Assembly: GCF_000429685.1 (NCBI RefSeq)
Contig: NZ_AUCI01000012.1
Span: 62,001 to 126,000 of the forward strand
DNA from: Salibacterium aidingense DSM 18341
GTDB lineage: Bacteria; Bacillota; Bacilli; Bacillales; Marinococcaceae
Direction of reading: 5' to 3'
Length of the DNA stretch: 64,000 nucleotides
This document shows, one piece after another, positions 1 to 64,000 of this stretch; the first letter of the stretch is position 1, and each line of letters starts with the position of its first letter. The position numbers and the translations under genes are program-made. Under the pieces are notes generated by a model. That model had not been told where the DNA came from. It saw only the letters and a list, made by a program, of their open reading frames with translations, and made no database searches.

Positions 1-409
1 GATTTCGCTCCCGGTCCGAGGCTTGTTCAACTATTGGAAAGTTATGCTCTTCCAAATAGTTGTAATGAACATCTGCCCAATGCCCTTCTGATTCGGATTC
101 ATCCAACTGTTCACCTGCAAATCGGGTAAGGATCGCCAGAAACTGTGCTTGTGTGGCTTTCTCACTGGGACGGAAGGTATCATCATCATAACCAAAAATC
201 AGCCCTTGTCCGACTGCCCAATTGATCTCCTTAAACGCCCAGTAATCTTCACCAATATCAACAAAAGGGTCATTTTCCGAAACATCCACACTTCTTTCAT
301 TTGCTGCTTCCATCACATGCACATGCGATGAAGCGGCAGTTATAGCGGATAGTCCGCTGACGGTTAATGCACTTGCTAATAGCAACTTTGTCTTTTTATA
401 GGTTCTCAT
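1..409 (-). CDS. SLH-domain surface protein, N-terminal part (runs off the window)
   Basis: The frame opens with an ATG at 407-409 and runs leftward without a stop to base 1, so only about 136 residues are visible. It begins MRTYKKTKLLLASALTVSG, a Sec signal peptide. An S-layer homology domain follows, containing DPFVDIGEDYWAFKEINWAV, then GYDDDTFRPSEKATQAQFLAIL and a second GHWADVHYNY segment. SLH domains bind pyruvylated secondary cell-wall polymer, so the protein should be anchored on the cell surface. It has its own sigma-A promoter (515-543) and a leader of roughly 100 nt. The C-terminal part and any catalytic domain lie outside the window. Confidence 0.8.
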   Translation of the reverse strand, partial: MRTYKKTKLLLASALTVSGLSAITAASSHVHVMEAANERSVDVSENDPFVDIGEDYWAFKEINWAVGQGLIFGYDDDTFRPSEKATQAQFLAILTRFAGEQLDESESEGHWADVHYNYLEEHNFPIVEQASDRERN

Positions 410-514
410 GTTCTCACAAACCTTTCTTTGTGCTTATACTTCTTATCGGCAGTTCCCAATCTCTTTTATATATGGAACTTCCCTCCTTTATTGGTACTAT
501 TGTTCTGTACCTCT

Positions 515-543
515 ATTATAACAATTAGTAATTATATTTTCAA
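515..543 (-). promoter_or_regulatory. sigma-A promoter of the SLH gene
   Basis: Read on the minus strand there is TTGAAA (538-543), a 17-nt spacer and TATAAT (515-520). The predicted transcript has a leader of about 100 nt before the ATG at 409. The leader contains an AAAGGAGGG (about 481-490) not followed by a start codon, and a small GGAAGTTCC/GGGAACT inverted repeat that might fold. The rest of the 410-550 gap holds nothing else I recognise. Confidence 0.6.
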
Positions 544-550
544 TATATAA

Positions 551-1033
551 TTATTTATATATAAAAAATGAAATAAAAAAACTGCACATAATAAGAAATG
601 TGCCGGGGATAGTTCCAAAGGTCTCATTCACTTTGGTTCGTAATCCTAACAGGTACTGTTTCAGGTTAAAACGGTATTTTTTTAGCCCAAGAAAATGACC
701 GATACACAAATGTAAAACAATGAAAGCCAGATAATAAAAGAGCACAAATAACATGCTCGGACCAATAATAAACACCATCCAAACCCCACTGGCTAACATT
801 AATTTGGTATCTCCAGCCTTCCATAAACCCATGTTCCAGCCAATGTATCCGATCCCCATTAAAAGAATAAGGTACAATCCGAATTGCAATGGAGGTACAA
901 AAAATGGAGCACATAATATCCCTGCAAGGGATGTAGGCAGCGTTACGACATTCTTAATTTTATACCTCTTCATGTCCGTGTACAGGGATAAACCAAAGGT
1001 CAACGTTAATAGGAAAACAGCTACATACATCAT
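551..1033 (-). CDS. prepilin peptidase, A24 family (TadV/CpaA-like)
   Basis: A 160-residue, highly hydrophobic protein with five or six membrane segments. The two aspartates of A24 peptidases are visible: D20 in LYTDMKRYKIKN and D75 in KAGDTKLM, the GxGD-type motif with A in place of the first G. These enzymes cleave type IV prepilin leaders on the cytoplasmic side of the membrane. It is short, like TadV/CpaA, and lacks the N-methylation domain of PilD. The start overlaps the end of the upstream ATPase gene by 4 bases, so they are translationally coupled. No type IV prepilin, TadA/CpaF or TadB/C is visible in the window, so its substrate is unknown. Confidence 0.8.
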   Translation of the reverse strand: MMYVAVFLLTLTFGLSLYTDMKRYKIKNVVTLPTSLAGILCAPFFVPPLQFGLYLILLMGIGYIGWNMGLWKAGDTKLMLASGVWMVFIIGPSMLFVLFYYLAFIVLHLCIGHFLGLKKYRFNLKQYLLGLRTKVNETFGTIPGTFLIMCSFFISFFIYK

Positions 1034-1863
1034 TTAGCAAAAGCCTTCTTTAAATGAAAGAAGAATCCTTGTTCTTTTTCATGCAGCCAATCATTTTCTA
1101 AGGTCAGAAAACCGAGCTTTTGAGTTAATTCATCAATAGCTTGGGTAAAACTGTTTTTCTTTTTCGTTAGATAAATGAAGGAGCGGTTGTTCCTGGATTT
1201 ACGGACCGCATGATCATATGCCGCACTTCCTACCGTTTCCACAGGGCTTCCGCTCCCTCTGTATAATTCTTCAATTTTATCCGGCGAAACATCGGCCTCT
1301 TTTTCTGGCACTTGGTTCAAAAATAGAACAATGTTGGACGGGTCAGCACCAAGCGACACCAGGTCTTCTTTGAATTGATAGTTATTATAAATAGCCCCCT
1401 GTTGCACCGTAGAAACCAGCACAATCTTTTGAGCGGACAATAAGGCTGTTTTCGTACTTCCACCCATGTCTACCCCGCTATCAACAATGACATAATCATA
1501 AAGGTGGATTAATTGTTCCAGGATACGTTTGGCTGCTTTTCCATTTAATTGGTTGATTTCGTTTGAATCAGCTATCGCCGGAATATAATCAATTCCGGCT
1601 TCCTCATTCCGTATAACCAAACTTTTCGCCTGTCGTTCTGTCATAGTGATTTCGGTCTGAACCCAATCAGAAAGGGAGACGCCTTCCTTTGAACTTCCTA
1701 ATGCCTGGGAAACGCCACCATACGGAATATCAAAGTCAATAACTACTACTTTTTTGGCGGTTTGTTTTTTTATTGCGGCAGCAAGATTTAAGGATACCTC
1801 CGTTTTCCCAACACCGCCCTTCATCGAACTGACCGCAATTATTTCCCCGTTCTTATACATCAT
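1030..1863 (-). CDS. TadZ/CpaE-like ParA-family ATPase (short form)
   Basis: 277 residues. The N-terminus carries a deviant Walker A, SSMKGGVGKTEVSLNLAAA, and DFDIPYGGVSQAL follows as the A-prime region. DYVIVDSGVDMGG matches Walker B. It is a SIMIBI-class ATPase of the MinD/TadZ type. Such proteins place pilus or secretion machines at the membrane or poles. It overlaps the genes on both sides by 4 bases in the same operon. It is a paralogue of the ATPase half of the 540-aa neighbour but lacks that protein's N-terminal domain, so the two may form a heteromer (inference). Confidence 0.78.
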   Translation of the reverse strand: MMYKNGEIIAVSSMKGGVGKTEVSLNLAAAIKKQTAKKVVVIDFDIPYGGVSQALGSSKEGVSLSDWVQTEITMTERQAKSLVIRNEEAGIDYIPAIADSNEINQLNGKAAKRILEQLIHLYDYVIVDSGVDMGGSTKTALLSAQKIVLVSTVQQGAIYNNYQFKEDLVSLGADPSNIVLFLNQVPEKEADVSPDKIEELYRGSGSPVETVGSAAYDHAVRKSRNNRSFIYLTKKKNSFTQAIDELTQKLGFLTLENDWLHEKEQGFFFHLKKAFAK

Positions 1864-3482
1864 TCCACTTCCTTCCTCTCTTTTTTGAACATACTTTGAA
1901 ATTTCAGCCCAACCTTTTCTTTCTTCTTCCTCCGAATCACTTCAGGTGAAATTAACTCCAAGGCTTCAAGAATCATATCCATTCCTAACGAAAAAGAGTG
2001 TGTAGGGTTGTCATAATAGATGTAATAACCATTGTTTCGGCTTTGACGAACCAAGTCATCATACGGTGCGTATCCAATCACAGGGATCGGTGAATCATGA
2101 TCTTCAAACAATTCCGCAATCGTTTGCTTGGTGATATCTTCAGATTTGGGAATCTGATTAATAAAAACGGAAATCTTTTCGTGATCAATACCAAAGGAAT
2201 GAACCATCTCATTTCGATAGGTTAATCCGTTACTAATACCCGCAACGTCATGGTTGGTCACAAGTATAATATCCGAAGCCCATTCCAGGGCGGCTCGTGT
2301 CGGCGCATGATAGCCAGAAGCATCAATAACGATCACATCATAAAACTTCTTCAACAGATACAGCATGCCTTCCGCATCCTTTTTATCAAAGGACAAGGCA
2401 GCATCAGCATAAACCGGAAGCGGAACAAAATCTATATCGTGATCTGTTATAACCTTTTCATTCACTCCTTTTTCCGTCAAAGATGGAGATATGTTCTTCC
2501 ATTCCGAGAGATCAATAGTACGCTGAAGCTGTAAAGCCTGGGCTATACTGCCATACGGAAAACTGAAATCGACCACACACATTTTCCGGACCTCCGCCTG
2601 TTCTTTGATTGAAGCCGCAACGTTTAAAGCAATATCGGTCTTTCCGACACCACCTTTTGTACCGGCAATGACAATAACCTTGGAGGAAAATGTCCGGTAT
2701 TCGTATTGAATGGTAGTTTTCGGTTTGCTATCTTTCTGCTTTTTGGCATTCGCAGCCAATGAGGAAGCCATCCCCGATATATTTTTCAGCATGGTTGACG
2801 TTTTCTCTTCGCGTTCGGATTGATTTTCTTTTGATGGCTGAGGAGGTTCCCTTTCCTTTTTCTTATTTAAGCGATCTCTGAGTTTTCGCTTCCTGAATTT
2901 ATCCGGAAGGGTATCGTGTTCCTGGAAAGTAAAAGGAACTCCGTCGGCGTCTTCTTCCTCTAAATCCGTGGCCTCTTCCGTGTCATAGGAATCATAAGAA
3001 GGCGTATCCGTAACATCGTCATCCCGACCGTGATAGTCGCTTAATATGCGCTCGACGTGTTGAAATCCTTTTTTATTCTCAATCCAATATTCAATATCTT
3101 CTATCCGGAGAGAATTAATAAAGTAAATATCATAAATGTTAAGTTGAGCAATCTTAGAGATAAAATCATAGTCATGTTTCACTTCTTCCGGAAACAAAAC
3201 AATCAGTCTCATGTCTTCTCGGTTCAGGCGTATTGTCTTCAAATAGTGGTAGCTAGCTTCCTTGTCACTCTGGTACTGCCCTCTGGAGGTAATACTCAAG
3301 CCATAAATAAGGGCGCAATCCGCTGATGATGTATCAGCAGATTGCGCCCAGTCAGCCATCGTATCTAAAGATGTGTCTGTTTGGAGGACCGGATATCCCA
3401 AGTCTTCCAAATCAGCAGTAATATACTCCAACATATTCCCAGAATGCGAGGGAAATACCACATGTAACCCTTGCTTTTCCAT
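1860..3482 (-). CDS. TadZ/CpaE-like protein with receiver-like N-domain and ParA-type ATPase
   Basis: 540 residues in three parts. Residues 1-150 look like a degenerate response-regulator (atypical receiver) domain, as in TadZ/CpaE. Residues about 150-265 form a highly charged linker. The C-terminal ATPase starts at VIVIAGTKGGVGKTDIALN, with DFSFPYGSIAQAL and YDVIVIDASGYH downstream. The start ATG follows GGGAGG about 12 nt upstream. It probably acts as a localisation factor for a pilus or secretion assembly at the membrane. Finding two such ATPases next to a prepilin peptidase inside a type IV secretion operon is unusual. No Tad motor or platform genes accompany them here. Confidence 0.78.
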   Translation of the reverse strand: MEKQGLHVVFPSHSGNMLEYITADLEDLGYPVLQTDTSLDTMADWAQSADTSSADCALIYGLSITSRGQYQSDKEASYHYLKTIRLNREDMRLIVLFPEEVKHDYDFISKIAQLNIYDIYFINSLRIEDIEYWIENKKGFQHVERILSDYHGRDDDVTDTPSYDSYDTEEATDLEEEDADGVPFTFQEHDTLPDKFRKRKLRDRLNKKKEREPPQPSKENQSEREEKTSTMLKNISGMASSLAANAKKQKDSKPKTTIQYEYRTFSSKVIVIAGTKGGVGKTDIALNVAASIKEQAEVRKMCVVDFSFPYGSIAQALQLQRTIDLSEWKNISPSLTEKGVNEKVITDHDIDFVPLPVYADAALSFDKKDAEGMLYLLKKFYDVIVIDASGYHAPTRAALEWASDIILVTNHDVAGISNGLTYRNEMVHSFGIDHEKISVFINQIPKSEDITKQTIAELFEDHDSPIPVIGYAPYDDLVRQSRNNGYYIYYDNPTHSFSLGMDMILEALELISPEVIRRKKKEKVGLKFQSMFKKERKEVE

Positions 3483-3518
3483 ATAAAAGGTATTCCTCCC
3501 ATCCTATACGTCCATACA

Positions 3519-3545
3519 CAAAAAAGACCCTGTTCCGAGAACAAG
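3519..3545 (-). terminator. weak intrinsic terminator between the T4SS block and the TadZ block
   Basis: On the minus strand TGTTC-TC-GGAACA forms a short hairpin, followed by GGGTCTTTTTT. It lies in the 120-bp gap between the 138-aa membrane protein and the first TadZ gene, so the Tad-like genes may be partly uncoupled or need read-through. The stem is short. Confidence 0.4.
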
Positions 3546-3604
3546 ATACCCGTTTTGTACACACGTATAACAATCTCTTTTGTCAATTATTAGTGTATCA
3601 AGTC

Positions 3605-4021
3605 TTATCCTGACTGTAAAGTCTCTGCGACCCAATCAGCCACTCCCATCAATAGGGAGACGACTGTATCGTAGTAGTTGATGACTGCAAAGCCTAAGAA
3701 TCCCAAAAAGAGCAGCCCCATCGCCCATTTCCATTTAAAAAACATAAGAATGCCAGCTGCAATGACCCATACCATGAGCATCTTCAAAGACATATCTTCA
3801 ATATTTGCTATGGATTGCTCAAGAGAAAAGTTTTCAGCATTCTGCTTAATTTGCTGTGTATTGATTCCACCATTTTCTTCTGATTCCGTGTTATTTTCGC
3901 TATTCTCCAAGCGATCCGTGATTGTATCCCCCCCTGCATCAGGAGCAGCAAATAGTGGAGCGGTAGTAGAAAAGCAGCCTATAAAGGCAGCTGTGAAGAT
4001 TAGAAGCAGGCGTTTTCCCAT
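3605..4021 (-). CDS. small secreted/membrane protein of the T4SS operon
   Basis: 138 residues. An N-terminal signal peptide (MGKRLLLIFTAAFIGCFSTTAPLFA) precedes an acidic Asn/Glu-rich stretch (about 30-70), then two adjacent membrane spans (about 80-97 and 99-125). TAGGAG lies 9 nt before the ATG. The layout (signal peptide, short periplasm-like loop, two helices) is similar to VirB2/TrbC pilins and to the 129-aa protein at 11832. I do not recognise a family. Its place at the end of the secretion operon suggests a structural or accessory part of the channel. Confidence 0.65.
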   Translation of the reverse strand: MGKRLLLIFTAAFIGCFSTTAPLFAAPDAGGDTITDRLENSENNTESEENGGINTQQIKQNAENFSLEQSIANIEDMSLKMLMVWVIAAGILMFFKWKWAMGLLFLGFLGFAVINYYDTVVSLLMGVADWVAETLQSG

Positions 4022-4040
4022 AATAAAACACTCCTATTCG

Positions 4041-6071
4041 TTAATTGATATCTGGGAAGTAATGCAGTGGATCCTTTTTCTCCCCGTTAACGTGCAGCTC
4101 AAAGTGAAGGTGTGTACCGGTAGAACTTCCTGTGTTCCCCATTGTTCCGATAATGTCGCCTTTTTCCACTTTCTCACCTGCACTGACATAAACGGAGTGA
4201 AGGTGAAGATAACGGGTTTTAATGTTATTATCATGTTGAATATTAATATAGTTACCGGCTGCAGGATGAGATGTCGTAAATGAGACCTTCCCTTCCTCCA
4301 TAGCAAAAATCGGATCTCCGTCTACGCCGGGTTCCACAGCCCGAACGTCTGTCCCTCCGTGATAAGACGAACATGTAGAGCAAGGTGGCGGTCGCGGCCC
4401 AAACGTACTGCTGATATCGGTGGATAATGTTGGCCACCGCCAATCATTTGATCCCTCAATTTCCGGGTACTCATCAGGGTTTAAATTGTCCAGCCCCTCT
4501 TTATTATCAAGATAATTATCATCGTACATTTCAATCAGCTCTATTACTAAATGAATGTCTTTTTCATTTGTGATATTGAAATGTGCCAAATGTTCATAGA
4601 AGGGCTTCATTCGTTCTTCTTTAGACGGAGATGTGATATTGCTTGTTTGGGGCTGCGTTACCTCATAGTTTCTTGCCTTGCCACTGGCGAATTTCATTTC
4701 AGAACTTTCGGTTTTCACCATTTGATAATCATGGGTGTATGTTCCTTCGTAGGTATTTGCTTTCACTAATACCTTTACTGTTTCCGTTTGGGTTTTATCC
4801 TCCCAATGGCATGATGTTGATGTATTCACCTCACCAGAACTTTCTCGGGTCGTCGTCGTCTTACATTCTTCTTCCTCCCACGTATGGGTGGCCGTTTTTT
4901 CTTCCCAAGTAAATTGAGGGCCTAACACTTCCATGGTCCCTTCCGGATCCGGAGTTATCAGTTCCTCCGCTTTATCTTCAAGATCGAAAAAGTCGTAATC
5001 TTCTATGTCCCTTTCGCTAAGATCGTATTCCTCGACCTCCCCCTCCTCTTTCTTAATAGTATGCATCTGCCGAATTTGCTCAGCAGATGCCAGAACTTCC
5101 TGGACATACCAATCAGCCTGATTGTATTGATATAAGGCGTCTTCTTTATTGTCGCTATAACCGTTACTCGATAAGAAGTTTGCCGCAGAATACACAGCAT
5201 CTAACTCATTCCATATATCCGCTTTTCCATCTCCGTTGCCATCGACCCCATATCCTCCATAATCCTCAATAGCAGAAAGGTCACGCATCACATCATGCGA
5301 TATATTCCCCTGCCCTTTTCCGTTACATGTATCATGATCCCAGCCGACAAAGGTACAGGGCATAAACTGCATTGGACCTTCCGCTCCAACCGATGAAACT
5401 TTGCCAGTGGGATACGTACTATATACACTTTCAATTGAGTGGATGGCGCTAAGAATCTCCCAATCCACATCGTATTCCTCTGCTGCCGACCGATAGATTG
5501 GTATAAACTCTTCGGGAGGATAAACGCCGTCCACTTTAATTTCAACATCATCACTAATTTTCATGAACGTATTCCCGGATTTCATATGTGGGTCATTTCG
5601 CAAACGATCCACACCGGCAAGAACGCCCCAGGATATCGCATAGGGTTCAGCCTGTTTACGTTGATAATTCGACAGCCCCTCATCCCAAGTCGCTGCTGCC
5701 TCCTGATAGTCTTTGAAAACATCTCCATCATAGGTCTCTTCATCTTCCTCTGAAAATCCGAAAAAGGCACTGACTTTTTCATTAACAGTAGATGCTGTTT
5801 CTTCAGCTAATGCTTTCGGAAGGGCGTAGATCAGCAAGAAAGCAATAATACCAACCAAAAGAATAAGAAGGACCGGTACCCAAACGACAGCCGTTTTAGC
5901 CAAGATTGCTTTTACTAGTTTTAACGTTGTCATCATCGCTTTTTTAGCAATCTTTTGGGTTATCTTTCTACCTATATTCTTACCCTGCTGTTTTACTTTG
6001 TTGCCTAATGCTTTCCCAACCCTGCCTAATGGATCGTTCTGGTTTTGTTGCTGATTGTTTTCTTGACTCAT
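4041..6071 (-). CDS. bifunctional cell-wall hydrolase: lytic transglycosylase (SLT) plus M23 endopeptidase (VirB1/CwlT-like role)
   Basis: 676 residues. A basic N-terminus and one membrane span (about 50-85) anchor it. An SLT-type domain covers about residues 180-340: AIHSIES carries the catalytic Glu, then SSVGAEGPMQFMP, and AVYSAANFL. A long acidic linker with TATHTWEEEE follows. The C-terminal M23 domain has HGGTD (zinc ligands H and D), the TRYLHL region and HLHFEL (third ligand). In Gram-positive conjugation such two-domain enzymes (CwlT, TcpG, PrgK) open peptidoglycan for the channel. The ATG overlaps the upstream stop in an ATGA, so translation is coupled. The call is firm; the T4SS role rests on context. 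Confidence 0.9.
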   Translation of the reverse strand: MSQENNQQQNQNDPLGRVGKALGNKVKQQGKNIGRKITQKIAKKAMMTTLKLVKAILAKTAVVWVPVLLILLVGIIAFLLIYALPKALAEETASTVNEKVSAFFGFSEEDEETYDGDVFKDYQEAAATWDEGLSNYQRKQAEPYAISWGVLAGVDRLRNDPHMKSGNTFMKISDDVEIKVDGVYPPEEFIPIYRSAAEEYDVDWEILSAIHSIESVYSTYPTGKVSSVGAEGPMQFMPCTFVGWDHDTCNGKGQGNISHDVMRDLSAIEDYGGYGVDGNGDGKADIWNELDAVYSAANFLSSNGYSDNKEDALYQYNQADWYVQEVLASAEQIRQMHTIKKEEGEVEEYDLSERDIEDYDFFDLEDKAEELITPDPEGTMEVLGPQFTWEEKTATHTWEEEECKTTTTRESSGEVNTSTSCHWEDKTQTETVKVLVKANTYEGTYTHDYQMVKTESSEMKFASGKARNYEVTQPQTSNITSPSKEERMKPFYEHLAHFNITNEKDIHLVIELIEMYDDNYLDNKEGLDNLNPDEYPEIEGSNDWRWPTLSTDISSTFGPRPPPCSTCSSYHGGTDVRAVEPGVDGDPIFAMEEGKVSFTTSHPAAGNYINIQHDNNIKTRYLHLHSVYVSAGEKVEKGDIIGTMGNTGSSTGTHLHFELHVNGEKKDPLHYFPDIN

Positions 6072-8512
6072 AAACGACCACGTCCTCGCGGTTTATATTC
6101 CAGATCCTCCATTTTAACTTCGGAGTTTGAACCGCTCGGATACACATTTCCTTCTGTTACCGAAACGTTCCCTTCACTTTGTGTTCCTGGATTAGTAGTA
6201 GGTTCAGCCTGATTAATAGCTGTTCCATGACGCTCAATAGCTTCGGTATCTTGATTCGTTACCCCCTCGTTATACTTAATAATGGATTCCTGGAGTTCCG
6301 GATTTTGTAATTGAGGATACGACGAATTTGCATAAGACACACTCTCTTCCATAACGTTTTTGGCGTTTTGTACCACCTCTTTTTGTTGGTCATATTGAGG
6401 ACTGTCCGGAGACGTTTGAGCCAATACCTGTTGTGTCTCTTGATAATTTTGAGTGGCTAATGCAGCTTGCCTGGAGGCTTTGGCAGGTGTATTCATATTT
6501 ACATTCGGCTTATTTAATTTTTGAGCCAGTTGATTTGTATTTCGAGCCTGGGCCGCACTGGCTTGCGCCGAACGATAAGCCTTTGGATCACTTGTATTAC
6601 GATTCATTTGTTTTAACTGAGTTTTCGCATTTCCATAACCCTCTTTGGCCTTATCGGTAGTCTGCTGTCTGCTCTGTGATGTGGAGACATTCCCCGTGGA
6701 TAATAATGGAGTTGGAACAACGGAATGCTGAGCTCCTTGTGCCGTTCCTTGATTGTTTACGGAGGCATCGTTACCATGCAGACTTCCGTATCTCAATTTA
6801 TCCGTCGATGATGCATAGGTTTGATAGGAACGTGGTAATTGCGCTGGATGTCCAACATAAGAGTTCCCTTCATTTGAATCTGTACCTGACTCAGTACCAG
6901 CTGAACTATTTTGCATTTTGTCATAATCAACATCTGCGCTACTTGGGTATCCGTTGCCGGGAGAATTCAATTGGTCATCATTGTCAGCATTTGCTAAACT
7001 ATTACCAAGCATGCTTCCTGCCATCAGCCCAGGAGCGGGACTCCCCATAGCCATCGAACTAACTGCCGCCCCTGTAACCGGAATGCCGATACGTGCCGTA
7101 CCTTTAGCGATGGACCGTGCTGCTGTAAAGGCTCGTCCTCCCCCGGAAAAAACAGCTCCGTTCCCATTGGATGAACGCCCATTTGACATTGGTACCGTTC
7201 CTCCACGACGCTGTTGGTTTACCGAAGATGCCGATAGATTTGAATTGCTCAGGGCATTTCCATTTCCCATACTTGATCCAGTTGCACCTTTTCCTCCAGT
7301 ACCGCTTCCAGCACCCCCAGCGGTTGACGGATTAATTCCGGAACCTCCCGTCCTTCCTTTTGTGGCCTGCTGCATCATCCGACCCATGTGCATCATAGAC
7401 ATGACGCCCATGGCAGCACCAAAATCCTGGGCTTTGCCCTGGGTTTGAATACCGGTGATAGCCCCAACAACTTTATGAACAAGCATTGATACAGTCGGGA
7501 GTCCAAATAGAAAGACGCAGACGATCCAAAAGGACAGCCCATCACCAAAACTATCTCGAACATAAAAAAACATGCCCAATGCCAAAGCATGGGCTGTTTG
7601 AGTGAACGTGTTACTGGTGAATTCGTGAACCCAAATATTCATCGCTTCGCGTCGACTAGGAAAGATCAACGATAAACTTACGAGTGGAAAAGTGACAATT
7701 AATATGGATAAAATAATCATCCGCATCGTGTATTGATAATTGAGGACAAAAGTCATAAAAAAAGCAACAACCACCAATAACCCCACACCCAGTGATTCAA
7801 TAGCTGTCATCTGAAGATGGCTTCCAAATACCACGGTCAGGAAACGACCGGTCCATATCCCATTATCCGAGAGGGTGTTCCACACCAAATCTACAATGTA
7901 GTAGTTAATATCAAAAATAATCTTCCATAATACATGGCCGAAACGCAAACAAACCAAAACGAAAATCATTCCGGCTATGTATTCTTTAAATTTCGAACGA
8001 TCTTGTGCATTAAAGTTATTAATCAGCAGCACCAAACCCCCGAAAGCTAACATCATCGTAAGCGGGATGGACATCAGATCATGAAAGCTATCATAGAGTA
8101 ACGCGATGCCACTAAAGTATTCCTCCGGAAAAACACCTAATATCATGTCCGCCCTGGTACCAGTTGTCCCATCCTCTCCGTCAGCCTCATGGACATACGT
8201 TTCTTCCTCTTCATTAAAAAAGCTGAAAATAGATTCAAGTTCCGGACGTTGAAAAACCAGATAGGAGACATCCTTGGCACCGAACATTTCAACAAGGAGG
8301 TTGACCGGAGACATCAAAATGCCGGTTATGAAACGTTCCGCATAATTGGCATCATCATTTCGTTCTTCTATTTCCTCTTCTGTGATAAGTGAATTCGAGC
8401 TTTCCTCAGATGAACTTTCTTCCTCTTCATTATCAGCAAGAACAGGGAGTGTCGGCATGATTAGTAACAATAATGTCAAAACAACTAATATGCCTTTCCG
8501 AAATGTGTACAA
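6068..8512 (-). CDS. VirB6/TrbL-like polytopic membrane channel protein
   Basis: 814 residues from a TTG start at 8510-8512, 7 nt after AAAGGAGG. An upstream in-frame GTG at 8519-8521 overlaps that ribosome site and is unlikely. A signal peptide (VLADNEEEE) is followed by an acidic loop, then about seven membrane spans (about 140-390). The C-terminal 400 residues are a Gly/Ser/Asn/Gln-rich low-complexity tail. This layout matches the VirB6-like protein of Gram-positive T4SSs (TcpH, ConG, PrgH/L-type). It is coupled to the hydrolase gene downstream and lies 30 bp from virB4 upstream. The low-complexity tail should be surface exposed. Confidence 0.75.
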   Translation of the reverse strand: MYTFRKGILVVLTLLLLIMPTLPVLADNEEEESSSEESSNSLITEEEIEERNDDANYAERFITGILMSPVNLLVEMFGAKDVSYLVFQRPELESIFSFFNEEEETYVHEADGEDGTTGTRADMILGVFPEEYFSGIALLYDSFHDLMSIPLTMMLAFGGLVLLINNFNAQDRSKFKEYIAGMIFVLVCLRFGHVLWKIIFDINYYIVDLVWNTLSDNGIWTGRFLTVVFGSHLQMTAIESLGVGLLVVVAFFMTFVLNYQYTMRMIILSILIVTFPLVSLSLIFPSRREAMNIWVHEFTSNTFTQTAHALALGMFFYVRDSFGDGLSFWIVCVFLFGLPTVSMLVHKVVGAITGIQTQGKAQDFGAAMGVMSMMHMGRMMQQATKGRTGGSGINPSTAGGAGSGTGGKGATGSSMGNGNALSNSNLSASSVNQQRRGGTVPMSNGRSSNGNGAVFSGGGRAFTAARSIAKGTARIGIPVTGAAVSSMAMGSPAPGLMAGSMLGNSLANADNDDQLNSPGNGYPSSADVDYDKMQNSSAGTESGTDSNEGNSYVGHPAQLPRSYQTYASSTDKLRYGSLHGNDASVNNQGTAQGAQHSVVPTPLLSTGNVSTSQSRQQTTDKAKEGYGNAKTQLKQMNRNTSDPKAYRSAQASAAQARNTNQLAQKLNKPNVNMNTPAKASRQAALATQNYQETQQVLAQTSPDSPQYDQQKEVVQNAKNVMEESVSYANSSYPQLQNPELQESIIKYNEGVTNQDTEAIERHGTAINQAEPTTNPGTQSEGNVSVTEGNVYPSGSNSEVKMEDLEYKPRGRGRL

Positions 8513-8542
8513 TAAAAACACCTCCTTTCATCGTAATTTTTA

Positions 8543-10537
8543 TTAGCCCGGATCCGTTTTAAATAATTCAAACTCATAAGGGGTAGAATCTACCTTTATG
8601 ATACTAGCTTCCTCATCAACTCGGATGATGCCAAGTCCTTTTTGCGCCTGGTGGACGAGAAAACTTCCTTCCCCTTCTGTTAAATCAAATTTCCCTTTCA
8701 CTTCCTCGATATCAATGGGTTCCTGGCGAAGAAATATCTTGGTTGGTGCGTTTTTGAGAATACCAAGACCCTGTTCAACACGTGCAAATACCTCAAATCC
8801 CTGGGTCACAGCACACATTGACGTATTAAAAAAGCGGACCGTGCGAAACTCGTTTTCGAGCCATTGTGCCGTTTCCGGTTCATACATAGCTGTTTGTGCT
8901 TCATCGAAGACAACACGCTTTCGCAAGTGTCTATTCTTCTTGGCAAATTTGGTAGATTGCCATTTTGTCGCAATAAAGAGTCCGAGCGGCCTCATGATTT
9001 CCTCATCTAAATCAGCTAAACCAAAAGCAAAAATAGCCGTGTTTTGGATACTGACGTTGGACTGCGTATCGAAAATAGCCTGGGTAGGCGAATCTCCATA
9101 GCGTGTAAAATTACGCAGCAATTCAGATGCTTCCTGGAGATCATTTTCCTGATGCATTAATACAAACAAGTCTCCAAGTTGAGGCATGGTTTTGTATTCT
9201 CCCGACAGATTATAAAGATTCGTTCCCCCGTTCCCTTTAACAATGTGTTTATTTTGGTCAATAAGGCTGTTGGGATCTTCATTAATGCCCTTATCCCGAT
9301 ACAGCTTTCGAATGAGATTTTCAATTTTTACTTTCACCCGTCCGGTAAGGATGGAATCATCCATAATACGCAGCATTTTAAACACAATAGCCCGGACGCC
9401 TTGCACGGTTTCTTCAATATTCACTCGCTGCTCTCCGTCATTTCTCTCTTCAATATCAACATCAAAAAAGTTAATACGATACTTACTATTTGGTGAAAGA
9501 TCGACATAGGGACATCCCATACTGGTCACGAATTTTCGATAGTCCCCTTTTGGATCAATGATAACGGTGTAAATACCAATATGAGCAGAACGATGGGTCA
9601 ATGTCATGGTACAAAAGGTTTTTCCTCCACCAGCGCGGCCGAGTATAACCATATTGTGATTCATTAAGTTTGTATGCCATCCATCGTAATAAATGGGACG
9701 TCCCAAATCATCATACCCTAAAACGATACCGGTGCGGTGGGAGATTCCTCCATGGCCAAACGGAAATAGATCAGCCACGTTACTGGTTTCATAACTGAAT
9801 GAATGCTCCTTATACATATAATTCTGAGAGATAGGAGTAATATTGTATAAAGCATCCAACTGCTTACCATCCGGCGAACGCATATATACTTCTCGCCCTG
9901 CAAAGCGGCGAACCAAATTATTGGTGAATTTTTTCAACTCTTTGATGCTTAACGAACTAATGACAGACTGTATGCTTACTCGAAACGGCTTTTCAATATT
10001 AGTACGAAGGCGCTTCTGCCGAACTTTCAAATCGGCAATCTCGTCCCTCATTTCATGAGCTCTTGAATCATCTTTTTCCGTAATCAGGTCTGATTCTAAG
10101 CCTTCAATACGCTTTTTCACATCTTCTAATTCAAGACTTAAATCGACCGGTTCAACATGGATAGCAACGTCTGTGTCTCCTTTGCCGAACTCACCTAGTA
10201 TAAGAGGATCCAGCATGGAAGCCCACGTATTACCCCCTTTAATTTCAGCGAAAAAACTTCGGTAATAGCGGGCTTGTTCAATGGTTGAACCTACTTCCAC
10301 CAAATAATCATTGTAGCGGCCTTCTACCCCCGATTCTTCGGGCAACGTTTCTTTAACGAGCGTTGGGCTGACAAAATCAATCCCCGTCGGAACCGTTTTG
10401 TCCGAGGGTGTCTGCTTCACTTCCCTACGTTTTTTCTGCTTTCTTTTTTGTTTTTGGAGAATATTCTTCTTTTGATGATGGGCGTCCTTTTCTCCAGGAC
10501 GCGGTTCATTGTTTCCTTTTCCATTATATTCAATCAT
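8543..10537 (-). CDS. virB4: VirB4-type conjugation ATPase
   Basis: 664 residues. A very basic N-terminus (residues 20-45) and a coiled region (about 135-185) lead to the ATPase. Walker A is GRAGGGKT (300-307), IDPKGDYRKF follows, and VVFDEAQTAM is Walker B. Close to the C-terminus FLRQEP and EGEGSFLVHQAQKGLGIIRV are typical of VirB4/TraC. VirB4 energises substrate passage and pilus assembly at the inner face of the membrane. AAAGGGG lies upstream of the ATG. It is shorter at the N-terminus than many VirB4 proteins; the gene just upstream (282 aa) may supply the missing N-terminal domain as a separate chain. Confidence 0.88.
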   Translation of the reverse strand: MIEYNGKGNNEPRPGEKDAHHQKKNILQKQKRKQKKRREVKQTPSDKTVPTGIDFVSPTLVKETLPEESGVEGRYNDYLVEVGSTIEQARYYRSFFAEIKGGNTWASMLDPLILGEFGKGDTDVAIHVEPVDLSLELEDVKKRIEGLESDLITEKDDSRAHEMRDEIADLKVRQKRLRTNIEKPFRVSIQSVISSLSIKELKKFTNNLVRRFAGREVYMRSPDGKQLDALYNITPISQNYMYKEHSFSYETSNVADLFPFGHGGISHRTGIVLGYDDLGRPIYYDGWHTNLMNHNMVILGRAGGGKTFCTMTLTHRSAHIGIYTVIIDPKGDYRKFVTSMGCPYVDLSPNSKYRINFFDVDIEERNDGEQRVNIEETVQGVRAIVFKMLRIMDDSILTGRVKVKIENLIRKLYRDKGINEDPNSLIDQNKHIVKGNGGTNLYNLSGEYKTMPQLGDLFVLMHQENDLQEASELLRNFTRYGDSPTQAIFDTQSNVSIQNTAIFAFGLADLDEEIMRPLGLFIATKWQSTKFAKKNRHLRKRVVFDEAQTAMYEPETAQWLENEFRTVRFFNTSMCAVTQGFEVFARVEQGLGILKNAPTKIFLRQEPIDIEEVKGKFDLTEGEGSFLVHQAQKGLGIIRVDEEASIIKVDSTPYEFELFKTDPG

Positions 10538-10543
10538 GACTGC

Positions 10544-11392
10544 TCACCCCTTTGCTACCTGTTGATCATATCTATTATGCTCCTGCTTAGAGATTTCAGG
10601 CGTTAAACTCTGCGTAGTATCGCTAAATCCACCGGAATCATAAACATCATGGAGTCTCTGATAAGCTGCAATATCTCGATTCATCGTGTAATGAAGCATG
10701 TTCAAGACCCCCATCTTGTCCAAACGACTTACCTTACATCCAATGCTGTCAAAGTCTTGATAGACTAAATCAGCAATCTCATCCATCATGTTCATTGTTA
10801 ATTCTTCCGCTTCATCCTCTGGCATTTTCACAGCATCTCCACGGAGTTTCTCTACTAAGGTGTCAATTTTTGTGTTACCAGTCATAACACCGGCCTCAGT
10901 TCCTTGGGTGTACGGGTTATATCTCACAATAATATAGCCTCGATAATCCCTGGTCTTACGTTCCGATATCTCTTTAAGATGCTCCCCCACCATCTTTGCC
11001 GATTCTCTTAATTGAGGGGTTAAAGGGATATCTGGATTATGAGCAGTATTTACATAGTCTTCAATATAATCTGACATATCTAAATACTGGGATTGAACTA
11101 AAAATGTATGATGTGTTGGCATCGAATTTAAAAAGGAACGGAAGTTGAACCACACACTATCTTTTTCGCTGGGGGACTTCATCTTAATATTAATCGGTTG
11201 AACATCCAGGAGCATATTCACCGTTCCATCCGGCATATAGACCAATCCATCATCAGTGATTTTTTCGTGATTAAATAATTCTTGTACCACTCGGGCTGCG
11301 GAGCGATCTTTTTTTTGATTCTGTTTCTGAAATCGGTAGAAAACAAAACCGATAATTCCCAAGGCAAGAATTAAGCCAATGGTACTTCCCAA
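10544..11392 (-). CDS. membrane-anchored protein of the T4SS operon, VirB4-N-like
   Basis: 282 residues from the TTG at 11390-11392, which is 7 nt after AGGAGG; a longer frame to 11413 would start on that ribosome site. One N-terminal membrane span (GSTIGLILALGIIGFVFYRF) is followed by a soluble domain with DGTVNMLLDVQPINIKMKS, FRSFLNSMPTHHTFLVQSQ and YRGYIIVRYNP. This resembles the N-terminal domain of VirB4/TraC-type proteins, which binds VirB3 and the membrane. It sits between VirB3-like and VirB4 genes. I infer a split VirB4 N-domain; a TraC-like accessory protein is the alternative. Confidence 0.6.
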   Translation of the reverse strand: MGSTIGLILALGIIGFVFYRFQKQNQKKDRSAARVVQELFNHEKITDDGLVYMPDGTVNMLLDVQPINIKMKSPSEKDSVWFNFRSFLNSMPTHHTFLVQSQYLDMSDYIEDYVNTAHNPDIPLTPQLRESAKMVGEHLKEISERKTRDYRGYIIVRYNPYTQGTEAGVMTGNTKIDTLVEKLRGDAVKMPEDEAEELTMNMMDEIADLVYQDFDSIGCKVSRLDKMGVLNMLHYTMNRDIAAYQRLHDVYDSGGFSDTTQSLTPEISKQEHNRYDQQVAKG

Positions 11393-11422
11393 CGCTATTC
11401 CTCCTTCCTTCAAGCTAATACG

Positions 11423-11764
11423 TTACGAATGGTGCGGCGGCAATAATTGTTGTTTATGATAATAGAAAGTCCGTTTTCTTCTTCTAATTCGGAAATACGA
11501 TAAAATGGTTTGTAACAAAGAAAGGTTTGTCTTCCCATGTTTAAAATAAGCGAAAACGGCAGCTATAACGATGGGAACAGCCAGGTGAAGCCTTTCGAAA
11601 ATAAGGTTATTGGTAAACGGCAGCGTGTCTACAACACTGGCCAGTTGATTTGATATAAGTATCGAAGGTACCAGCCAAGCCAATTTGTTAAAAGAGAAAG
11701 GGCCGATTATTTTTTCCTCCAGCCCCGATTGATATGGTAAATCATGATACTCTCCCCAACTCAT
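11423..11764 (-). CDS. PrgI/TcpE/VirB3-like small membrane protein
   Basis: 113 residues from the ATG at 11762-11764, 6 nt after AAAGGAGG. It starts MSWGEYHDLPYQSGLEEKIIGPFSF, has two membrane spans (about 30-45 and 60-75) and a very basic C-terminus (RIRRRKRTFYYHKQQ). This is the pattern of PrgI/TcpE family proteins, the Gram-positive equivalents of VirB3 that dock VirB4 at the membrane. It lies immediately before the VirB4-like genes. The preceding terminator (11790-11824) should limit its expression relative to the pilin gene. Confidence 0.72.
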   Translation of the reverse strand: MSWGEYHDLPYQSGLEEKIIGPFSFNKLAWLVPSILISNQLASVVDTLPFTNNLIFERLHLAVPIVIAAVFAYFKHGKTNLSLLQTILSYFRIRRRKRTFYYHKQQLLPPHHS

Positions 11765-11789
11765 CAAACTCCTCCTTTCCTAAAAAATC

Positions 11790-11824
11790 CTAAAAAAATT
11801 CCCGCCCTTATAACATCGGGCGGG
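11790..11824 (-). terminator. intra-operon terminator/attenuator after the pilin gene
   Basis: On the minus strand a 7-bp perfect GC stem, CCCGCCC-gatgttataa-GGGCGGG, is followed at once by AATTTTTTT. It sits between the VirB2-like pilin and the VirB3-like gene. It would give more pilin than channel transcript unless an antiterminator suppresses it. The NusG-like protein encoded upstream is a candidate for that role. Confidence 0.75.
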
Positions 11825-11831
11825 TTACACA

Positions 11832-12221
11832 TTACATGAGGAAAGGGAAAATGAACGACGGCACATCAACACCAAAAATTCCAAATCCCCAAGACAAAAC
11901 CATTTCTGTTTTAAAAGCTAGTATAAGCGCGAGAACTAAGCTCCCCGTCCTATATTTCATGTTTGCGAGGGATTGAGCATTCCCGGAGAAAAGCAACGAA
12001 AAGCCCATCCATAACACTAATGCTGCGGCCACTACAATGGCAATTGACCGCACCGAGGTAACAAAATCGCTTCCTGCAGTGTCTACAGCATTTGTTAAAT
12101 CAGATGTATTACTCGTGATATCATTGGTGATAGCAGCAGCCTCGCCTGGTTGAAAAGCAAACAGCACAACCATCAATGCCAAACTAGTCATAGTTATCAA
12201 GCCAATGGATTTCCGATTCAT
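11832..12221 (-). CDS. VirB2/TrbC-like pilin or pilin-like membrane protein
   Basis: 129 residues. It has a signal peptide (MNRKSIGLITMTSLALMVVLFAFQPGEAAA), a short Thr/Ser/Asp-rich segment, then two membrane helices (about 60-80 and 92-125) joined by a basic turn (ANMKYR). This is the TrbC/VirB2 plan. AAAGGAGG precedes the ATG. It is first of the T4SS structural genes after the DUF457 gene and is followed by a strong terminator, as expected for a highly expressed pilus subunit. Whether true pili form in this organism is unknown. Confidence 0.68.
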   Translation of the reverse strand: MNRKSIGLITMTSLALMVVLFAFQPGEAAAITNDITSNTSDLTNAVDTAGSDFVTSVRSIAIVVAAALVLWMGFSLLFSGNAQSLANMKYRTGSLVLALILAFKTEMVLSWGFGIFGVDVPSFIFPFLM

Positions 12222-12322
12222 GAAACCACCTCCTTTCTAAATATTCAACTTCCTCACTCATAGAAGAACATCATAATATCAAGCAGTAGCACCTCCTCTG
12301 CAAAGTTCAAAGCTTCTTCATC

Positions 12323-12853
12323 CTAAATTTGAGACAATAAAAGAAGGCTATTTGCTGCAATAAGCAAGATAGCCACAATGTTTTCAGATATATTCCATTC
12401 ATGCGGGCGTTTCGTCCGAGCTGTCACGATAAATCGATATTTTCGCTTTTGAAAAGGATAGAAAAGCGGCACACCACCATCAAAAAAATAGTCTCCTACC
12501 ACATGTGACAATACCCCGATTGCTAAGGCTGAACATAAGTACCATTCCCAATCAAGAAAAGCCCCGACCATCCATCCTGTAATAAATGTTAAGCAAACAA
12601 ACATCAAAGAATGGGACCAAGTACGATGGCCAAACAACCAATTGAGCGGAAAGCTGATAAAAAAGAATGGAAAGCGTCCACCCAGCTTGGAACGAGGTGT
12701 ATCTAAATCAGGGAGTAGTGAACCAAAAACAATCAGTCCGTAGAAAAGCAATACATGGTTCAGAGCATCCGCAGTCAGTGTGAATAAATTAAACAGGGTC
12801 ATCGTGCAAATCCCAAAGAGAACACCGGTTAATTGGTGCGTTGTAGCAGTCAT
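12323..12853 (-). CDS. YdjM-like membrane metal-dependent hydrolase (DUF457)
   Basis: 176 residues with four or five membrane segments. Motifs LPDLDTPRSK, GHRTWSHSL and SHVVGDYF supply the conserved Asp/His set of the LexA-regulated YdjM family (predicted membrane-bound metal-dependent hydrolase). Residues after GVPLFYPF match the family end. AAGGAGGGG lies just before the ATG. It leads the T4SS transcription unit after the terminator at 13088-13123. Its role in a transfer operon is unclear; phospholipid or wall-precursor hydrolysis is conceivable but not shown. Confidence 0.75.
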   Translation of the reverse strand: MTATTHQLTGVLFGICTMTLFNLFTLTADALNHVLLFYGLIVFGSLLPDLDTPRSKLGGRFPFFFISFPLNWLFGHRTWSHSLMFVCLTFITGWMVGAFLDWEWYLCSALAIGVLSHVVGDYFFDGGVPLFYPFQKRKYRFIVTARTKRPHEWNISENIVAILLIAANSLLLLSQI

Positions 12854-12967
12854 TTCACCCCTCCTTCTAAAAAACGTTAAATGTGTTTTGATGACGTCGC
12901 AGTAGCATCAAAATAAATATCAATTCATCCCGTTCAAATTCATCAGCAAATGACCGCCTATATTTTG

Positions 12968-12985
12968 GACAATCATCCTATTGTC
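12968..12985. promoter_or_regulatory. inverted repeat in the likely T4SS promoter region
   Basis: GACAAT-catcct-ATTGTC is a perfect 6-bp inverted repeat in the middle of the 234-bp gap between the DUF457 gene and the terminator of the upstream unit. No clear sigma-A promoter was recognised in the gap. The repeat could be an operator, or a hairpin in a leader. Nothing else was seen from 12854 to 13087. Confidence 0.3.
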
Positions 12986-13087
12986 ATGGGAATGAGAAGG
13001 GTTGACACCTTGGGTTATCATTAATTTTGTCCAAGAGACACTGTTTTTCTGATACATTGAGCATTTTTGTCGCTCCTTTACATAAAT

Positions 13088-13123
13088 AAAACAGCAATGC
13101 CCGAATAAACGGCATTGCTGTTT
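13088..13123 (-). terminator. terminator separating the regulatory genes from the T4SS operon
   Basis: AAACAGCAATGCC and GGCATTGCTGTTT form a 13-bp perfect stem just beyond the stop codon at 13131, with TTATTTATG after it on the minus strand. It should end transcripts from the NusG-like gene cluster unless antitermination occurs. Confidence 0.7.
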
Positions 13124-13130
13124 AATTGTT

Positions 13131-13385
13131 TTATTTCAACGCGAGTAAACGTCCCTGCACGTTATACCACAGATCAATTTTCTTTTCAGCTGCAGCTTTG
13201 GCATCGTCGATGCTTAAATATCCTTCTCGTGATTCCGTAAATGAGAAATGTTTTAACTCAAATTTATAGGTGCCAGTTTCACTATCTTCTGTAATAAGAC
13301 CATGGACATTATGTTTTTTAAAACGCCATTGAGTTGTTGCAAATAGCGGCACACCATCTAATATTACCGGAGTTAGTTCCACCAT
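13131..13385 (-). CDS. hypothetical protein, promoter-embedded start
   Basis: The frame is open from 13466 (111 codons), but the stretch 13427-13455 contains TTGTAA-17 nt-TATAAT, a good sigma-A promoter overlapping the first codons. TAAGGAG (13389-13395) then lies just before the in-frame ATG at 13383-13385. I therefore prefer the 84-residue product starting MVELTPVILDGVPLF. The longer version would add a CPEC motif. The body (WRFKKHNVHGLITEDSETGTYKFELKHFSF, SIDDAKAAAEKKIDLWYN) looks like a small mixed alpha/beta domain of no family I know. It is the last gene of the NusG-like cluster. Confidence 0.55.
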   Translation of the reverse strand: MVELTPVILDGVPLFATTQWRFKKHNVHGLITEDSETGTYKFELKHFSFTESREGYLSIDDAKAAAEKKIDLWYNVQGRLLALK

Positions 13386-13426
13386 ATCTCTCCTTATCAA
13401 ATACGAGACACACTCCGGACAAATCA

Positions 13427-13455
13427 TTTTGTCAAAGTATGTCCACATTATACTA
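13427..13455 (-). promoter_or_regulatory. sigma-A promoter inside the long version of the 13131 gene
   Basis: On the minus strand TTGTAA, a 17-nt spacer and TATAAT overlap codons 1-7 of the longest reading frame. This argues for a downstream start and for separate expression of this gene. Confidence 0.45.
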
Positions 13456-13505
13456 TGATATTCCATCTATTACAATAATTAGTTATTAATTATCTTAAAT
13501 TGGTG

Positions 13506-13799
13506 TTAAATGCTTTGTTCATAAGCCTTTATAGCCTGGGTATGGCGGTGTTTCAATGCAGAACGTTGCGCTAATTCTCTAAAATATGCTCGTTTTTGCA
13601 AATCCATCGACCAAAGTTCAGCTGTTTCAGCCGCCGTACTCTCGTCAATATATGCTGAACCCTCTAAAGCGTCTAAAACAGAATATAGTGTAGCAGGAGT
13701 CACTTTATAATAAGCCTGACCAACATTATTTGTATAAACAGGGGCTTCTAGTATCTTTCGTTCAAGCTCATGGCGAATGGAAAACGACTGTTCAATCAT
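13506..13799 (-). CDS. hypothetical protein coupled to the NusG-like gene
   Basis: 97 residues starting MIEQSFSIRHELERKILEAPV. It is predicted helical, with AYYKVTPATLYSVLDALEGSAYIDESTAAETAELWSMD in the middle. The start overlaps the stop of the NusG-like gene (ATGA), so translation is coupled. No known motif. Its conserved coupling suggests a partner or modulator of the regulator (inference). Confidence 0.6.
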   Translation of the reverse strand: MIEQSFSIRHELERKILEAPVYTNNVGQAYYKVTPATLYSVLDALEGSAYIDESTAAETAELWSMDLQKRAYFRELAQRSALKHRHTQAIKAYEQSI

Positions 13800-14584
13800 G
13801 ATACTCCCCCCCTTGACTGAACATACGTTTTCATATAAGTGTACAAATATTCCAATAAAATCTTTGGTGATTTTAATGCGTTGTTTAACTGTTGCGAGGT
13901 ACCCTCTTTTTGATGGTATGATAATGCTTGTACCATAAACGTATGAGGAAGGTACAAACTCAACCTATCCCCCTCTTTTTTTTGATTAATCTCATAATAT
14001 AGCTGAGCGAAAATATGGTGCCCTTTTTCTTTACCCTTTTGGATCAAGCGCTCTATCTTCTCCACCACACACGTCGGTTCTTTTAATTCTTGCTGCAACA
14101 AGGCTTCTGCATATTCCCGGTGTCCTTGATTATCAGCACCATTCACTTCCTTCAGGCGTTCCTTTTTATTCCGTTCATGGACTTTATTCGCTTCAATGAT
14201 AACGTGAGCATCTTCTTCTTCGTTATCTATATCCAAGCCGGATTTTTGGCAGAACGTCCTTACTTCTTCTTCCGGAATATCTGTAGTTAAAATTTGAGAT
14301 ACAAAGGGTATACGTTTAAAAAAATGGTAAAATTCATTTTTAAAACTTGGCAAATTGCTGTCCCTGTTATCGATATACGAAGAATTCACTTTAATAAAAA
14401 CATATCCCATAGATGTTTTACGGTTTTCACGAACCGGTACGCCACCGTTTATCTTCGTTTCAACAATAGCAGGAGAAATGATTTTTTGAATAGCTTCTAG
14501 TATCCAATGATGATCCATACTTTGAATAAACTGTTCTAAAGCATTTTCATGCCCACTTCTGCACTGAATCGCAAAGTAACTCAA
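13796..14584 (-). CDS. NusG-family (NGN domain) specialised elongation regulator, LoaP/RfaH-like
   Basis: 262 residues from a TTG preceded by AGAGAGGA. The first 125 residues match the NGN fold of NusG. SYFAIQCRSGHENALEQFI is the opening strand-helix, KTSMGYVFIKV corresponds to the FPGYVFV signature, FFKRIPFVSQIL to the VPGV region, and DIPEEEV to the usual PLTEEEV helix. There is no KOW domain; residues 125-262 are helical and charged. Specialised NusG paralogues bind RNA polymerase and suppress pausing and termination in long operons. It lies upstream of the T4SS operon, which is separated by one terminator and contains another. Family call fairly sure, function inferred. Confidence 0.7.
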   Translation of the reverse strand: MSYFAIQCRSGHENALEQFIQSMDHHWILEAIQKIISPAIVETKINGGVPVRENRKTSMGYVFIKVNSSYIDNRDSNLPSFKNEFYHFFKRIPFVSQILTTDIPEEEVRTFCQKSGLDIDNEEEDAHVIIEANKVHERNKKERLKEVNGADNQGHREYAEALLQQELKEPTCVVEKIERLIQKGKEKGHHIFAQLYYEINQKKEGDRLSLYLPHTFMVQALSYHQKEGTSQQLNNALKSPKILLEYLYTYMKTYVQSRGGVS

Positions 14585-14608
14585 AATGAATTCCTCTCTT
14601 TTTATAAC

Positions 14609-14653
14609 TTAAAAATTATATTTTCAACCCTATATTCTTTTTAAGTTTATGAT
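14609..14653. promoter_or_regulatory. AT-rich upstream region of the NusG-like gene with TAAGTTT sites
   Basis: Contains AACTTAAAAATTATATTTTC and TAAGTTTATGATAAAAT. The TAAGTTT core is shared with at least three sites in the divergent regulator promoter region (15449-15679), suggesting that one of the XRE proteins also controls this promoter. No textbook -35/-10 pair is certain. Confidence 0.4.
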
Positions 14654-14704
14654 AAAATTAAGCTTAGGGTGCCTTGTTCTACAACATGTTAAACTAAACG
14701 TCAA

Positions 14705-15151
14705 CTATGTAATATGCTTCCGTACATGTTCGCGGGCTTTCTTTTTTACCTTGTGAAAGGTATCTTCATATAAAGCTTTGGCATACTGCTTGGAATAGCC
14801 AAAAGCTTCAGCTGCATAATTATAGTTCTGTTTATCTTGATATACAGTAAGAAATAGGGCCTTAGCGTTGTCATCAATGTCCAGCTGTTGAAACCAAAGC
14901 TGGTCATCGATTTTTTCGCCACGTCGATCGCCAATTTCTTGCAGTTGTCGTTGCAGCTCATTCACCATGACTTGTAGTTTTTTATTACGGGCTTTTTTCA
15001 CCATCTCTTCTTTGGACAAAGAAGGGCTTAAAAATTGTGTTGCCTCGACTTCTTCCGGAAGCATTTGCTCTTTTAATTTTCTGATTTGAAGTTTTAACTC
15101 TTCGGTGTGCTCAATCCAGGTCGTTTCAGGTTTCATGGGAATAGATGACAC
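14705..15151 (-). CDS. hypothetical regulator-like protein, helical with C-terminal HTH-like end
   Basis: 148 residues if the GTG at 15149-15151 is used; the in-frame ATG at 15134-15136 (MKPETTWIEHTEELK) is an alternative start. Coiled-coil-like heptads occupy about residues 15-70. The end (NAKALFLTVYQDKQNYNYAAEAFGYSKQYAKALYEDTFHKVKKKAREHVRK) resembles a sigma-region-4 or terminase-small-subunit type HTH with a basic recognition helix. It lies between the XRE gene and the NusG-like gene. I do not recognise the family; a small DNA-binding protein controlling transfer genes is my guess. Confidence 0.6.
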   Translation of the reverse strand: MSSIPMKPETTWIEHTEELKLQIRKLKEQMLPEEVEATQFLSPSLSKEEMVKKARNKKLQVMVNELQRQLQEIGDRRGEKIDDQLWFQQLDIDDNAKALFLTVYQDKQNYNYAAEAFGYSKQYAKALYEDTFHKVKKKAREHVRKHIT

Positions 15152-15169
15152 CTTCTTTCGAGAATTAGC

Positions 15170-15448
15170 TTAGGATGGGTACGGTTCGTGATTTGGCAAA
15201 ATTTTTTTGTGCGTATGGTCAGCATGAATCATGATAATATCGAAGATGGTGTGAGGTGATACCTCTAATTCTTCGCAAATAATAAGCAGCTCATTAACAG
15301 TGATCATTCTTACACCGCGTTCTTTGGCATAGTAATTCTGAACCGTCATGTTAAGTGAATCTGCTATTTGTTTCGAGCGGATATTTTTGCTTTCACGAAT
15401 AGCTTTAATAATATTATGAGTTTGAATAGAACACACCACCATTTTCAA
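15170..15448 (-). CDS. XRE-family HTH regulator
   Basis: Up to 92 residues; ATG at 15440-15442 or TTG at 15448. NIIKAIRESKNIRSKQIADSLNMTVQNYYAKERGVRMITVNELLIICEELEVSPHTIFDI is a single helix-turn-helix of the Cro/C1 type covering most of the protein. It is transcribed divergently from the two-domain XRE gene at 15680, with shared operator-like sites between them, as in a phage- or ICE-type switch. Confidence 0.75.
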   Translation of the reverse strand: MKMVVCSIQTHNIIKAIRESKNIRSKQIADSLNMTVQNYYAKERGVRMITVNELLIICEELEVSPHTIFDIIMIHADHTHKKILPNHEPYPS

Positions 15449-15490
15449 TCAGTAAATAGTTGAGTCGATGAAGTATTGTAACTTACGTCT

Positions 15491-15615
15491 AAGTTTGATA
15501 ACATAACCATTAAATTTAAAATTTTGTATATTTATCATTCGTTTAAACTTAAAATTTAATTATATTTTAAATTATACATACAAAAACAGGTTGGTCAAGG
15601 GTAAGTTTAAATTAT
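15491..15615. promoter_or_regulatory. divergent operator region with repeated TAAGTTT sites
   Basis: TAAGTTTGATAACATAA (starting about 15491), the inverted copy TTTAAACTTA (about 15542-15551) and TAAGTTTAAATTATTG (about 15602) are spread across the 230-bp gap between two XRE genes. The last overlaps the spacer of the rightward promoter (TATAAT at 15618-15623), which fits autorepression. Confidence 0.5.
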
Positions 15616-15679
15616 TGTATAATATTTTGTGTTTCAGGGAATTTCTTTAAAGAAAATGTAATAAGGTTGTGATGAGAGA

Positions 15680-16321
15680 GTGGTATCTTTTGGCGAAAGG
15701 TTACGAAATATAAGAAAAGAAAAAGGGCTATCCCAAAAGCAGTTAGCAGATAAAATTGATGGGCTTTCGAATGTGATCATTTCCCATGCTGAGAAGGATA
15801 GAAGACACTTAAAGGCGGATGAAATCCATAAAATCTGTACAGCTTTAAATATAGATCCCAATGTTTTATTTGATTTGGATGAAGGAACTGCGAACGATCA
15901 TGAATCACATGATGAACATGATTTATCGATTCTTCAAGATCGTTTATTAACAACGAGGTATAAAAAAAACCTAAGCAGAAAAGAGTTGAGTAGAACAACT
16001 GGCATCTCAACCACTTATATTGAACAATTAGAAAATAAAGATGTCGAAGAATATCCTGATATTAATACTATTTTTGAATTAGCAGCAGGGCTAGGGGTAA
16101 CACCGGATTTTTTATCAGGTTATGTGGAGCAGGAAGATGAATTTAGTTCTAAAACACCAAAACCAAAAGAACTTGTAGACTTTTTGGATGAAAGTATGGT
16201 TGTGTATCATGGAACCCCTTTAACTAAAAAAGACCGCGAACGACTGAAAAAGGTGTTAACCAGTCTTTATTTTGAAGCTTATGAAAAGAAAATTCACGAA
16301 GAGGACGAGGAAGAAAAATAA
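15680..16321 (+). CDS. two-HTH XRE/ImmR-like repressor
   Basis: 213 residues from a GTG. Two Cro/C1 HTH domains occur in tandem: residues 3-66 (FGERLRNIRKEKGLSQKQLADKIDGLSNVIISHAEKDRR) and about 84-145 (LLTTRYKKNLSRKELSRTTGISTTYIEQLENK). The C-terminal segment DESMVVYHGTPLTKKDRERLKKVLTSLYFEA is the tail often seen in ImmR-type repressors paired with ImmA proteases. An ImmA-like gene follows at 16533. It is the likely repressor of the divergent regulatory genes; the terminator at 16321-16352 follows directly. Confidence 0.8.
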   Translation: MVSFGERLRNIRKEKGLSQKQLADKIDGLSNVIISHAEKDRRHLKADEIHKICTALNIDPNVLFDLDEGTANDHESHDEHDLSILQDRLLTTRYKKNLSRKELSRTTGISTTYIEQLENKDVEEYPDINTIFELAAGLGVTPDFLSGYVEQEDEFSSKTPKPKELVDFLDESMVVYHGTPLTKKDRERLKKVLTSLYFEAYEKKIHEEDEEEK

Positions 16322-16352
16322 AAAGACAGTTCGGAACTGTCTTTTTATTTTT
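16321..16352 (+). terminator. intrinsic terminator of the XRE/ImmR-like gene
   Basis: AAAAGACAGTT-cgg-AACTGTCTTTTT followed by ATTTTT. Perfect stem, directly after the stop codon; separates the repressor from the ImmA-like gene. Confidence 0.8.
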
Positions 16353-16394
16353 GTGTTTTCATCGAAATTCTCTCAATTTCGACAAAAGTCGATT

Positions 16395-16408
16395 ATGCAT
16401 ATATGCAT
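16395..16408. promoter_or_regulatory. 14-bp perfect palindrome upstream of the ImmA-like gene
   Basis: ATGCATATATGCAT lies about 125 bp before the start codon and about 45 bp upstream of a TATACT-like -10 (about 16449). It is a likely operator for a dimeric regulator; which one is not clear. Confidence 0.4.
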
Positions 16409-16532
16409 ATTAGGGACTTTATTCCTATGAACTGGGTTATGTTTTTGTGCTATACTCTGTAAGTGAACATAAGTTCCTATCCAATCAGGGGTAAGTACAC
16501 AGGATTAAAGTCTGAGTCAGGAGGAATTATAG

Positions 16533-16955
16533 ATGGAAAGCACCTATGACAAAATCGAGTGGGTTGTCAATTGTATAGTGAATCGTCATATGACCACATC
16601 ACCATTCGAGTTAGCCCAAAAAGAAGGTGTATTGGTGTATCATCAATCGCTTCCTTTACCTGTAAACGGGTTTGCTATGACCATATATAATCAACGCTTT
16701 ATTATAATGAATGATACCCATTCACTGCAAGATGACTTCATGACATGCAGTCGCGGGTTGGCCCACCATATTGTCGGTGACGATAAGTTTGATTTACACA
16801 TTGTAAGCCACTCGGCTGAAGGATATCCGCTAGAGGCCAATATCGAATACTTTGCTAAAGTGCTGACAGCAAAACAAACAAAAAATCAAAACAGTGAACA
16901 CTTATTAAATCATTATAGTTTGAAAGAGTTAACAGAGGCCGTTTCCTTAGCCTAA
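16533..16955 (+). CDS. ImmA/IrrE-like protein with lost zinc-protease motif
   Basis: 140 residues; GGAGG lies 9 nt before the ATG. Residues 24-110 follow the ImmA/IrrE (DUF955) plan: LAQKEGVLVYHQSLP, GFAMTIYNQRFIIMND, then the position of the HExxH helix, then PLEANIEYFAKVLTA, which matches the usual E.QAN.FA..LLMP. Where the family has HELGHH this protein has RGLAHH (74-79), so the first His and catalytic Glu are replaced by Arg and Gly while the second His and the downstream Glu101 remain. It should not be an active protease. It may act as a binding antirepressor or an inert partner of the ImmR-like repressor. Confidence 0.65.
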   Translation: MESTYDKIEWVVNCIVNRHMTTSPFELAQKEGVLVYHQSLPLPVNGFAMTIYNQRFIIMNDTHSLQDDFMTCSRGLAHHIVGDDKFDLHIVSHSAEGYPLEANIEYFAKVLTAKQTKNQNSEHLLNHYSLKELTEAVSLA

Positions 16956-16956
16956 T

Positions 16957-16989
16957 CCCCAGAATTTTTCATTATCGAAAATTATGGGG
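16957..16989 (+). terminator. possible terminator after the ImmA-like gene
   Basis: CCCC-AGAATTTT and AAAATT-A-TGGGG form an imperfect stem immediately after the stop codon. There is no strong T tract, so function is uncertain. Confidence 0.35.
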
Positions 16990-17116
16990 GTTATGAAATT
17001 TATTGTTTCAAATTTGTATAAAATATGATAAGGTACTGATAAAAAGAAAAAACTACGTTTTCATAAAGTTTCAGTATATCTGGAAGAAAGCGCAAATTAG
17101 TACAAAATTAAATACT

Positions 17117-17575
17117 TTATTTAAAATAATGCACATAGTTACCTGAAAGGTCATCGGACTGCTCGGTTGGAGAACCCATCACATTAAAAAATTCTTTTTG
17201 ATGGAGGACTTTTACAATCTCGTAAGGATCCGTGGTCATTGGCTTATTGTGAACGAATTCCACTTCTACCCCAATGAACCCTTTATCCTTAGCGATACAA
17301 ATATATTCATCCAACAGCATGGACATTTCCTGCAGTTTATCAGACTCTAAATATTCAGCCATATCAAACCATAGAGAACTCCGAGCCAAACTGATTAAAA
17401 GGGTACCTCGAATAGGGCTGTTACGGATAACCACGGTGACTCCTTGAAAATACATGTGTAAAACTCCAGCTTCGCGATAAATATAAAAAGGGTCGGGAAT
17501 AACGGTACGGATCGATTGAAAGTCTTCTTCGTTCAAAGGAATGATAGTCCCCTTTTCATTTTTTTTACTGCCGAT
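17117..17575 (-). CDS. hypothetical protein, start codon unusual (possible ATC)
   Basis: The frame is open back to an ATG at 17687-17689, but that ATG lies inside a consensus promoter (17678-17705), so it cannot be transcribed from it. A perfect AAGGAGG (17584-17590) lies inside the frame and is followed 8 nt later by ATC (Ile), with no ATG, GTG or TTG at normal spacing. I place the start at this ATC, giving 152 residues (KKNEKGTIIPLNEEDFQSIRTVIPDPFYIYREAGVLHM...). A TTG at 17648-17650 without a ribosome site is the alternative. The protein has GVTVVIRNSPIRGTLLISLARSSLWFDMAEYLES and looks like a compact alpha/beta domain; no family recognised. It is divergent from the 473-aa gene. Confidence 0.5.
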   Translation of the reverse strand: MGSKKNEKGTIIPLNEEDFQSIRTVIPDPFYIYREAGVLHMYFQGVTVVIRNSPIRGTLLISLARSSLWFDMAEYLESDKLQEMSMLLDEYICIAKDKGFIGVEVEFVHNKPMTTDPYEIVKVLHQKEFFNVMGSPTEQSDDLSGNYVHYFK

Positions 17576-17677
17576 ACAGCATACCTCCTTGAAGAAAGAG
17601 ACATGTAAATAATATGAAAAAGGGATAAAAACGCCCTGGAAGGCAACTTTCAAAGCATGAAAAACAGCGAAATTTAT

Positions 17678-17705
17678 ATTATATTTCACCTATCGATTTT
17701 GTCAA
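17678..17705 (-). promoter_or_regulatory. consensus sigma-A promoter
   Basis: TTGACA (17700-17705), 16-nt spacer, TATAAT (17678-17683) on the minus strand. Both hexamers are perfect. Transcription should begin near 17671, giving a leader of nearly 100 nt before the AAGGAGG at 17584-17590. Confidence 0.8.
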
Positions 17706-17880
17706 TTTTTTAGCATTATTTCGAATGCTGGTATATTAAGGAAGTAACTAGCTGGTGTTTCCATTTCGTTAATCTTTATGATACGATGGAAAATAAGGAT
17801 TAAATAATCGACAAAAAAAGACGTACAATAAAAAAAAATTCCTATAAAATTATAGGAAACAAAAAATAAACCCCACCCAA

Positions 17881-17927
17881 CTTCGGTGGATTTCTCGAGT
17901 TTGGCGGCTCCGTTAAATCCACCGAAG
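17881..17927. repeat. perfect 13-bp inverted repeat
   Basis: CTTCGGTGGATTT (17881-17893) and AAATCCACCGAAG (17915-17927) with a 21-nt loop, between divergent genes. Either a hairpin in the leader of the 473-aa gene or a protein-binding site; T tract absent, so not a normal terminator. Confidence 0.6.
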
Positions 17928-17962
17928 TCCAAGGAAATGGAGGTTTATCTTGATAATTTCAA

Positions 17963-17984
17963 TTGTGATTACATTGTATCACAA
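17963..17984. promoter_or_regulatory. operator-like inverted repeat
   Basis: TTGTGAT-tacattgt-ATCACAA, a perfect 7-bp repeat about 65 bp upstream of the GTG of the 473-aa gene. The core GTGAT/ATCAC also recalls the iteron core TATCACA at 22850-23214, but the rest differs. Confidence 0.4.
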
Positions 17985-18047
17985 TCTTAAAGATTTGCAA
18001 AGGTAAACCTTCATGTCTCCATTGGTGGGAACTTGGAGGTTTTTCGC

Positions 18048-19469
18048 GTGACAAAAACGGCTGAAAAGAAACACATGATTCTCGAAAATCTACGTGGCAG
18101 GCAGGACGGTAAAACCACCGGTCCCGTCGGTCTCAGTTTCCCCTTTTTCCAGCAAGTTATCACAACGCAATCGAACGATAACCACCTTACTAATTCCGAT
18201 ATCGACGTCATGATATTTCTACATAAAATATGCAACACCAACGGGAACATACGGGAAGTATCGTTTCATCAGATCGTTGAAGCAGCCCGACGGTACTTTG
18301 AAAAAAACATTAGTGCTTCCCAGTGGTATACTTCCATGAAGAAGTTTATCCGGCTGGGTCTTGTTCATAAAAGAGAAGATGATATTTATCCAGTTCCTTC
18401 CTATCAGCTTTGCTATTTTCAAGACGACCACGGGCAAATGAACAGATATGTACGGTTATCTCCCTTTGTTTTTACGAAGGATTTTTCAAATATGACTCTT
18501 GCTGCCCGAAAACTGTACCTGTTGATTGCCATGCAGCAGGGCGACAGTGATTTCATTTTCCGCAGTATACACGGTGAAAAAGGACTCCTGGCGTTTCTAC
18601 GCAAAAATCAGTCCTGCCACCTCCAATACGTGATCGAAGAATTAGAACCGTATCTGGCGGTGAAATCCTTGAAAAAAGAACGGGGAGCATACCGGAAAGT
18701 GTATCTTGGGTTAAAACAAGAACATCGGATTCTTGATGCTGAGGCCGAGGGGGAATGGATACGGGAGCCTCTGGAACCGCCTAGACGTTACCCTCGTAAA
18801 GCCCGGTTCATCGAACAAGTCCTCCAAGAATGCGGGATTGGTGAGCTTTGTACTCGGATACATACGATGGTGCAGATGCTCAAACATTTGGGCTACCGGG
18901 TGATCCGTCAGGTGATTAAAACAATTCGACGTTTCTACGACAAACATGGAACGTTCCCGGCTGATCTCGCTTACTTTATTAAAAAAGAGATCCGCATTAC
19001 CCGGCAGAAAGAAATCATCGACATTGCCGATAACGCTGGCCTGATGGCTTACATCACTTGGCGGAATACCGAAAAGGATGAGGAGACACGGCATTTTGAA
19101 TTTGCAAATACCTTTTCCTATTTTAACAAAAGTCAGCTAAAACGTATTTTCAAAGAAGCAGCTGGTCAGATCGGAAAACTGCTACCAAAACTCCATCAAA
19201 CCAAAGAGGCATATTACAAATGTACGGCGGCCGCTGATATATTTGGCATTGACCACTACCGCGCGATTGCGTACTACAAACAAATAGACGCAGCCTGGTA
19301 CGTGTCGATGGAAGAAGAAATGATTCGAAAAATTCCCATGATTGGCGAAGAAAAGGCCTATCACTGGTTTGAGGAACATATGGTAGAGCAAATACGATAC
19401 CACAATGAGATGTTCCCGTATGAGTGGAAGGTTGAAGATTTTATCCTCGACCATTCCTCGATCGTTTAA
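18048..19469 (+). CDS. large unknown protein with winged-helix-like N-half, possible replication or regulatory role
   Basis: 473 residues from the GTG at 18048, 8 nt after GGAGG. Residues 40-130 look like a helical/winged domain (SDIDVMIFLHKICNTNGNIREVSFHQIVEAARRYFEKNISASQWYTSMKKFIRLGLVHK). A second such unit includes MTLAARKLYLLIAMQQGDSDFIFRS. The C-terminal half is helical and basic (YPRKARFIEQVLQECGIGELC, FPADLAYFIKKEIRITRQKE). No catalytic motif recognised. Palindromes precede it and about 800 bp of AT-rich DNA follow. A second plasmid initiator or a DNA-binding regulator would fit; not proven. Confidence 0.6.
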   Translation: MTKTAEKKHMILENLRGRQDGKTTGPVGLSFPFFQQVITTQSNDNHLTNSDIDVMIFLHKICNTNGNIREVSFHQIVEAARRYFEKNISASQWYTSMKKFIRLGLVHKREDDIYPVPSYQLCYFQDDHGQMNRYVRLSPFVFTKDFSNMTLAARKLYLLIAMQQGDSDFIFRSIHGEKGLLAFLRKNQSCHLQYVIEELEPYLAVKSLKKERGAYRKVYLGLKQEHRILDAEAEGEWIREPLEPPRRYPRKARFIEQVLQECGIGELCTRIHTMVQMLKHLGYRVIRQVIKTIRRFYDKHGTFPADLAYFIKKEIRITRQKEIIDIADNAGLMAYITWRNTEKDEETRHFEFANTFSYFNKSQLKRIFKEAAGQIGKLLPKLHQTKEAYYKCTAAADIFGIDHYRAIAYYKQIDAAWYVSMEEEMIRKIPMIGEEKAYHWFEEHMVEQIRYHNEMFPYEWKVEDFILDHSSIV

Positions 19470-20308
19470 TAATCGAACCGCTACAGCCACACCCTGTTTT
19501 TCCTTTAAAAAAGAGGGTTGTTTGGTATGATAACTGCTGCTGTTGTACGAATAGTTCAGTATACAAGCCCCCATCATTTTATCCTTTCACGCCTTAAATT
19601 TCCATTTTTTTCATGAAACAAACCTTATAATCTCTTTCTAATTATGAACCAGCTGCATATTTTATCTCTATCCAGGTCATTTTTTGCAAAATACTCTTAA
19701 AAAATAGAATAAAAATAGGTGTATTAAAAAAGAAACAAAGGATAAGCTAGTAGAAATATCCTGTAATGTCATATAAAATCAAAAAGATATTAAAAAAGAA
19801 AGTGGAATATTGGGATAAGTTTCGATAAATAGGTTACAAATCGTGGATAAGTACATGCATACACAAGTATCAATATTCATTTGATTTCTTAATATAGAAA
19901 TACTGCTTCTCTTTAATTGTTTACGAGAAGAACATAGTATTTTTCTTGTTTTTTATGAGAAAAAATAGGTTAAACACAGTTCATACAATGGTTTCAGCAA
20001 TTGTATAAAAGAATATTTTGGGTTTTAAAAGAATTGGGGTTGGAAAAGTTTTCTTTCTTTAGGAAAGAAAAAGAAAACTTAATTATAGAGGTGAAAAAAT
20101 TTACATTAAGTAGAGAATTTTAGAAGGCACATTCTTTTTATAATTAGTTTCATAATACCACATCACAGTTTTCTTTTCACGGGAAAGTTGGTAACGGTTC
20201 ACCCTTTATCGATCGTTTTTATTATTATTTCGATCAAAATTCGTTTTACTGATTTACAATCTCATTATATAATCTATGTGTTAAATAAAAAAAAGAGGGT
20301 TGAAAGAT
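19470..20308. other. AT-rich intergenic region
   Basis: About 840 bp without a convincing gene. From 19600 the sequence is very A+T rich and holds an imperfect hairpin (AAGTTTTCTTTC at about 20049 pairing with AGAAAACTT near 20081). The cytosine-poor, AT-rich character after a possible initiator gene would suit a replication or unwinding region, but I see no iterons or DnaA-box cluster. The last 100 bp should hold the promoter of the SDR gene. Confidence 0.35.
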
Positions 20309-20908
20309 ATGAAAATCCTATTAATTGGGGCTACTGGTCTTCTGGGAAAGGCTGTTATGAAAGAATTAGAAGAAAAAAATGAAATTATTCGGGCTGCACG
20401 ACACAATGCTGATGTTGAAGTGGATATCACGAAGCCTGATAGCATTAAGAGGATGTTTGACCAAATCGGGAAAGTAGATGCTGTGATCAGTGCAACAGGA
20501 CATGCCCATTTTGGACCTCTGGAAGAGATAACACCGGAATTGAATGAAACTACCATCGAAAGCAAATTAAAAGGACAAGTCAACCTTGTATTACTTGGTA
20601 TGGATTATGTGAATGATGGTGGAAGCTTTACGTTAACGACCGGAGTCATCATGGATGAACCTATCTACCAAGGCGCATCCTCCGCAATGGCAAACGGGGC
20701 TGTTAAAGCCTTTGCCAAGTCTGCAGCAGCAGAGGCACCCAGAGGAATACGGATCAACACGGTAAGTCCCACGGTTTTTCAGGAATCATCGGAAGAGCTT
20801 CGTGCATTTTTTCCAGGTTTTGAGCCAGTTCCGCTAAATAAAGTAGCACTGACCTTCAGAAAAAGCGTTGAGGGTGTACAAACTGGACAAAGCTATGAAA
20901 TTTATTAA
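20309..20908 (+). CDS. short-chain dehydrogenase/reductase (SDR)
   Basis: 199 residues from the ATG at 20309, after AGAGGG. MKILLIGATGLLGKAV is the nucleotide-binding Rossmann motif. VDAVISATGHAHFG is the NAG-like strand, and GGSFTLTTGVIMDEPIYQGASSAMANGAVKAFAKSAAAEAPRGIRINTVSPT is the classic end. The family catalytic Tyr of YxxxK is replaced: the segment reads GASSAMANGAVKAF, so a Met/Ala occupies the Tyr region and the Lys is absent or shifted, as in some atypical short SDRs of this kind. Substrate unknown. It appears to be a passenger gene on the plasmid, with its own terminator. Confidence 0.82.
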   Translation: MKILLIGATGLLGKAVMKELEEKNEIIRAARHNADVEVDITKPDSIKRMFDQIGKVDAVISATGHAHFGPLEEITPELNETTIESKLKGQVNLVLLGMDYVNDGGSFTLTTGVIMDEPIYQGASSAMANGAVKAFAKSAAAEAPRGIRINTVSPTVFQESSEELRAFFPGFEPVPLNKVALTFRKSVEGVQTGQSYEIY

Positions 20909-20946
20909 GGTGAACCCGCAGCATAGAACAACTTAGTGAATATAAG

Positions 20947-20983
20947 AACCCGGAATTCGTTACTAGGAATGGATTTCGGGTTT
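20947..20983 (+). terminator. terminator of the SDR gene
   Basis: AACCCGGAATTCG and GGATTTCGGGTTT pair imperfectly, ending in TTTATT. Confidence 0.55.
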
Positions 20984-21125
20984 ATTGTGCACTCTCTGAA
21001 GGTCTTGTTAAAGATAAGGCTTATTGAACAATATGGCCCGATTCAAAAATACTTGCTATAAAAGTCATGTCTTAATTTCCCACTGAGATGAGCATAAATC
21101 CTTGTAAATGTAAATAAATAACGGA

Positions 21126-21154
21126 AGGCGCCTTCTTATTCAAGAAGCGCGCCT
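21126..21154 (-). terminator. hairpin after the 108-aa membrane protein gene
   Basis: AGGCGCCTTCTT and AAGAAGCGCGCCT form a strong, nearly perfect stem 12 bp beyond the stop of the minus-strand gene. The downstream minus-strand sequence is TTCCGTTATTTATTT, so termination is likely but not textbook. Confidence 0.5.
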
Positions 21155-21165
21155 GACTGGTTAAA

Positions 21166-21492
21166 TTACATACCTGATATTCCAGCTATAATTACAAAGG
21201 TAGTCCAAAGGAAACCGATTACAAGCGTCACACCTGAGAGTGTTCTAAGTAAAATAGGGAATGATGTTTCCTTATCCCCTTTTCTACTTTTCAAAGAGAA
21301 GATAATAAACATGACTCCTAATAATCCGATTAAATAATTAAAAATAATTCCTACCCAATACCATGTCAATCCCTCACCCCAATACGCCATATCCTGAAAC
21401 AAATTACTGAGATAGAATACACCTGCAGCACATATCAGTGACAAGAAAGTATAAATTAATTGTTTTCTAATTTTTAGCGGCCACTGATCCAA
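21166..21492 (-). CDS. small membrane protein, three spans
   Basis: 108 residues from a TTG after AAAGGAGG. Three membrane segments lie at about 12-30, 44-66 and 82-105, with a basic loop (LKSRKGDKET) between the second and third. Family not recognised; resembles many small Bacillus integral membrane proteins of unknown role. Not linked to the Rep operon by spacing. Confidence 0.65.
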   Translation of the reverse strand: MDQWPLKIRKQLIYTFLSLICAAGVFYLSNLFQDMAYWGEGLTWYWVGIIFNYLIGLLGVMFIIFSLKSRKGDKETSFPILLRTLSGVTLVIGFLWTTFVIIAGISGM

Positions 21493-21625
21493 AAGCTGTT
21501 CCTCCTTTTCTCATCGAGATTACTTTTAGTTTGGCAGAATCTCTAATAAAGAAAAAGGTTGGTTCTATTTGAGGCTTACTAAAAAAGGACGAGAAAAAGA
21601 TCCTCTGTCCTTTCGGTAACACGCC

Positions 21626-22771
21626 CTATGACTTAATTGAGTCTTTGATGAGTTCATTGTTTTTCTCCCAGATAGCTTGTGCTTCATCGTGTGTGTAATG
21701 GTACTCTTTCATATATGAGGTAAACTTATCCTCCAAGAACCACACTGGGAGGGTTTCATTTGTTTTTGAGGTGCGAATGAATTCGAGGATGCGTTTTTTG
21801 GTCAAAAAGTTGTCCGCAGCTATATTCTGCGTGGACTTTTCGAATTCTTTCTTCCTGGTCTTGAGAATGGTCGTTATGTACGCATCGATGCGGGTGACTG
21901 TACGATTGTTAGTGTAAATATCCTGTAGGACATATTCCAATTCTTCTATTCCATAAATAGTCCACGTCTTCAACACACGGTTCGGTATTTCATACCCGTA
22001 CTCTTTAATAAGAGGACGGGCTTTATCAAGGAATTTTTTAATCTCTTCTTCTTTGACGTCTTCTTCCATGGAAATTGTATCTGTCATCTTGATGTTGAAT
22101 TCAATCTTTTCCACCCGTCTGCCTTGCTTTACCTCTTGGAAATCAAACGTTAGTAGATTAATGTCATTAAGTTCTTCCTGTGCTTTCAATAAGACGCGAG
22201 ACTTAAAATGACCATATTGTTTGTATTTATCCCCCACTCCCAGATGTTCTTTTAATTTATCAATTTGGAAAGTTCGCTTTTGGATTTTTACATATTGTTG
22301 CAAGAGCTCAAAGAGTCGTATCGTGTAAGGGCTCTGCATATGCCCAATCGTTGGAAAATCATATTTGGTATAACGACCCTGTTCTGTTAGATTAATCAGA
22401 TACGGTTCAATTACGTCATTGAATTGGATATGTACCATGCCATCTCGATAGACAATTCCTTTAAACCAAGGGAACCAACCGACTTGGGATTCTGTTTTTA
22501 TCATGATCCGCTTTTTCGTCAACTCACTTGCGATTTTGTTCACCCTGGCATAATAGCCATTTCCGGTAAGACCTGCTGCTTTGATAAATTCAGCGACAGT
22601 AAAAGATACATTAGGAAAATGCTCCGGTGATTTAACGATCTTACCGGCAGCATATCGAATAATCTTGTGCTCGGTTGCTGTTAGATCGTCTTCGTATATC
22701 GCTTCCACCAAATCATTAGATTGGTAGACTTGCATGCGTTTTTCAGCATTCTTTTTAGATAAATTTGTCAT
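21626..22771 (-). CDS. Rep_3 family plasmid replication initiator
   Basis: 381 residues. It begins with the Rep_3 (RepB/RepE-type) pattern: VYQSNDLVEAIYEDDLTATEHKIIRYAAGKIV, then VSFTVAEFIKAAGLTGNGYYARVNKIASELTKKRIMIK (first winged helix). SPYTIRLFELLQQYVKIQKRTFQIDKLKEHLGVGDKYKQYGHFKSRVLLKAQEELN is the second winged helix that contacts iterons. Residues 250-381 form an extra helical region. It sits immediately beside an 11-copy iteron array (22850-23214), the arrangement of theta-replicating iteron plasmids. Initiators of this kind bind iterons as monomers, melt the origin and repress themselves as dimers. Confidence 0.9.
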   Translation of the reverse strand: MTNLSKKNAEKRMQVYQSNDLVEAIYEDDLTATEHKIIRYAAGKIVKSPEHFPNVSFTVAEFIKAAGLTGNGYYARVNKIASELTKKRIMIKTESQVGWFPWFKGIVYRDGMVHIQFNDVIEPYLINLTEQGRYTKYDFPTIGHMQSPYTIRLFELLQQYVKIQKRTFQIDKLKEHLGVGDKYKQYGHFKSRVLLKAQEELNDINLLTFDFQEVKQGRRVEKIEFNIKMTDTISMEEDVKEEEIKKFLDKARPLIKEYGYEIPNRVLKTWTIYGIEELEYVLQDIYTNNRTVTRIDAYITTILKTRKKEFEKSTQNIAADNFLTKKRILEFIRTSKTNETLPVWFLEDKFTSYMKEYHYTHDEAQAIWEKNNELIKDSIKS

Positions 22772-22849
22772 TCTATCACAACCCTACCTAAGGTCTTCCA
22801 CTCCATATTATTTCATAATATCGTGTGCTTTTCGATAGGTTCCCGTAAA

Positions 22850-23214
22850 TATCACACATTGAGGGCCTGTGATAATAAACATCTATGAACTATCACAGAT
22901 TGAGGGGAAATCCTTAATGAAGTATCACACATTGAGGGTGAGTGATCGTTTTTGTGATATATTTGTACCCCAAAATAGGAAAAATAGAAAGGACTACCCC
23001 TACTTTGACGCAATCTGTGATAGTAAAATTCCTCTATGATGGCATATAATGCCTATTATTTCAAAAATAAGCCTCAATCTGTGATGGTCCTTACCCAATC
23101 TGTGATAGTTGCACCCTCAATGTGTGATCATTCAACCTCAATCTGTGATAGTTTGATACTCAATCTGTGATCCTTATAACTCAATCTGCGATGATAATTA
23201 CTCAATGTGTGATA
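22850..23214. repeat. iteron array, replication origin
   Basis: Eleven copies of a 15-bp iteron, TATCACA(G/C)ATTGAGG or its complement. Three lie in forward orientation (starting 22850, 22891, 22923). Eight lie in reverse (about 23011, 23072, 23094, 23115, 23136, 23158, 23179, 23200), the last five at regular 21-22 bp spacing, about two helical turns. The 75-bp gap between the two sets contains AT-rich DNA, a likely melting zone. Location next to the Rep_3 gene makes this the origin. Confidence 0.9.
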
Positions 23215-23605
23215 TTTCGACAACTTCACCCTAAGAGTGCCAAGGGTTGCCATCTGCCGAAATGTTTTATATGTTCTTATATGTTCCCAATAAATGTTTA
23301 ATAAAACTCATTTAAAGGAGTGGGGAAAAAAGTGGTAGATTCATAGAATTGTATCATTTATAATGATAAATACTTCCCGAAAAAATTCAAGTTTATTAGA
23401 AAAGCTACGATTTATTATTAATGTTATAAGTGCTTATAATATTCATCCATGAGTTTTTTACTCTTAGCCTCAAACTGTTTGGAGACACCTCTCAAGTATA
23501 ACTTTGATGTGGTACAATTTTTATTGATAGACCAAATCGTTGTTGAAGAGATTTAATGAAAGGATCATTGTTAAAAATGACTCCAGGACAGGGAAAAATA
23601 GTACA
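23215..23605. other. intergenic region right of the origin
   Basis: About 390 bp. It contains AT-rich DNA with a direct repetition of TATATGTTC (about 23268-23286) next to the last iteron. It may belong to the origin, but no DnaA box of good quality was seen. No gene recognised. Confidence 0.3.
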
Positions 23606-24169
23606 CTATTTCTTAAAGTGATCTGGAACACAGTTTTCACAAAATAAAAGACGGATGTTGTTATCCTGCAGCCATTTCTGCTGGATAACCGATATTGGTT
23701 GTCTGCATTTTTGACAGAGTGGAGTTTCTTCTTGCACATCCTGTTTAGCACCCTGCCTGTCAACTGATATTGTTTTTAGATTTTTCCACCCCATTCCAAA
23801 TAGATCACAAGCGTCTCTTAAAGCGTCCTGGGATGCAGATCGGGCAGCATATTTTAAATTGGTAAAACTGTCCCCTTTGTATTTGAGATCCGCTGTCCCA
23901 ATACCATCCCGCTTGGCTCCCATAATATCCAGGGTACCGATTACCATAATTTCTTTCTCGTAAACGGTTGGCTCCCCTTTCAGAGTCCAGTTCCAGTACT
24001 CGCCTGCAATATCGTTCAGTCGTTCCACGTATGCGTCGGTGCCAATATAAGAGCTGTTCCTGCCATTTATCTTTCGATGCTGTACTATTTCGGAAGGAAA
24101 AGGTTCTTGAAGTTTTCGTAACAGGTTCTGGAATGAAGTAGTCTCATCCAATGGGCGAACCTCCTTCAT
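23606..24169 (-). CDS. Rad52/Rad22-type single-strand annealing protein with zinc ribbon
   Basis: 187 residues. Residues 10-130 follow the Rad52/22 fold: LQEPFPSEIVQHRKINGRNSSYIGTDAYVERLNDIAGEYWNWT, then GTLDIMGAKRDGIGTADL and FTNLKYAARSASQDALRDACDLFGMG. A C-terminal zinc ribbon has CQKC (about 152-155) and CENC (about 178-181). Such proteins anneal complementary single strands during recombination, and are common in phages and plasmids. It is alone in its transcription unit. With the tandem SSB nearby it would make a plasmid-borne annealing system. Confidence 0.82.
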   Translation of the reverse strand: MKEVRPLDETTSFQNLLRKLQEPFPSEIVQHRKINGRNSSYIGTDAYVERLNDIAGEYWNWTLKGEPTVYEKEIMVIGTLDIMGAKRDGIGTADLKYKGDSFTNLKYAARSASQDALRDACDLFGMGWKNLKTISVDRQGAKQDVQEETPLCQKCRQPISVIQQKWLQDNNIRLLFCENCVPDHFKK

Positions 24170-24281
24170 TGCGACGGTTGAATATCTTGCTTAGGGAAGT
24201 TTTCGAACATGGCACGAAGGTTTATTAATAAAATTCTTGAACAAAGCACTTGGCTTACACAACCAAGAGTTTTGATTTTAA

Positions 24282-24611
24282 TCATTGATGTAGTAAGTCC
24301 ATGATTTTTTCTTTTAATGGCGGAAGCTCTTTTTCAACCACATTCCAGACGATGTCATTGTCTACGCCGAAATAGTCATGAATTAACACGTTTCGGATGT
24401 CTGTCATCTCACGCCAAGGCACATGTAAGTGTTGATTTCGAAAGTTTTTGGAAATACGCTTTGCCGCTTCCCCCATAATTTCTAAATTACGAATCACTGC
24501 GTCTTGTACCAATTTAGAACGAAAAAAGTCTTCCTCCCCATTTGGAAGATACGTTTCAATGTTTTCTATGCACTCTAAAATATGAGTCAGATAAAGGTTG
24601 TCATCATTCAT
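24282..24611 (-). CDS. hepT: HepT-like ribonuclease toxin (DUF86)
   Basis: 109 residues, all helical. The HEPN catalytic motif R-x4-H-x-Y is present as RNVLIHDY (about 80-87). Its start overlaps the stop of the MntA gene by 4 bases. HepT is the HEPN toxin of the MntA-HepT toxin-antitoxin systems, in which the nucleotidyltransferase antitoxin modifies the Tyr of this motif. It probably helps keep the plasmid. Confidence 0.88.
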   Translation of the reverse strand: MNDDNLYLTHILECIENIETYLPNGEEDFFRSKLVQDAVIRNLEIMGEAAKRISKNFRNQHLHVPWREMTDIRNVLIHDYFGVDNDIVWNVVEKELPPLKEKIMDLLHQ

Positions 24612-24892
24612 AATGGTACGGCTCCATTTATCACGTTATCTTTAATACGCCAATGAACAGCATTTTCCGTAACAACGTCTACTTTTCTGTTAAACAATTG
24701 TTCCATGTCTTGTTTAAAACGTATCAAATCAAATAAAGTTCTTCCCTCTTCAAAATCAACTAATAAATCAAGATCACTCGCAGAATTATCTTCGGATCTT
24801 GCGACTGAACCGAATACCCTCACATTTTTAATGCCATGTTCTCTTGCTGTTTTCAAAACTAAGTCACGTTTTTCTTGAAGATCGTCTAACAT
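24608..24892 (-). CDS. mntA: MntA-like minimal nucleotidyltransferase antitoxin
   Basis: 94 residues. VFGSVARSEDNSASDLDLLVDF carries the GS-x10-DxD signature, with a further Asp in RKVDVV. It AMPylates the partner HEPN toxin in the characterised systems. Gene order antitoxin-toxin with a 4-bp overlap is standard. Confidence 0.88.
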   Translation of the reverse strand: MLDDLQEKRDLVLKTAREHGIKNVRVFGSVARSEDNSASDLDLLVDFEEGRTLFDLIRFKQDMEQLFNRKVDVVTENAVHWRIKDNVINGAVPL

Positions 24893-24977
24893 TCAAATCC
24901 CTCTCAATCTTCATTTTTCTTATGTTCATTATATCATTTCCTAACAAAAACAATTCATCCTCCCTGTTCATTCCACC

Positions 24978-25622
24978 CTAGTTTCCGTATTTAACCTGCT
25001 CGGCATGTACTTCATGCATGGAGACAGAGGGTTGCTGTTGGTGTTTGCGGGCCTGTAGGCGTCCGATAACGGCAACACCCATGCCGGTTTTTAAGTCATT
25101 GGCAAGCCGCTCCGCATACGAACGCCAGGCGAGAACAGGGATATAATCGGTATCTGCTTTCTCCGCTCCTCTTGGCTTGTAGTCGCGCTCGACCACTACC
25201 ATAAACCGACAGACTGCAACGGAATCCGCCCCTACATAATGCAGTTCCGGATCCTTCGTAAGCCGACCGGTGAAAAATGCCTGGTTGATGTCTTTGGCCA
25301 AGCCGCGGTGATGCTGACCGAAGATGACGTCCTGAGCCATTACTTCGTGCCGGTTCATGTGAGCATCCTGCCGGACCATCGACTGCAGTCGTCCCGTCAC
25401 GGCACACTCCTGTCCACGCTGCAGGTTATTAGCGACTCTTTCGGCGTATTCCCGCCATACCAGGACGGGGATATAATCCACCTTCTTGCCCCCCTCGCTG
25501 GAAGCCTGATAGGGACGTTCACAGGCGATGGGAAATCGAACCATAGCAATGCTTTTTTCCGTATATCGTAGTTCCGGCGGAACGGTCAGTCGTCCGTGCA
25601 GAACAAAGCGGTTAATGTCCAT
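24978..25622 (-). CDS. tandem single-stranded DNA-binding protein (two OB folds)
   Basis: 214 residues with two SSB domains in one chain. Residues 1-105 open with INRFVLHGRLTVPPELRYTEKSIAMVRFPIACER and include VDYIPVLVWREYAERVANNLQRGQECAVTGRLQS. Residues 112-214 repeat the pattern with QAFFTGRLTKDPELHYVGADSVAVCRFMVVVER and TDYIPVLAWRSYAERLANDLKTGMGVAVIGRLQA. There is no acidic SSB tail (ends HAEQVKYGN). Usual bacterial SSBs have one OB fold and act as tetramers; this one would act as a dimer, as in Deinococcus-Thermus. AAGGAG lies 8 nt before the ATG, in an operon with the gene upstream. Confidence 0.85.
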   Translation of the reverse strand: MDINRFVLHGRLTVPPELRYTEKSIAMVRFPIACERPYQASSEGGKKVDYIPVLVWREYAERVANNLQRGQECAVTGRLQSMVRQDAHMNRHEVMAQDVIFGQHHRGLAKDINQAFFTGRLTKDPELHYVGADSVAVCRFMVVVERDYKPRGAEKADTDYIPVLAWRSYAERLANDLKTGMGVAVIGRLQARKHQQQPSVSMHEVHAEQVKYGN

Positions 25623-25624
25623 GG

Positions 25625-26371
25625 TTACTGCTCCTTTTCGATATATGCGATCACATCATCCAGGAAATGATAAGCATTGCGGATCTGCTCGGCCGCCCGC
25701 TGTTCCAAGACAGGAAAAAAAGCTCGTCCGTCTGTGGTGATCTGCCAGTACCGGCGGTGCCGGATCCGTGGATCGTCCCACGCTCCCTTAATTAGTGCTC
25801 CTTCTTCCGCTTCTTCCATCTGCAGCGCAAGTTTATAAACGTATGCTTTGGACGGCTGCCACCCGAACTTTCCAGCAATACTTTCCTGGATGTCAGCCAT
25901 CACAGCACTCTTTTTCTCGTGCAGCAAAACCCACAGCACGTAATACCTGAAGAGATCCATTGTTTTGATGATGGTACTAAAAAAAGAGCGATCCGCTCCT
26001 TCCAGTACTTCGATCGAACCAGGAGGCTTACCGTCTGCTGTGATATCATAATCTATCGCCGCAGCTACGCTCTGCACGGCACGCAGCCGCTCCAGCAAGG
26101 TCGGCTGGATGGACCGAAGCCACTTGCGGCCGTCATCGGATAGTGTAAGATAAGGCGTGTGGTGCTCCCGAAAGGCTTCCACCAGCCGGCGATCCCGCTG
26201 CATATTGGAAATGCTGGTGATAAAATAGCGTTGATTCGGCGGCTGCCGGTCCATAATACGGGCGGCGTGGTGCCAAAGCTGCTCCCGGCTGAAATGGTGA
26301 AAGTATAACAGCTTGGCGGTGACAGCCTCCATGACCAGCTTCCGTGATAATTCAATGGTTTCAGACTTCAT
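25625..26371 (-). CDS. hypothetical protein with winged-helix-like halves
   Basis: 248 residues. LLYFHHFSREQLWHHAARIMDRQPPNQRYFITSISNMQRDRRLVEAF and VMADIQESIAGKFGWQPSKAYVYKLALQMEEAEEGALIKGAW are both followed by short beta-hairpin-like wings (TPYLTLSDDGRKWL, RYWQITTDGRAFF), suggesting two winged helices. It is directly upstream of the tandem SSB gene and overlaps its ribosome site, so the two are co-expressed. A DNA-binding regulator or a replication accessory protein is plausible; family not recognised. Confidence 0.65.
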   Translation of the reverse strand: MKSETIELSRKLVMEAVTAKLLYFHHFSREQLWHHAARIMDRQPPNQRYFITSISNMQRDRRLVEAFREHHTPYLTLSDDGRKWLRSIQPTLLERLRAVQSVAAAIDYDITADGKPPGSIEVLEGADRSFFSTIIKTMDLFRYYVLWVLLHEKKSAVMADIQESIAGKFGWQPSKAYVYKLALQMEEAEEGALIKGAWDDPRIRHRRYWQITTDGRAFFPVLEQRAAEQIRNAYHFLDDVIAYIEKEQ

Positions 26372-26518
26372 GTTCGGTTGGACTCCTTTCGTTGATGTTG
26401 AGGGGGGAGTAGAATCCGTTCTACTAGAATCTTAAGAATTATTTAGTTATATTGCGGTATATGTGTATCAAACGGTATAATTTTAGGCATACATATTTCT
26501 TGAAATGGAGGTTTTTCA

Positions 26519-26776
26519 TTGAGTAATCAAGAGTACGTCAAAAACCGTATATCTTCTACAGATTATGAAACCGGTCAAACTACCTTAAGGGTAGAATTTG
26601 AAGGTGAAACACAGATGCCTGAATCGCATGATGACTTAAAAGTTGAAGCAGCATTGGCCTTATTGGAGTCTGTGGATGTAAAAAATTATATAGAAGCTGA
26701 CCTATATACAAAGGCAGAAGAAGATTACAACGAAATCATCGATGTGACTAAAGCCATATTTATGAAAGATATATAG
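26519..26776 (+). CDS. small acidic hypothetical protein
   Basis: 85 residues from a TTG 8 nt after GGAGG. The sequence is acidic (EDYNEIIDVTKAIFMKDI) without membrane segments or known motifs. A strong terminator follows, so it is a monocistronic unit. Confidence 0.6.
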   Translation: MSNQEYVKNRISSTDYETGQTTLRVEFEGETQMPESHDDLKVEAALALLESVDVKNYIEADLYTKAEEDYNEIIDVTKAIFMKDI

Positions 26777-26782
26777 ATTGTC

Positions 26783-26810
26783 AAAGAGGGACTCCCCCTC
26801 TTTTTTTATT
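26783..26810 (+). terminator. terminator of the 85-aa gene
   Basis: AAAGAGGG-actcc-CCCTCTTT with TTTTTTATT after it. Confidence 0.8.
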
Positions 26811-27160
26811 GTTAACTTTCTTACAATGATTATACTATACAGTCTACAAATATCATAGAGTTTTCTCTTCCGCAGTCCATCCGTTCCTTCCTCTTTCCCT
26901 TCCTTTTAACCATAATGATTCCAGCGTATTTATAGTTTTTCTCCGTAAGAATCTACTAGATACGTTGGCATTCCATAGGTAGGCCTGCCCGGGGGATAGA
27001 CCGCCGGATGAAAATGGTTAAAGGATGAAAGATGTCACAAAGTTAGGAGGAAGCAAACCGAGCGGAAGGGAGCATGGAGCATATTTTTATGTAATTAGTG
27101 GACTGTCTTTGTGTTACATGTTATGCTATCCATAACTTATTCAGAAAGGGGCTATTTGTC
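26811..27160. other. intergenic region without recognised features
   Basis: 350 bp. No gene, tRNA or repeat was recognised. It should contain the promoter of the 121-aa gene at 27161, but no clear -35/-10 pair was identified. Confidence 0.3.
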
Positions 27161-27526
27161 ATGGTTCAAGACAAGCAGCAGGCACGATGGAAAACTTATG
27201 CGGAGATGCAGCAGAAAGAGGAAGCGGTGGCAGCCGAAGACCAGCAGAAGCGGAAGGCATTGCACCAATGGTTGGTCGACGAAGCGTTATCCCTGCTTCA
27301 TAAGGAGAGGGATCCGGAAGCGGTGTATGTGACCGATGAGAAGAATAATATCTGGGATAGAAATACCTTGAAGGTGATCGGCCGGAATACGCATGCCGCA
27401 ACGTTGATCGATGCTGCTTATATCGTGCTGTATGGCACATTAGAGAATTGGTCGGCGGAAAAGGCCGAAGAATTACGTTTGCAACAGCTGACCGTTCCGC
27501 TTTTTGAGGAACCTGTTCAAGAATGA
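27161..27526 (+). CDS. small charged hypothetical protein
   Basis: 121 residues from the ATG at 27161, 9 nt after GAAAGGGG; a longer frame to 27098 lacks a ribosome site. The N-terminus is a charged Gln-rich helix (KTYAEMQQKEEAVAAEDQQKRKALHQWLVDEALSLLHKE). The rest includes DRNTLKVIGRNTHAATLIDAAYIVLYGTLENW. No family known. A decayed copy seems to lie at 32187, and both copies are followed by the same hairpin element. Confidence 0.6.
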   Translation: MVQDKQQARWKTYAEMQQKEEAVAAEDQQKRKALHQWLVDEALSLLHKERDPEAVYVTDEKNNIWDRNTLKVIGRNTHAATLIDAAYIVLYGTLENWSAEKAEELRLQQLTVPLFEEPVQE

Positions 27527-27612
27527 AAAAGGTGAAGGGGGGATTGATCAATTCCTATCAGAAATATTGGGAGGGCATTGTTTATGATAGATCAGTAGAA
27601 GTTGCCGGTATA

Positions 27613-27652
27613 AGTGAATGAGAAAGGGTAGAGGCATTTTACCTACTCTTTC
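27613..27652 (+). repeat. copy 1 of a conserved hairpin element (GGCAT loop)
   Basis: A 40-nt segment that recurs at 32293-32332. The hairpin stem G-G-G-T-A-G-A / T-T-T-A-C-C-T encloses a GGCAT loop. Against the second copy two base pairs differ by compensatory changes (T-A to G-C and A-T to T-A), so the RNA fold itself seems conserved. It lies between the 121-aa gene and the ribosome site of the next gene. Confidence 0.5.
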
Positions 27653-27676
27653 AAAAGAAAGGAAAGGGATCCATTT

Positions 27677-28189
27677 ATGGATATATGTAGAGAATTTATA
27701 CGTTTAGGCTTGGTGTTTGGATACTTACTATTTTGTGTAGTAGGTTTCGTCTATGGTGAGGAGGGATTATTACTCGCCTTTGGCTTCCTTATTGTCTTGA
27801 ATCTCCTGGTTATAATTTTTTTTGTTACCCCATTTCAAGTACACAAAGCATTGTTTTTTGGAATAAACAGTGACTTTGCAAAAAGGAAGGTGTACGGAGC
27901 TAGAGGAACGTATCATGTACGTATACGCTCTATTATTGATGACAGGCACAAAAAGCGTTACCTGGAACTATACCAACCAGTGACTTACAATATAATAAAA
28001 ACTGTCGATATTACGAATAAGGATGAGACCCAACCAGTTAAAAGCGTAAGAAATGTCGTACAGGAGTATGAAGAAGAACTTCGTCAATTAGAAGAGGTCA
28101 ACATGCAAAAAAAATGGAAAAAGCAAGCTGTCAAATGGGATCAGAAACATTGGGATGGAAATGTTTATAATGGGGATCTCGATATGTGA
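27677..28189 (+). CDS. membrane-anchored hypothetical protein
   Basis: 170 residues. Two N-terminal membrane spans (about 8-28 and 32-52) are followed by a basic soluble domain (HVRIRSIIDDRHKKRYLELYQPVTYNIIKTVDITNKDE) and a charged helix (VQEYEEELRQLEEVNMQKKWKKQAVKWDQKHW). GGAAAGGG lies upstream of the ATG. No family recognised. Confidence 0.6.
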   Translation: MDICREFIRLGLVFGYLLFCVVGFVYGEEGLLLAFGFLIVLNLLVIIFFVTPFQVHKALFFGINSDFAKRKVYGARGTYHVRIRSIIDDRHKKRYLELYQPVTYNIIKTVDITNKDETQPVKSVRNVVQEYEEELRQLEEVNMQKKWKKQAVKWDQKHWDGNVYNGDLDM

Positions 28190-28223
28190 TTCTTGCTTCT
28201 ACCTACAATAAGGATTTCTTGAC

Positions 28224-28307
28224 ATGATGGTTCTATATTTTATCGTTTACTTTGCTGCAGTGATCTTACAGATAGCAGGGTTTCTCGCCCTGCTTTCATA
28301 TACGTAA
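28224..28307 (+). CDS. possible 27-residue hydrophobic peptide
   Basis: ATGATG-initiated frame encoding MMVLYFIVYFAAVILQIAGF and LLSYT after it, a single membrane helix. AAGG lies about 10 nt upstream. The last codons overlap a strong hairpin (GCAGGG-tttctcg-CCCTGC, 28275-28294). It could be a small membrane or toxin peptide, or chance. Confidence 0.3.
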   Translation: MMVLYFIVYFAAVILQIAGFLALLSYT

Positions 28308-28487
28308 TGTCAAGCGGACACAAAAGTCTGTTTGACGTGGTCATAAAAGTAGTGCATTTATTTGTGCTCACTTTATACTTAAACCTTATCCTTATAAAAC
28401 ATTCAATTAACTCGCTCAAATAAATGTATGGTATCCTGACAGTATGTAAAATAGGATATATTCATAGTTATATAAAAGGAGCGTCCT

Positions 28488-29411
28488 ATGGGCGAATTGA
28501 TATTTCTTTTAGTCATCACATATCTTATTGGGTGGTCATTATTTTGGAGTTTCAAAAATGGCAAGAAATTCTATCATTATTTGCTAGAGGCACACAAAGA
28601 CAAAAAAGATTTTTGTCCCCATGGTATTTCTAAGGGGGCTTCAGAAAATAAATGTATAAAGTGTACAAAAAAGAAAGAAAGAATACTTCAAAAACAGAAA
28701 ATAAAAGAAAATTCCGAACAATTATACCAAGAAGAAATGAAAAAGTTGTTAAAACAAATGAGAAAAAGCACTAAATATCTCCAAAGTCTCTCTCCGCAAG
28801 ACTTTGAAAATGTAGTAAGCGATATGTTTAGAGAACTAGGATATACTGTCAACCAAACTCCTTACATCAATGATGGAGGAAAAGACGCTATTGCCTGGAA
28901 AAATCAAAAAAAGTACCTTTTTGAATATAAAAGACACCATCAAAACAATACAATCGGCCGCCCTATGCTTCAAAAATTTTATGCTGCTATGATAGAAGAA
29001 GGTACAGACAAAGGTTTTTTTATTACTACAAGCCGTTTTACACCATCAGCTATTAATTATAGCGCAAAATATAACATCACCTTAATAGACGGCCACCGGT
29101 TAAGAGAACTGTTTGAAAAGGTCTATCCTTCTTCAAAAAATCAGAGCTATCAAGTAATGTGTGAACAATGTGGTGATATTGTCTTCTTTACGAAACTTGC
29201 TCACACAGAGCACACGCGATGTAAAAACAACCATATAGTCTATTGCAATATCACTCCACCCTCTCTTCTAAATAAAAAGGTACAATCCATTAGACAATGT
29301 CCATTATGCGGTTACAAATTAAAACGAAGAAGGGGGCGATATGGAAGCTTCTATGGTTGTGTGCGATATCCTCTTTGTCGCTATACTGAAAAGTCAAACA
29401 ACAGCAGTTAA
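28488..29411 (+). CDS. membrane-anchored Mrr-like restriction endonuclease with zinc ribbon
   Basis: 307 residues; AAAAGGAG 6 nt before the ATG. A membrane span (residues 4-22) is followed by a CPHG...CIKC cluster and a coiled region. The Mrr_cat (PD-(D/E)xK) domain spans about 103-212: LSPQDFENVVSDMFRELGYTVNQTPYINDGGKDAIAW has the catalytic Asp in GGKD, and YLFEYKRH holds the ExK pair; SRFTPSAINYS and ITLIDGHRL complete the fold. The C-terminus ends with a topoisomerase-type zinc ribbon (CPLCGYKLKRRRG, CVRYPLCRYT). Such enzymes cut foreign or modified DNA; membrane tethering is known in some. No methylase is adjacent. Confidence 0.82.
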   Translation: MGELIFLLVITYLIGWSLFWSFKNGKKFYHYLLEAHKDKKDFCPHGISKGASENKCIKCTKKKERILQKQKIKENSEQLYQEEMKKLLKQMRKSTKYLQSLSPQDFENVVSDMFRELGYTVNQTPYINDGGKDAIAWKNQKKYLFEYKRHHQNNTIGRPMLQKFYAAMIEEGTDKGFFITTSRFTPSAINYSAKYNITLIDGHRLRELFEKVYPSSKNQSYQVMCEQCGDIVFFTKLAHTEHTRCKNNHIVYCNITPPSLLNKKVQSIRQCPLCGYKLKRRRGRYGSFYGCVRYPLCRYTEKSNNSS

Positions 29412-29525
29412 GGTAATGGTAAGCAAGACTTCGAAAAAAGCATTTACTCGTTAAACACGAAGCTTCATTTTATACTACCATTCGTTTTTAAATGCCGAAC
29501 TTCTGAAATCAGGAGGACTCCTTCA

Positions 29526-30218
29526 GTGATTTATCAGGACCAGAATAATCAAGAACAGACACCCACCAAACCGCTGCTTCTTTTAGACACAGGGGACTAT
29601 AAACAAAAAGCTAATAGATTTGCGGTAAGTATCGCTTACGGCATGACAACCCTTAATTTCGAAAAAGCGGAGCGTTTGTACCCAAAACGCTGCATCCTCT
29701 ATTACATCCAGGATACCGCAGAGAATATAATTTTCCACCTGCCCCATCTTCATCAAAACATCTGGCAAATTATCGTTAATTTACCCCTAGAGCAAAAACC
29801 ATTAAAAAAATTTTTATTATACAGCCATGCACTAGTTTACAACAATACAGATCAGCAATCATGGTTGAACCATTTAAAGCTTGCCTATGATTTAAATTAT
29901 TATATTCACCCTGTCTTTCATACCACTGTTTTAAAAGAATTTTCTTGTTTAGAAAATGGATCTCCTATTTCCGGGAAAAGAGAAATTAACGTGAATACAT
30001 TGAAAGCTTCTAAATACTTAACTAGAGCAGAAGTACGAGTCCTATCAGCATTGGCTGAGGGGAAATCGAATCAAGCAATTGCCGACACTTTAGGCGTTCA
30101 TGAAAACACAATCAACAATCAAATGGCCAAAATACATAAAAAATTGCAGGTAACATCAAAAATGGAAATTATACGAAAATGCTTCCAATGCGGTATTTTT
30201 GTATTAACTTATAAATAA
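29526..30218 (+). CDS. LuxR-type HTH transcription regulator
   Basis: 230 residues from a GTG, 9 nt after AGGAGG. The C-terminal 60 residues are a GerE/LuxR HTH: LTRAEVRVLSALAEGKSNQAIADTLGVHENTINNQMAKIHKKLQVTSKMEIIRKC. The N-terminal 165 residues contain no receiver Asp pocket or known sensor domain. It precedes the SRAP gene by 50 bp and may control it. Confidence 0.8.
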   Translation: MIYQDQNNQEQTPTKPLLLLDTGDYKQKANRFAVSIAYGMTTLNFEKAERLYPKRCILYYIQDTAENIIFHLPHLHQNIWQIIVNLPLEQKPLKKFLLYSHALVYNNTDQQSWLNHLKLAYDLNYYIHPVFHTTVLKEFSCLENGSPISGKREINVNTLKASKYLTRAEVRVLSALAEGKSNQAIADTLGVHENTINNQMAKIHKKLQVTSKMEIIRKCFQCGIFVLTYK

Positions 30219-30268
30219 AACAGCCATGTGGCAGGCTACTTAGTATATATAAAAGGAGAATGAACTTT

Positions 30269-30937
30269 ATGTGTGGACGTTTTACCTTAACGCTTTCTCT
30301 TAACGACATACAAGAGCGGTTTTCGATTCAAGCAACGACTATTACTGACTATCAGCCTGATTACAATGTCTCTCCGGGAACAGCCATTGCTGCGATAATT
30401 TCAGATGGAACAAAAAATAGATTAGGGACTCTTAAATGGGGATTAGTTCCATTTTGGGCAGACGATCCTAAGATTGGCTATAAAATGATTAATGCCCGCT
30501 CCGAAACCGCTCCAACGAAAAATAGTTTTAAACGGCCGCTTCAGCAGCAGCGTTGTATCATCCCGGCCGACAGTTTTTATGAATGGACCACAGAGAAAGG
30601 AAAGAAACAGCCCTATCGCATTTACCTAAAGGATCAAAAAGCCTTTGGATTAGCCGGCTTATGGGAGAAGTGGGAAGGCGACCGTGACACCTTATACACT
30701 TGCACCATCCTAACCACAGCTGCCAATACGTTCATGAAAAAACTGCACGACAGAATGCCAATTATCCTAACCCAAGAACGGGAATCTTTATGGCTGGACC
30801 CATCCATCCAGGACACCGACACCATTCAGGCCTGTATGACAGCTGTAGATGGGGATAGAATGACGGCGTATCCGGTCAGCACCGATGTAAACAGCCCGAA
30901 CAATCAAGGTGCAACGTTGATTGAACCAATTTATTAG
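30269..30937 (+). CDS. SRAP-family abasic-site DNA-protein crosslink protein (YedK/HMCES-like)
   Basis: 222 residues. I choose the ATG at 30269, not 30260, because the catalytic residue must be Cys2 once Met is removed: MCGRFTLTLSLNDIQERF. Further active-site segments are YNVSPG, KMINARSETAPTKNSF, RCIIPADSFYEW (Glu) and KKLHDRMPIIL (His). SRAP proteins link covalently to abasic sites in single-stranded DNA and protect them. Plasmids and phages often carry copies. AGGAG stands 9 nt upstream. It belongs with the other repair genes of this window. Confidence 0.93.
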   Translation: MCGRFTLTLSLNDIQERFSIQATTITDYQPDYNVSPGTAIAAIISDGTKNRLGTLKWGLVPFWADDPKIGYKMINARSETAPTKNSFKRPLQQQRCIIPADSFYEWTTEKGKKQPYRIYLKDQKAFGLAGLWEKWEGDRDTLYTCTILTTAANTFMKKLHDRMPIILTQERESLWLDPSIQDTDTIQACMTAVDGDRMTAYPVSTDVNSPNNQGATLIEPIY

Positions 30938-31013
30938 TATCTATGGTAAAATAAGAGGAACGGGAACCATCGTTATTAATATCAACAGTGTCATGAATAG
31001 GAAGGAATAGAGT

Positions 31014-31772
31014 ATGCAATTAAGAGGCGGCATGGCTGGCATAAATTCGGTCTCCTTTATTTCAGACCATTATTCAGCAACAACGGTTAATGAAAAAAAC
31101 AGCTCCATTGTATATATTATGGAAACAGAAAACACGCCCCGTTTCATCCAAGCATTAAAGCAGTGGCCATTTATTCGAGCATATGCTCTTTTCATTCATA
31201 TGTTCATCGTCAAAAAACAGTTGGCACTGATCATGCTTCTCCTATTTGGAATATTGACCATGTTGAACGCAGCTCTGGATGATACCACTGTTAATAGTGT
31301 TCTTCACTCGGTGTCCATCCACCCGCTGCTTTTTTGTGCTATGGTCGTGGGATCCGCAGGTATTTTGATACGTTTTACGCCGATCGGAAAGTATCATGCA
31401 GCTGAGCATATGGCTGCTAATGCCTACGAACATTCCGGTGATATGAAACTTGAAAACGTCAAACGGCATTCCCGTGTCCATTCTCATTGCGGCACCAATA
31501 TTGTTATGATCTTTTTTGTGACATTCACCCTTTTGTATGGTATTTTTGGATACAATCCAGGAACGATCTTTCTAGCTTGGGGCATCGCTTACGAATTAAA
31601 GGAGAACGAGGAACGTATCCCCTATCTCATGAGACCATTAATGTATCTTGGTTATGCCACTCAATACGTCCTATTCACATCAAAACCAAAGGATAAGCAC
31701 GTGGAAGCTGCCATAAAAACAATTTCTTCTTTAGAGAAAGAAGAAAATAGCTACGTTCAACAACTTGGATGA
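31014..31772 (+). CDS. DUF1385/YqhQ-like membrane protein, copy 1
   Basis: 252 residues. The start MQLRGGMAGINSVSFISDHYSATTVNEKN matches the GGQAVIEGVM-type opening of YqhQ. KQWPFIRAYALFIHMF matches KLPFIRG. The signature PIGKYHAAEHMAANAYEHSGDMKLENVKRHSRVHSHCGTN carries the conserved His/Glu/Cys set of a predicted metal-binding membrane enzyme. Three or four membrane spans are visible (about 65-85, 98-116, 160-190). Function unknown in the family. A second copy lies at 32871 just before cas12f. Confidence 0.78.
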   Translation: MQLRGGMAGINSVSFISDHYSATTVNEKNSSIVYIMETENTPRFIQALKQWPFIRAYALFIHMFIVKKQLALIMLLLFGILTMLNAALDDTTVNSVLHSVSIHPLLFCAMVVGSAGILIRFTPIGKYHAAEHMAANAYEHSGDMKLENVKRHSRVHSHCGTNIVMIFFVTFTLLYGIFGYNPGTIFLAWGIAYELKENEERIPYLMRPLMYLGYATQYVLFTSKPKDKHVEAAIKTISSLEKEENSYVQQLG

Positions 31773-31840
31773 TATATGGAAAAATTTAGAGCCCGATTTA
31801 TTGTTTTTGATGTTTTCGTCATAATATGGTACAGTTAGAA

Positions 31841-31985
31841 TATAATAAAAGGCAGGGACAGCGGTGAACTGCCCCTACCTCTTTAAAGATGCGAACGGCC
31901 CTTCAAAGAGGGCAACATTTTAAAAGCGGTATTAAAAACCCCATCCTTTTTAGAGTTGCGCCTCTAATTTAAGGATGGGGTTTTA
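31841..31985 (+). ncRNA. candidate antitoxin RNA of a type I toxin-antitoxin locus
   Basis: A TATAAT (31841-31846) is followed by a GC-rich segment with two hairpins (GGCAG...CTGCC and CTCTTT...AAAGAG). A terminator follows: AACCCCATCCTT, loop, AAGGATGGGGTTTT (about 31938-31985). No ORF. The RNA would overlap and be complementary to the 3-prime end of the toxin mRNA on the minus strand, as in TxpA/RatA-type systems. The -35 is weak. Confidence 0.5.
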
Positions 31986-32051
31986 CTTGTTATCTGATAC
32001 CATGATAAGCAATACAGTTAGTATTATCATGATGATTTGATAATCAGACAT
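31983..32051 (-). CDS. 22-residue hydrophobic type I toxin (TxpA/holin-like toxin type)
   Basis: MSDYQIIMIILTVLLIMVSD plus NK: a single membrane helix with a short polar tail. The ribosome site AAAGGGGGTGG is extreme and is locked in a hairpin with ACCACTCCCC (32055-32080), the usual device in type I toxin mRNAs. A TATAAT (32121-32126) on the minus strand places transcription about 65 nt upstream. A convergent RNA (31841-31985) overlaps the 3-prime end. Length, helix and RBS fit the putative holin-like toxin family common in Bacilli. Confidence 0.68.
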   Translation of the reverse strand: MSDYQIIMIILTVLLIMVSDNK

Positions 32052-32186
32052 AGCACCACCCCCTTTCTACGGGGAGTGGTTGCCCATCCTTAAAGGGAAA
32101 TCCCGTTGCATCTAAAATCTATTATACCATGAAAATACTTCTATTTGTTGTTATAAGAGGAATTTTTTAGAGAGTAGAGAGTGTTG

Positions 32187-32332
32187 ATGGTGCAAGATGA
32201 GCGGCCGCTTCTGGACGACCGCCAGAAACGGCGGAAGAACTCCGTTTGAAAAAAGCAGCGTTTTCTCCTGGTCAAAGACAGTACATAGCATGAGTGAATG
32301 AGAATGGGGAGTGGCATATTCCCTTCTCTTTC
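32187..32332 (+). pseudogene. decayed copy of the 27161 gene end plus hairpin element copy 2
   Basis: ATG at 32187 starts MVQDERPLLDDRQKRRKNSV and stops at 32249; this recalls MVQD...AAEDQQKRKAL of the 121-aa protein with an internal deletion. Fifty bases later the hairpin element (32293-32332) is 80 percent or more identical to 27613-27652. The match of both parts in the same order suggests a duplicated and eroded segment. Confidence 0.4.
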
Positions 32333-32396
32333 AAACATTCGAAGAAAAGAAAGGGAGATTTGGCACGTTAAGCGTGTTGATCATGTCGCAAAAGAA

Positions 32397-32430
32397 ATAG
32401 ACCGCTCCTCGATTAAGGTGTGCGGTCTAT
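32397..32430 (-). terminator. terminator of the small lipoprotein gene
   Basis: ATAGACCGC and GCGGTCTAT form a perfect 9-bp stem; TTCTTTT follows on the minus strand. Two related 21-nt direct repeats (TCGATTAAGGTGTGCGGTCTA and its variant at about 32434-32454) overlap it. Confidence 0.55.
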
Positions 32431-32487
32431 CCCTCGGCTAAGGTGTGCTGTCTACTCCCGTAACTGAACCGGGAAAGCCCTCCGCTC

Positions 32488-32622
32488 TTAAAGCGGCTGT
32501 TGTACAGGACCGTGGTGTTCCAGCACCTGCGGTCTAAATAAATTATACCACAGGAAGCACAAAGAATTACAACCAAGCAATACCATTACCATAATAACGA
32601 AACTTCCTATAATTTTTTTCAT
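32488..32622 (-). CDS. small lipoprotein-like peptide (44 residues)
   Basis: Starts MKKIIGSFVIMVMVLLGCNS, a lipoprotein signal peptide with lipobox VLLGC, then 26 residues ending in HHGPVQQPL. AGGGGAGAG lies just before the ATG. The DNA of its C-terminal half forms a hairpin (GACCG..CGGTC, about 32506-32536). It may be a membrane peptide; function unknown. Confidence 0.45.
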   Translation of the reverse strand: MKKIIGSFVIMVMVLLGCNSLCFLWYNLFRPQVLEHHGPVQQPL

Positions 32623-32870
32623 ACTCTCCCCTTTGAGGTTGCATAATCCTAATATTTCTGCCAAAGTATACCCTAAAAATCTCCATTCTCTTAATTATCC
32701 CTATGGGGTACCTCAGCTTGACCACTGGTTCTATGTACTTATCAAATATATCGGAAAGAAAAGAATGAATTAAAATATGACATCGTTCTAGGACCACCGT
32801 TATGGTAAAATGATGGAAAAGAGTAGTTGTTTGTCATTTCATCCGTAGAAGTAGAAGGCAGGTTCATAAT

Positions 32871-33617
32871 ATGCAATTAAAAGGCGGAATTGCAGGCATG
32901 CATTCGGTATCGTTTTATTCGGACCGTTATGCTGCCACCACAGTGAACAAAAAACAAGCTACCAACGTGTATGTAAACAAAAGGGAACAGGGCCCCCGTT
33001 TTCTAGAAAATATTATGAAGTGGCCGTTTATTCGTGCCTATGCCCTATTTCTTTATGTTTTTCTTATCAAACGAAAAATGATAATTACAGTGCTGCTGTC
33101 CTATGTCTTGATTATCTTTCTAAACATTTCCCGGGAAGACAACAGCATGAATCATATGGTTCTTCCGGAAACAATCTCCCCGCTCCTCTTTTTGGCCCTC
33201 CTATTAGGGGGAGCTGCTTTTGTGATCCGTTTAACACCAATCGGGAAATACCATGCCGCTGAACATATGGCCGCTAATGCATACGGCCATTCCGGTGATC
33301 TGCGGCTGGAGAACGTAAAGCAGTATTCCCGTATCTCTAGGTATTGTGGCACCAACCTCGTAATTCTTTTTCTTATCGTTTTCACTATCCTATATATGAT
33401 TTTTGGTTTTCACGTCGGCATTGCTTTTTTTGCTTGGGGAATGACTTATGAAATGCGGCAGTACGACCAATATTTGAGCTACATCATCACCCCGATATAT
33501 TATGTCGGTTATGCTGCGCAATACCTTTTGTTTACGTCTAAACCAAACGACAAGCATCTGCAAGCAGCTATTAAAGCCATTCAAGCATTAGAAAAACAGG
33601 AGAGTACCACGGACTAA
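32871..33617 (+). CDS. DUF1385/YqhQ-like membrane protein, copy 2, upstream of cas12f
   Basis: 248 residues and clearly a paralogue of the 31014 product. It has the same opening (MQLKGGIAGMHSVSFYSDRYAATTVNKKQ), WPFIRAYALFLYVF and the signature PIGKYHAAEHMAANAYGHSGDLRLENVKQYSRISRYCGTN. One change is visible: HSHCGTN becomes SRYCGTN, losing a His of the conserved H.xCGT motif, so copy 2 may have altered metal binding. It ends 21 bp before cas12f with no terminator between, so the two are probably co-transcribed. Confidence 0.78.
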   Translation: MQLKGGIAGMHSVSFYSDRYAATTVNKKQATNVYVNKREQGPRFLENIMKWPFIRAYALFLYVFLIKRKMIITVLLSYVLIIFLNISREDNSMNHMVLPETISPLLFLALLLGGAAFVIRLTPIGKYHAAEHMAANAYGHSGDLRLENVKQYSRISRYCGTNLVILFLIVFTILYMIFGFHVGIAFFAWGMTYEMRQYDQYLSYIITPIYYVGYAAQYLLFTSKPNDKHLQAAIKAIQALEKQESTTD

Positions 33618-33638
33618 GAAAATGAGGTGTGAAGAAGT

Positions 33639-34913
33639 ATGAAAAAAACGGTCCGCTTACAGATCGTTAAACCGATGGATGAAGATTGGGAAATACTAGG
33701 GAGGGTCCTGCACGATATCCGTTATCAAACCAGGCAGGTTCTCAATAAAACCATTCAGCTTTGCTGGGAATACTCCAATTTTTCATCGGAATATAAAGCT
33801 TTGCACGGGGATTACCCTAAAAATAAAGAGATTCTTCATTACACAAGCATGCATGGATATGCTTATAATCAGCTCAAAGAACAGTATTACTATATCCAAA
33901 GTGGAAATTGTTCTCAGACTGTTAAACGAGCCGTAGACAAATGGAAGTCAGATTTGAAGGAAATCCTCCGTGGTGATCGGTCGATTCCCAGTTATAAAAA
34001 GGATATTCCCATCGATATTGTCAAAGATGCGGTTTCTCTCGAACACGACGAGAAAAATGGAAACTATATCGCAACCCTCAGCCTCATGAGCACGGCTTAC
34101 CGAAAAGAAATGGAGCGGAAATCCGGCCAATTTCGTGTTCTTCTTCATTCTGGCGATAACAGCAAAAAAACCATCTTAAAACGACTAGTTCAAGGAGAAT
34201 ACCAGCATACGGCCTCTCAAATCGTAAAAAAGGGGAAAAAGTGGTTTTTAAACCTGTCGTACAAATTCGATGTGCTCCAAACCCCGTTTCAAACAGAACG
34301 AGTCATGGGCGTAGATATGGGGGTTATTTACCCCATCTATATGGCATTCAATTATCATGACCATTTACGCTACAAGATTCAGGGCGGTGAAATTGAAAGG
34401 TTTCGGCGGCAGGTGGAAAGCAGAAAAAAAGCACTGCAGGATCAGGGAAAATATGCCGGCAGCGGACGTGTAGGACACGGTACAAAAACACGAATTGACC
34501 CGCTTGAAGTTATTCGAGACAAAATAGCCAATTTCCGGGAAACCAAAAACCATCATTATTCCCGTTATGTCGTGGATATGGCCGAAAAACATGAGTGTGC
34601 CACAATACAATTGGAAGAACTCAAGGGTATTCATCAGGACGATGCTTTCTTAAAAAGATGGTCCTATCATGACCTTCAGGAAAAAATAACGTACAAAGCA
34701 GAAGAGAAAGGAATTCAGGTCATAAAAGTAGACCCTCAAAAGACTTCTCAGCGTTGTCATCATTGTGGTAACATAGACAGCAATAATAGAAAAGAACAGG
34801 CCTCTTTTCTGTGCACCTCATGTGGGATGGAAACGAATGCTGACTTCAATGCAGCAAAAAACATTTCAATACCAGGTATTGAACAAATCATACAAACCGA
34901 GATGAAAAGTTAA
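33639..34913 (+). CDS. cas12f: Cas12f (type V-F) miniature RNA-guided nuclease
   Basis: 424 residues. It resembles the 422-aa Cas12f1 of Acidibacillus sulfuroxidans along its length (my recollection of that sequence): KPMDEDWEIL, HGDYPKNKEIL, MHGYAYNQLK, ILRGDRSIPSYKKDIP in the REC/WED part, then GGEIERFRRQVESRKK, QGKYAGSGR and IRDKIANFRETKNHHYSRYVVDMA. RuvC residues are D226 (MGVDMGV), E326 (IQLEEL) and D402 (NADFNAAKN); the zinc finger is C373, C376, C392 and C395. A TnpB of an IS605 element is the main alternative, but TnpBs lack these Cas12f-specific segments, and here a tracrRNA-like region and repeats follow at once. It acts as a dimer with crRNA-tracrRNA to cut DNA. No cas1, cas2 or cas4 in the window. 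Confidence 0.9.
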   Translation: MKKTVRLQIVKPMDEDWEILGRVLHDIRYQTRQVLNKTIQLCWEYSNFSSEYKALHGDYPKNKEILHYTSMHGYAYNQLKEQYYYIQSGNCSQTVKRAVDKWKSDLKEILRGDRSIPSYKKDIPIDIVKDAVSLEHDEKNGNYIATLSLMSTAYRKEMERKSGQFRVLLHSGDNSKKTILKRLVQGEYQHTASQIVKKGKKWFLNLSYKFDVLQTPFQTERVMGVDMGVIYPIYMAFNYHDHLRYKIQGGEIERFRRQVESRKKALQDQGKYAGSGRVGHGTKTRIDPLEVIRDKIANFRETKNHHYSRYVVDMAEKHECATIQLEELKGIHQDDAFLKRWSYHDLQEKITYKAEEKGIQVIKVDPQKTSQRCHHCGNIDSNNRKEQASFLCTSCGMETNADFNAAKNISIPGIEQIIQTEMKS

Positions 34914-34917
34914 ATTT

Positions 34918-35070
34918 ATTGGGCGCTTTCTCGCCCATAAAACGAGAAGTACCGCTCACAGTGGCGGCAACACTCGTGAAGGTAGTCCCATCGTTTCGGG
35001 TGGGCTGAAATCTCAGTCACAAAAACCGACTGAGGAACCCTTGCAACTACATATTTGGTAGATGTAAAAC
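34918..35070 (+). ncRNA. tracrRNA of the Cas12f system
   Basis: Begins just after the cas12f stop. The order resembles the known Cas12f1 scaffold: a first hairpin GGGCG-ctttct-CGCCC, then ATAAAACGAGAAGTACC, a stem closed by CGAG/CTCG, AAGGTAGTCCC paired with GGGTGGG, CTGAAA, and a hairpin CTCAGTC-acaaaaac-CGACTGAGG. The anti-repeat is in two parts: AACCCTT (35036-35042) pairs with AAGGGTT of the repeat, and GGTAGATGTAAAAC (35057-35070) pairs with GTTTTCATCTTACC but for small mismatches. The promoter may be that of cas12f or internal; the 3-prime end is not known. Confidence 0.82.
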
Positions 35071-35071
35071 T

Positions 35072-35115
35072 GTCGTCGACCTTCAGTAGCGTAAATACCC
35101 CGGCGGGTCGACGAC
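35072..35115 (+). repeat. perfect 10-bp inverted repeat between tracrRNA and CRISPR array
   Basis: GTCGTCGACC (35072-35081) and GGTCGACGAC (35106-35115), loop of 24 nt containing TACCCCGG. It would form a strong hairpin right after the anti-repeat. It has no T tract after it, so it is not a simple terminator. It could be a tracrRNA 3-prime structure, an RNase III-like processing site, or an isolated repeat of another CRISPR type. Confidence 0.6.
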
Positions 35116-35213
35116 ATCAAAAGCCTTGGATTCACGGGGATGGATAAAAAAGCTGGAGCAAACCCTGTAACTCTACCACAATATACAACCCTGTCACATC
35201 AGCTTTTGCTGGG

Positions 35214-35367
35214 GTTTTCATCTTACCTATAAGGGTTTGAAACGCAAGGCAAAAGGTGGGAAACCTGCGGATAAGAGTGTTGTTTTCATCTTACCTATAA
35301 GGGTTTGAAACACGGATAGATTGGATGCTCAAGAACAATATTATAGGTTTTCATCTTACCTATGAGG
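35214..35367 (+). CRISPR. minimal CRISPR array: two identical 30-nt repeats, two spacers, one degenerate terminal repeat
   Basis: Repeat 1 (35214-35243) and repeat 2 (35282-35311) are identical, starting GTTTTCATCTTACC and ending AAGGGTTTGAAAC. Spacer 1 is 38 nt (35244-35281), spacer 2 is 35 nt (35312-35346). Repeat 3 (35347-35367) keeps the first 14 bases but then reads TATGAGG and runs into the ligase stop codon at 35369. Degeneration at the downstream end places the leader on the tracrRNA side, so the array reads in the cas12f direction. Repeat ends match the anti-repeat of the tracrRNA. Confidence 0.9.
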
Positions 35368-35368
35368 T

Positions 35369-36220
35369 TCACAAAGCAAAACTTTTGAAAACAGGAAGCC
35401 TTAACTTTCCAGAGGATGTTATATTTCTATATTTTACTTTCACTTTCAGAGGATTAATCATGATGAAATCATGATCCTCAACAATAATGTTTTGATTTGC
35501 TATACGATAAAAAGCAGCCCTACTTTTTGGATCTATTCCAAGTTCCAGGAGGCCAGCCTCTTTGCCATTTTCATACATGAGGAGCCATCCCGTTTGATCT
35601 TTTCGGTACCCGCTAATATACACTTCTGTTTGCTGATAATTGATGACTTTTATCCATGAAGAAGAGCGGAAGTTACATATGTATTTGGCGTGCTTATCTT
35701 TTTGAACAATGCCCTCTAGACCTCTTTCTTGGACCTGATCAAACAGTTCTGGCCCCTTCTCTTCCAAATAGGCCACCTTACAAAGCACGTCATTATTTTC
35801 CGGAATCACATGGGATAATAACATTTTACGTTCGATGAGTGTTAAATCAGTTACCCAGCGATTTTCATATTTTAGAAGATCAAAGGCCACAAAGGTAACA
35901 GGATAGCTGCTGCGCATTTTAGCTATTTTTGAAGCATTTGTGAACTGAAATCGCTTCATTACCCATTCGAAATCAGGAAAACCCCGATTATCGGTCACTA
36001 CCAGCTCTCCATCCAATATTGTATTGTCGGGGATATCAATGGCTAATAGTTCCGGGAATCGTGAGGTTACTTCAACCTGGTGCCTTGTATATAATAATAT
36101 TTTATCTTTCTGTTTTATTAAAATCAGCCGAATGCCGTCCAGTTTCAGCTCTGAAAAATATCGGTTATCTTTTATAGGAACATTGTTTTCTGCTTTATGT
36201 AGCAACATTGGTTGTATCAC
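35369..36220 (-). CDS. stand-alone ATP-dependent DNA ligase (LigD ligase-domain type)
   Basis: 283 residues from the GTG at 36218-36220, about 10 nt after AGGAG; the GTG at 36229 overlaps that site. Motif I is ELKLDGIR with the adenylated Lys (K26), then DGELV (motif III), FVAFDLL (IIIa), EGIVQK (IV) and WIKVI (V). An OB domain follows. It lacks the polymerase and phosphoesterase domains of full LigD, but its sequence type and the adjacent Ku gene mark it as an NHEJ ligase. The stop codon touches the last CRISPR repeat, so the two units are tail to tail. Confidence 0.9.
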   Translation of the reverse strand: MIQPMLLHKAENNVPIKDNRYFSELKLDGIRLILIKQKDKILLYTRHQVEVTSRFPELLAIDIPDNTILDGELVVTDNRGFPDFEWVMKRFQFTNASKIAKMRSSYPVTFVAFDLLKYENRWVTDLTLIERKMLLSHVIPENNDVLCKVAYLEEKGPELFDQVQERGLEGIVQKDKHAKYICNFRSSSWIKVINYQQTEVYISGYRKDQTGWLLMYENGKEAGLLELGIDPKSRAAFYRIANQNIIVEDHDFIMINPLKVKVKYRNITSSGKLRLPVFKSFAL

Positions 36221-36284
36221 GTTCTTCACACTCCTGGTTGCATTATATCAGCAGGAGATGCAATAAAGGAGATGTAATGATTGG

Positions 36285-36313
36285 AAAAACCGCTCTCCAC
36301 CTTTGAGCGGTTT
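36285..36313 (-). terminator. terminator of ku
   Basis: AAACCGCTC and GAGCGGTTT form a perfect stem overlapping the ku stop codon; TTTTTCC follows on the minus strand. ku and the ligase gene are therefore separate units or coupled only by read-through. Confidence 0.7.
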
Positions 36314-37136
36314 ACGTTGCCTTTTTTGCCTTCTTTTTCCTTTCTTCTTCCTGATGGTGGGTACTCTTTTCTTTGTCTATACTGGCCTGCAATGCCTCCA
36401 TTAAATCATTAATGTCTTCCTTCTCTTTATCACCCGAAGTAATCACATCTTGTTCCTTTTCCAGCTTATCTTGAATCAATTCATGTAAAGAGAGTCTGAC
36501 TGCATCGGTGTAATGATTTGGATTGAATTCTGTTGTCAGCTGCTTTATTAATGTCTCTGCGGTTTCTACTTCTTTGTCTGTTAAATCAATGTTTCCGGGT
36601 AAGTTGGGTATGTCATTAATCTCCCTAACCTCATCCGGATAAAAGATGGTTTCCATGATTAATGCTTTTTTGATAACACGAATGACAGCTAAATGTTCTT
36701 TGGATCGTATGGTTACCTTGGCCACCGCGATTTTCTTTGTTTTTTTAATGGAGTCACGTAACAATGCATAGGCTTTGACTCCCGCCTCATTCGGCCCGAT
36801 AAAATACGTTTTATCGTAATACATAGGGTCAATGTCGCTTAACCTCACAAAATCGAGAACTTCGATACTGTTTTGCTTACTCTCCCTGTTTACTTGATTG
36901 AGCTCGCGATCATTAATTTTTATAAACTTTCCCTCTCCATACTCATATGCCTTCTCAATATCATTATTGGAGACTTCTTCCCGACAGTTAGGGCAGTATT
37001 TTTGATATTGAATGGGGGTTCCGCATTCTTCATGTATGTTACGAAACGAAATATTTTTATTTTCTGTGGCTGCGTGCAACTTGATAGGTATACTAACAAG
37101 ACCAAACTGGATATGCCCCTTCCAAATGGTGTGCAA
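36312..37136 (-). CDS. ku: Ku-type DNA end-binding protein (NHEJ)
   Basis: 274 residues from a TTG after AGGAAGGG. The start MHTIWKGHIQFGLVSIPIKLHAATENKNISFRNIH is the Ku beta-barrel opening; CGTPIQYQKYCPNC, EVLDFVRLSDIDPMYYDKTYFIGP and NHYTDAVRLSLHELIQDKLEKE follow as in bacterial Ku. The tail is lysine-rich (EEERKKKAKKAT). Ku homodimers bind broken DNA ends and recruit the ligase encoded next to it. Confidence 0.95.
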   Translation of the reverse strand: MHTIWKGHIQFGLVSIPIKLHAATENKNISFRNIHEECGTPIQYQKYCPNCREEVSNNDIEKAYEYGEGKFIKINDRELNQVNRESKQNSIEVLDFVRLSDIDPMYYDKTYFIGPNEAGVKAYALLRDSIKKTKKIAVAKVTIRSKEHLAVIRVIKKALIMETIFYPDEVREINDIPNLPGNIDLTDKEVETAETLIKQLTTEFNPNHYTDAVRLSLHELIQDKLEKEQDVITSGDKEKEDINDLMEALQASIDKEKSTHHQEEERKKKAKKAT

Positions 37137-37222
37137 GTTATCCCTTCCTTCATTTTTTATTTCTTTTTATGCTTCTCCTTTTTGCCCCCATTTATCCAGT
37201 TTGTCATGCGATTTTTTACCGT

Positions 37223-37861
37223 CTATTCGTGGTCGATAAAACGTTGCAAATACTGATCTACCGTGTTCTTGATGTTTTCTGTCCCTGTTCGTAACTCCTC
37301 CACGATCCAATTAAACAGCTCCGTCATAGTTATCTCTTCTTCATAAGGGGAATGCATATTAATATAGGATAAAACATGCCTCAGCTGTTTTTTACGCGGT
37401 TCATCGAGAGCTTCATCCATGTACTCCTCGATAAAAGTATGAATAATATTGCCACTCATCGTACTCATTTCTAACAATAGGCTGCAGGCAGAGGAAACCG
37501 TAAAATCTAAAGCATGAGCGAAATCACAAAGCTTTTCGTAGGTGTCTTGCCGGAAACGTATTTTAATGCGACGCTTCTCTCCGTATACTCGTAAGATCCT
37601 GGTTTGGTTTATTCCGCCTTGTCCTTTTACCATTCGGTTAGGACTTAACCAGTAATCTCGTTTAAAGTTCGGAGACAGACTTTCGATCACCCCATCGGAT
37701 ACCAACCCTTTTTCACATATGGTTTCCCCGACATCTTTTATCGGGCGCCGAGTAATGTAGGATAAACGACCAATACATTCATACAGATCTGAACTTATAG
37801 TCGGTTTTACATCTCTTTTTTTGTCCGAACGAGTGGCTCTTTCTTTCTTCTCCCCCACCAC
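37223..37861 (-). CDS. hypothetical DNA-binding-like protein with RHH-like segment
   Basis: 212 residues from GTG after GGAGGGAATA. A central RIKIRFRQDTYEKLCDFAHALDFTVSSACSLLLEMSTMSG stretch looks like a ribbon-helix-helix-type DNA-binding unit. Residues 20-60 are helical (LYECIGRLSYITRRPIKDVGETICEKGLV). Immediately upstream lie two copies of a 23-bp operator-like repeat, so it is likely autoregulated. A role in plasmid maintenance or replication control is possible; family not recognised. Confidence 0.65.
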   Translation of the reverse strand: MVGEKKERATRSDKKRDVKPTISSDLYECIGRLSYITRRPIKDVGETICEKGLVSDGVIESLSPNFKRDYWLSPNRMVKGQGGINQTRILRVYGEKRRIKIRFRQDTYEKLCDFAHALDFTVSSACSLLLEMSTMSGNIIHTFIEEYMDEALDEPRKKQLRHVLSYINMHSPYEEEITMTELFNWIVEELRTGTENIKNTVDQYLQRFIDHE

Positions 37862-37890
37862 TATTCCCTCCTAAAATCAATATTAGAATA

Positions 37891-38071
37891 GGGACACTTT
37901 CCTCCCGTCCCACCGTTATTTTTTATTTATATGGGAGTGGGGAAAACGTTATTACCGCTTCAACATAATCATTGAATCCCTCTACTTTTGAGGTGGTCAC
38001 AGCGAGGGCAAAGATCATCCGTAATTATCTTTATCAAGCCCTAGTCCTGGGACACTTTCCTCCCGTCCCAC
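37891..38071. repeat. two 23-bp direct repeats with internal dyads (operator or iteron-like)
   Basis: The 23-bp unit, starting GGGACACTTTCC and ending CCGTCCCAC, occurs identically at 37891-37913 and 38049-38071. Each has arms GGGAC and GTCCC spaced by 12 bp. They stand 30 and 190 bp upstream of the 212-aa gene. A loop-forming repressor site or a partition/replication site would fit. Confidence 0.65.
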
Positions 38072-38153
38072 GAATAGGCATTAAAAATGGAGGTTTAGAC
38101 CCTTTTTTTATTGGCGATCATGGAGTATGAAGACAAGTACGGAGGGAAAACAC

Positions 38154-38252
38154 GTGAAGATCAAAATATCTGAAAAAGAGGCGAAAAAGGAAGCTGAAAA
38201 AATAAAAAAGCTGGCTGACAAGTATCATTTTCCACGGAAAAAGAAAAAATAA
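38154..38252 (+). CDS. small basic protein (32 residues)
   Basis: GTG at 38154 with GGAGGG 7 nt upstream. The peptide starts MKIKISEKEAKKEAEKIKKL and ends YHFPRKKKK: one amphipathic lysine-rich helix. Small size, good ribosome site and its own terminator (38297-38340) support it. An in-frame ATG at 38127 would add nine residues but has poor spacing. Confidence 0.45.
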   Translation: MKIKISEKEAKKEAEKIKKLADKYHFPRKKKK

Positions 38253-38296
38253 TATCGTTGCAAAGTTTTTTATTTTGTTACATCATATTGAGTTAA

Positions 38297-38340
38297 ATAA
38301 TTAAAGACAGGGACAAATGTTGTTCCTGTCTTTAATTATT
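38297..38340. terminator. long near-perfect bidirectional terminator
   Basis: AATAATTAAAGACAGGGACA and TGTTCCTGTCTTTAATTATT pair over about 20 bp with one mismatch; A and T tracts on both sides allow action in both directions. Confidence 0.8.
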
Positions 38341-38541
38341 TGTAATGGGAACTTATATGTGATCAGTGACAATAAAGAAATTTCATTTAATAGCGGGAAG
38401 CCCGATTATAACGGGAAACCCCATTATTCCATTCACCAATGCGGCTTTCTTAATAAATAGTTATTTGTTTTTCATCACCAATTCAATATTCCTCCAATAA
38501 AAGTTATCCTTTTTAACATGAGAAGTTGCGTGCCCCTAGTT

Positions 38542-38724
38542 TCATTTCTTATTTGACTGATACTTAGTTAGGTAAACCTTAATCAGAAACCCTATCAATA
38601 CAATCAGTACAGCGATGGCTGTAAAGAATAAATAAGGAAATAAAAATGGTGCTACTTCTCTAATTAACTTTAACAGTAAAACGGTACCAAAACTAAACAA
38701 TAAAAATAGTGAAAAATGTTTCAT
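38542..38724 (-). CDS. small two-span membrane protein, possible immunity partner
   Basis: 60 residues: MKHFSLFLLFSFGTVLLLKLIREVAPFLFPYLFFTAIAVLIVLIGFLIKVYLTKYQSNKK. Two membrane helices joined by a short loop, with a basic tail. AAAGGAG stands upstream of the ATG. It is divergent from the secreted 294-aa protein, an arrangement that recalls toxin or bacteriocin genes with a membrane immunity protein, but no homology is known to me. Confidence 0.55.
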   Translation of the reverse strand: MKHFSLFLLFSFGTVLLLKLIREVAPFLFPYLFFTAIAVLIVLIGFLIKVYLTKYQSNKK

Positions 38725-38925
38725 ATATAAAGTCTCCTTTTCCCGTAAACATTATTTGGTTACTATCTTTTCCTTTATTAAGTATGACCGATTTTCCTCT
38801 ACAAAAAAAAGATTCATTTGTACTGAATTGTAACTTTTTTGGATTTAAAGAAGGTAATTTCAATTTAATGTAGAAATTGGTAAAAGTACAATATTTGTAC
38901 AAATTTCTATTTGAGGTGATGTATT

Positions 38926-39810
38926 ATGAGAAAGTTTTTCAGTTTCTTAACATTAGCAGTCTTATTGTTAGTTAGTTCATTGTCAATTTATTCAACTTCC
39001 GATGCAAAATCAGATGACATTCCAAGAGGACAAAAAATACAAGAAGCAAAAGATTATATCGAAAACAACGTATCAGAACTAACCCAAAAATTGAATGACT
39101 TAAGAAATGAAGACAATCTTAGCATGGAAAAAATTGAGGAAACAATAGAAACTCACTATGAAAATAATCCAGCTCCAAGCTTTATGGAAAATGATAAAAA
39201 CCTATCGATAAAGGATGTTTTTCCCAAAAAAGCCAAAAAGGCTAAAGAAAATAACGGTAAGGTATTAAACATGAATGAACTAACTAATGAGGCTAAAAAA
39301 GGTGAGACACCAACTGATGGTAACGTAATAACACTCAATTACAATAACGGTGTAGCAAATATCTTTATCTCAGAAACAGGAGATTTCTACATTACAGAAC
39401 ACAAAACAGTTGAACCAGAAGATGGAACCATTACGACTTTCGATAATAATACCGATACTAAAAGAACGGGGGCATCTGCTTATAATGCTTTAGGCACAAG
39501 AATGTTTTCTATGTGGTCAGAAGGGGCATTTTCATACGATGGTGATTCTGTTGATGTTGCTAGCAAGGATGGAGATTGGCAACGTTCCTTTGGTGGTTCA
39601 ACTCTCTACATTGAGGAACGTGGAGTTGGTAAAGGGCGTAACGTGGTAGAAGGCGATTATGAATATGCAGAAGTGTACACTCGATTATACTATGAGGCAG
39701 GATTCGGTATTAAATGGGCTATGATTACATTAAATTCATCTACAGTAGAAACCTATGTAGGAAGTACTGTAGCAGGAAGTACTTATGGTGGAGCTCAACA
39801 TGTATTTTAA
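38926..39810 (+). CDS. secreted protein of unknown family
   Basis: 294 residues. Sec signal peptide (MRKFFSFLTLAVLLLVSSLSIYSTSDA), then a lysine/glutamate-rich helical region (about 35-125). A beta-rich C-terminal domain follows: GNVITLNYNNGVANIFISETGDFYITE, ALGTRMFSMWSEGAFSYDGDSVDV, and EYAEVYTRLYYEAGFGIKWAMITLNSSTVETYVGSTVAGSTYGGAQHVF. No cysteines in the mature part. The C-terminal domain slightly recalls lactococcin-972-type domains, without certainty. GAGGTGATG lies upstream of the ATG. Confidence 0.65.
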   Translation: MRKFFSFLTLAVLLLVSSLSIYSTSDAKSDDIPRGQKIQEAKDYIENNVSELTQKLNDLRNEDNLSMEKIEETIETHYENNPAPSFMENDKNLSIKDVFPKKAKKAKENNGKVLNMNELTNEAKKGETPTDGNVITLNYNNGVANIFISETGDFYITEHKTVEPEDGTITTFDNNTDTKRTGASAYNALGTRMFSMWSEGAFSYDGDSVDVASKDGDWQRSFGGSTLYIEERGVGKGRNVVEGDYEYAEVYTRLYYEAGFGIKWAMITLNSSTVETYVGSTVAGSTYGGAQHVF

Positions 39811-39831
39811 GTAATAAAAACTGCCTTCGGC

Positions 39832-39858
39832 CTTATCCCTGTGTTATACAGGGATAAG
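39832..39858 (+). terminator. hairpin after the secreted-protein gene
   Basis: CTTATCCCTGT-gttat-ACAGGGATAAG, a perfect 11-bp stem 22 bp after the stop codon. No T tract follows, so efficiency is uncertain. Confidence 0.45.
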
Positions 39859-39883
39859 ACCTGATATCAACGCTCGTTTTACT

Positions 39884-40444
39884 TTATTGAAAGGTCTTTT
39901 GTTTTATTTTTGCCGCCGCATGTTCAGCATGCTGCTTTTCTTTTTTTGTATAGCGTTCTGTCGTCTGAATCGAAGAGTGCCCCAGTATCCGCCAAGTCCG
40001 CTCCCCGCTCCAGCATAAAATGCGTGGCATAGTGCCGGCATGTATGAGGCGTAATACGATGGTACCGGTCCACCGCTTCGTTAACCCGCTTCGAAAACTC
40101 CCCACTTAAATACGATGGATGGTAATGGTCACCGGACGGCTTTGGAAAAAAGGCACTCTCCCCAGTGAATATTTCATACACACATCCCCGGCGCGCCCGC
40201 ATTTCCTTAACAACCTCCAGGACATCCGGAAACAGCCATACCACCCGCTTTTTTCCCCCTTCCCGGTGACTGTCATAAAGTACGTGTCCTCCTTTGTCCG
40301 CCAGTACACGTCCTTCCATTTCGCCGTGGCCAATTCCTCAATCCGCATCCCGGTGCTGAGCAGCACGTACAGCATCGTATAAAAAAAGCGGTCCTTCTTT
40401 TGAAAGTGATCCAACAGAAATTGCACTTCCTCATCATGCAGGTC
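39884..40444 (-). pseudogene. tyrosine recombinase pseudogene (frameshifted, N-terminus lost)
   Basis: Three overlapping frames together cover the C-terminal half of the intact integrase at 44604. DLHDEEVQFLLDHFQKKDRFFYTMLYVLLSTGMRIEELATAKWKDVYW is in one frame, EGGKKRVVWLFPDVLEVVKEMRARRGCVYEIFTGESAFFPKPSGDHYHPSYLSGEFSKRVNEAVDRYHRITPHTCRHYATHFMLERGAD in another, and HSSIQTTERYTKKEKQHAEHAAAKIKQKTFQ in a third. At least two frameshifts separate them. Upstream of DLHDEEV the match stops and a hairpin with a T tract (40482-40509) lies instead, so the core-binding N-terminus is missing. Confidence 0.85.
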
Positions 40445-40481
40445 CGGAGTAGCAGGTGTAAGTATGGGTTTATATACAGAG

Positions 40482-40509
40482 CAGATCGCATTTTGCGATC
40501 TGTTTTTTT
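40482..40509 (+). terminator. terminator-like hairpin at the broken end of the integrase pseudogene
   Basis: CAGATCGCA-ttt-TGCGATCTG followed by TTTTTTT on the plus strand. No plus-strand gene precedes it now, so it may be a leftover from whatever once joined here. Confidence 0.55.
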
Positions 40510-40623
40510 GAGGCATTTGCCATCTCGCTGACCAACCGATCCAGTTTGGCAGAAGTGAGGTGGCATAAGTGGGAAAAGAGGGAAAAGAAGTCGTCCGCCG
40601 TACTCACACATGCGGGCACACCC

Positions 40624-40657
40624 TAATAAAAGACCAATCCAAGTTGGATTTGGTCTT
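40624..40657 (-). terminator. terminator of the type IIG-like restriction gene
   Basis: On the minus strand AAGACCAAATCC and GGATTGGTCTT pair, followed by TTATTAGGG. It lies 50 bp past the stop of the 1073-aa gene. Confidence 0.65.
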
Positions 40658-40709
40658 CAAGATGCATCATTATAACGGGATAAAGGCTTAATGATATATT
40701 ACTTTAGAT

Positions 40710-43700
40710 TCACAATAATGGAAATCCCCCCTCTTTAGTAATTATTTCATCAATTTCTACAATGATTTTACTACTATCAATAATCATAGCAATTAAATGC
40801 TGAAGATGTTTAAGCTCAATATATTCTAGCTTTCTGCCATCTCTAACCTTTAACCACTTGGAAAGCAATTGATACCCACCAACCATATGCTCCCACGCTT
40901 CAATTGGTACGTTCTCCAAAAATTGTTTTTCATTTAACCACAACTGTCCTTTTGCATCGTCAGAATACTTAAATTTGATAGCGTTATGATCAACCACATT
41001 CGTTCCTTCGACTGGAAAGTTTGTTTTTAAACTAGGTTCATATTCAAGTAATAGAACACGTGTTAAATCTTTCCCTTTTTTACACAGATTTAAGAATAAA
41101 GTGGGGTTTGATGTAATTTGGATGTGTGGATAATCGCGAGTCAATTCCTCTGCATATCGTTCCTTGTAAAGTGTTGACGATAAAATAGAAATCAAATAAC
41201 CAAAAATATCAATTGGATCTATTCGACTTTGCTCTTTGTTATCTTTTTTTTCATCATCTATGTTGGAGCATTTTTTATCAACTACTAGTCGTGTTTTTTG
41301 TTCAAGCGTTTTGATAAAATTAGGAGAAAAATTCACTTCTGTTCGAGAATTTTTTGTATTTTTAAATAAAAGTGGAAAAATATAAGAGCGGTTTGATGAG
41401 TTATCAGAAAGTGTTATGGAATCAATTATGTGTCGACTAACCAGCAGGTGATTGAAAGACTCTCCTTTTGTTAACCTGGTTGTAACCAAAGCAATATTAT
41501 CATCACGTTCAATCATGTTTCTCATAGTTTTAGCTCTCGGCATGCACAAAAAGCCTCTACTCTTGCCAGTATAATAGGTATACCGAATATCATATGGACG
41601 GTAATGTATAGGTACAATATTTTCATCACTTTGTCCTGTATTAATTATGTCTTCTTGGGCCAGGTGAACTTTCCAGTCTCTAACATCTCTAGACAAGTCA
41701 AAGTGGTCTCTTGCTTCCTCTGGTGTTAGATTAACAAAAGTAGATATTGTGTCCATAACATCTTCAGTATTCCAATGAATAGTAAAACGATCTCTCGCCG
41801 TTACAATGCCTGTCGAGTGCACTGGCATTGCCTCGGTTATACTAACTCCTCTTTCATAATATTCATTGGTGTATGAAGAGAGTTGTGGAGAAAAGTAGTA
41901 AAATGGTTTTTTAGGTTTTAATTTTGTCCAAAATAAACTTTTAATGTCATTTGTATTAAGCCATTCATACTTCTCTTCTCTGCTCCCCCACATCTCTGTG
42001 TGATAAACGCGTGTTATTTTTCTCCTATTATCCCTCTTAATAAATAGACTAATTGCAATGCCCGTCCTAATGTCAAATATATTTTGATCGTTGGTTGAAA
42101 TACCCTCTTTTTTGTTTGCGTTGCCATGTAAGTCAATAACGTATAGATCATCAAAGGTCTTCATAAGACTTTCACGCATCCCTCTGAAAGTTGGATTATC
42201 CAAAAAACCGTGTGGGGTAATAAAAACCACCACCCCATACCCTCGTTGTGCAATTTTCCACTGAGCAAACCGTAAGAATTTCACGTAATCATCGTTTAAC
42301 CATTTCGGATTGCGTTCTCCTAATGGCTGGCCATCTACTTTAAAATAAGACTCAACAACTTTTTCAGTGGTTTCATCAAAACCCCGCATCAATTGTTTCA
42401 TCCATTCTATATCATTAGCAGAATCACCTGAATATGGTGGGTTCCCAATAATAGCCATAATAGGTTCATTACTTTTAATTTTATTTGCCGACTCAGCTTC
42501 ACCTGCTATAAATTGACTCATAAATAAGGGATTGTTGGTTTCACCAGGTTTATCTAGGGTATTGGTGAGAAAAACACGAAGTCGATTGTCTTGATCACTA
42601 CCTTCAAAGTTATAACCTGTCTGCTTAAGTTTTAAGTCTAACTTCATGTGGGCTATGGTGTAAGAAGCCATTAAAAGCTCGAAACCATAAAGTCTCGGGA
42701 GTAAATTGTTTCTTACATAACCTGACCATAAACCTTGGTTATTCTTAAATGAGTCTTTATAGATATGGTCGATAATTTTATGAAGAAAGGTACCAGTACC
42801 AACTGCTGGATCAAGTATCTGAACTTTAGGTATATAATATTTTCTAGTTTGGTTTTTACTAATGATTTCTTCTCTAGTAATGGTTTGGCTAGTATCAGCT
42901 AAGCCTTCGTATAAATCAAAATCGTTTTTTAAAATTTTATCTAAACTCCGTACCATGAAACTGACCGCAGCCGTTGGTGTGTAATACACGCCGCGAGTAG
43001 TTCTCTCTTCAGGTTTGTAAAAATTAAGAAATGTTTCATAAAAGTGAATCATAGGATCTTCTTTTATAGAGTCAAACTCTTTAAGAATATTTCGAACATC
43101 AGTGTTTTTTAAAAGCTGAATCACTTCATCAACTATCCATATTAAAGAATCGTTAAGGGATGGGCCGGCCAAATGATTAAATAGTTCACGTAAGAAGGGG
43201 TTTGTCTTTGGAATTAAAAATCCTGCTTTTTCTCTGGTGAAGGCATCTTCAATAACATTTAAACGAGCTGAAAATAACCCATATACAATAGTCTGAGCAT
43301 ACATATCTGCAAATTCGATAGGTGTCAAGGTGTGCATTACAGTTTGTTTCAGTGTTTCATACTGCCTCATGAGATTTTTGTCACGATTAGAACCTTTTAC
43401 AAATGTTTTATCAATAACTTCATAGATTAGTTTTGCCATAGCTGCCATCCGTTCTGCTAATTCTTTTGAAGAATTCACGGTAGAAGAAGATTGATTATAG
43501 AAGTTTTTCAACATTTCTATAAAACTACTTAAACCTTCTGTTTTTATTTGAATAGTATAGTTAGGTTGAAGAATTCCTAATGAAACAGTTTTACGATGCT
43601 CTCCTCTAACGTACCATCTAAATTCAATATAATTTGTTAGAATAAAATTTTCTAATCCATTTAAGTAACGTGATATTTGTTCTGTTCTTTCTACATCGTC

Positions 43701-43931
43701 TAATGAGGTACTAATATCCTTGGTTTCAATATAGCCTATAGGAATGTAACCATCTGAGATAAGGAAATCAGGCATTCCTATATTTTGTCGTTTAGGTTCA
43801 TTTATAGCGGAGATTCCGTGAAAAGCGTCAAGTAATTGCTTTATTGCAGGACGAAAAGTATGCTCAGTGGAACGTCTAGATTTTGCTTCGTGGGATATAG
43901 ATTTAAGATACTTTCGGATTTCTGACTTCAA
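40710..43931 (-). CDS. type IIG-like restriction-modification enzyme (fused nuclease and N6-adenine methyltransferase)
   Basis: 1073 residues from a TTG 7 nt after GGGAGGG. The N-terminal nuclease has a PD-(D/E)xK pattern: P54-D55 in MPDFLISDG and E69-T-K71 in YIETKD. A helical connector leads to the methyltransferase: TRGVYYTPTAAVSFMV, motif I DPAVGTG (374-380), and motif IV NPPY (497-500). The C-terminal half (about 650-1073) should hold the target recognition part. No helicase motifs are present, so it is unlike the LlaBIII/type ISP proteins with a translocase, and a type IIG or Eco57I-like enzyme is preferred. It is flanked by integrase remnants, suggesting mobility. Confidence 0.85.
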   Translation of the reverse strand: MKSEIRKYLKSISHEAKSRRSTEHTFRPAIKQLLDAFHGISAINEPKRQNIGMPDFLISDGYIPIGYIETKDISTSLDDVERTEQISRYLNGLENFILTNYIEFRWYVRGEHRKTVSLGILQPNYTIQIKTEGLSSFIEMLKNFYNQSSSTVNSSKELAERMAAMAKLIYEVIDKTFVKGSNRDKNLMRQYETLKQTVMHTLTPIEFADMYAQTIVYGLFSARLNVIEDAFTREKAGFLIPKTNPFLRELFNHLAGPSLNDSLIWIVDEVIQLLKNTDVRNILKEFDSIKEDPMIHFYETFLNFYKPEERTTRGVYYTPTAAVSFMVRSLDKILKNDFDLYEGLADTSQTITREEIISKNQTRKYYIPKVQILDPAVGTGTFLHKIIDHIYKDSFKNNQGLWSGYVRNNLLPRLYGFELLMASYTIAHMKLDLKLKQTGYNFEGSDQDNRLRVFLTNTLDKPGETNNPLFMSQFIAGEAESANKIKSNEPIMAIIGNPPYSGDSANDIEWMKQLMRGFDETTEKVVESYFKVDGQPLGERNPKWLNDDYVKFLRFAQWKIAQRGYGVVVFITPHGFLDNPTFRGMRESLMKTFDDLYVIDLHGNANKKEGISTNDQNIFDIRTGIAISLFIKRDNRRKITRVYHTEMWGSREEKYEWLNTNDIKSLFWTKLKPKKPFYYFSPQLSSYTNEYYERGVSITEAMPVHSTGIVTARDRFTIHWNTEDVMDTISTFVNLTPEEARDHFDLSRDVRDWKVHLAQEDIINTGQSDENIVPIHYRPYDIRYTYYTGKSRGFLCMPRAKTMRNMIERDDNIALVTTRLTKGESFNHLLVSRHIIDSITLSDNSSNRSYIFPLLFKNTKNSRTEVNFSPNFIKTLEQKTRLVVDKKCSNIDDEKKDNKEQSRIDPIDIFGYLISILSSTLYKERYAEELTRDYPHIQITSNPTLFLNLCKKGKDLTRVLLLEYEPSLKTNFPVEGTNVVDHNAIKFKYSDDAKGQLWLNEKQFLENVPIEAWEHMVGGYQLLSKWLKVRDGRKLEYIELKHLQHLIAMIIDSSKIIVEIDEIITKEGGFPLL

Positions 43932-44046
43932 AGAACACCCTCCCCATTATTTATTAATGCTAAATACATCTCTTTACCTTTTAAAGGTCAAAATAAGTGG
44001 TATTCTACATCCTTTTTTCATTGTAGTACATGGCTCAATACAAAAA

Positions 44047-44070
44047 GGCGCGTGATTAGCTAAACGCGCC
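44047..44070 (-). terminator. terminator upstream of the restriction gene
   Basis: GGCGCGT and ACGCGCC form a perfect 7-bp GC stem; TTTTTG follows on the minus strand. It isolates the restriction gene from leftward transcription starting in the integrase region. Confidence 0.6.
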
Positions 44071-44235
44071 CCAAATCTTTCTTTATACCACAAATACTAA
44101 TCTTCTTGATATTCTCCAATTTTTTTAGGTATCAAACTTTCACCCTTCTACAGAATCTAATCTAATTAGTTTCTATAATATCATACTTTTATCATAGAGA
44201 ATCCCTCTTACACAAAGAATTTTATGTCCCTAAAG

Positions 44236-44305
44236 TATCTAAGGCATGTTCAGCATCCGCATGCTACTTTTCTTTTTTCGTATACCGTTCGGTCTTCCGA
44301 ATCGA
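44236..44305 (-). pseudogene. third fragment of a tyrosine recombinase (C-terminal scrap)
   Basis: About 70 bp match the part of the pseudogene at 39913-39980 that encodes ERYTKKEKQHAEHAA: CATGTTCAGCAT, CTTTTCTTTTTTCGTATA and GTTCGGTC..CGAATCGAAG recur in order with small changes. Only a remnant of the 3-prime end of an integrase gene is left, on the other side of the restriction gene from the larger pseudogene. Confidence 0.6.
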
Positions 44306-44376
44306 AGCATATTGAAATGTTTACCAATTTTATGGTATTTTCCCCTAATATAATTAAACTTTTAAAGGAGAAGCCA

Positions 44377-44472
44377 ATGCAGGTGAATATGTATTATTGC
44401 TACTTAGAGGACGAATTTTTATTTGCTCTAGCTTGTTCTTATAAGTTTTGTTGTAATAAAAAAAGAAAATAA
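44377..44472 (+). CDS. small Cys-rich peptide (31 residues)
   Basis: ATG at 44377 with AAAGGAG 6 nt upstream. The peptide starts MQVNMYYCYLEDEF and ends CSYKFCCNKKRK; four cysteines in 31 residues. A TATAAT (44349-44354) is near. Evidence is the ribosome site only; it could be a fragment. Confidence 0.35.
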   Translation: MQVNMYYCYLEDEFLFALACSYKFCCNKKRK

Positions 44473-44603
44473 GAAATGAAAATACAACACAATAATGAAG
44501 CTGCGTCATCTCCACTTATTACTACAGCTATTTCTACTTGTCTCTGATTCTGCTCCCTTAACAATTTGTTTACATATTCAATATCTCTCGATATTTTTAT
44601 ATC

Positions 44604-45644
44604 TTATTGAAAAGTTTTCTGCTTAATCTTAGCCGCTGCATGCTCCCCGTGCTGCCTTTCCCCTTTGGTATAAGCTTCGGTCGTTCGTATGGAAGCATGA
44701 CCGAGCATAGCACGGACCGAATCCATATCCGCTCCCCGCTCCAGCATGTAATGAGTGGCATAGTGCCGGCATGTATGCGGAGTGATAGGATGTTCCCGGT
44801 CCAGGACCGTGTTCACGTGTTTCGAGAAGGTCGCACCGAGATATGTGGCATTGTAAGAACGACCGTCTGGTTTAGGAAAAAACGCCGTTTCTCCGGTGAA
44901 ACTCTCAACCTCACACCCCCGGCGCATCCGGAATGCTTTCACGACATCCAGGACATCTTCAAATAGCAAAACAATCCGCCGCTTATCTCCCTTGCCTGTG
45001 ACAGTCAAAAAGTAGGCTTCTTCTTTGTCCCTCCAATATACATCCTTCCACTTCGCAGTGGCCAGTTCTTCAATCCGCATCCCCGTGCTAAGCAGCACGT
45101 ACAACATCGTATAAATGAATCGGTTTTCGCTCCGAAAATGCGACAGTAACGCCTGGACTTCCTCATCATGCAGATCCCGGTTTACATGGTGTTCAATGTT
45201 CACCCCCGCCATTTTCGTGGTCAGGTTCTCTGCAATCATGCCCTCGCGGTATAGAAACAGAAGGAACTGCTTGATCACCGACGTATGACGGGCCAACGTG
45301 GCTGAAGCGTAGGAGCCGCTCCGCTGCAGCTGTAATTGATATGAATAAACGAGTGCTGGTGTAAGGGAACGGACACCCCCGTGCTCGACAGCGAATGCCA
45401 AAAACGGCCGCAGGGATTCCAGGTATTTATCGATGGTCCGCCTGCTGCGGTCCTCATTCATTTTCGGGCTTTTATGCAAGTAGATATACAACAGATATTC
45501 GTCCGGGATCCGCTCCCAGTTCACCCCATCAAAACCCTGCTGCGATATGGCATAGTAATGCGCCGTATCCAAAAAGGATGCTTTTCGGCGTAAGTCTAAA
45601 TGGGAAACCGTGGAAGAATCGGCCCCCTGCTGGATATTGGCCAT
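44604..45644 (-). CDS. tyrosine recombinase/integrase (XerC/D-like)
   Basis: 346 residues. The SAM-like core-binding domain covers about 45-140. The catalytic domain has Arg in LSTGMRIEELATAKW, then the His-x-x-Arg box HTCRHYATH, and HASIRTTEAYTKGERQHGEHA with the second His and the nucleophilic Tyr. All catalytic residues appear intact. GGGGAGAGG precedes the ATG. It is close in sequence to the pseudogene at 39884 and scrap at 44236, and probably moved the restriction gene between them. Confidence 0.92.
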   Translation of the reverse strand: MANIQQGADSSTVSHLDLRRKASFLDTAHYYAISQQGFDGVNWERIPDEYLLYIYLHKSPKMNEDRSRRTIDKYLESLRPFLAFAVEHGGVRSLTPALVYSYQLQLQRSGSYASATLARHTSVIKQFLLFLYREGMIAENLTTKMAGVNIEHHVNRDLHDEEVQALLSHFRSENRFIYTMLYVLLSTGMRIEELATAKWKDVYWRDKEEAYFLTVTGKGDKRRIVLLFEDVLDVVKAFRMRRGCEVESFTGETAFFPKPDGRSYNATYLGATFSKHVNTVLDREHPITPHTCRHYATHYMLERGADMDSVRAMLGHASIRTTEAYTKGERQHGEHAAAKIKQKTFQ

Positions 45645-45942
45645 CGGTTCCTCTCCCCTTTCGTCCTTTAATTTGACTGATCTATAAACAGATATTAAAT
45701 GATATACATTCCATGTCTTTCCACCACTATTGTACCATCATTTATAATTGTTGTATTTGAAATATTAATAACTTACATAAAGAAAGCGACTATTTCTTTA
45801 GGTATATTATTTATATATCATCTAATTTACAACACAACTATTTATGGTACAATAAAACAAGTTAAAAATGGAAAATAGTAATATGTACTACTATTCATTT
45901 TATTTTGAATTTTATTTATCTAATTGAAAGGAGTTTTTATAA

Positions 45943-46485
45943 ATGGAAAATAACGAAGCAAGTTGGAACAAGAAGAAAGTGTTTAGGTATGACCTTCAAC
46001 CTGAATATATCGCAACGTTATTTATAATTAGTGTCATTGGATTATTAACAGGGATTTGTTTATCCTTAGTTTATCCATTTCCTATTATCCACGCTGAAGC
46101 TTTGGAACAACATTTTTTGTTGCTCCCTATCCATACCGTACCTGATGGTATTCTAACGATGATTACTATCCCCGTCTATGGCCTCGCGCTAATCTTTTTG
46201 TTTTTCATGCCTATCGACCGTCTGTTTAAGCATAAAAATATCTCGAAGCATTTTTTAATACCTGCAGCAAAAGACATGCTGGGGATTATCGGAATCATAG
46301 GAGCTGCCATAATCACGTTGATTTTACTTCAATTATTCTCGGTCAAAATCGTTCAATTACTTTTTTCACAAATCCAACTAGAAGAAAGTACAATTTTAAA
46401 ATTTCCCTTTGCCATAGCTCTTACGATCTTATCATTTCAATTTCTCTTTCGTAGATTTAGCGGGACGACGAACAAAAGAAAATAA
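45943..46485 (+). CDS. membrane protein of unknown function, four spans
   Basis: 180 residues; AAAGGAG upstream of the ATG. Spans at about 22-45, 70-95, 115-140 and 155-172. A conserved-looking loop PIDRLFKHKNISKHFLIPAAKD is cytoplasmic. No family recognised. Confidence 0.6.
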   Translation: MENNEASWNKKKVFRYDLQPEYIATLFIISVIGLLTGICLSLVYPFPIIHAEALEQHFLLLPIHTVPDGILTMITIPVYGLALIFLFFMPIDRLFKHKNISKHFLIPAAKDMLGIIGIIGAAIITLILLQLFSVKIVQLLFSQIQLEESTILKFPFAIALTILSFQFLFRRFSGTTNKRK

Positions 46486-46508
46486 GAAAGGTTGAAAGGA
46501 ATTCAATT

Positions 46509-46717
46509 ATGGTGAGAAATATTTCAAAACTGGCGGACAAGGAGTTAAAAGACTATCTTGTATCATTAATTAACAGTATAAAAAATTAAAAACAAATGTG
46601 GCAAAGCCTTTTGATTTTAAAGGTACTAAGTTAGAATTTATGTCTCATTTATATCGTGAAAAAATGGGAGTAAAAAAAGAAATTAAACGGAGAAAAAAGT
46701 TGTTTAAATCCAAATGA
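46509..46717 (+). pseudogene. possible frameshifted small gene
   Basis: ATG at 46509 gives MVRNISKLADKELKDYLVSL and INSIKN before a stop at 46587-46589. A shift by one base in the run ATTAATTAACAG would continue as NQYKKLKTNVAKPFDFKGTK and LEFMSHLYREKMGVKKEIKRRKKLFKSK, stopping at 46717. Both halves have coding-like composition (lysine-rich helices), so a single 69-residue protein broken by a frameshift is likely; two tiny genes are the alternative. Confidence 0.4.
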
Positions 46718-46842
46718 CTTATGTAGCATCTGATGATTAGGAAATAAAAACAGTTAATGAGTGGTGAATAATTGACTTTTCCTGCAAAAGATTTCGTGAA
46801 TAGGATACATAGAACGCATACCTTAGAGAGGATGATCAAATA

Positions 46843-47277
46843 TTGGATAACCTTTGTTCCCTCGAGACCATGAAGAAAGAATTTCAAACTCTTCAGCAGC
46901 AGATCGAACGGGTTCTTGAGTTTGGCGGCGGCCATACCGGGGAGCAGATCGCCTATGATATGGAGGATGCCGATGAAGTGTTTCTGACTTACCAATACAC
47001 CCGATTGCTGGATCAGCTGGATGATGTTCACCGTCGTCTGCGGTACCTCCATAAAAAGATTGCGGTAGAAGGACCGCTCATGAAACAGAGTAACGGACGC
47101 CCTGCCTTTCCGGATGGTACGGAATTAACCAGCGGCGATGCCTGCGAACTATTAGTAGCCGATGAAGATGGTCCTTATTGGGTATTTACCACGATTGAAC
47201 ATCATGGGCGTTATTATGCCAAAGCCTTCGGCTTTGAGCAGCCGATAGACGGCATGCAGGCACGGATAAGAAGATAG
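46843..47277 (+). CDS. DUF5348-like protein
   Basis: 144 residues from a TTG after AGAGAGGA. MKKEFQTLQQQIERVLEFGG leads into a helix pair (DADEVFLTYQYTRLLDQLDDVHRRLRYLHKKIAVEGPL). A small beta domain follows (KQSNGRPAFPDGTELTSGDACELLVADEDGPYWVFTTIEHHGRYYAKAF), matching my memory of DUF5348 proteins of Firmicute mobile elements. It is coupled to the HTH gene that follows. Confidence 0.7.
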   Translation: MDNLCSLETMKKEFQTLQQQIERVLEFGGGHTGEQIAYDMEDADEVFLTYQYTRLLDQLDDVHRRLRYLHKKIAVEGPLMKQSNGRPAFPDGTELTSGDACELLVADEDGPYWVFTTIEHHGRYYAKAFGFEQPIDGMQARIRR

Positions 47278-47289
47278 GAGCGGATGACT

Positions 47290-48219
47290 ATGCAACATTT
47301 TATGACGGTCCAGCAGGTTCAGGAAGCGGCAAAAAAATCACGAGCTACTATCTACCGCTGGATTGCGGAAGACAAACTACATCCCATCAATGAAGAAACC
47401 CGCTCCATTGATGGCGGGTACTTGTTTGATACACGGGAAGTTGAGGACTTGTTGAAACGTGTCGAATTACGCGGATTAACGCTCCGGGAAGCAGCGGACG
47501 TTATCGGCGTCACCCCGCAGTATGTATCCAAGCTCCGCCAGAACGGAACTATCCAGGCGCATGATACTTATATTGGAAAACAGCACCGGCTCGTGTTTTC
47601 CCGGGCTGAGTGCGAACGGGTGCGGCAGCTGCTTGGAAACCAGGAGACTTCTGCAAGCGATATCGGTACCAAACTGAAACCCTACCACCAGGGGCACCGG
47701 TTATTTGCGCCCGTATCGCTGAACGGGAAGACCGGCCGGATCATTCAGGTGCGGCCGGTCCGTGTGCTTTGGGAACACGGACAGAGCACGTTGCCGTCAA
47801 AAGATTTCGAGTCCCAGGACAACTGGCCGGAACGCCCATACAGCCGCCGAAAAGGACATGCTGTGTTTCAGTTTCCGATGCCTCGAAGCGGTAATCATGT
47901 GCTGTATGACCTGTTGTATCGGATGATGCACGATATCGGGCCTTCGAATATGCAAGTGTTGGATGATCACCAGGGGAATTACAAGATGCGGATCCGCAGC
48001 AGTTCCTTTACGGGAACGGAAGCGGATTTTTCGCTCTTGCTGAGCGGACTGATTGAAGGGGATGTAGAATGGAAACAAGAGCGGATAGCGATTCATAGCG
48101 ATGCGATTCCGGTGACAACCTATTTTAGCAAGCAGGAATTGGATGCGCTGCACTCTTTAAAACGAGAAGATGAGGATATTCATTCCTACATAAAACGAAT
48201 TTTAATAGGTAACGATTAA
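47290..48219 (+). CDS. protein with two excisionase/MerR-type HTH units and unknown C-domain
   Basis: 309 residues from the second ATG at 47290, 9 nt after AGGAG; the ATG at 47284 is too close to that site. HTH 1: FMTVQQVQEAAKKSRATIYRWIAEDKLHPI...GGYLFDTREVEDLLK. HTH 2: LTLREAADVIGVTPQYVSKLRQNGTIQAH...HRLVFSRAECERVRQLL. The C-terminal 170 residues are of unknown fold. It may be a directionality factor or regulator for the local mobile genes. Higher GC than its neighbours hints at separate origin. Confidence 0.7.
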   Translation: MQHFMTVQQVQEAAKKSRATIYRWIAEDKLHPINEETRSIDGGYLFDTREVEDLLKRVELRGLTLREAADVIGVTPQYVSKLRQNGTIQAHDTYIGKQHRLVFSRAECERVRQLLGNQETSASDIGTKLKPYHQGHRLFAPVSLNGKTGRIIQVRPVRVLWEHGQSTLPSKDFESQDNWPERPYSRRKGHAVFQFPMPRSGNHVLYDLLYRMMHDIGPSNMQVLDDHQGNYKMRIRSSSFTGTEADFSLLLSGLIEGDVEWKQERIAIHSDAIPVTTYFSKQELDALHSLKREDEDIHSYIKRILIGND

Positions 48220-48265
48220 TGAACTAATGGGGGCTACAATTATTATATAAAAATTTTATATTGTA

Positions 48266-48862
48266 TTACCTCCTTATATCAAGCTGGTTCAACCCTTCTC
48301 TTCTCACATGCCCGTACAAAGTTTTTTTCATGTCTCTTGCTAAAGTGTTTGCATTTTTACTTCTTGTTCTATTGAAGGAACAAGCTGGACAAGTGAACTT
48401 ATACTTACCAAAATAGGTTTTAACCATATTTAAATCAGATATGCAATTTTCTTTTGGACATAAAGGTCCTATCACATGATCAATATCAATAGAATATTGG
48501 GTTGTATGTGAAAATTGAACGTGTATGTCTCTATTTTCGATATAAATAATCCATTTAAATCCCCCGTATTCATAATATATTTGGGGATTCCCTGCATTAT
48601 AAAAACCTCCTTTAAAACTTGTAGGATTATATTGTTTTGATTCTCTGACTTTAATGACCCAATTTCTATATATCGAGAATACTCCATATATTGTCCAAAA
48701 AAATAGAATAATTAATAGGGAAGTATATACATAACCAGGTATTCCTAATAATTGAGTGATTCTAAAGTTATTTACAAAATAACCGCAAGCTATTGGAAGC
48801 GCTATATTGAGAATTAGAATCTGCAGCGTTGTATTTTTCATTACTTCCTTTGTAACGGCCAT
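48266..48862 (-). CDS. membrane protein with C-terminal Cys-rich domain
   Basis: 198 residues; AGAGGGGG upstream of the ATG. Two membrane spans (about 12-30, 40-66) precede a soluble part with GPLCPKENC and CPACSF, four cysteines that could bind zinc, and IDIDHVIGP. Family not recognised; resembles proteins found near phage or defence genes in Bacilli, with no firm function. Confidence 0.6.
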   Translation of the reverse strand: MAVTKEVMKNTTLQILILNIALPIACGYFVNNFRITQLLGIPGYVYTSLLIILFFWTIYGVFSIYRNWVIKVRESKQYNPTSFKGGFYNAGNPQIYYEYGGFKWIIYIENRDIHVQFSHTTQYSIDIDHVIGPLCPKENCISDLNMVKTYFGKYKFTCPACSFNRTRSKNANTLARDMKKTLYGHVRREGLNQLDIRR

Positions 48863-49253
48863 ATAAAATCCCCCTCTTCTATTCCCTAATTATATCACCT
48901 AAATGATAGGATCATCTACATGTTGTGTTAATTTATGATAGAAAATACTATATAAGATATTTATCGGAAATAAATTAGTCTGACTACGATGGTTTTTAAT
49001 GTGATATTGGAGTATCTATTTCTTTTCTGACACACATTCCAAAGCCAGAATTAACATGACCAAAAAAGCAATTCACCAAGATTTTCGCAATCTCAACCTG
49101 TATAAAACGATTAGCAGTATTTATTAAAGTCTTTACATTACATGTATGTGACCACTGACCCGTCCATATCTTCCACCAGTCATGGCTACGAGGAAGCATT
49201 TGCCCCTAGCGACGTATCTCTAATAATCGTGCAAAATGCTTAACTTATGTAAA

Positions 49254-49301
49254 TCATTTAATTAATCCTGACAATATGTTATAATAAGATTTCAATTCCA
49301 T
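49254..49301 (-). pseudogene. orphan start of a small gene (15 residues)
   Basis: The leader TAGGAGCAATCAAAAATGGA is nearly the same as those of the genes at 56205-56441 and 58371-58658. The frame MELKSYYNILSGLIK stops at once, so this looks like a copied leader plus a few codons of a related gene. Confidence 0.35.
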
Positions 49302-49327
49302 TTTTGATTGCTCCTATTTGGGAGCAG

Positions 49328-49363
49328 AAAAAGATCGGCCTACCATGAGCCGATCTTTTTATT
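49328..49363. terminator. intrinsic terminator
   Basis: AAAAAGATCGGC-ctaccatga-GCCGATCTTTTTATT, a perfect 12-bp stem that can work in both directions. Confidence 0.75.
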
Positions 49364-49664
49364 ATTCACTTATTTCCCTTCGCTGTTTTAAACACCTAAT
49401 TGTAATCAAGTTCAATTTTCTTTTTGTTAATGCTTTTAAAATACACAATACAGTTGATTTGTAAAATAAAAACGCTTGTGTTTCTACAAACGTTTGTCAA
49501 AGTAAAAATATTGATATTTTTCTATACACTTGCTATTATATTAATTGCATATTGAATTATTCGTATAATCTTAATTGTTCAAGGGGTTATGGGGACAAAA
49601 TTTCTCGATATTAACATAAAGACAATGAAAATGCTGCTTTAATATAAGAACAGTAATTTTAATT

Positions 49665-49686
49665 GCAAAAACACAAGTGTTTTTGC
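49665..49686. promoter_or_regulatory. 22-bp perfect palindrome, candidate centromere or operator of the par operon
   Basis: GCAAAAACAC-AA-GTGTTTTTGC lies about 90 bp before parA. Nearby GCTTGTGTTTC (about 49472), CGTTTGTC (about 49491) and ACGTTTACGTTT (about 49690) look like partial copies. Small RHH partners of ParA bind such repeats. Confidence 0.45.
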
Positions 49687-49777
49687 TTACGTTTACGTTT
49701 ATTATTCTATGTTTACTTGTTTTATTTTTATTCTTATATTAAACTGTATGTATTAATGTTATAGGAAGGGGTTAGTC

Positions 49778-50569
49778 ATGGGACATACCATAAGCTTTGG
49801 TTTGCAAAAAGGAGGCGTAGGTAAAACAACCTCTGCAAGTATTACTAGTTACCTTCTAGCTGAATATTATAATTATAAGGTGTTAGCAATTGACTTTGAT
49901 AGCCAAGGCAACATGACTTTATTTTTAACACAACAAAACATCTATGATTTTCATGAATATACCATTCTGGAAGCAATGAAAGAAAAGAATGCTGAAAAAT
50001 ATATTCATAGAATAACGGACAACCTTCACATTATACCTGCTGAGGATTATCTCATTACTATAAATAGATATCTTCATACCACTTATAGAGGTAAAGGTGA
50101 TCCATCTCAATTGCTAAAAGAAATATTAGAACCTATTAAACATGATTATGACTATATTGTTATCGATTTACCACCCAATTTAGGAGACCAAACCATTAAC
50201 GGCCTTACCGCTTCCGATTATACCGTCGTTGTTTTACAAAGCGACCCTTTAAGTTATGATGCATTAGATCGATACATGGATTTCCTTAATGGAGTAAAAG
50301 AACATACTAATCCTGACTTATACTTAGCAGGTATTTTGACCACAATGTTAGATAGCCGCGTAGTATTAGACTCAACAATATTAGATTCTGTTAAGGAAGT
50401 GTATGACGATATTGTTTTTAACAGTATTATTAAAAGACGAAGTAGAATTAAAGAATTTTCAAATACAGGAATCTCCCATTCCACTAAAAACGATCAGGAA
50501 GTTTTAGAACCTTATATTGTTTTTGTAAAAGAACTACTTGATACGATTAATACTACTAATAATTCCTGA
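49778..50569 (+). CDS. parA: ParA/Soj plasmid partition ATPase
   Basis: 263 residues. The deviant Walker A KGGVGKTT (residues about 10-17), DFDSQGNMT, and IVIDLPPNLGDQT are all intact. There is no N-terminal HTH, which marks it as type Ib-like. It forms ATP-dependent gradients on nucleoid DNA to segregate plasmids. GGAAGGGG precedes the ATG. The small gene that follows 16 bp later should be its partner. Confidence 0.92.
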   Translation: MGHTISFGLQKGGVGKTTSASITSYLLAEYYNYKVLAIDFDSQGNMTLFLTQQNIYDFHEYTILEAMKEKNAEKYIHRITDNLHIIPAEDYLITINRYLHTTYRGKGDPSQLLKEILEPIKHDYDYIVIDLPPNLGDQTINGLTASDYTVVVLQSDPLSYDALDRYMDFLNGVKEHTNPDLYLAGILTTMLDSRVVLDSTILDSVKEVYDDIVFNSIIKRRSRIKEFSNTGISHSTKNDQEVLEPYIVFVKELLDTINTTNNS

Positions 50570-50585
50570 GAGGAGGAGCAGCAAA

Positions 50586-51026
50586 TTGTCTTCTAAAAGA
50601 AAAGAAATGGCAGAAAACTTAAGAAATAAAACAGAAGGAGAGCGCAAAGGAAACAAAGCGCATGATGCACTGTGGGAAAGTCATACTGATAATTTTGATG
50701 ATGAAAATACAAACGTAAACACAAGTGAAAATAAAAACGATGTAGCAATAAATAATGATTCCCAAACCCAAAATAATTCATTAGATGAGGAACCAAAAGA
50801 TTTAACACAATTAGCAGATACTATTGTTAAGAAACGACCTAAACAGAAAAAGTTAAAATTTGAAGATACACACACTAAAGATACGTTTTACGTAAAGAAT
50901 GACATTTTAAAGGCAATCAACCGTCTGGCAAATAAACAAAAAGGTGAAAAAACTAGAATAGTTAATGAAGCCCTGTATGATTATATTATTAAAATGAGCA
51001 AAGAATATTATAACGAAGATTCCTAA
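50586..51026 (+). CDS. small centromere-binding partner of ParA (ParB-like, RHH type)
   Basis: 146 residues from a TTG, 9 nt after AGGAGG. An acidic, Asn-rich disordered N-terminus (about 1-85) precedes a C-terminal RHH-like domain: DTFYVKNDILKAINRLANKQKGEKTRIVNEALYDYIIKMSKEYY. Disordered arm plus RHH is the plan of ParG/omega-type proteins paired with type Ib ParA. It is in one operon with parA. Confidence 0.75.
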   Translation: MSSKRKEMAENLRNKTEGERKGNKAHDALWESHTDNFDDENTNVNTSENKNDVAINNDSQTQNNSLDEEPKDLTQLADTIVKKRPKQKKLKFEDTHTKDTFYVKNDILKAINRLANKQKGEKTRIVNEALYDYIIKMSKEYYNEDS

Positions 51027-51093
51027 AGGGGAAGATGAGAAAATATCATTTTATTGATAGCTAAATTTCGTCTTAAGGAGAGGAGAATGTCAA

Positions 51094-51360
51094 ATGCAAG
51101 AGGAACAATCTTTTGTTGTATTAAAAACAGAGTTAGAGGACCGTTCTTTCTTCCGGTTTGATGACATTATTGCCTATGTACCGGCAAGAAGCGCTGTAGA
51201 AGCCCATATAGAAATAAATAAATATTATAAAGATAATGAGGAAGATAAGTCAGAGGGAAGACACTGGGTAGTAAACATGAACGATATTGTTGACTTTACA
51301 GATTCTATTCTTAAGATCAGGGATGGTGCAGAAGTTACTTCTACCTATGTTCAAAATTAA
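51094..51360 (+). CDS. small hypothetical protein in the par operon
   Basis: 88 residues; AAGGAGAGGAG upstream of the ATG. SFVVLKTELEDRSFFRFDDIIAYVPARSAVEAHIEINKYYKDNEEDKSEGRHWVVNMNDIVDF suggests a small alpha/beta domain. It lies 67 bp after the ParB-like gene and ends before a shared terminator. Confidence 0.6.
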   Translation: MQEEQSFVVLKTELEDRSFFRFDDIIAYVPARSAVEAHIEINKYYKDNEEDKSEGRHWVVNMNDIVDFTDSILKIRDGAEVTSTYVQN

Positions 51361-51366
51361 CAAAGA

Positions 51367-51410
51367 AAGGAATTCCACCTCTTCGTATGAGAGATGGAAT
51401 CCTTTTTTTA
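51367..51410. terminator. bidirectional terminator between the par operon and the RecD-like gene
   Basis: AAGGAATTCCA and TGGAATCCTTTTTTT pair with a 17-nt loop; it overlaps the stop codon of the leftward helicase gene. Confidence 0.7.
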
Positions 51411-52553
51411 TGCTGGGAGCACTAATATGAGTTTCTCCTGGGCCCGTGTTATCGCAGTGTACAATAACTTCTTTTGGCTGTCTTTGTTACCCATCGGTTG
51501 ATATTGTACTGCTACCTTTGGCCATTGGGAGCCTTGGGATTTATGGGTAGTAATGGCGTACCCATAATCAAACATATTAAAATACCTGTACTGAGCTGGA
51601 GATACTTTTTTACCAAGAAAAGGGGCTACCAGGGTATCTAATTCGGTGAAAGGTTCTTCCATAAATTCAGGCAAGAAATCAATGTTCAAAGCATTGCTGC
51701 CTTCACTATTCTTTACACACTGAATGTTGCCAATCAGACCGTTAATCAAGGCCATTCCATCGATGTTTTCTTCCCAGTTGTTTTTGGTACATATGATTTT
51801 ATCCTGTACCGCAGGGGAAGGAGACGGAAACCCTAAAAGCTGTCTCATTCTCATATTCAGCTGATGCCTTGTTTTATTATACGAACATAGTACCTGGTCT
51901 GCCCGGAGAAACATCTCAGCTTTTACTCGTGGGTCGTTTTTGGGGAGAACAAAAGCTTCACTGCCTAATGCTCCTCTCGGTAATGGTTTTCCCTGCCTTG
52001 CAAGCATCGATAGATAAATAATGGGGTTGTCTTTAGCCTGGCGGTGAATTTCCGTTAACTGAACATCAGGATGTTCTAACAGACCATTCGTTTCTCCAAT
52101 CGGATCTAATTGTCCATGATCTCCGATAGCCAGAATTGGAATATCAAAAGTTTTTAAATCCTCGAGGATATCTTTGGGAACCATGGAAACCTCATCAATC
52201 ACTAGCAAGTCATAATCAAGAGCATCTTTGTTTTTCTTTTCAAATCGAACTTGGCCATTTATATCTTTCACATCGTAGATCAAACGATGGATCGTGGATG
52301 CCCTGTTCCCGTTTCGAGTTAATTGTAAAGCTGCCTTACCAGTAAAAGCTATATACGTGACTCGGCTTTCTTTAATCCCCAATTCTTCAATCAGAGATCG
52401 AACGACCGTAGTTTTACCAGTACCGGCGTATCCACCAACCGTAAATATTTTTTGGGTATCGGTTTCATTTTTAAACCAATATACTGCTTTACTGATCGCA
52501 TTCTTTTGTGTTTCTGTCAGGGTTATTGAAGACGCTAGCATTGTTGTTGTCAT
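51408..52553 (-). CDS. RecD/Dda-like superfamily 1B DNA helicase
   Basis: 381 residues. Walker A GGYAGTGKTTVVRSLIEE (about 40-57), YDLLVIDEVSMVPKDI (Walker B), FDIPILAIGDHGQLDPIGE (motif III), LTEIHRQ (motif IV) and FDYGYAITTHKSQGSQWPKV with YTAITRAQEKLILV (motifs V and VI) form a complete SF1B set. It is as short as T4 Dda, a 5-to-3 helicase. GAGGAG lies upstream of the ATG. A role in plasmid replication or recombination is likely. Confidence 0.9.
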   Translation of the reverse strand: MTTTMLASSITLTETQKNAISKAVYWFKNETDTQKIFTVGGYAGTGKTTVVRSLIEELGIKESRVTYIAFTGKAALQLTRNGNRASTIHRLIYDVKDINGQVRFEKKNKDALDYDLLVIDEVSMVPKDILEDLKTFDIPILAIGDHGQLDPIGETNGLLEHPDVQLTEIHRQAKDNPIIYLSMLARQGKPLPRGALGSEAFVLPKNDPRVKAEMFLRADQVLCSYNKTRHQLNMRMRQLLGFPSPSPAVQDKIICTKNNWEENIDGMALINGLIGNIQCVKNSEGSNALNIDFLPEFMEEPFTELDTLVAPFLGKKVSPAQYRYFNMFDYGYAITTHKSQGSQWPKVAVQYQPMGNKDSQKKLLYTAITRAQEKLILVLPA

Positions 52554-52588
52554 ACGTCAAATCGCTCCTCTATTCTTCGATTGAATTG

Positions 52589-52617
52589 AAAAAGAAGCGG
52601 TCTCCCGCTCCTTTTTC
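52589..52617 (-). terminator. terminator between the small 49-aa gene and the RecD-like gene
   Basis: On the minus strand AAGGAGCGG-gaga-CCGCTTCTT with TTTCAATT after it. It lies between the stop at 52629 and the helicase start at 52553. Confidence 0.65.
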
Positions 52618-52628
52618 TTCCGTTTCTT

Positions 52629-52778
52629 TTAGTTTGTATTTTTCTCTGGATTTTGGTTGATCGCCATAATTTTTAGTAATTCCCGGGCCTGATCCGGGGT
52701 GAGTTTTTCAACGACACGGTAGGCTTCGTATGGATGTGAAGCCGTTACAAACTTTCGATATGCTTTTGATACGTTCAT
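52629..52778 (-). CDS. small hypothetical protein (49 residues)
   Basis: ATG at 52776-52778 preceded by AAGGAGGGG. The peptide starts MNVSKAYRKFVTASHPYEAY and ends in NPEKNTN, with RVVEKLTPDQARELLKIMA in the middle: two helices, soluble. It lies 15 bp after the stop of the SNF2-like gene in the same direction, clearly in its operon. Confidence 0.6.
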   Translation of the reverse strand: MNVSKAYRKFVTASHPYEAYRVVEKLTPDQARELLKIMAINQNPEKNTN

Positions 52779-52793
52779 TGTTTCCCCTCCTTA

Positions 52794-55700
52794 TTACGCC
52801 ATGGCAAAGAGGGACAATTGTTCCTCTTTGGCAGCTTCTATCAAGGAGTCTTGGGATTCGGGGTTATTCAATTCAACCAGGTGCGTCACCATATCATGAT
52901 TCTCATCATAACGGGGGTTGCCTGGTTGAGTAGAAACCACTTCCCTTTCTGTCTCTACGTTTTCTTCGTCAATGGATTCAAAGAGAGCAAGAATTTCTTC
53001 CAAGTTCTCTTCGGTAATGTCCATTCCTTCTTCGATCCATTCCTTGACAGCCTCGTTCGTATCTATACCGCACAGCTCTTTGGTTTCAGCGGTCAGCTTT
53101 TCAAAGGCCTTCGTGATGGCATCTTTAAATTCATCTTCCTTCACGATTTCTATATTATCGTCGATATCTTTTTGGGCTAAATCTTCCCAGGCCGCTGTCA
53201 GGTCGCTGGAGGCTAATTCTTTGGAAAGATCGTTGGTCAATTGACCGGCTCCAGCATCGGCATATTGCGCCAAACTATCTGAACGTTCAATGCGTCCTTC
53301 CGTAATCATAGCTGATATGCGGCGAGACATAAGCCGTTTAAACTGGCTCATTTGCTGCGTTCCATTATTGACAAGGTAAATTACTTTACATTTTTTTGAA
53401 GCACCAATTCTCCACCCTCGTCGACTTGACTGTCTTAATGTGGAGACTTCATCACACAACTGAAAATAGATAATAGTGTTAAAGTTTACCAAATCTAAAC
53501 CAACTTCTACTAGTTTCATATTGGTGATTATAACTTTGGTTCCCGCTTCTTCTTGTTTTTCCAGCCATTCAAACCGTTTTTCTGTGCTGACGGATTCATC
53601 TAGGATCTGAGCGTCAATGCCTTGTTGTTGCAAGGTATTTTTCACCCGCTGGTTGGTTCGGTAGTCGCCACTCCGTCCGGTGTAATTGTTATAGATTATA
53701 CAGGGCCGGTCCTCGTCAAGCTCCCGCTCTACAAGGCCAATTAACGTCCGCTCTTTTGCCGTTAAATAATCGGCAGGAAAAGACTGAGACTCAACACGAT
53801 CCAACTCTTCAGAATCGCCCTTATTCTTCCAAACAACTTCTACCGGAACAGAAGGTTGGTCCGCGTAATTTAAGGTAGCAGGATGAAATTTAGCCCAGGC
53901 ACCGGTGCCAATTTCATTCTGCATGCGTTGGCATGTTTCATACATCTGTTCATGCAGCACTTTATATTGAACACGGTGCTGGTCATCAAGATCCACAATG
54001 ACCGGTTTTTCTTCCAATTCCACCAGCGGAATGTTTAAGTCCTGTAGTTCCACAAAAACGCACTTATCCAGGAGATGATTGGCCACCAGCTGGGGCGCGA
54101 TACCAGGTTTTTCTTTCACGATCGTTTTGTCTTTATGTCGATTCGTGGTGGAACCAACATTTTTCTCGTCTCCCGTTTTAGTTGTTCGTTCTATAACCCC
54201 ATAACGGGAAGCCCAGGCTTCTTTGGACGTTTTATGGTTAAATCCTGCTTGTATTAATTCTTTGGGAAAAGCTCGCCACAAGGTAGCGAAAATAGATGAG
54301 GATTCGCCGTTTGTCAACGTTCCGGTCAGAAACATTGACTTCCGGCAGCTTTTGAGGATTTTATGGAAGGCCGCTCCTCGTCCGGAGTCCGTAGCCTTCA
54401 TTTGGTGAATTTCATCAAAAATACCCAGGTGAAAATGGGAAGGAAGCATGCGCTGTAGCATTTGAGCAATCATCCAGCGATGAGAACCCTGAACTTCTTT
54501 CCATTTCTTTTGGGCTGGTCTGGCTAACGAACAATCTTTCTTTTCTTCTTTGGAGTAATTCTCCTGGAAGGAACGAAAGCCTTCTTTCCACCGTTTGACA
54601 TACCCCATGGGCAGGCCGTTCGTCCCCAGCGTTCCATTTTCCCGAGCTGTTTGAATTTGCTTTTCTGAAGGCGGCTGTTTTGGTGATTCAACAACATCCA
54701 CCCATTTTGCATAAGCATCTTCTTCTTTCAGTTTTCTTGCTTTGTGTATTTTCTCCGGCGGCGCCTGGAGAATCTTCCCGGTATCTGGAGAGCGCCATAC
54801 CTGCAGGAAACGATCCCACCGTCCGCCAAAAGTGAACTTTTGAGCCGATAACTTCATCCGGTCTGTCGTGACCATAACAAAGTGTATCGTGCCGCGAGGA
54901 GTTTTCCATCCGTTTCGGACAGCGTTAATATACTGTGCAGCATCCTCCGTATTGTGGAGTATGGTGATCAGAAACCGGTCCTTTCGCTTCAAGGCTCGTT
55001 TTCCTTCGACATAGTCGGAAAGATCCTTGGCTTTAATAATTTTGGATTCCTTCTGTCCCAGGATTTCAGGGATTTCAGACTTGGCCCATTTAGGAAGCAC
55101 ATTTGATGGTGCCACAACAAGGGAACGAAGCCCATCTTGGGCCCCACTGTCTTCACGTTCACGAGCTATCGTATAAGCGGTTGTTAAGGAAACCTGGGTT
55201 TTACCGGTCCCCATATCACCCACATTAAATACACTGTTATGCTTTTTAAGAACGTGGTACGAACCCATCACGGCTCTCGCCTGAGCCGGAACACTAATAC
55301 GGGCAGTTTCCCCTACATATCTGAAAAAGGAGCGGCCGTCATACAAGGGCTTAAGGTGATGTTCTACCTTCGAAGCCAAGGTATTGGCATTCCTTCGAAG
55401 ATAATCTTCGGTGGACATATCTTCCTCAAAAGAAGCCTGGACGGATTTTAAAGCATCAGGAACATGATCCCGGCGTACCGGAAGGGTTCCATCAACAATA
55501 GCCGCTTCAATTTTGCCAAGAATCTGGCTTTCTTTCAGTCCTTCCAATTCAATGGCTTTCAGGTTGGTCCAAGGTCCCGATAAAGAGGTCGTGGTAACAT
55601 CGATATCTTTCCAATAGGATTGAAAAATATCCAGGTATGTTTTCATCCACCGCTCCGTTTTCGGTAAACCATACGTATCGGCGATAAAATACCCGGCTAC

Positions 55701-56096
55701 TTTTCGGATATCACCATGTTTGGCGAATATCACCCGATTAGGAAACGCCGGATCCTCTTGGTCCGTTTTAAACCGCTCTGTCAGTTCTTCCTGAAAATCA
55801 GCGGTTACCGCTTCCCGCGGCATCGCAAAACAATGAACCACCTTTCCGTGCTGCATTGTGAATTTTCGATAACTCCGGGTTGGATAATACGTCTCGACCG
55901 TCCCCGTTTCTTCATCTATGATTTCAACATAGGTGACCATGTACAACGATGCGTGAATCGAAGCAATGGACGAGGAATTGCCGGCCATATCTACTCCCAT
56001 TAATATTTTTTCTCCCGAAGGTGCTACCATCGATAATAAAGTTTTGACATAGGCTTCAACTTGCTTGCCCTCATCGGTTACTCGTATTTTTAACAT
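52794..56096 (-). CDS. large SNF2/DEAD-type helicase-like ATPase
   Basis: 1100 residues. Motif I VGDMGTGKTQVS (about 295-306), a DEIH box in LGIFDEIHQMKA, MFLTGTLTNGESSS (motif III), and the second RecA domain with PCIIYNNYTGR, KVIITNMKLVEVGLDLVNFNTIIYFQ and LRQSSRRGWRIGASKKCKVIYLV (motifs V-VI). The first 250 residues and the acidic C-terminal 120 residues are of no known family. The ATG lacks a good ribosome site; an in-frame ATG 32 codons on is possible. Such proteins on plasmids and phages may remodel DNA-protein complexes or serve in defence or replication. Confidence 0.8.
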   Translation of the reverse strand: MLKIRVTDEGKQVEAYVKTLLSMVAPSGEKILMGVDMAGNSSSIASIHASLYMVTYVEIIDEETGTVETYYPTRSYRKFTMQHGKVVHCFAMPREAVTADFQEELTERFKTDQEDPAFPNRVIFAKHGDIRKVAGYFIADTYGLPKTERWMKTYLDIFQSYWKDIDVTTTSLSGPWTNLKAIELEGLKESQILGKIEAAIVDGTLPVRRDHVPDALKSVQASFEEDMSTEDYLRRNANTLASKVEHHLKPLYDGRSFFRYVGETARISVPAQARAVMGSYHVLKKHNSVFNVGDMGTGKTQVSLTTAYTIAREREDSGAQDGLRSLVVAPSNVLPKWAKSEIPEILGQKESKIIKAKDLSDYVEGKRALKRKDRFLITILHNTEDAAQYINAVRNGWKTPRGTIHFVMVTTDRMKLSAQKFTFGGRWDRFLQVWRSPDTGKILQAPPEKIHKARKLKEEDAYAKWVDVVESPKQPPSEKQIQTARENGTLGTNGLPMGYVKRWKEGFRSFQENYSKEEKKDCSLARPAQKKWKEVQGSHRWMIAQMLQRMLPSHFHLGIFDEIHQMKATDSGRGAAFHKILKSCRKSMFLTGTLTNGESSSIFATLWRAFPKELIQAGFNHKTSKEAWASRYGVIERTTKTGDEKNVGSTTNRHKDKTIVKEKPGIAPQLVANHLLDKCVFVELQDLNIPLVELEEKPVIVDLDDQHRVQYKVLHEQMYETCQRMQNEIGTGAWAKFHPATLNYADQPSVPVEVVWKNKGDSEELDRVESQSFPADYLTAKERTLIGLVERELDEDRPCIIYNNYTGRSGDYRTNQRVKNTLQQQGIDAQILDESVSTEKRFEWLEKQEEAGTKVIITNMKLVEVGLDLVNFNTIIYFQLCDEVSTLRQSSRRGWRIGASKKCKVIYLVNNGTQQMSQFKRLMSRRISAMITEGRIERSDSLAQYADAGAGQLTNDLSKELASSDLTAAWEDLAQKDIDDNIEIVKEDEFKDAITKAFEKLTAETKELCGIDTNEAVKEWIEEGMDITEENLEEILALFESIDEENVETEREVVSTQPGNPRYDENHDMVTHLVELNNPESQDSLIEAAKEEQLSLFAMA

Positions 56097-56204
56097 GTGG
56101 TTAGCCCGACATGCGTGCAGGAGGGGGTCCCTCCATGTCTATATCAAGCACACATGAAGGGCCTGTCCCTCCTTTTTCTATTTGTTTTGTGGGCGATGCT
56201 CGTT

Positions 56205-56441
56205 TTAAACGGTCATGCGATGGTGCGGGGTATCTTCAAAGAAGCGGTAGCCGTCCACGGTATTGAAATAATCTTCAATCCGCCGGCAACTGTTCACTTT
56301 CCGAAATACTCCCGCTTTCAGGAGCCTGTTTACATTCACATATTTGATTTCAACAGCCTCCCCGTTCACCATCTTCCAGCACTCCATAATGGTCCATCCC
56401 CGAACCATAGCTTTCGCTTTCACTTCAATTCTTAATTCCAT
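56205..56441 (-). CDS. small hypothetical protein
   Basis: 78 residues, leader TAGGAGGAATCAAAA before the ATG. MELRIEVKAKAMVRGWTIMECWKMVNGEAVEIKYVNVNRLLKAGVF looks like a small beta-rich domain. The end FEDTPHHRMTV is polar. Unknown family. It shares its 5-prime leader with the gene at 58371 and the orphan at 49254. Confidence 0.55.
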   Translation of the reverse strand: MELRIEVKAKAMVRGWTIMECWKMVNGEAVEIKYVNVNRLLKAGVFRKVNSCRRIEDYFNTVDGYRFFEDTPHHRMTV

Positions 56442-56462
56442 TTTTGATTCCTCCTATTTGTC

Positions 56463-56819
56463 TTACACGTTTGAGGTTGTCAGTTCGTATCCCATTTGCA
56501 ACAGCAATTCACGGAAGCATGGAAAATCTCCGTTGTTGCCATAACCCGGACTCTGTGTAGAAATATATGGGTCATTCAGATTGTGGGATTGATACTGCAC
56601 GTACTTTTCTGCTTCCCCTCGAATGAAGAAGAACGCTACATTTTCCCAATACGGAACCTTTTCTTTTCTTCCTGAAGCCTCCGTGTATTTTTTCGTCTGA
56701 ACTACATGGAGTGGCTCTCTTGTCGCAAGATTATCCTCCGCTCCGTCATATTGGGTACGAGCAAAACGCTCCAAAAAGTCGGCCTGTTGATCGGTTAGTT
56801 GAATGGTTAATGCTGTCAT
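56463..56819 (-). CDS. hypothetical protein
   Basis: 118 residues. MTALTIQLTDQQADFLERFARTQYDGAEDNLATREPLHVVQTKKY, WENVAFFFIRGEAEKYVQYQSHNLNDPYIS. Its start overlaps the stop of the next upstream gene (56816) by 4 bases. Unknown family; seems to be a soluble alpha/beta protein of a phage- or plasmid-type operon. Confidence 0.6.
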   Translation of the reverse strand: MTALTIQLTDQQADFLERFARTQYDGAEDNLATREPLHVVQTKKYTEASGRKEKVPYWENVAFFFIRGEAEKYVQYQSHNLNDPYISTQSPGYGNNGDFPCFRELLLQMGYELTTSNV

Positions 56820-57007
56820 TTTATTCGCTCCTCATTTCGTAATTTTTTATAGTCTTCCATTGATTTCTGATCAAAAGAACGCCCCATCCGCAGCAGATGT
56901 TCATGAACATAAGGATAATGTCCCTGCGGATTCCATAAAGTAGCTACCAACTTTCTTATGGGGGATTTGCTCGAGCGCTTCTCAATGCATCTACTTTGTC
57001 GTTTCAT
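56816..57007 (-). CDS. small basic hypothetical protein
   Basis: 63 residues from the ATG at 57005-57007, directly after GGAGAGAGGA; a longer frame to 57025 would start on that site. MKRQSRCIEKRSSKSPIRKLVATLWNPQGHYPYVHEHLLRMGRSFDQKSMEDYKKLRNEERIK is very basic at the N-terminus. Unknown family; lies between the methyltransferase gene and the 118-aa gene in one operon. Confidence 0.55.
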   Translation of the reverse strand: MKRQSRCIEKRSSKSPIRKLVATLWNPQGHYPYVHEHLLRMGRSFDQKSMEDYKKLRNEERIK

Positions 57008-57032
57008 TCCTCTCTCCTTTTTCATTACAGGC

Positions 57033-57935
57033 TTAAGATGCCGCAGAAAATCCCGCGAGATCGCAAGACCATAGCCCCCGTCGTACAGCTATAAATTCCT
57101 CGTGAAGCTGCAGGGTTTGTCTCACTTTCTCCCTCCAATGTTTATTATTGGAGGCCTTTTTCGTGCTGGCCAGCTCGTGATAAATCTGAGAGAGCGTTCC
57201 GCGGCCGCCCAGTGCTTGAACAGCTGCTTGTACTAAGTCCCTCCATGTCACCACGTTTTCGGTCTGCCGGATATCTTGCTCCGTCCGCCGAGCATGAACA
57301 ATTGGGATCATCCATACTTCCGTTTTTCGAAAGATCAGTACATGTTCATGAACGATCGGAATAAAAGCTCCCTGATACGTTTTTAAATCGCTCAGGCAAT
57401 TATGCTGCACTTTGATGAGGTGCTGCTCGAGTTCTCCATAATACGCCATATCCTTGATAATGGAGTAGTAGGTTCCCTCTTGCTTCACATCACCAACGAG
57501 AACAGCATGTCTGCCCCCATTCGTCAACGACGCATAGACTTTCGCGTTCACCACGTTCAACTTTTGAATAAATTCCTTATAACTGCTGCATCGTGATAAA
57601 TCGTCCATATGCGGCGTCCGCCCCCATTCCTCTCCACTATATGGAATAATGTTGTGGTAGGGTGGGTGACTAAAAACAAAGTCACTTCCTGTGGGCATTT
57701 CATCTTTCAACGCATTCCATCCGCCGAAGGTAGGGTTCAAATCCAAATGAACGGAGTTTTGAACATCCAGGTGCCGGGCAACATCCCTTCCGGTACCGCT
57801 CCCGGCAAAAAGCTCAACGAATTTTTTCGGCTGAAAATAGTTCAGTAAGTCCTTGATGAGATGCCCTGTACAATTGCCACGATAACGATGACTGCCCCAG
57901 GGGCCCCGGCTTGGATAAGAAATAATACTTTGCAT
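57033..57935 (-). CDS. DNA methyltransferase with C-terminal HARE-HTH domain
   Basis: 300 residues from the ATG at 57933-57935 after AAAGGAGAG. Motif I ELFAGSG (41-47), VHLDLNP (motif II) and FVFSHPPYHNIIPYS (catalytic motif IV, 88-102, reading HPPY in place of DPPY/NPPY/SPPY). Residues 235-295 (TWRDLVQAAVQALGGRGTLSQIYHELASTKK...EKVRQTLQLHEEFIAVRRGLWS) form a HARE-HTH, a domain linked with modified-base recognition. No cognate nuclease is adjacent. The base methylated is unknown; motif order fits an N4/N6 amino-methyltransferase. Confidence 0.8.
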   Translation of the reverse strand: MQSIISYPSRGPWGSHRYRGNCTGHLIKDLLNYFQPKKFVELFAGSGTGRDVARHLDVQNSVHLDLNPTFGGWNALKDEMPTGSDFVFSHPPYHNIIPYSGEEWGRTPHMDDLSRCSSYKEFIQKLNVVNAKVYASLTNGGRHAVLVGDVKQEGTYYSIIKDMAYYGELEQHLIKVQHNCLSDLKTYQGAFIPIVHEHVLIFRKTEVWMIPIVHARRTEQDIRQTENVVTWRDLVQAAVQALGGRGTLSQIYHELASTKKASNNKHWREKVRQTLQLHEEFIAVRRGLWSCDLAGFSAAS

Positions 57936-58021
57936 TGCTGTCTCTCCTTTTTTTATGAAAAAATCCCCGATGTCTAACACATCGAGGATTCTTTCTTTTT
58001 AGGCTTCCATTTTCTCTACAA

Positions 58022-58288
58022 TTAATAATCAACCATCATACCAATGGGCTCCCAGTCTTCTTGACCGAGTTCTTTCATCGATACGCGTTCATTGTCATGT
58101 TCGACTTTTATATCGACCGTTACCAATCGTGATTCAAAAAATAGAGTGGTCGGCAACTCTTCTTTAATGATAGCTAGAAAATATCTAGCGTGATCATCTT
58201 CCTGATACATTCCTTCCATATGGTACAAGTCGAATTTTACCTTTAATGCCGTCTCCATTTGACGGTTTGTTAGTTTGAACGTTTCCAT
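58022..58288 (-). CDS. small hypothetical protein
   Basis: 88 residues; GAGAGAGG upstream of the ATG. METFKLTNRQMETALKVKFDLYHMEGMYQEDDHARYFLAIIKEELPTTLFFESRLVTVDIKVEHDNE; acidic, soluble. Unknown family; likely in one operon with the 95-aa gene upstream and the methyltransferase downstream. Confidence 0.55.
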   Translation of the reverse strand: METFKLTNRQMETALKVKFDLYHMEGMYQEDDHARYFLAIIKEELPTTLFFESRLVTVDIKVEHDNERVSMKELGQEDWEPIGMMVDY

Positions 58289-58370
58289 TCTATAAACCTC
58301 TCTCTACTCTTAAGTATCGAAACTCTTTCGAAATAATTTTAGTGAACATTTAACAACCAACAAAAGTACC

Positions 58371-58658
58371 CTATCCTTTTAGTTCGCATAGAAAAGCAGT
58401 TGCCATCCCGCAAGGAACAACATCCTTTGGTGGTTCAACCACATCAGCCTGCATCAATGCCTCGATCATTCCGCTGTTTTCGGAGTACGATTTAATTAAC
58501 ACTTCGTTCTCCTTTATAGGAACATTTAGCGCTACGGTAGCAGTGGCCATGCGTTCACCGGTTTCAGTGGTCAGTAGTATAGCGGTTTGGCCATTTGGAT
58601 AAGCCCCTTTCACAATTTCGAGATCACACTTTTCATTCTTCCAAAAAACTTTTTCCAT
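58371..58658 (-). CDS. DUF4313-like small protein
   Basis: 95 residues; TAGGAGGAATCAAAA before the ATG. AYPNGQTAILLTTETGERMATATVALNVPIKENEVLIKSYSENSGMIEALMQADVVEPP resembles DUF4313 proteins (ANG...I.L...G...A..TVN......N.V.IK.YSEN.GM...L), found on plasmids and phages. Function unknown. Confidence 0.65.
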   Translation of the reverse strand: MEKVFWKNEKCDLEIVKGAYPNGQTAILLTTETGERMATATVALNVPIKENEVLIKSYSENSGMIEALMQADVVEPPKDVVPCGMATAFLCELKG

Positions 58659-58690
58659 TTTTGATTCCTCCTACGTGGTTTAAATTAATT

Positions 58691-58767
58691 TATATAAACA
58701 CACAAAAAAGGCGTACCGAACTCACTGGTCATCAGTGTTTTTCGATACGCCTTCTGCGTGTATATAT
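58691..58767. repeat. 77-bp imperfect palindrome
   Basis: Nested arms TATATAAACACAC...GCGTGTATATA, AAGGCGTACCGAA...TTCGATACGCCTT and CACTG-gtcat-CAGTG. It lies 33 bp upstream of the 95-aa gene start on the minus strand. The rest of the 58768-58962 gap carries a second small dyad (GTCCACC...GGTGGTC at about 58861-58883) and no gene. Confidence 0.55.
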
Positions 58768-58962
58768 CACATTTTATGCTTTCTTTCGAAACTTTCACTC
58801 ATCGTCTCTATGCCTAAATGGTAGAGTGTATGAGTCCCAAAACAATACGACAAGGTATGCTGTCCACCAGCAAGTAAGGGTGGTCTGCAACTTCAACAAC
58901 AAAATAAATAATACATCTTCATTATATCATTTTTCTCACAAAAATGAAAAGCTTGTTTCCCT

Positions 58963-60198
58963 TTATTTATAATGGCCTCCAATTTTATTCGCCCGCTCGT
59001 GAATTTGTCCGGCTTCTGTAAGCGATGAAGCATACATGATAGCATCCATTCCGAACCGATCCCGTATATTATCCATTGTGTGATTTAGGTGTTCTCTACC
59101 CACAGTTGTTTCTGCATCAAACAAACTAAGTTGCTGATATGTATCATCCTCCAGGGCTTCCAAGCTAATACCAATGCTACGGACCGGCATATCATTCCAA
59201 TTCGCCTGAAACAACTCCCAGGCCACTCGGTATAAGACACCCCCGTCGTTCGTCGGTTCGAGTAACTTTTTTTGTCGGTGAAATCCTGTAGGCAGGTTGA
59301 AATCCCCTCCCTGGGCCCCACAAGTAACCACGTGGCCTCGGTATTGATTCGCACGAGTGCGCCGGGCTACTTCTTCGGCCATTTCTCTTAACGGCACTGC
59401 TACATCTTCCGGTTGATAATCCCGGGGCAGCGTCATATGATGGCCAATACCTTGCTGACGATTATGAGATGTATTTGTAACCGGGGACGGGTCGATCCCG
59501 TTTGCATGTTGCCATAACACTTCCCCATTGACCCCCCACCGTTTTTTTAATAAATCTAGCGGATAATTGGCCAATTGCCCAATCGTACGAATTCCCATTT
59601 TCCGGAAGTGTTTCTCCATCCGGGAGCCTACGCCAAACAGTTTATGAACCGGAAGCGGCCACATGACCTCTTTGATGTTTTCTGGCTCCAGCTTCAAAAT
59701 GCCTCTTTTTGTTTTTTTCGAGAGGTCACAGGCTACTTTTGATAATACTTTAGCTTCGATACCTATTCCACAGCGAATATAAAGGCCAAAATGCTTCTTG
59801 ATATCATCCTGGATCATCATAGCAATCTCTTCCGCCGTATAATATTGCAGGAGCGGCTGATTGGTCAGGTCAACAAAAGCTTCGTCGATAGAGAAAATCT
59901 CAACTCGATCACTGTACGTTTGCAGTCTATTGGTGATTGCCATTGAAATATCAATATACTGCTGCATCTTTGGAGAAATAACGGTTGCTTCCGGGCATTT
60001 ATTTAACGCCTGCCACAATGGTTCAGCGGTTTCCACCCCGTATTGTTTTGCTATCGGACATGCCGCAAGAATAATGCCGCTGCGTTTTTCCGGATCCCCG
60101 CTAACAACGACTGGTTTATTTTCTAAGTCAGGGTTTAAAACTTTTTCTACACTGGCATAAAAACTTTGTAGATCGACAAGCAGGATTGTTCGTTTCAT
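58963..60198 (-). CDS. uvrX: Y-family DNA polymerase, UvrX/YqjW-type
   Basis: 411 residues. Catalytic acids are D9 (LLVDLQSFYASVE), D105 and E106 (FSIDEAFVD). GIGIEAKVLSKVACDLSKK and LFGVGSRMEKHFRKMGIRTIGQLANYP (helix-hairpin-helix) are typical. Near the end QQLSLFDAE is a beta-clamp binding motif. The SOS box at 60213-60224 sits 15 bp upstream of the ATG, so it is DNA-damage inducible. A translesion polymerase carried by a mobile element, as in Bacillus phages and ICEs. Confidence 0.93.
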   Translation of the reverse strand: MKRTILLVDLQSFYASVEKVLNPDLENKPVVVSGDPEKRSGIILAACPIAKQYGVETAEPLWQALNKCPEATVISPKMQQYIDISMAITNRLQTYSDRVEIFSIDEAFVDLTNQPLLQYYTAEEIAMMIQDDIKKHFGLYIRCGIGIEAKVLSKVACDLSKKTKRGILKLEPENIKEVMWPLPVHKLFGVGSRMEKHFRKMGIRTIGQLANYPLDLLKKRWGVNGEVLWQHANGIDPSPVTNTSHNRQQGIGHHMTLPRDYQPEDVAVPLREMAEEVARRTRANQYRGHVVTCGAQGGDFNLPTGFHRQKKLLEPTNDGGVLYRVAWELFQANWNDMPVRSIGISLEALEDDTYQQLSLFDAETTVGREHLNHTMDNIRDRFGMDAIMYASSLTEAGQIHERANKIGGHYK

Positions 60199-60212
60199 AA
60201 GATCACCATTTA

Positions 60213-60224
60213 GAACATACGTTC
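60213..60224 (-). promoter_or_regulatory. LexA (SOS) box of the UvrX-type gene
   Basis: GAACATACGTTC matches the Bacillus LexA consensus GAAC-N4-GTTC exactly. Confidence 0.85.
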
Positions 60225-60537
60225 TGTTATTTCTAAAATTTATTTTACCCTTATTACTTATTTTTTAAAAGCTTAATAGTATGAAAATCGAACTCTAATT
60301 TATATAAATCATTGATAAAACGAAAGGTGAATTATTAAAAAGGTATTTCCTTTGGGATAGTAGAATAGAAGAGGGGTACTAACTGGGACATATGAGGATT
60401 TCCTAGATCTGCATACACAGTGAAGCTTAAAATGTTCAAAAATAAAGATAAAAACATGGCCAAGCGTGGAATTACTTTAGCTGAAAAATCTTTCTACAAT
60501 GAAAAAAATAAAACAAGAGGATAATTTCTGCTTGTCA
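60225..60537. other. intergenic region between uvrX and its pseudogene
   Basis: Holds one short frame (60432-60524, plus strand, MFKNKDKNMAKRGITLAEKS and ten more residues) with a weak ribosome site, which I regard as doubtful. Nothing else recognised. Confidence 0.25.
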
Positions 60538-60830
60538 TTAAGCATAATGGCCACCTATTTTCCTTTCTCGTTCTTTTGGTGGTCCAGCTGCCGTTAATGA
60601 AGCAGCATACATAAAAGCTGTGTGGCCATATTTGTCTTTAATACGGTTATCGTGAGATTTAGATTCTCTCGGTCAAGCTCCGGTTCAAATAAATTAATTT
60701 GGCGATAACTACTAATACTGACGCCAATACTTCTGATTAGATATTCCTGCCAATGTCTTTTAAATAAGTCCACTGCAGCCTGATAAATAACTTTTTCATC
60801 ATTAAAAATGGGAGAATCCACTTGGAAATG
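60538..60830 (-). pseudogene. C-terminal remnant of a second UvrX-type polymerase
   Basis: FNDEKVIYQAAVDLFKRHWQEYLIRSIGVSISSYRQINLFEPELDRENLN parallels the last 120 residues of the neighbouring polymerase. After a frameshift near 60650 the match goes on as RIKDKYGHTAFMYAASLTAA and ends KIGGHYA, against DRFGMDAIMYASSLTEA...KIGGHYK. The catalytic N-terminal three quarters are missing. Confidence 0.85.
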
Positions 60831-60941
60831 GGCTTAGCGTTGTAAATCCGCATTTTCCTGATGGTACCCCCCCTATCAATAAAAGAATGAAAAGGCTGTC
60901 TCTCCGAAATAGGGAGAGCATTTGTTGTCCAAATTAAGAAG

Positions 60942-61343
60942 TTAATTCGAATTACTTAAAATTTCTTTGACATTTCTCGACGATTCGGGACTTGGAATAT
61001 ATACATCTTCTTCATGGCCAATAAACATTAGTGTTAACTCTCCATTTTTTTGAGATAAATGTAAGCCTCTGTTCGTGTCATCTTCATATATAATCTGCAT
61101 ATCATAAATTGGTTTATCGACTTTAATATCTTTTTTTTCAGCACTCTCCATTAAAGCTTGGAAATCCTTTAATTTATTACTATCCTCAATATTCATAATA
61201 AAATTTTCATTTAAACCTCCAAAACCAGAAGATTCTGCTATTTTGACACGTTTTATATCTTTATCAACTGGCATCCCTTCGGCATTACATCCAAATAAAC
61301 TTATTATAGATACCAAAACTAAAAGTAAAACATTTTTTTTCAT
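60942..61343 (-). CDS. lipoprotein of unknown function
   Basis: 133 residues from the ATG at 61341-61343 after GGGGGATATT; a longer frame to 61382 adds residues before the signal. MKKNVLLLVLVSIISLFGCN is a lipoprotein signal with lipobox SLFGC. The mature part (VKIAESSGFGGLNENFIMNIEDSNKLKDFQALMESAEKKD..., MQIIYEDDTNRGLHLSQKNGELTLMFIGHEEDVYIPS) looks like a small beta-rich domain. It is divergent from the secreted Cys-rich protein. Confidence 0.7.
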   Translation of the reverse strand: MKKNVLLLVLVSIISLFGCNAEGMPVDKDIKRVKIAESSGFGGLNENFIMNIEDSNKLKDFQALMESAEKKDIKVDKPIYDMQIIYEDDTNRGLHLSQKNGELTLMFIGHEEDVYIPSPESSRNVKEILSNSN

Positions 61344-61523
61344 ACCAATATCCCCCAACTCAATAATTATCGTCGTCAACACTATAATATTAATCTGTAG
61401 TTGTAATTATTTCAATAGTTTTGATGGATTATATATACATTTTATTTTTTTTCTGGATATTTATTTACTTTTTACCAATTAATTAGTAAGCTTATTGTGT
61501 AAAAATTTTCTAGGAGGTATACT

Positions 61524-62327
61524 ATGAAAAAATTAAAACGAACAATCTTAGTATTGGCAACTGGTTTTCTTGTTTCAACTTCAAACGTAACCTTCGCAGC
61601 AGAAGGTTCTACACACTCTGAACCTCTTGAAACCAACTCTTCGGCTACAGAGATGGCTGAAAAACCTCAAGGTGAACTCATCTTAAAATATACAGCTGAA
61701 GATATGGATTGGGACAGTGCTACCAAAAAACAAAAGAGAATATTAAAAGAACAAGGATGGGAATTAGAAAACGGAGTGCCTGTTTTAACCCGTTCCGTTT
61801 CTGAACATCTTGAAAAGGCTGAACAAGAATATGGAATGAAAATAGAAAACTATGATCAAAATAATGGAGATCAAGGTACACTTCAAGTAAACGGTGAGGA
61901 AAAAACAATACACAATGGAACTTTTGATGTAGAAAGCAATGATGAAACCATTGAAGTAAAAATCGGGGAAGAAGAAAAAGAAGTTAAAAAACAAGAAAAT
62001 GGCTCGTATGAGGTTATTGTTAAAAAAAGTGCCAGCCAAATGTTTGAAAACATGGATAGTAAACATGAAGACATGATTGGTACTCTAGCATACGGCGAGA
62101 CATATTCAGATGGAGATTGGGTTCATTGTAATAGATTTAATGGCCCTCAATCCAATGATAAACACTTAAGAAAAACGAATCCTCAAGCTTACATTAATTT
62201 CGTTCTCAGTGATTGTGATATGGGAGCTCTATTTAATTGCATAACCCATAATACTTGTAACCAAGAAGAAATGGCAGCTTACTGCTCTTTACAAATTGGT
62301 CATGAAACACTATATCACAAGCATTAA
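61524..62327 (+). CDS. secreted protein with Cys-rich C-terminal domain
   Basis: 267 residues; TAGGAGG before the ATG. Signal peptide (MKKLKRTILVLATGFLVSTSNVTFAAE), a charged central region, then a C-terminal 70 residues with GDWVHCNRFNGPQSNDKHLRKTNPQAYINFVLSDCDMGALFNCITHNTCNQEEMAAYCSLQIGHETLYHKH. Five cysteines and several His suggest disulfides or metal binding. It could be a small toxin or effector domain after a pro-region. The divergent lipoprotein could protect the producer; both ideas are inference. Confidence 0.65.
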   Translation: MKKLKRTILVLATGFLVSTSNVTFAAEGSTHSEPLETNSSATEMAEKPQGELILKYTAEDMDWDSATKKQKRILKEQGWELENGVPVLTRSVSEHLEKAEQEYGMKIENYDQNNGDQGTLQVNGEEKTIHNGTFDVESNDETIEVKIGEEEKEVKKQENGSYEVIVKKSASQMFENMDSKHEDMIGTLAYGETYSDGDWVHCNRFNGPQSNDKHLRKTNPQAYINFVLSDCDMGALFNCITHNTCNQEEMAAYCSLQIGHETLYHKH

Positions 62328-62363
62328 TTCCCAACTTAAAGTAGTAATTGAGAAAACATAAAG

Positions 62364-62416
62364 AAACCCACGGTCGATATAGGCTTTGTTCCTTTGTTAG
62401 CCGTGGGTTTTTAAAT
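62364..62416 (+). terminator. terminator of the secreted Cys-rich protein gene
   Basis: AAACCCACGG and CCGTGGGTTT form a perfect 10-bp stem ending in TTTAAAT, with a loop of about 27 nt. Confidence 0.65.
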
Positions 62417-62589
62417 ACGGAGGACGGCTTTTACCACTTATGCCATCTTTTTTACTAGGTTTATCATAAAAAAATAAGTAGAGCTGATGCCTTGCTTGAT
62501 GGAATAAGATTTCTTCTTTTTTGTTGTTTCCTCTTTCAATGATATTTAACTGTTTATTTTTTGAATAAGCCATTTCCTTTATTATAAAT

Positions 62590-62626
62590 AAAAACCGTGC
62601 GCAGGCCTAAATACCCACACACGATT
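62590..62626 (-). terminator. terminator of the repeat surface protein gene
   Basis: On the minus strand AAATCGTGTGTGGG and the CGCACGGTTTTTATT end pair imperfectly, about 20 bp beyond the stop. T tract present. Confidence 0.55.
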
Positions 62627-62645
62627 TCTCCCTTTCTAGCTATTT

Positions 62646-64000
62646 TTATTGAACATCAAGGGTAATCGGATCCTCTCCATCTGTCAGGCCGATAAAACCA
62701 TTCAGGTACAAGCTGTAGCTTCCCGCATTTAAGTCGTTCAGTACAGTCTTTCCCTCTTCATCGGTGGCTGCCGTCATAACGTGTTCATCATCGTCATATA
62801 CGGCCACCACGTCATTTTCCACAGCATCCGATACGGTTATCTGATATCCGCCGGTTGTTTCCGTCAAATCGGCTGAGACGGCTACCGCATCTCCAACAAC
62901 ATACTGGAATTGATGCTTAGAACCATCTACGTAAAGGTCATAGACGCCATCGTCGAGACTTCCGAATATGCCTTTACCTTTTGAAATATCATCCAATTTT
63001 ACCGTTTGACCATCTTGTTTCAGCTCGAGCTCCGTCCCGTCTGGAAGAACGCCTTCTTCAAAAAGGATTTCCATGCTGCCCCGAAACCCGCTTTCGATAG
63101 TAAATGGCACTTCGGTAAACATATTGTTGGTGTCGTCCTCTTCTCCGTTTGTTGGATCCCCAACAACATAGAGATCATTATGCTTCTCGTTGTCTAGATA
63201 TAGTTCATACTCACCGTCGTCCAACTGACCAAAGCTAGCCTTATTATTAGAGGATGTATTGGTCTCTACTGCGGTGCCGTCCTGTTTCAGCGTTACCTCG
63301 ATCCCGTCCGGCAGACTTTCAAATACGGCTTCCATGCTGCCTCGGAATCCTTCTTCTACCGTGAACGGGGTGTCAATATATTCACCAGTATTCGGTTCTT
63401 CTTCTCCCTCGTCCGGGCTGCCGACCATATACAGGTCGTTATGCTTCTGCCCATCAAGGTACAGCTCATATTCTCCGTCATCATCTAAACTGCCAAACTT
63501 CACTTTATTGTCAGAAGCTGTGCCTGATGCTACTTCGCTTCCATTCTGTTTCAGCGTTACCTCGATCCCGTCCGGTAGGCTCTCAAAAATGGCTTCCATA
63601 CTACCTCGGAATCCTTCTTCTACCGTGAACGGGGTATCAATATATTCACCAGCATTCGGTTCTTCTTCTCCCTCATCTGGACTACCGACCACATACAGGT
63701 CGTTATGCTTCTCTCCATCCAGGTACAACTCGTATTCTCCACTGTCCAGGTTGCCAAAGCTGGCGGTGTTATTCGATGACGTGTCTGTGGCTACGTCGCT
63801 GCCGTCCTGTGCCAGCGTAACTTCGATCCCATCCGGCAGGCTCTCAAACACAGCTCTCATACTGCCTCGGAATCCTTCTTCCACTGTGAACGGTGTGTCC
63901 AGGTACTCCCCGGCATCCGGTCCTTCTTCTTCACCCTCATCCGGACTGCCGACCACATACAGGTCATTGTGCTTCTGTCCGTCCAGGTACAGCTCATATT
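62646..64000 (-). CDS. repeat-rich acidic surface protein, C-terminal part (runs off the window)
   Basis: The frame is open at base 64000, so the N-terminus lies outside; the first codon is not the GTG near 63956. At least four repeats of 87-88 residues are visible (261-264 bp DNA period). Each contains DTPFTVEEGFRGSM, FESLPDGIEVTLKQDG, FGLDDGEYELYLD-like and KHNDLYVVG, joined by acidic GEEE linkers. The end (about 100 residues) is a different beta-domain ending in PITLDVQ. The strong acidity fits an exported protein of a salt-loving organism. Repeats 2 and 3 are nearly identical in DNA, so copy number may vary. Confidence 0.8.
   Translation of the reverse strand, partial: YELYLDGQKHNDLYVVGSPDEGEEEGPDAGEYLDTPFTVEEGFRGSMRAVFESLPDGIEVTLAQDGSDVATDTSSNNTASFGNLDSGEYELYLDGEKHNDLYVVGSPDEGEEEPNAGEYIDTPFTVEEGFRGSMEAIFESLPDGIEVTLKQNGSEVASGTASDNKVKFGSLDDDGEYELYLDGQKHNDLYMVGSPDEGEEEPNTGEYIDTPFTVEEGFRGSMEAVFESLPDGIEVTLKQDGTAVETNTSSNNKASFGQLDDGEYELYLDNEKHNDLYVVGDPTNGEEDDTNNMFTEVPFTIESGFRGSMEILFEEGVLPDGTELELKQDGQTVKLDDISKGKGIFGSLDDGVYDLYVDGSKHQFQYVVGDAVAVSADLTETTGGYQITVSDAVENDVVAVYDDDEHVMTAATDEEGKTVLNDLNAGSYSLYLNGFIGLTDGEDPITLDVQ

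What the first reader, a model, noticed from the sequence alone, without database searches (positions are those of the whole stretch)
33639..35367. Plasmid-borne miniature type V-F (Cas12f) CRISPR system without adaptation genes
A 424-aa protein with all RuvC acids (D226, E326, D402), a four-Cys zinc finger and Cas12f1-specific segments is followed within 5 bp by a tracrRNA-like region and a short array whose repeat pairs with it. This is a full interference unit in 1.7 kb. No cas1, cas2 or cas4 occurs in the window. Compact, plasmid-carried Cas12f from a salt-adapted Bacillaceae appears uncommon and is easily annotated as an IS605 transposase.
Basis: partly seen in the sequence, partly recalled or inferred. 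Interest (0 to 1): 0.93.

Follow-up and report, generated by a model that had tools for sequence, protein, structure and literature searches.

The report
Plasmid mini-CRISPR with type I-B-like array
A plasmid of a salt-loving bacterium carries a tiny Cas12f CRISPR effector with its guide-RNA genes, and its spacer array has the repeat and leader of a quite different CRISPR type (I-B), which suggests how such mini-systems without acquisition genes obtain new spacers.

Summary
In detail: an intact 424-aa Cas12f1 (33639-34913), a tracrRNA directly behind it, and a two-spacer array (35214-35376), on a 128-kb contig with plasmid genes. It belongs with AsCas12f1 (best PDB match, E 5e-148), type V-F1, not with IS605 TnpB. 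New here: the array looks type I-B. Its 30-nt repeat is 27/30 identical to that of a typed I-B locus, and its leader holds a hairpin (35072-35115) that also stands in leaders of I-B-family arrays of Bacilli. A model built from nine such leaders finds the hairpin in 9 of 10 AsCas12f1-like loci, AsCas12f1's own included, and in 0 of 42 other Cas12f-type loci. The tracrRNA anti-repeat fits this repeat, with two compensatory differences against S. qingdaonense. Most likely mechanism: RNA-guided dsDNA interference by Cas12f1, with spacers loaded in trans by type I-B Cas1-Cas2 in hosts that have it (inferred). In this genome only a split cas1 was found, so the partner is missing here, and neither spacer has a known target. 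Shown by sequence only; expression, cleavage and integration are untested.

The parts
33639..34913 (+). cas12f1 gene, 424 aa, RuvC triad D226/E326/D402 and C4 zinc ribbon present
34914..35033 (+). tracrRNA core with five co-varying stems, homologous to the region behind AsCas12f1 (L019)
35034..35071 (+). anti-repeat of the tracrRNA; 22 predicted pairs with the repeat (-20.6 kcal/mol)
35072..35115 (+). conserved leader hairpin shared with I-B-family arrays of Bacilli (model R1 hit 35067-35120, E 8e-8); ends 98 nt before the first repeat
35116..35213 (+). rest of the leader; its end (..CTTTTGCTGGG) fits the end of leaders of I-B-family arrays (rank 10 of 127,946 positions)
35214..35243 (+). repeat 1, 30 nt, type I-B family
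35244..35281 (+). spacer 1, 38 nt, no target found
35282..35311 (+). repeat 2, identical to repeat 1
35312..35346 (+). spacer 2, 35 nt, no target found
35347..35376 (+). degenerate terminal repeat (80% identical), marks the distal end of the array

Best explanation
This is a complete type V-F1 interference module of the AsCas12f1 kind on a plasmid. Shown by sequence: a Cas12f1 nuclease with its catalytic residues, conserved under selection; a tracrRNA whose fold co-varies; an anti-repeat that fits the array's repeat; a short array. Inferred from characterised relatives: Cas12f1 binds the crRNA:tracrRNA pair and cuts dsDNA next to a 5' PAM. The array is type I-B in kind: repeat of the I-B family (27/30 to a typed I-B locus) and a leader with the same hairpin and end. 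The module has thus captured, or grown onto, a type I-B array, and its tracrRNA fits that repeat. Inferred: new spacers are inserted in trans by type I-B Cas1-Cas2 of a host that has it, which is why the locus can do without cas1. In the present host, where only a split cas1 was found, the memory would stay fixed until the plasmid moves. The same hairpin stands before AsCas12f1's own array, so the leader appears to be a trait of most of the group; Salibacterium has either kept or newly taken a I-B repeat.
For: Effector and tracrRNA. Repeat: best 28/30 to 16 repeats of the family (that one, G111, from a locus not typed), against at most 18 in 500 shuffles; 27, 25 and 25 of 30 to the repeats of L089, L090, L091, where all ten proteins scanned score best with I-B models (Cas8b, Cas7b, Cas5b, Cas3b, Cas1b). 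Hairpin: R1 was trained on nine leaders of arrays with this repeat family (four from loci with typed cas genes: L071, L073, L089, L090); it gives E 8e-8 for the window and hits 9 of 10 AsCas12f1-like loci at E <= 0.004 (L020: 0.37), 0 of 42 other Cas12f-type loci at E <= 1; only significant site in this genome. Of 30 R1 loci in 30 genomes, 26 have family repeats downstream; six of these are training sites, leaving 20 of 24. Leader end: a matrix from 31 such leaders ranks the junction first in 4 loci, 10th of 127,946 in the window. Co-residence: the two AsCas12f1-like host genomes with intact cas1 each hold a I-B operon (Cas8b, Cas7b, Cas3b typed) whose array has the R1 hairpin. Compensation: both repeat differences at positions paired in both Salibacterium loci. 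Turnover: L016 and L047, 98.3% identical over gene, tracrRNA and leader, share 0 of 5 spacers.
Against: Only a split cas1 in this genome and none in 4 of 6 other AsCas12f1-like host genomes; Cas8b in 2 of 29 genomes of the family and in none of 4 Salibacterium. So the partner is absent in most present hosts. Integration by I-B proteins was not tested; the hairpin could serve transcription or RNA processing. In the 11-row tree group L018 and L048 lack the hairpin. L016/L047 and L015/L045 are near-duplicates, so the 9 of 10 are fewer independent cases. The leader-end test is weak in L015, L045, L017 and L019 (ranks 86-186), overlapping the best control, L021 (129). The repeats of L015, L016/L047, L017 and L045 are not significantly I-B-like, while a control outside the group, L040, is (20/30). 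The anti-repeat duplex beats shuffled repeats clearly only in window, L022, L019 and L015 (z -2.2 to -3.1), not in L016, L046, L020, L017. Exchanging partners between the Salibacterium loci costs little one way (-18.5 against -19.9 and -20.6), more the other (-14.6). S. qingdaonense's gene is truncated. No protospacer for the window's spacers.
Confidence: 0.72

Rival explanations
1. Plain type V-F1 system whose shared hairpin is a transcription or RNA-processing element (for example one that parts tracrRNA from pre-crRNA, or a part of the array's promoter region), with no bearing on spacer acquisition; the I-B likeness is common descent of leaders only.
For: The hairpin lies at the 3' foot of the tracrRNA (anti-repeat 35034-35071, hairpin 35072-35115). 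PMC8548392 (passages seen) reports a 169-nt AsCas12f1 tracrRNA encoded between gene and array; in L019 163 nt lie between stop codon and hairpin, so that RNA may reach the hairpin.
Against: The same hairpin stands before I-B-family arrays, which need no tracrRNA. Its 11 predicted pairs show no two-sided change, unlike the tracrRNA stems. The leader end (six of ten loci) and, in Salibacterium, the repeat are shared too.
Confidence: 0.2
2. A decaying remnant: the nuclease was once active, but array and adaptation are dead and the locus is being lost, as in S. qingdaonense.
For: Only two spacers, no intact cas1 found, and a gene without its N-terminal half in the sister species.
Against: The window gene is intact with its catalytic residues; dN/dS 0.11; anti-repeat and repeat still match.
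Confidence: 0.12
3. An IS605-type TnpB with its omega RNA, next to an unrelated array.
For: It passes NCBI's guided_TnpB subfamily model.
Against: AsCas12f1 group by tree and by PDB match; tracrRNA with an anti-repeat; no TnpA among 39 scanned proteins.
Confidence: 0.02

Closest known systems
AsCas12f1 type V-F1 locus (L019, Sulfoacidibacillus thermotolerans Y002; PDB 7wju, 8j12)
   Same: Protein family and size (422 vs 424 aa), tracrRNA fold and place, gene-tracrRNA-array order, leader hairpin
   Different: Repeat GTTTGCGAGC..GTGTGAAC there, a I-B-family repeat here; 53% protein identity (tblastn); plasmid here; the L019 host also holds I-B and I-C systems
Type I-B arrays of Bacilli with TTACCTATGAGGAATTGAAAC-type repeats (for example L089, L090, L091)
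   Same: Repeat family, leader hairpin, leader end, spacer length
   Different: No Cas8b found in this genome; a Cas12f1 and a tracrRNA instead
Plasmid type IV-A3 systems that acquire spacers in trans with host type I-E machinery (reviewed in PMC11656645, passages seen)
   Same: Plasmid-borne effector without an adaptation module, leaning on another CRISPR type
   Different: Class 1 effector acting by transcriptional repression there; acquisition demonstrated there, inferred here
Salibacterium qingdaonense cas12f locus (L022, NZ_FOTY01000006.1)
   Same: tracrRNA, hairpin, leader and I-B-like repeat conserved
   Different: Gene lacks its N-terminal half; one different spacer; other neighbours

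Membership tests
Type V-F1 (Cas12f1) | Compact Cas12 effector homologous to Cas12f1 | tested here: met
Type V-F1 (Cas12f1) | RuvC D-E-D triad and C4 zinc ribbon | tested here: met
Type V-F1 (Cas12f1) | tracrRNA with an anti-repeat, next to a CRISPR array | tested here: met
   (by sequence; expression not tested)
Type V-F1 (Cas12f1) | Dimeric RNP cutting dsDNA with a 5' PAM | not testable with these tools
   Needs biochemistry; known for relatives from PMC7229846 and PMC8548392 (passages seen)
Type I-B array | Repeat of the Bacilli I-B family | tested here: met
   27, 25 and 25 of 30 to three typed loci
Type I-B array | Leader hairpin and leader end of such arrays | tested here: met
Type I-B array | I-B cas genes in the same genome | tested here: not met
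   No Cas8b match and only a split Cas1; hence filed as V-F1 with a I-B-like array, not as a I-B system
IS200/IS605 TnpB | Placement among TnpBs | tested here: not met
   five transposase-annotated rows (two named TnpB family, one beside a tnpA, two unverified); one, L262, sits on a long branch within Cas12f
IS200/IS605 TnpB | TnpA or IS605 ends | tested here: inconclusive
   No TnpA in 39 scanned proteins, a part of the window's ORFs; ends were not searched

The most novel reading that the evidence does not exclude
The AsCas12f1 group is a parasite of type I-B immunity: effector-tracrRNA modules on mobile elements that live on I-B arrays, are loaded by I-B Cas1-Cas2, and in Salibacterium, where the repeat is of I-B kind, may also turn transcripts of host I-B arrays into Cas12f1 guides (its anti-repeat is predicted to pair with four common I-B-family repeats at -11.2 to -14.8 kcal/mol, against -20.6 for its own; anti-repeats of four other loci of the group reach only -3.3 to -7.7 with one such repeat).
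Probability: 0.25. Interest if true: 0.85.

Novelty: new variant of a known kind. Interest (0 to 1): 0.66.

Why it matters
AsCas12f1-type nucleases are used as miniature editors (several papers in the listing), yet I found no paper that explains how their natural loci gain spacers without cas1/cas2 (searches; open-licence PMC only). A shared type I-B-like leader and, here, a shared repeat make a direct test possible and name the enzymes to supply. It also predicts that the tracrRNA anti-repeat is the part that adapts when such a module moves onto another array. The leader hairpin itself (60 of 398 Bacilli genomes) is a sharply conserved element for which I found no description in those searches.

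Tried and rejected
Spacer targets: the first 18 nt of each spacer matched one viral contig each, but only 23/38 and 21/35 bases agree over the full spacer, which I take as chance. No convincing phage match (best E 1) or plasmid match (best E 0.3; its Geobacillus rows I take for arrays with similar repeats, seen in L214 and L215). The first 25 nt of spacer 1 occur nowhere else in the genome with up to 3 mismatches; spacer 2 was compared only with contig C11 and the first 20 kb of C25.

The hairpin as an IS605 end or as part of the guide RNA: dropped as first choice when it turned up in leaders of I-B-family arrays. A viral scan with a tight loop pattern found nothing. A loose palindrome pattern gave over 119 unspecific viral matches and was dropped.

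A link of Cas12f with the neighbouring Ku, ligase and DUF1385 genes: no homologue of any of them in the 52 Cas12f-type loci tested, whose flanks are at most 5 kb except L014.

Structure prediction was not run, as the PDB sequence match was decisive. Promoter-like sites were at shuffle background (2 against 1.3 expected); terminator-like sites 2 against 0.5.

Dropped rows: from the tree, ten loci with truncated or frame-broken genes; L017 was misaligned in A2 and replaced by its upstream tracrRNA in A3, and L018 and L045 of A2 were left out of A3, so the co-variation rests on eight loci that I chose. Four of the 30 best R1 loci (L224, L230, L241, L243) show no repeat downstream and remain unexplained. 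In one search the junction score was the best of three positions around the border.

Full report
WHAT IS THERE. The window is C11:62001-126000 of a 128,388-bp contig in a 4.42-Mb genome of 55 contigs. The nearest named relative is Salibacterium qingdaonense: genome G002, same genus, has a contig of 162,945 bases, the length of NZ_FOTY01000006.1 with the same match. Rep3, ParA and a TraG/VirB4-type ATPase mark the contig as a plasmid; the ends do not overlap.

EFFECTOR. The ORF 33639-34913 encodes 424 aa. It scores with Cas12f in PADLOC (E 8.6e-146), the Cas12f1-like TNB domain in Pfam, and chains that I know as AsCas12f1 in the PDB (E 4.6e-148 over residues 2-421). NCBI's guided_TnpB model also passes its cut-off, so automatic naming as TnpB is likely. 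In a tree of 47 rows the protein falls in an 11-row group with AsCas12f1 (support 90/89, below the strict threshold); four of five transposase-annotated rows lie outside Cas12f, and the fifth, L262, is a long branch whose place is unsure. L019 is AsCas12f1 or nearly so (422 of 422 residues matched, E 1e-287 to 7wju).

GUIDE RNA. Directly behind the stop codon lies a tracrRNA. In an alignment of 8 chosen loci (A3) five helices co-vary: 93.9% of 212 cells paired, 17 of 27 pairs with changes on both sides, no shuffle of 500 as good, slid controls at 29-40% (the structure came from the same alignment). The anti-repeat 35034-35071 pairs with the repeat in two blocks, 22 pairs, -20.6 kcal/mol, z -2.2 against shuffled repeats. 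The same measure is clear in L022, L019 and L015 (z -2.2 to -3.1) but not in L016, L046, L020 and L017 (z -0.7 to 0.2, pre-hairpin part). In S. qingdaonense (L022) the homologous anti-repeat pairs with its own repeat (21 pairs, -19.9). The two repeats differ at positions 6, 16, 17 and 18. Positions 6 and 18 are paired in both loci and both are compensated in the tracrRNA (C-G to A-U, A-U to G-C); position 17 is a G-U pair in the window only. Exchanged partners give -18.5 (window tracrRNA, S. qingdaonense repeat) and -14.6 (the reverse), so one direction is nearly as good.

THE ARRAY IS OF TYPE I-B KIND. The repeat GTTTTCATCTTACCTATAAGGGTTTGAAAC is 28/30 identical to the nearest of 16 family repeats, against at most 18 in 500 shuffles. 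That nearest one (G111) comes from a locus whose cas type I did not test; to the repeats of the typed I-B loci L089, L090, L091, L260 and L259 it is 27, 25, 25, 23 and 19 of 30. With at most one mismatch to the family pattern 12 of 398 Bacilli genomes have such repeats, own included; 10 of the 11 others hold a Cas1. In L089, L090 and L091 all ten proteins scanned score best with I-B models. In the window's own family only this genome and S. qingdaonense have the repeat (2 of 29, at most two mismatches). The repeats of L015, L016/L047, L017 and L045 are not significantly like I-B; L019 and L046 are weakly (18/30); outside the group L040 is (20/30).

THE LEADER IS OF TYPE I-B KIND. Between tracrRNA or gene and array, ten AsCas12f1-like loci carry a hairpin GTCGTCGAYC..GGATCGACGAC that ends 96-100 nt before the first repeat in nine and 87 nt in L019. 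The same element precedes I-B-family arrays. A covariance model (R1) was built from nine such leaders: four from loci with typed I-B genes (L071 and L089 of one genome, L073, L090), four from untyped genome arrays, one from a Geobacillus plasmid. It finds the hairpin in the window (E 8e-8), L022, L019, L016, L017 (twice), L046, L047, L015 and L045 (E <= 0.004), weakly in L020 (0.37), and in none of 42 other Cas12f-type loci at E <= 1, among them L018 and L048 of the same tree group. L016/L047 and L015/L045 are near-duplicates. In the own genome the window site is the only significant hit (E 5e-7; next different site 0.97). In 398 Bacilli genomes R1 hits 60 at E <= 0.001. Of the 30 loci returned (30 genomes), 23 have an array of family repeats 99-155 nt downstream, three more show such a repeat by pattern, four show none. 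Six of the 26 are training sites, which leaves 20 of 24. The 11 hairpin pairs show no two-sided change, unlike the tracrRNA stems, which suggests a sequence-specific binder. As a second test, a weight matrix of the last 28 leader bases of 31 family arrays (mostly not typed; hairpin and repeat left out) ranks the leader-repeat junction first in L022, L016, L046 and L047, 12th in L020 and 10th of 127,946 positions in the window; it is weak in L015, L045, L017 and L019 (ranks 86-186). Twelve junctions of other Cas12f loci rank from 129 to 14,763, so the weak four overlap the best control.

SPACER SUPPLY. L016 (Anoxybacillus caldiproteolyticus) and L047 (a viral contig) are 98.3% identical over gene, tracrRNA and leader but share none of the five spacers read in each; L015 and L045 (93.8%) share none of two and one. 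Spacers are thus exchanged. One L047 spacer matches Geobacillus phages (34/36 in NIIg9.7, with TTTA on the 5' side of the protospacer; 32 of 32 aligned bases in two others, whose first bases differ); the L016 array matched no phage. Of six other AsCas12f1-like host genomes, S. thermotolerans and A. danicus have intact Cas1 genes, two each; A. caldiproteolyticus, Croceifilum oryzae, Aneurinibacillus sp. and S. qingdaonense have none. This genome has only two pieces, on opposite strands. In both genomes with Cas1 one locus is a I-B operon (Cas8b, Cas7b, Cas3b typed; Cas1b too in S. thermotolerans) whose array carries the R1 hairpin; their second Cas1 loci (I-C, and another Cas8b type) do not.

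MECHANISM. Shown by sequence: an intact nuclease gene under selection (dN/dS 0.11), a conserved tracrRNA, a fitting anti-repeat, an array with I-B-like repeat and leader. Inferred from relatives: dsDNA cleavage with a 5' T- or C-rich PAM (PMC7229846; section 0 part 2 and passages seen) and a dimer bound to one guide (PMC8548392, passages seen). Inferred here: spacer insertion in trans by type I-B Cas1-Cas2 when the plasmid is in a host that has it. Not shown: transcription, cleavage, integration.

COMPARISON WITH WHAT IS KNOWN. V-U/V-F loci without adaptation modules, and the difference of spacers between close V-U loci, are known (PMC6452270, passages seen). V-F on plasmids is known, and in-trans adaptation is a general proposal for mobile systems (PMC9071438, passages seen), shown for type IV-A3 with I-E (PMC11656645, passages seen). 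In Clostridium novyi sensu lato Cas14a-like genes next to partial I-B loci were reported (PMC8473940, passages seen). I found no paper that reports a type I-B leader or repeat in a Cas12f locus; the searches were made, limited to open-licence PMC papers, and of most papers listed I saw the listing only. Hence: new variant of a known kind.

Noticed in passing
G000 contig C25:757-4108 (L010): Two Cas1 pieces on opposite strands, and by eye a short Csd2-like and a Cas3-like ORF (not scanned): looks like a scrambled type I-C remnant or an assembly fault. Described only.
   Followed up: partly
35369-37136 (-): A ligase-domain protein and a Ku protein side by side on the plasmid, convergent with the CRISPR array; no homologue near 52 other Cas12f-type loci.
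   Followed up: partly
31014-31772 and 32871-33617 (+): Two DUF1385 proteins, 52% identical to each other; the second ends 21 bases before cas12f1.
   Followed up: no
40710-43931 (-), 28488-29411 (+), 24282-24611 (-): Type IIG restriction-methylation enzyme, Mrr-type nuclease and HepT-like protein: the plasmid carries further defence-type genes.
   Followed up: partly
L017:4577-6500: In Croceifilum oryzae tracrRNA and hairpin lie upstream of cas12f, then a degenerate repeat, the gene, a second hairpin at the gene's end, and the array: the gene seems set inside a duplicated leader.
   Followed up: partly
L015, 205-236 nt after the gene: The best anti-repeat lies behind the hairpin rather than before it (z -2.4 against 0.0). 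The same stretch is seen in L045.
   Followed up: no
L040 and L253; L039 and L248: In Clostridium brassicae and Syntrophomonas palmitatica the Cas12f array repeats resemble a sequence near a Cas1 of the same genome (24/30 and 26/32); not so for L018 and L036. Array borrowing may have happened more than once.
   Followed up: partly
L214:5839-6300, L215:5695-6300: Geobacillus plasmids pGt35 and pJS1-2 carry arrays with the I-B-family repeat and leader hairpin but no cas gene annotated within the stretches fetched (up to 6 kb on either side).
   Followed up: partly
L047:6787-6822: Fourth spacer matches Geobacillus thermodenitrificans phages (34/36 and 32 of 32 aligned bases), with TTTA 5' of the protospacer in one.
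   Followed up: partly
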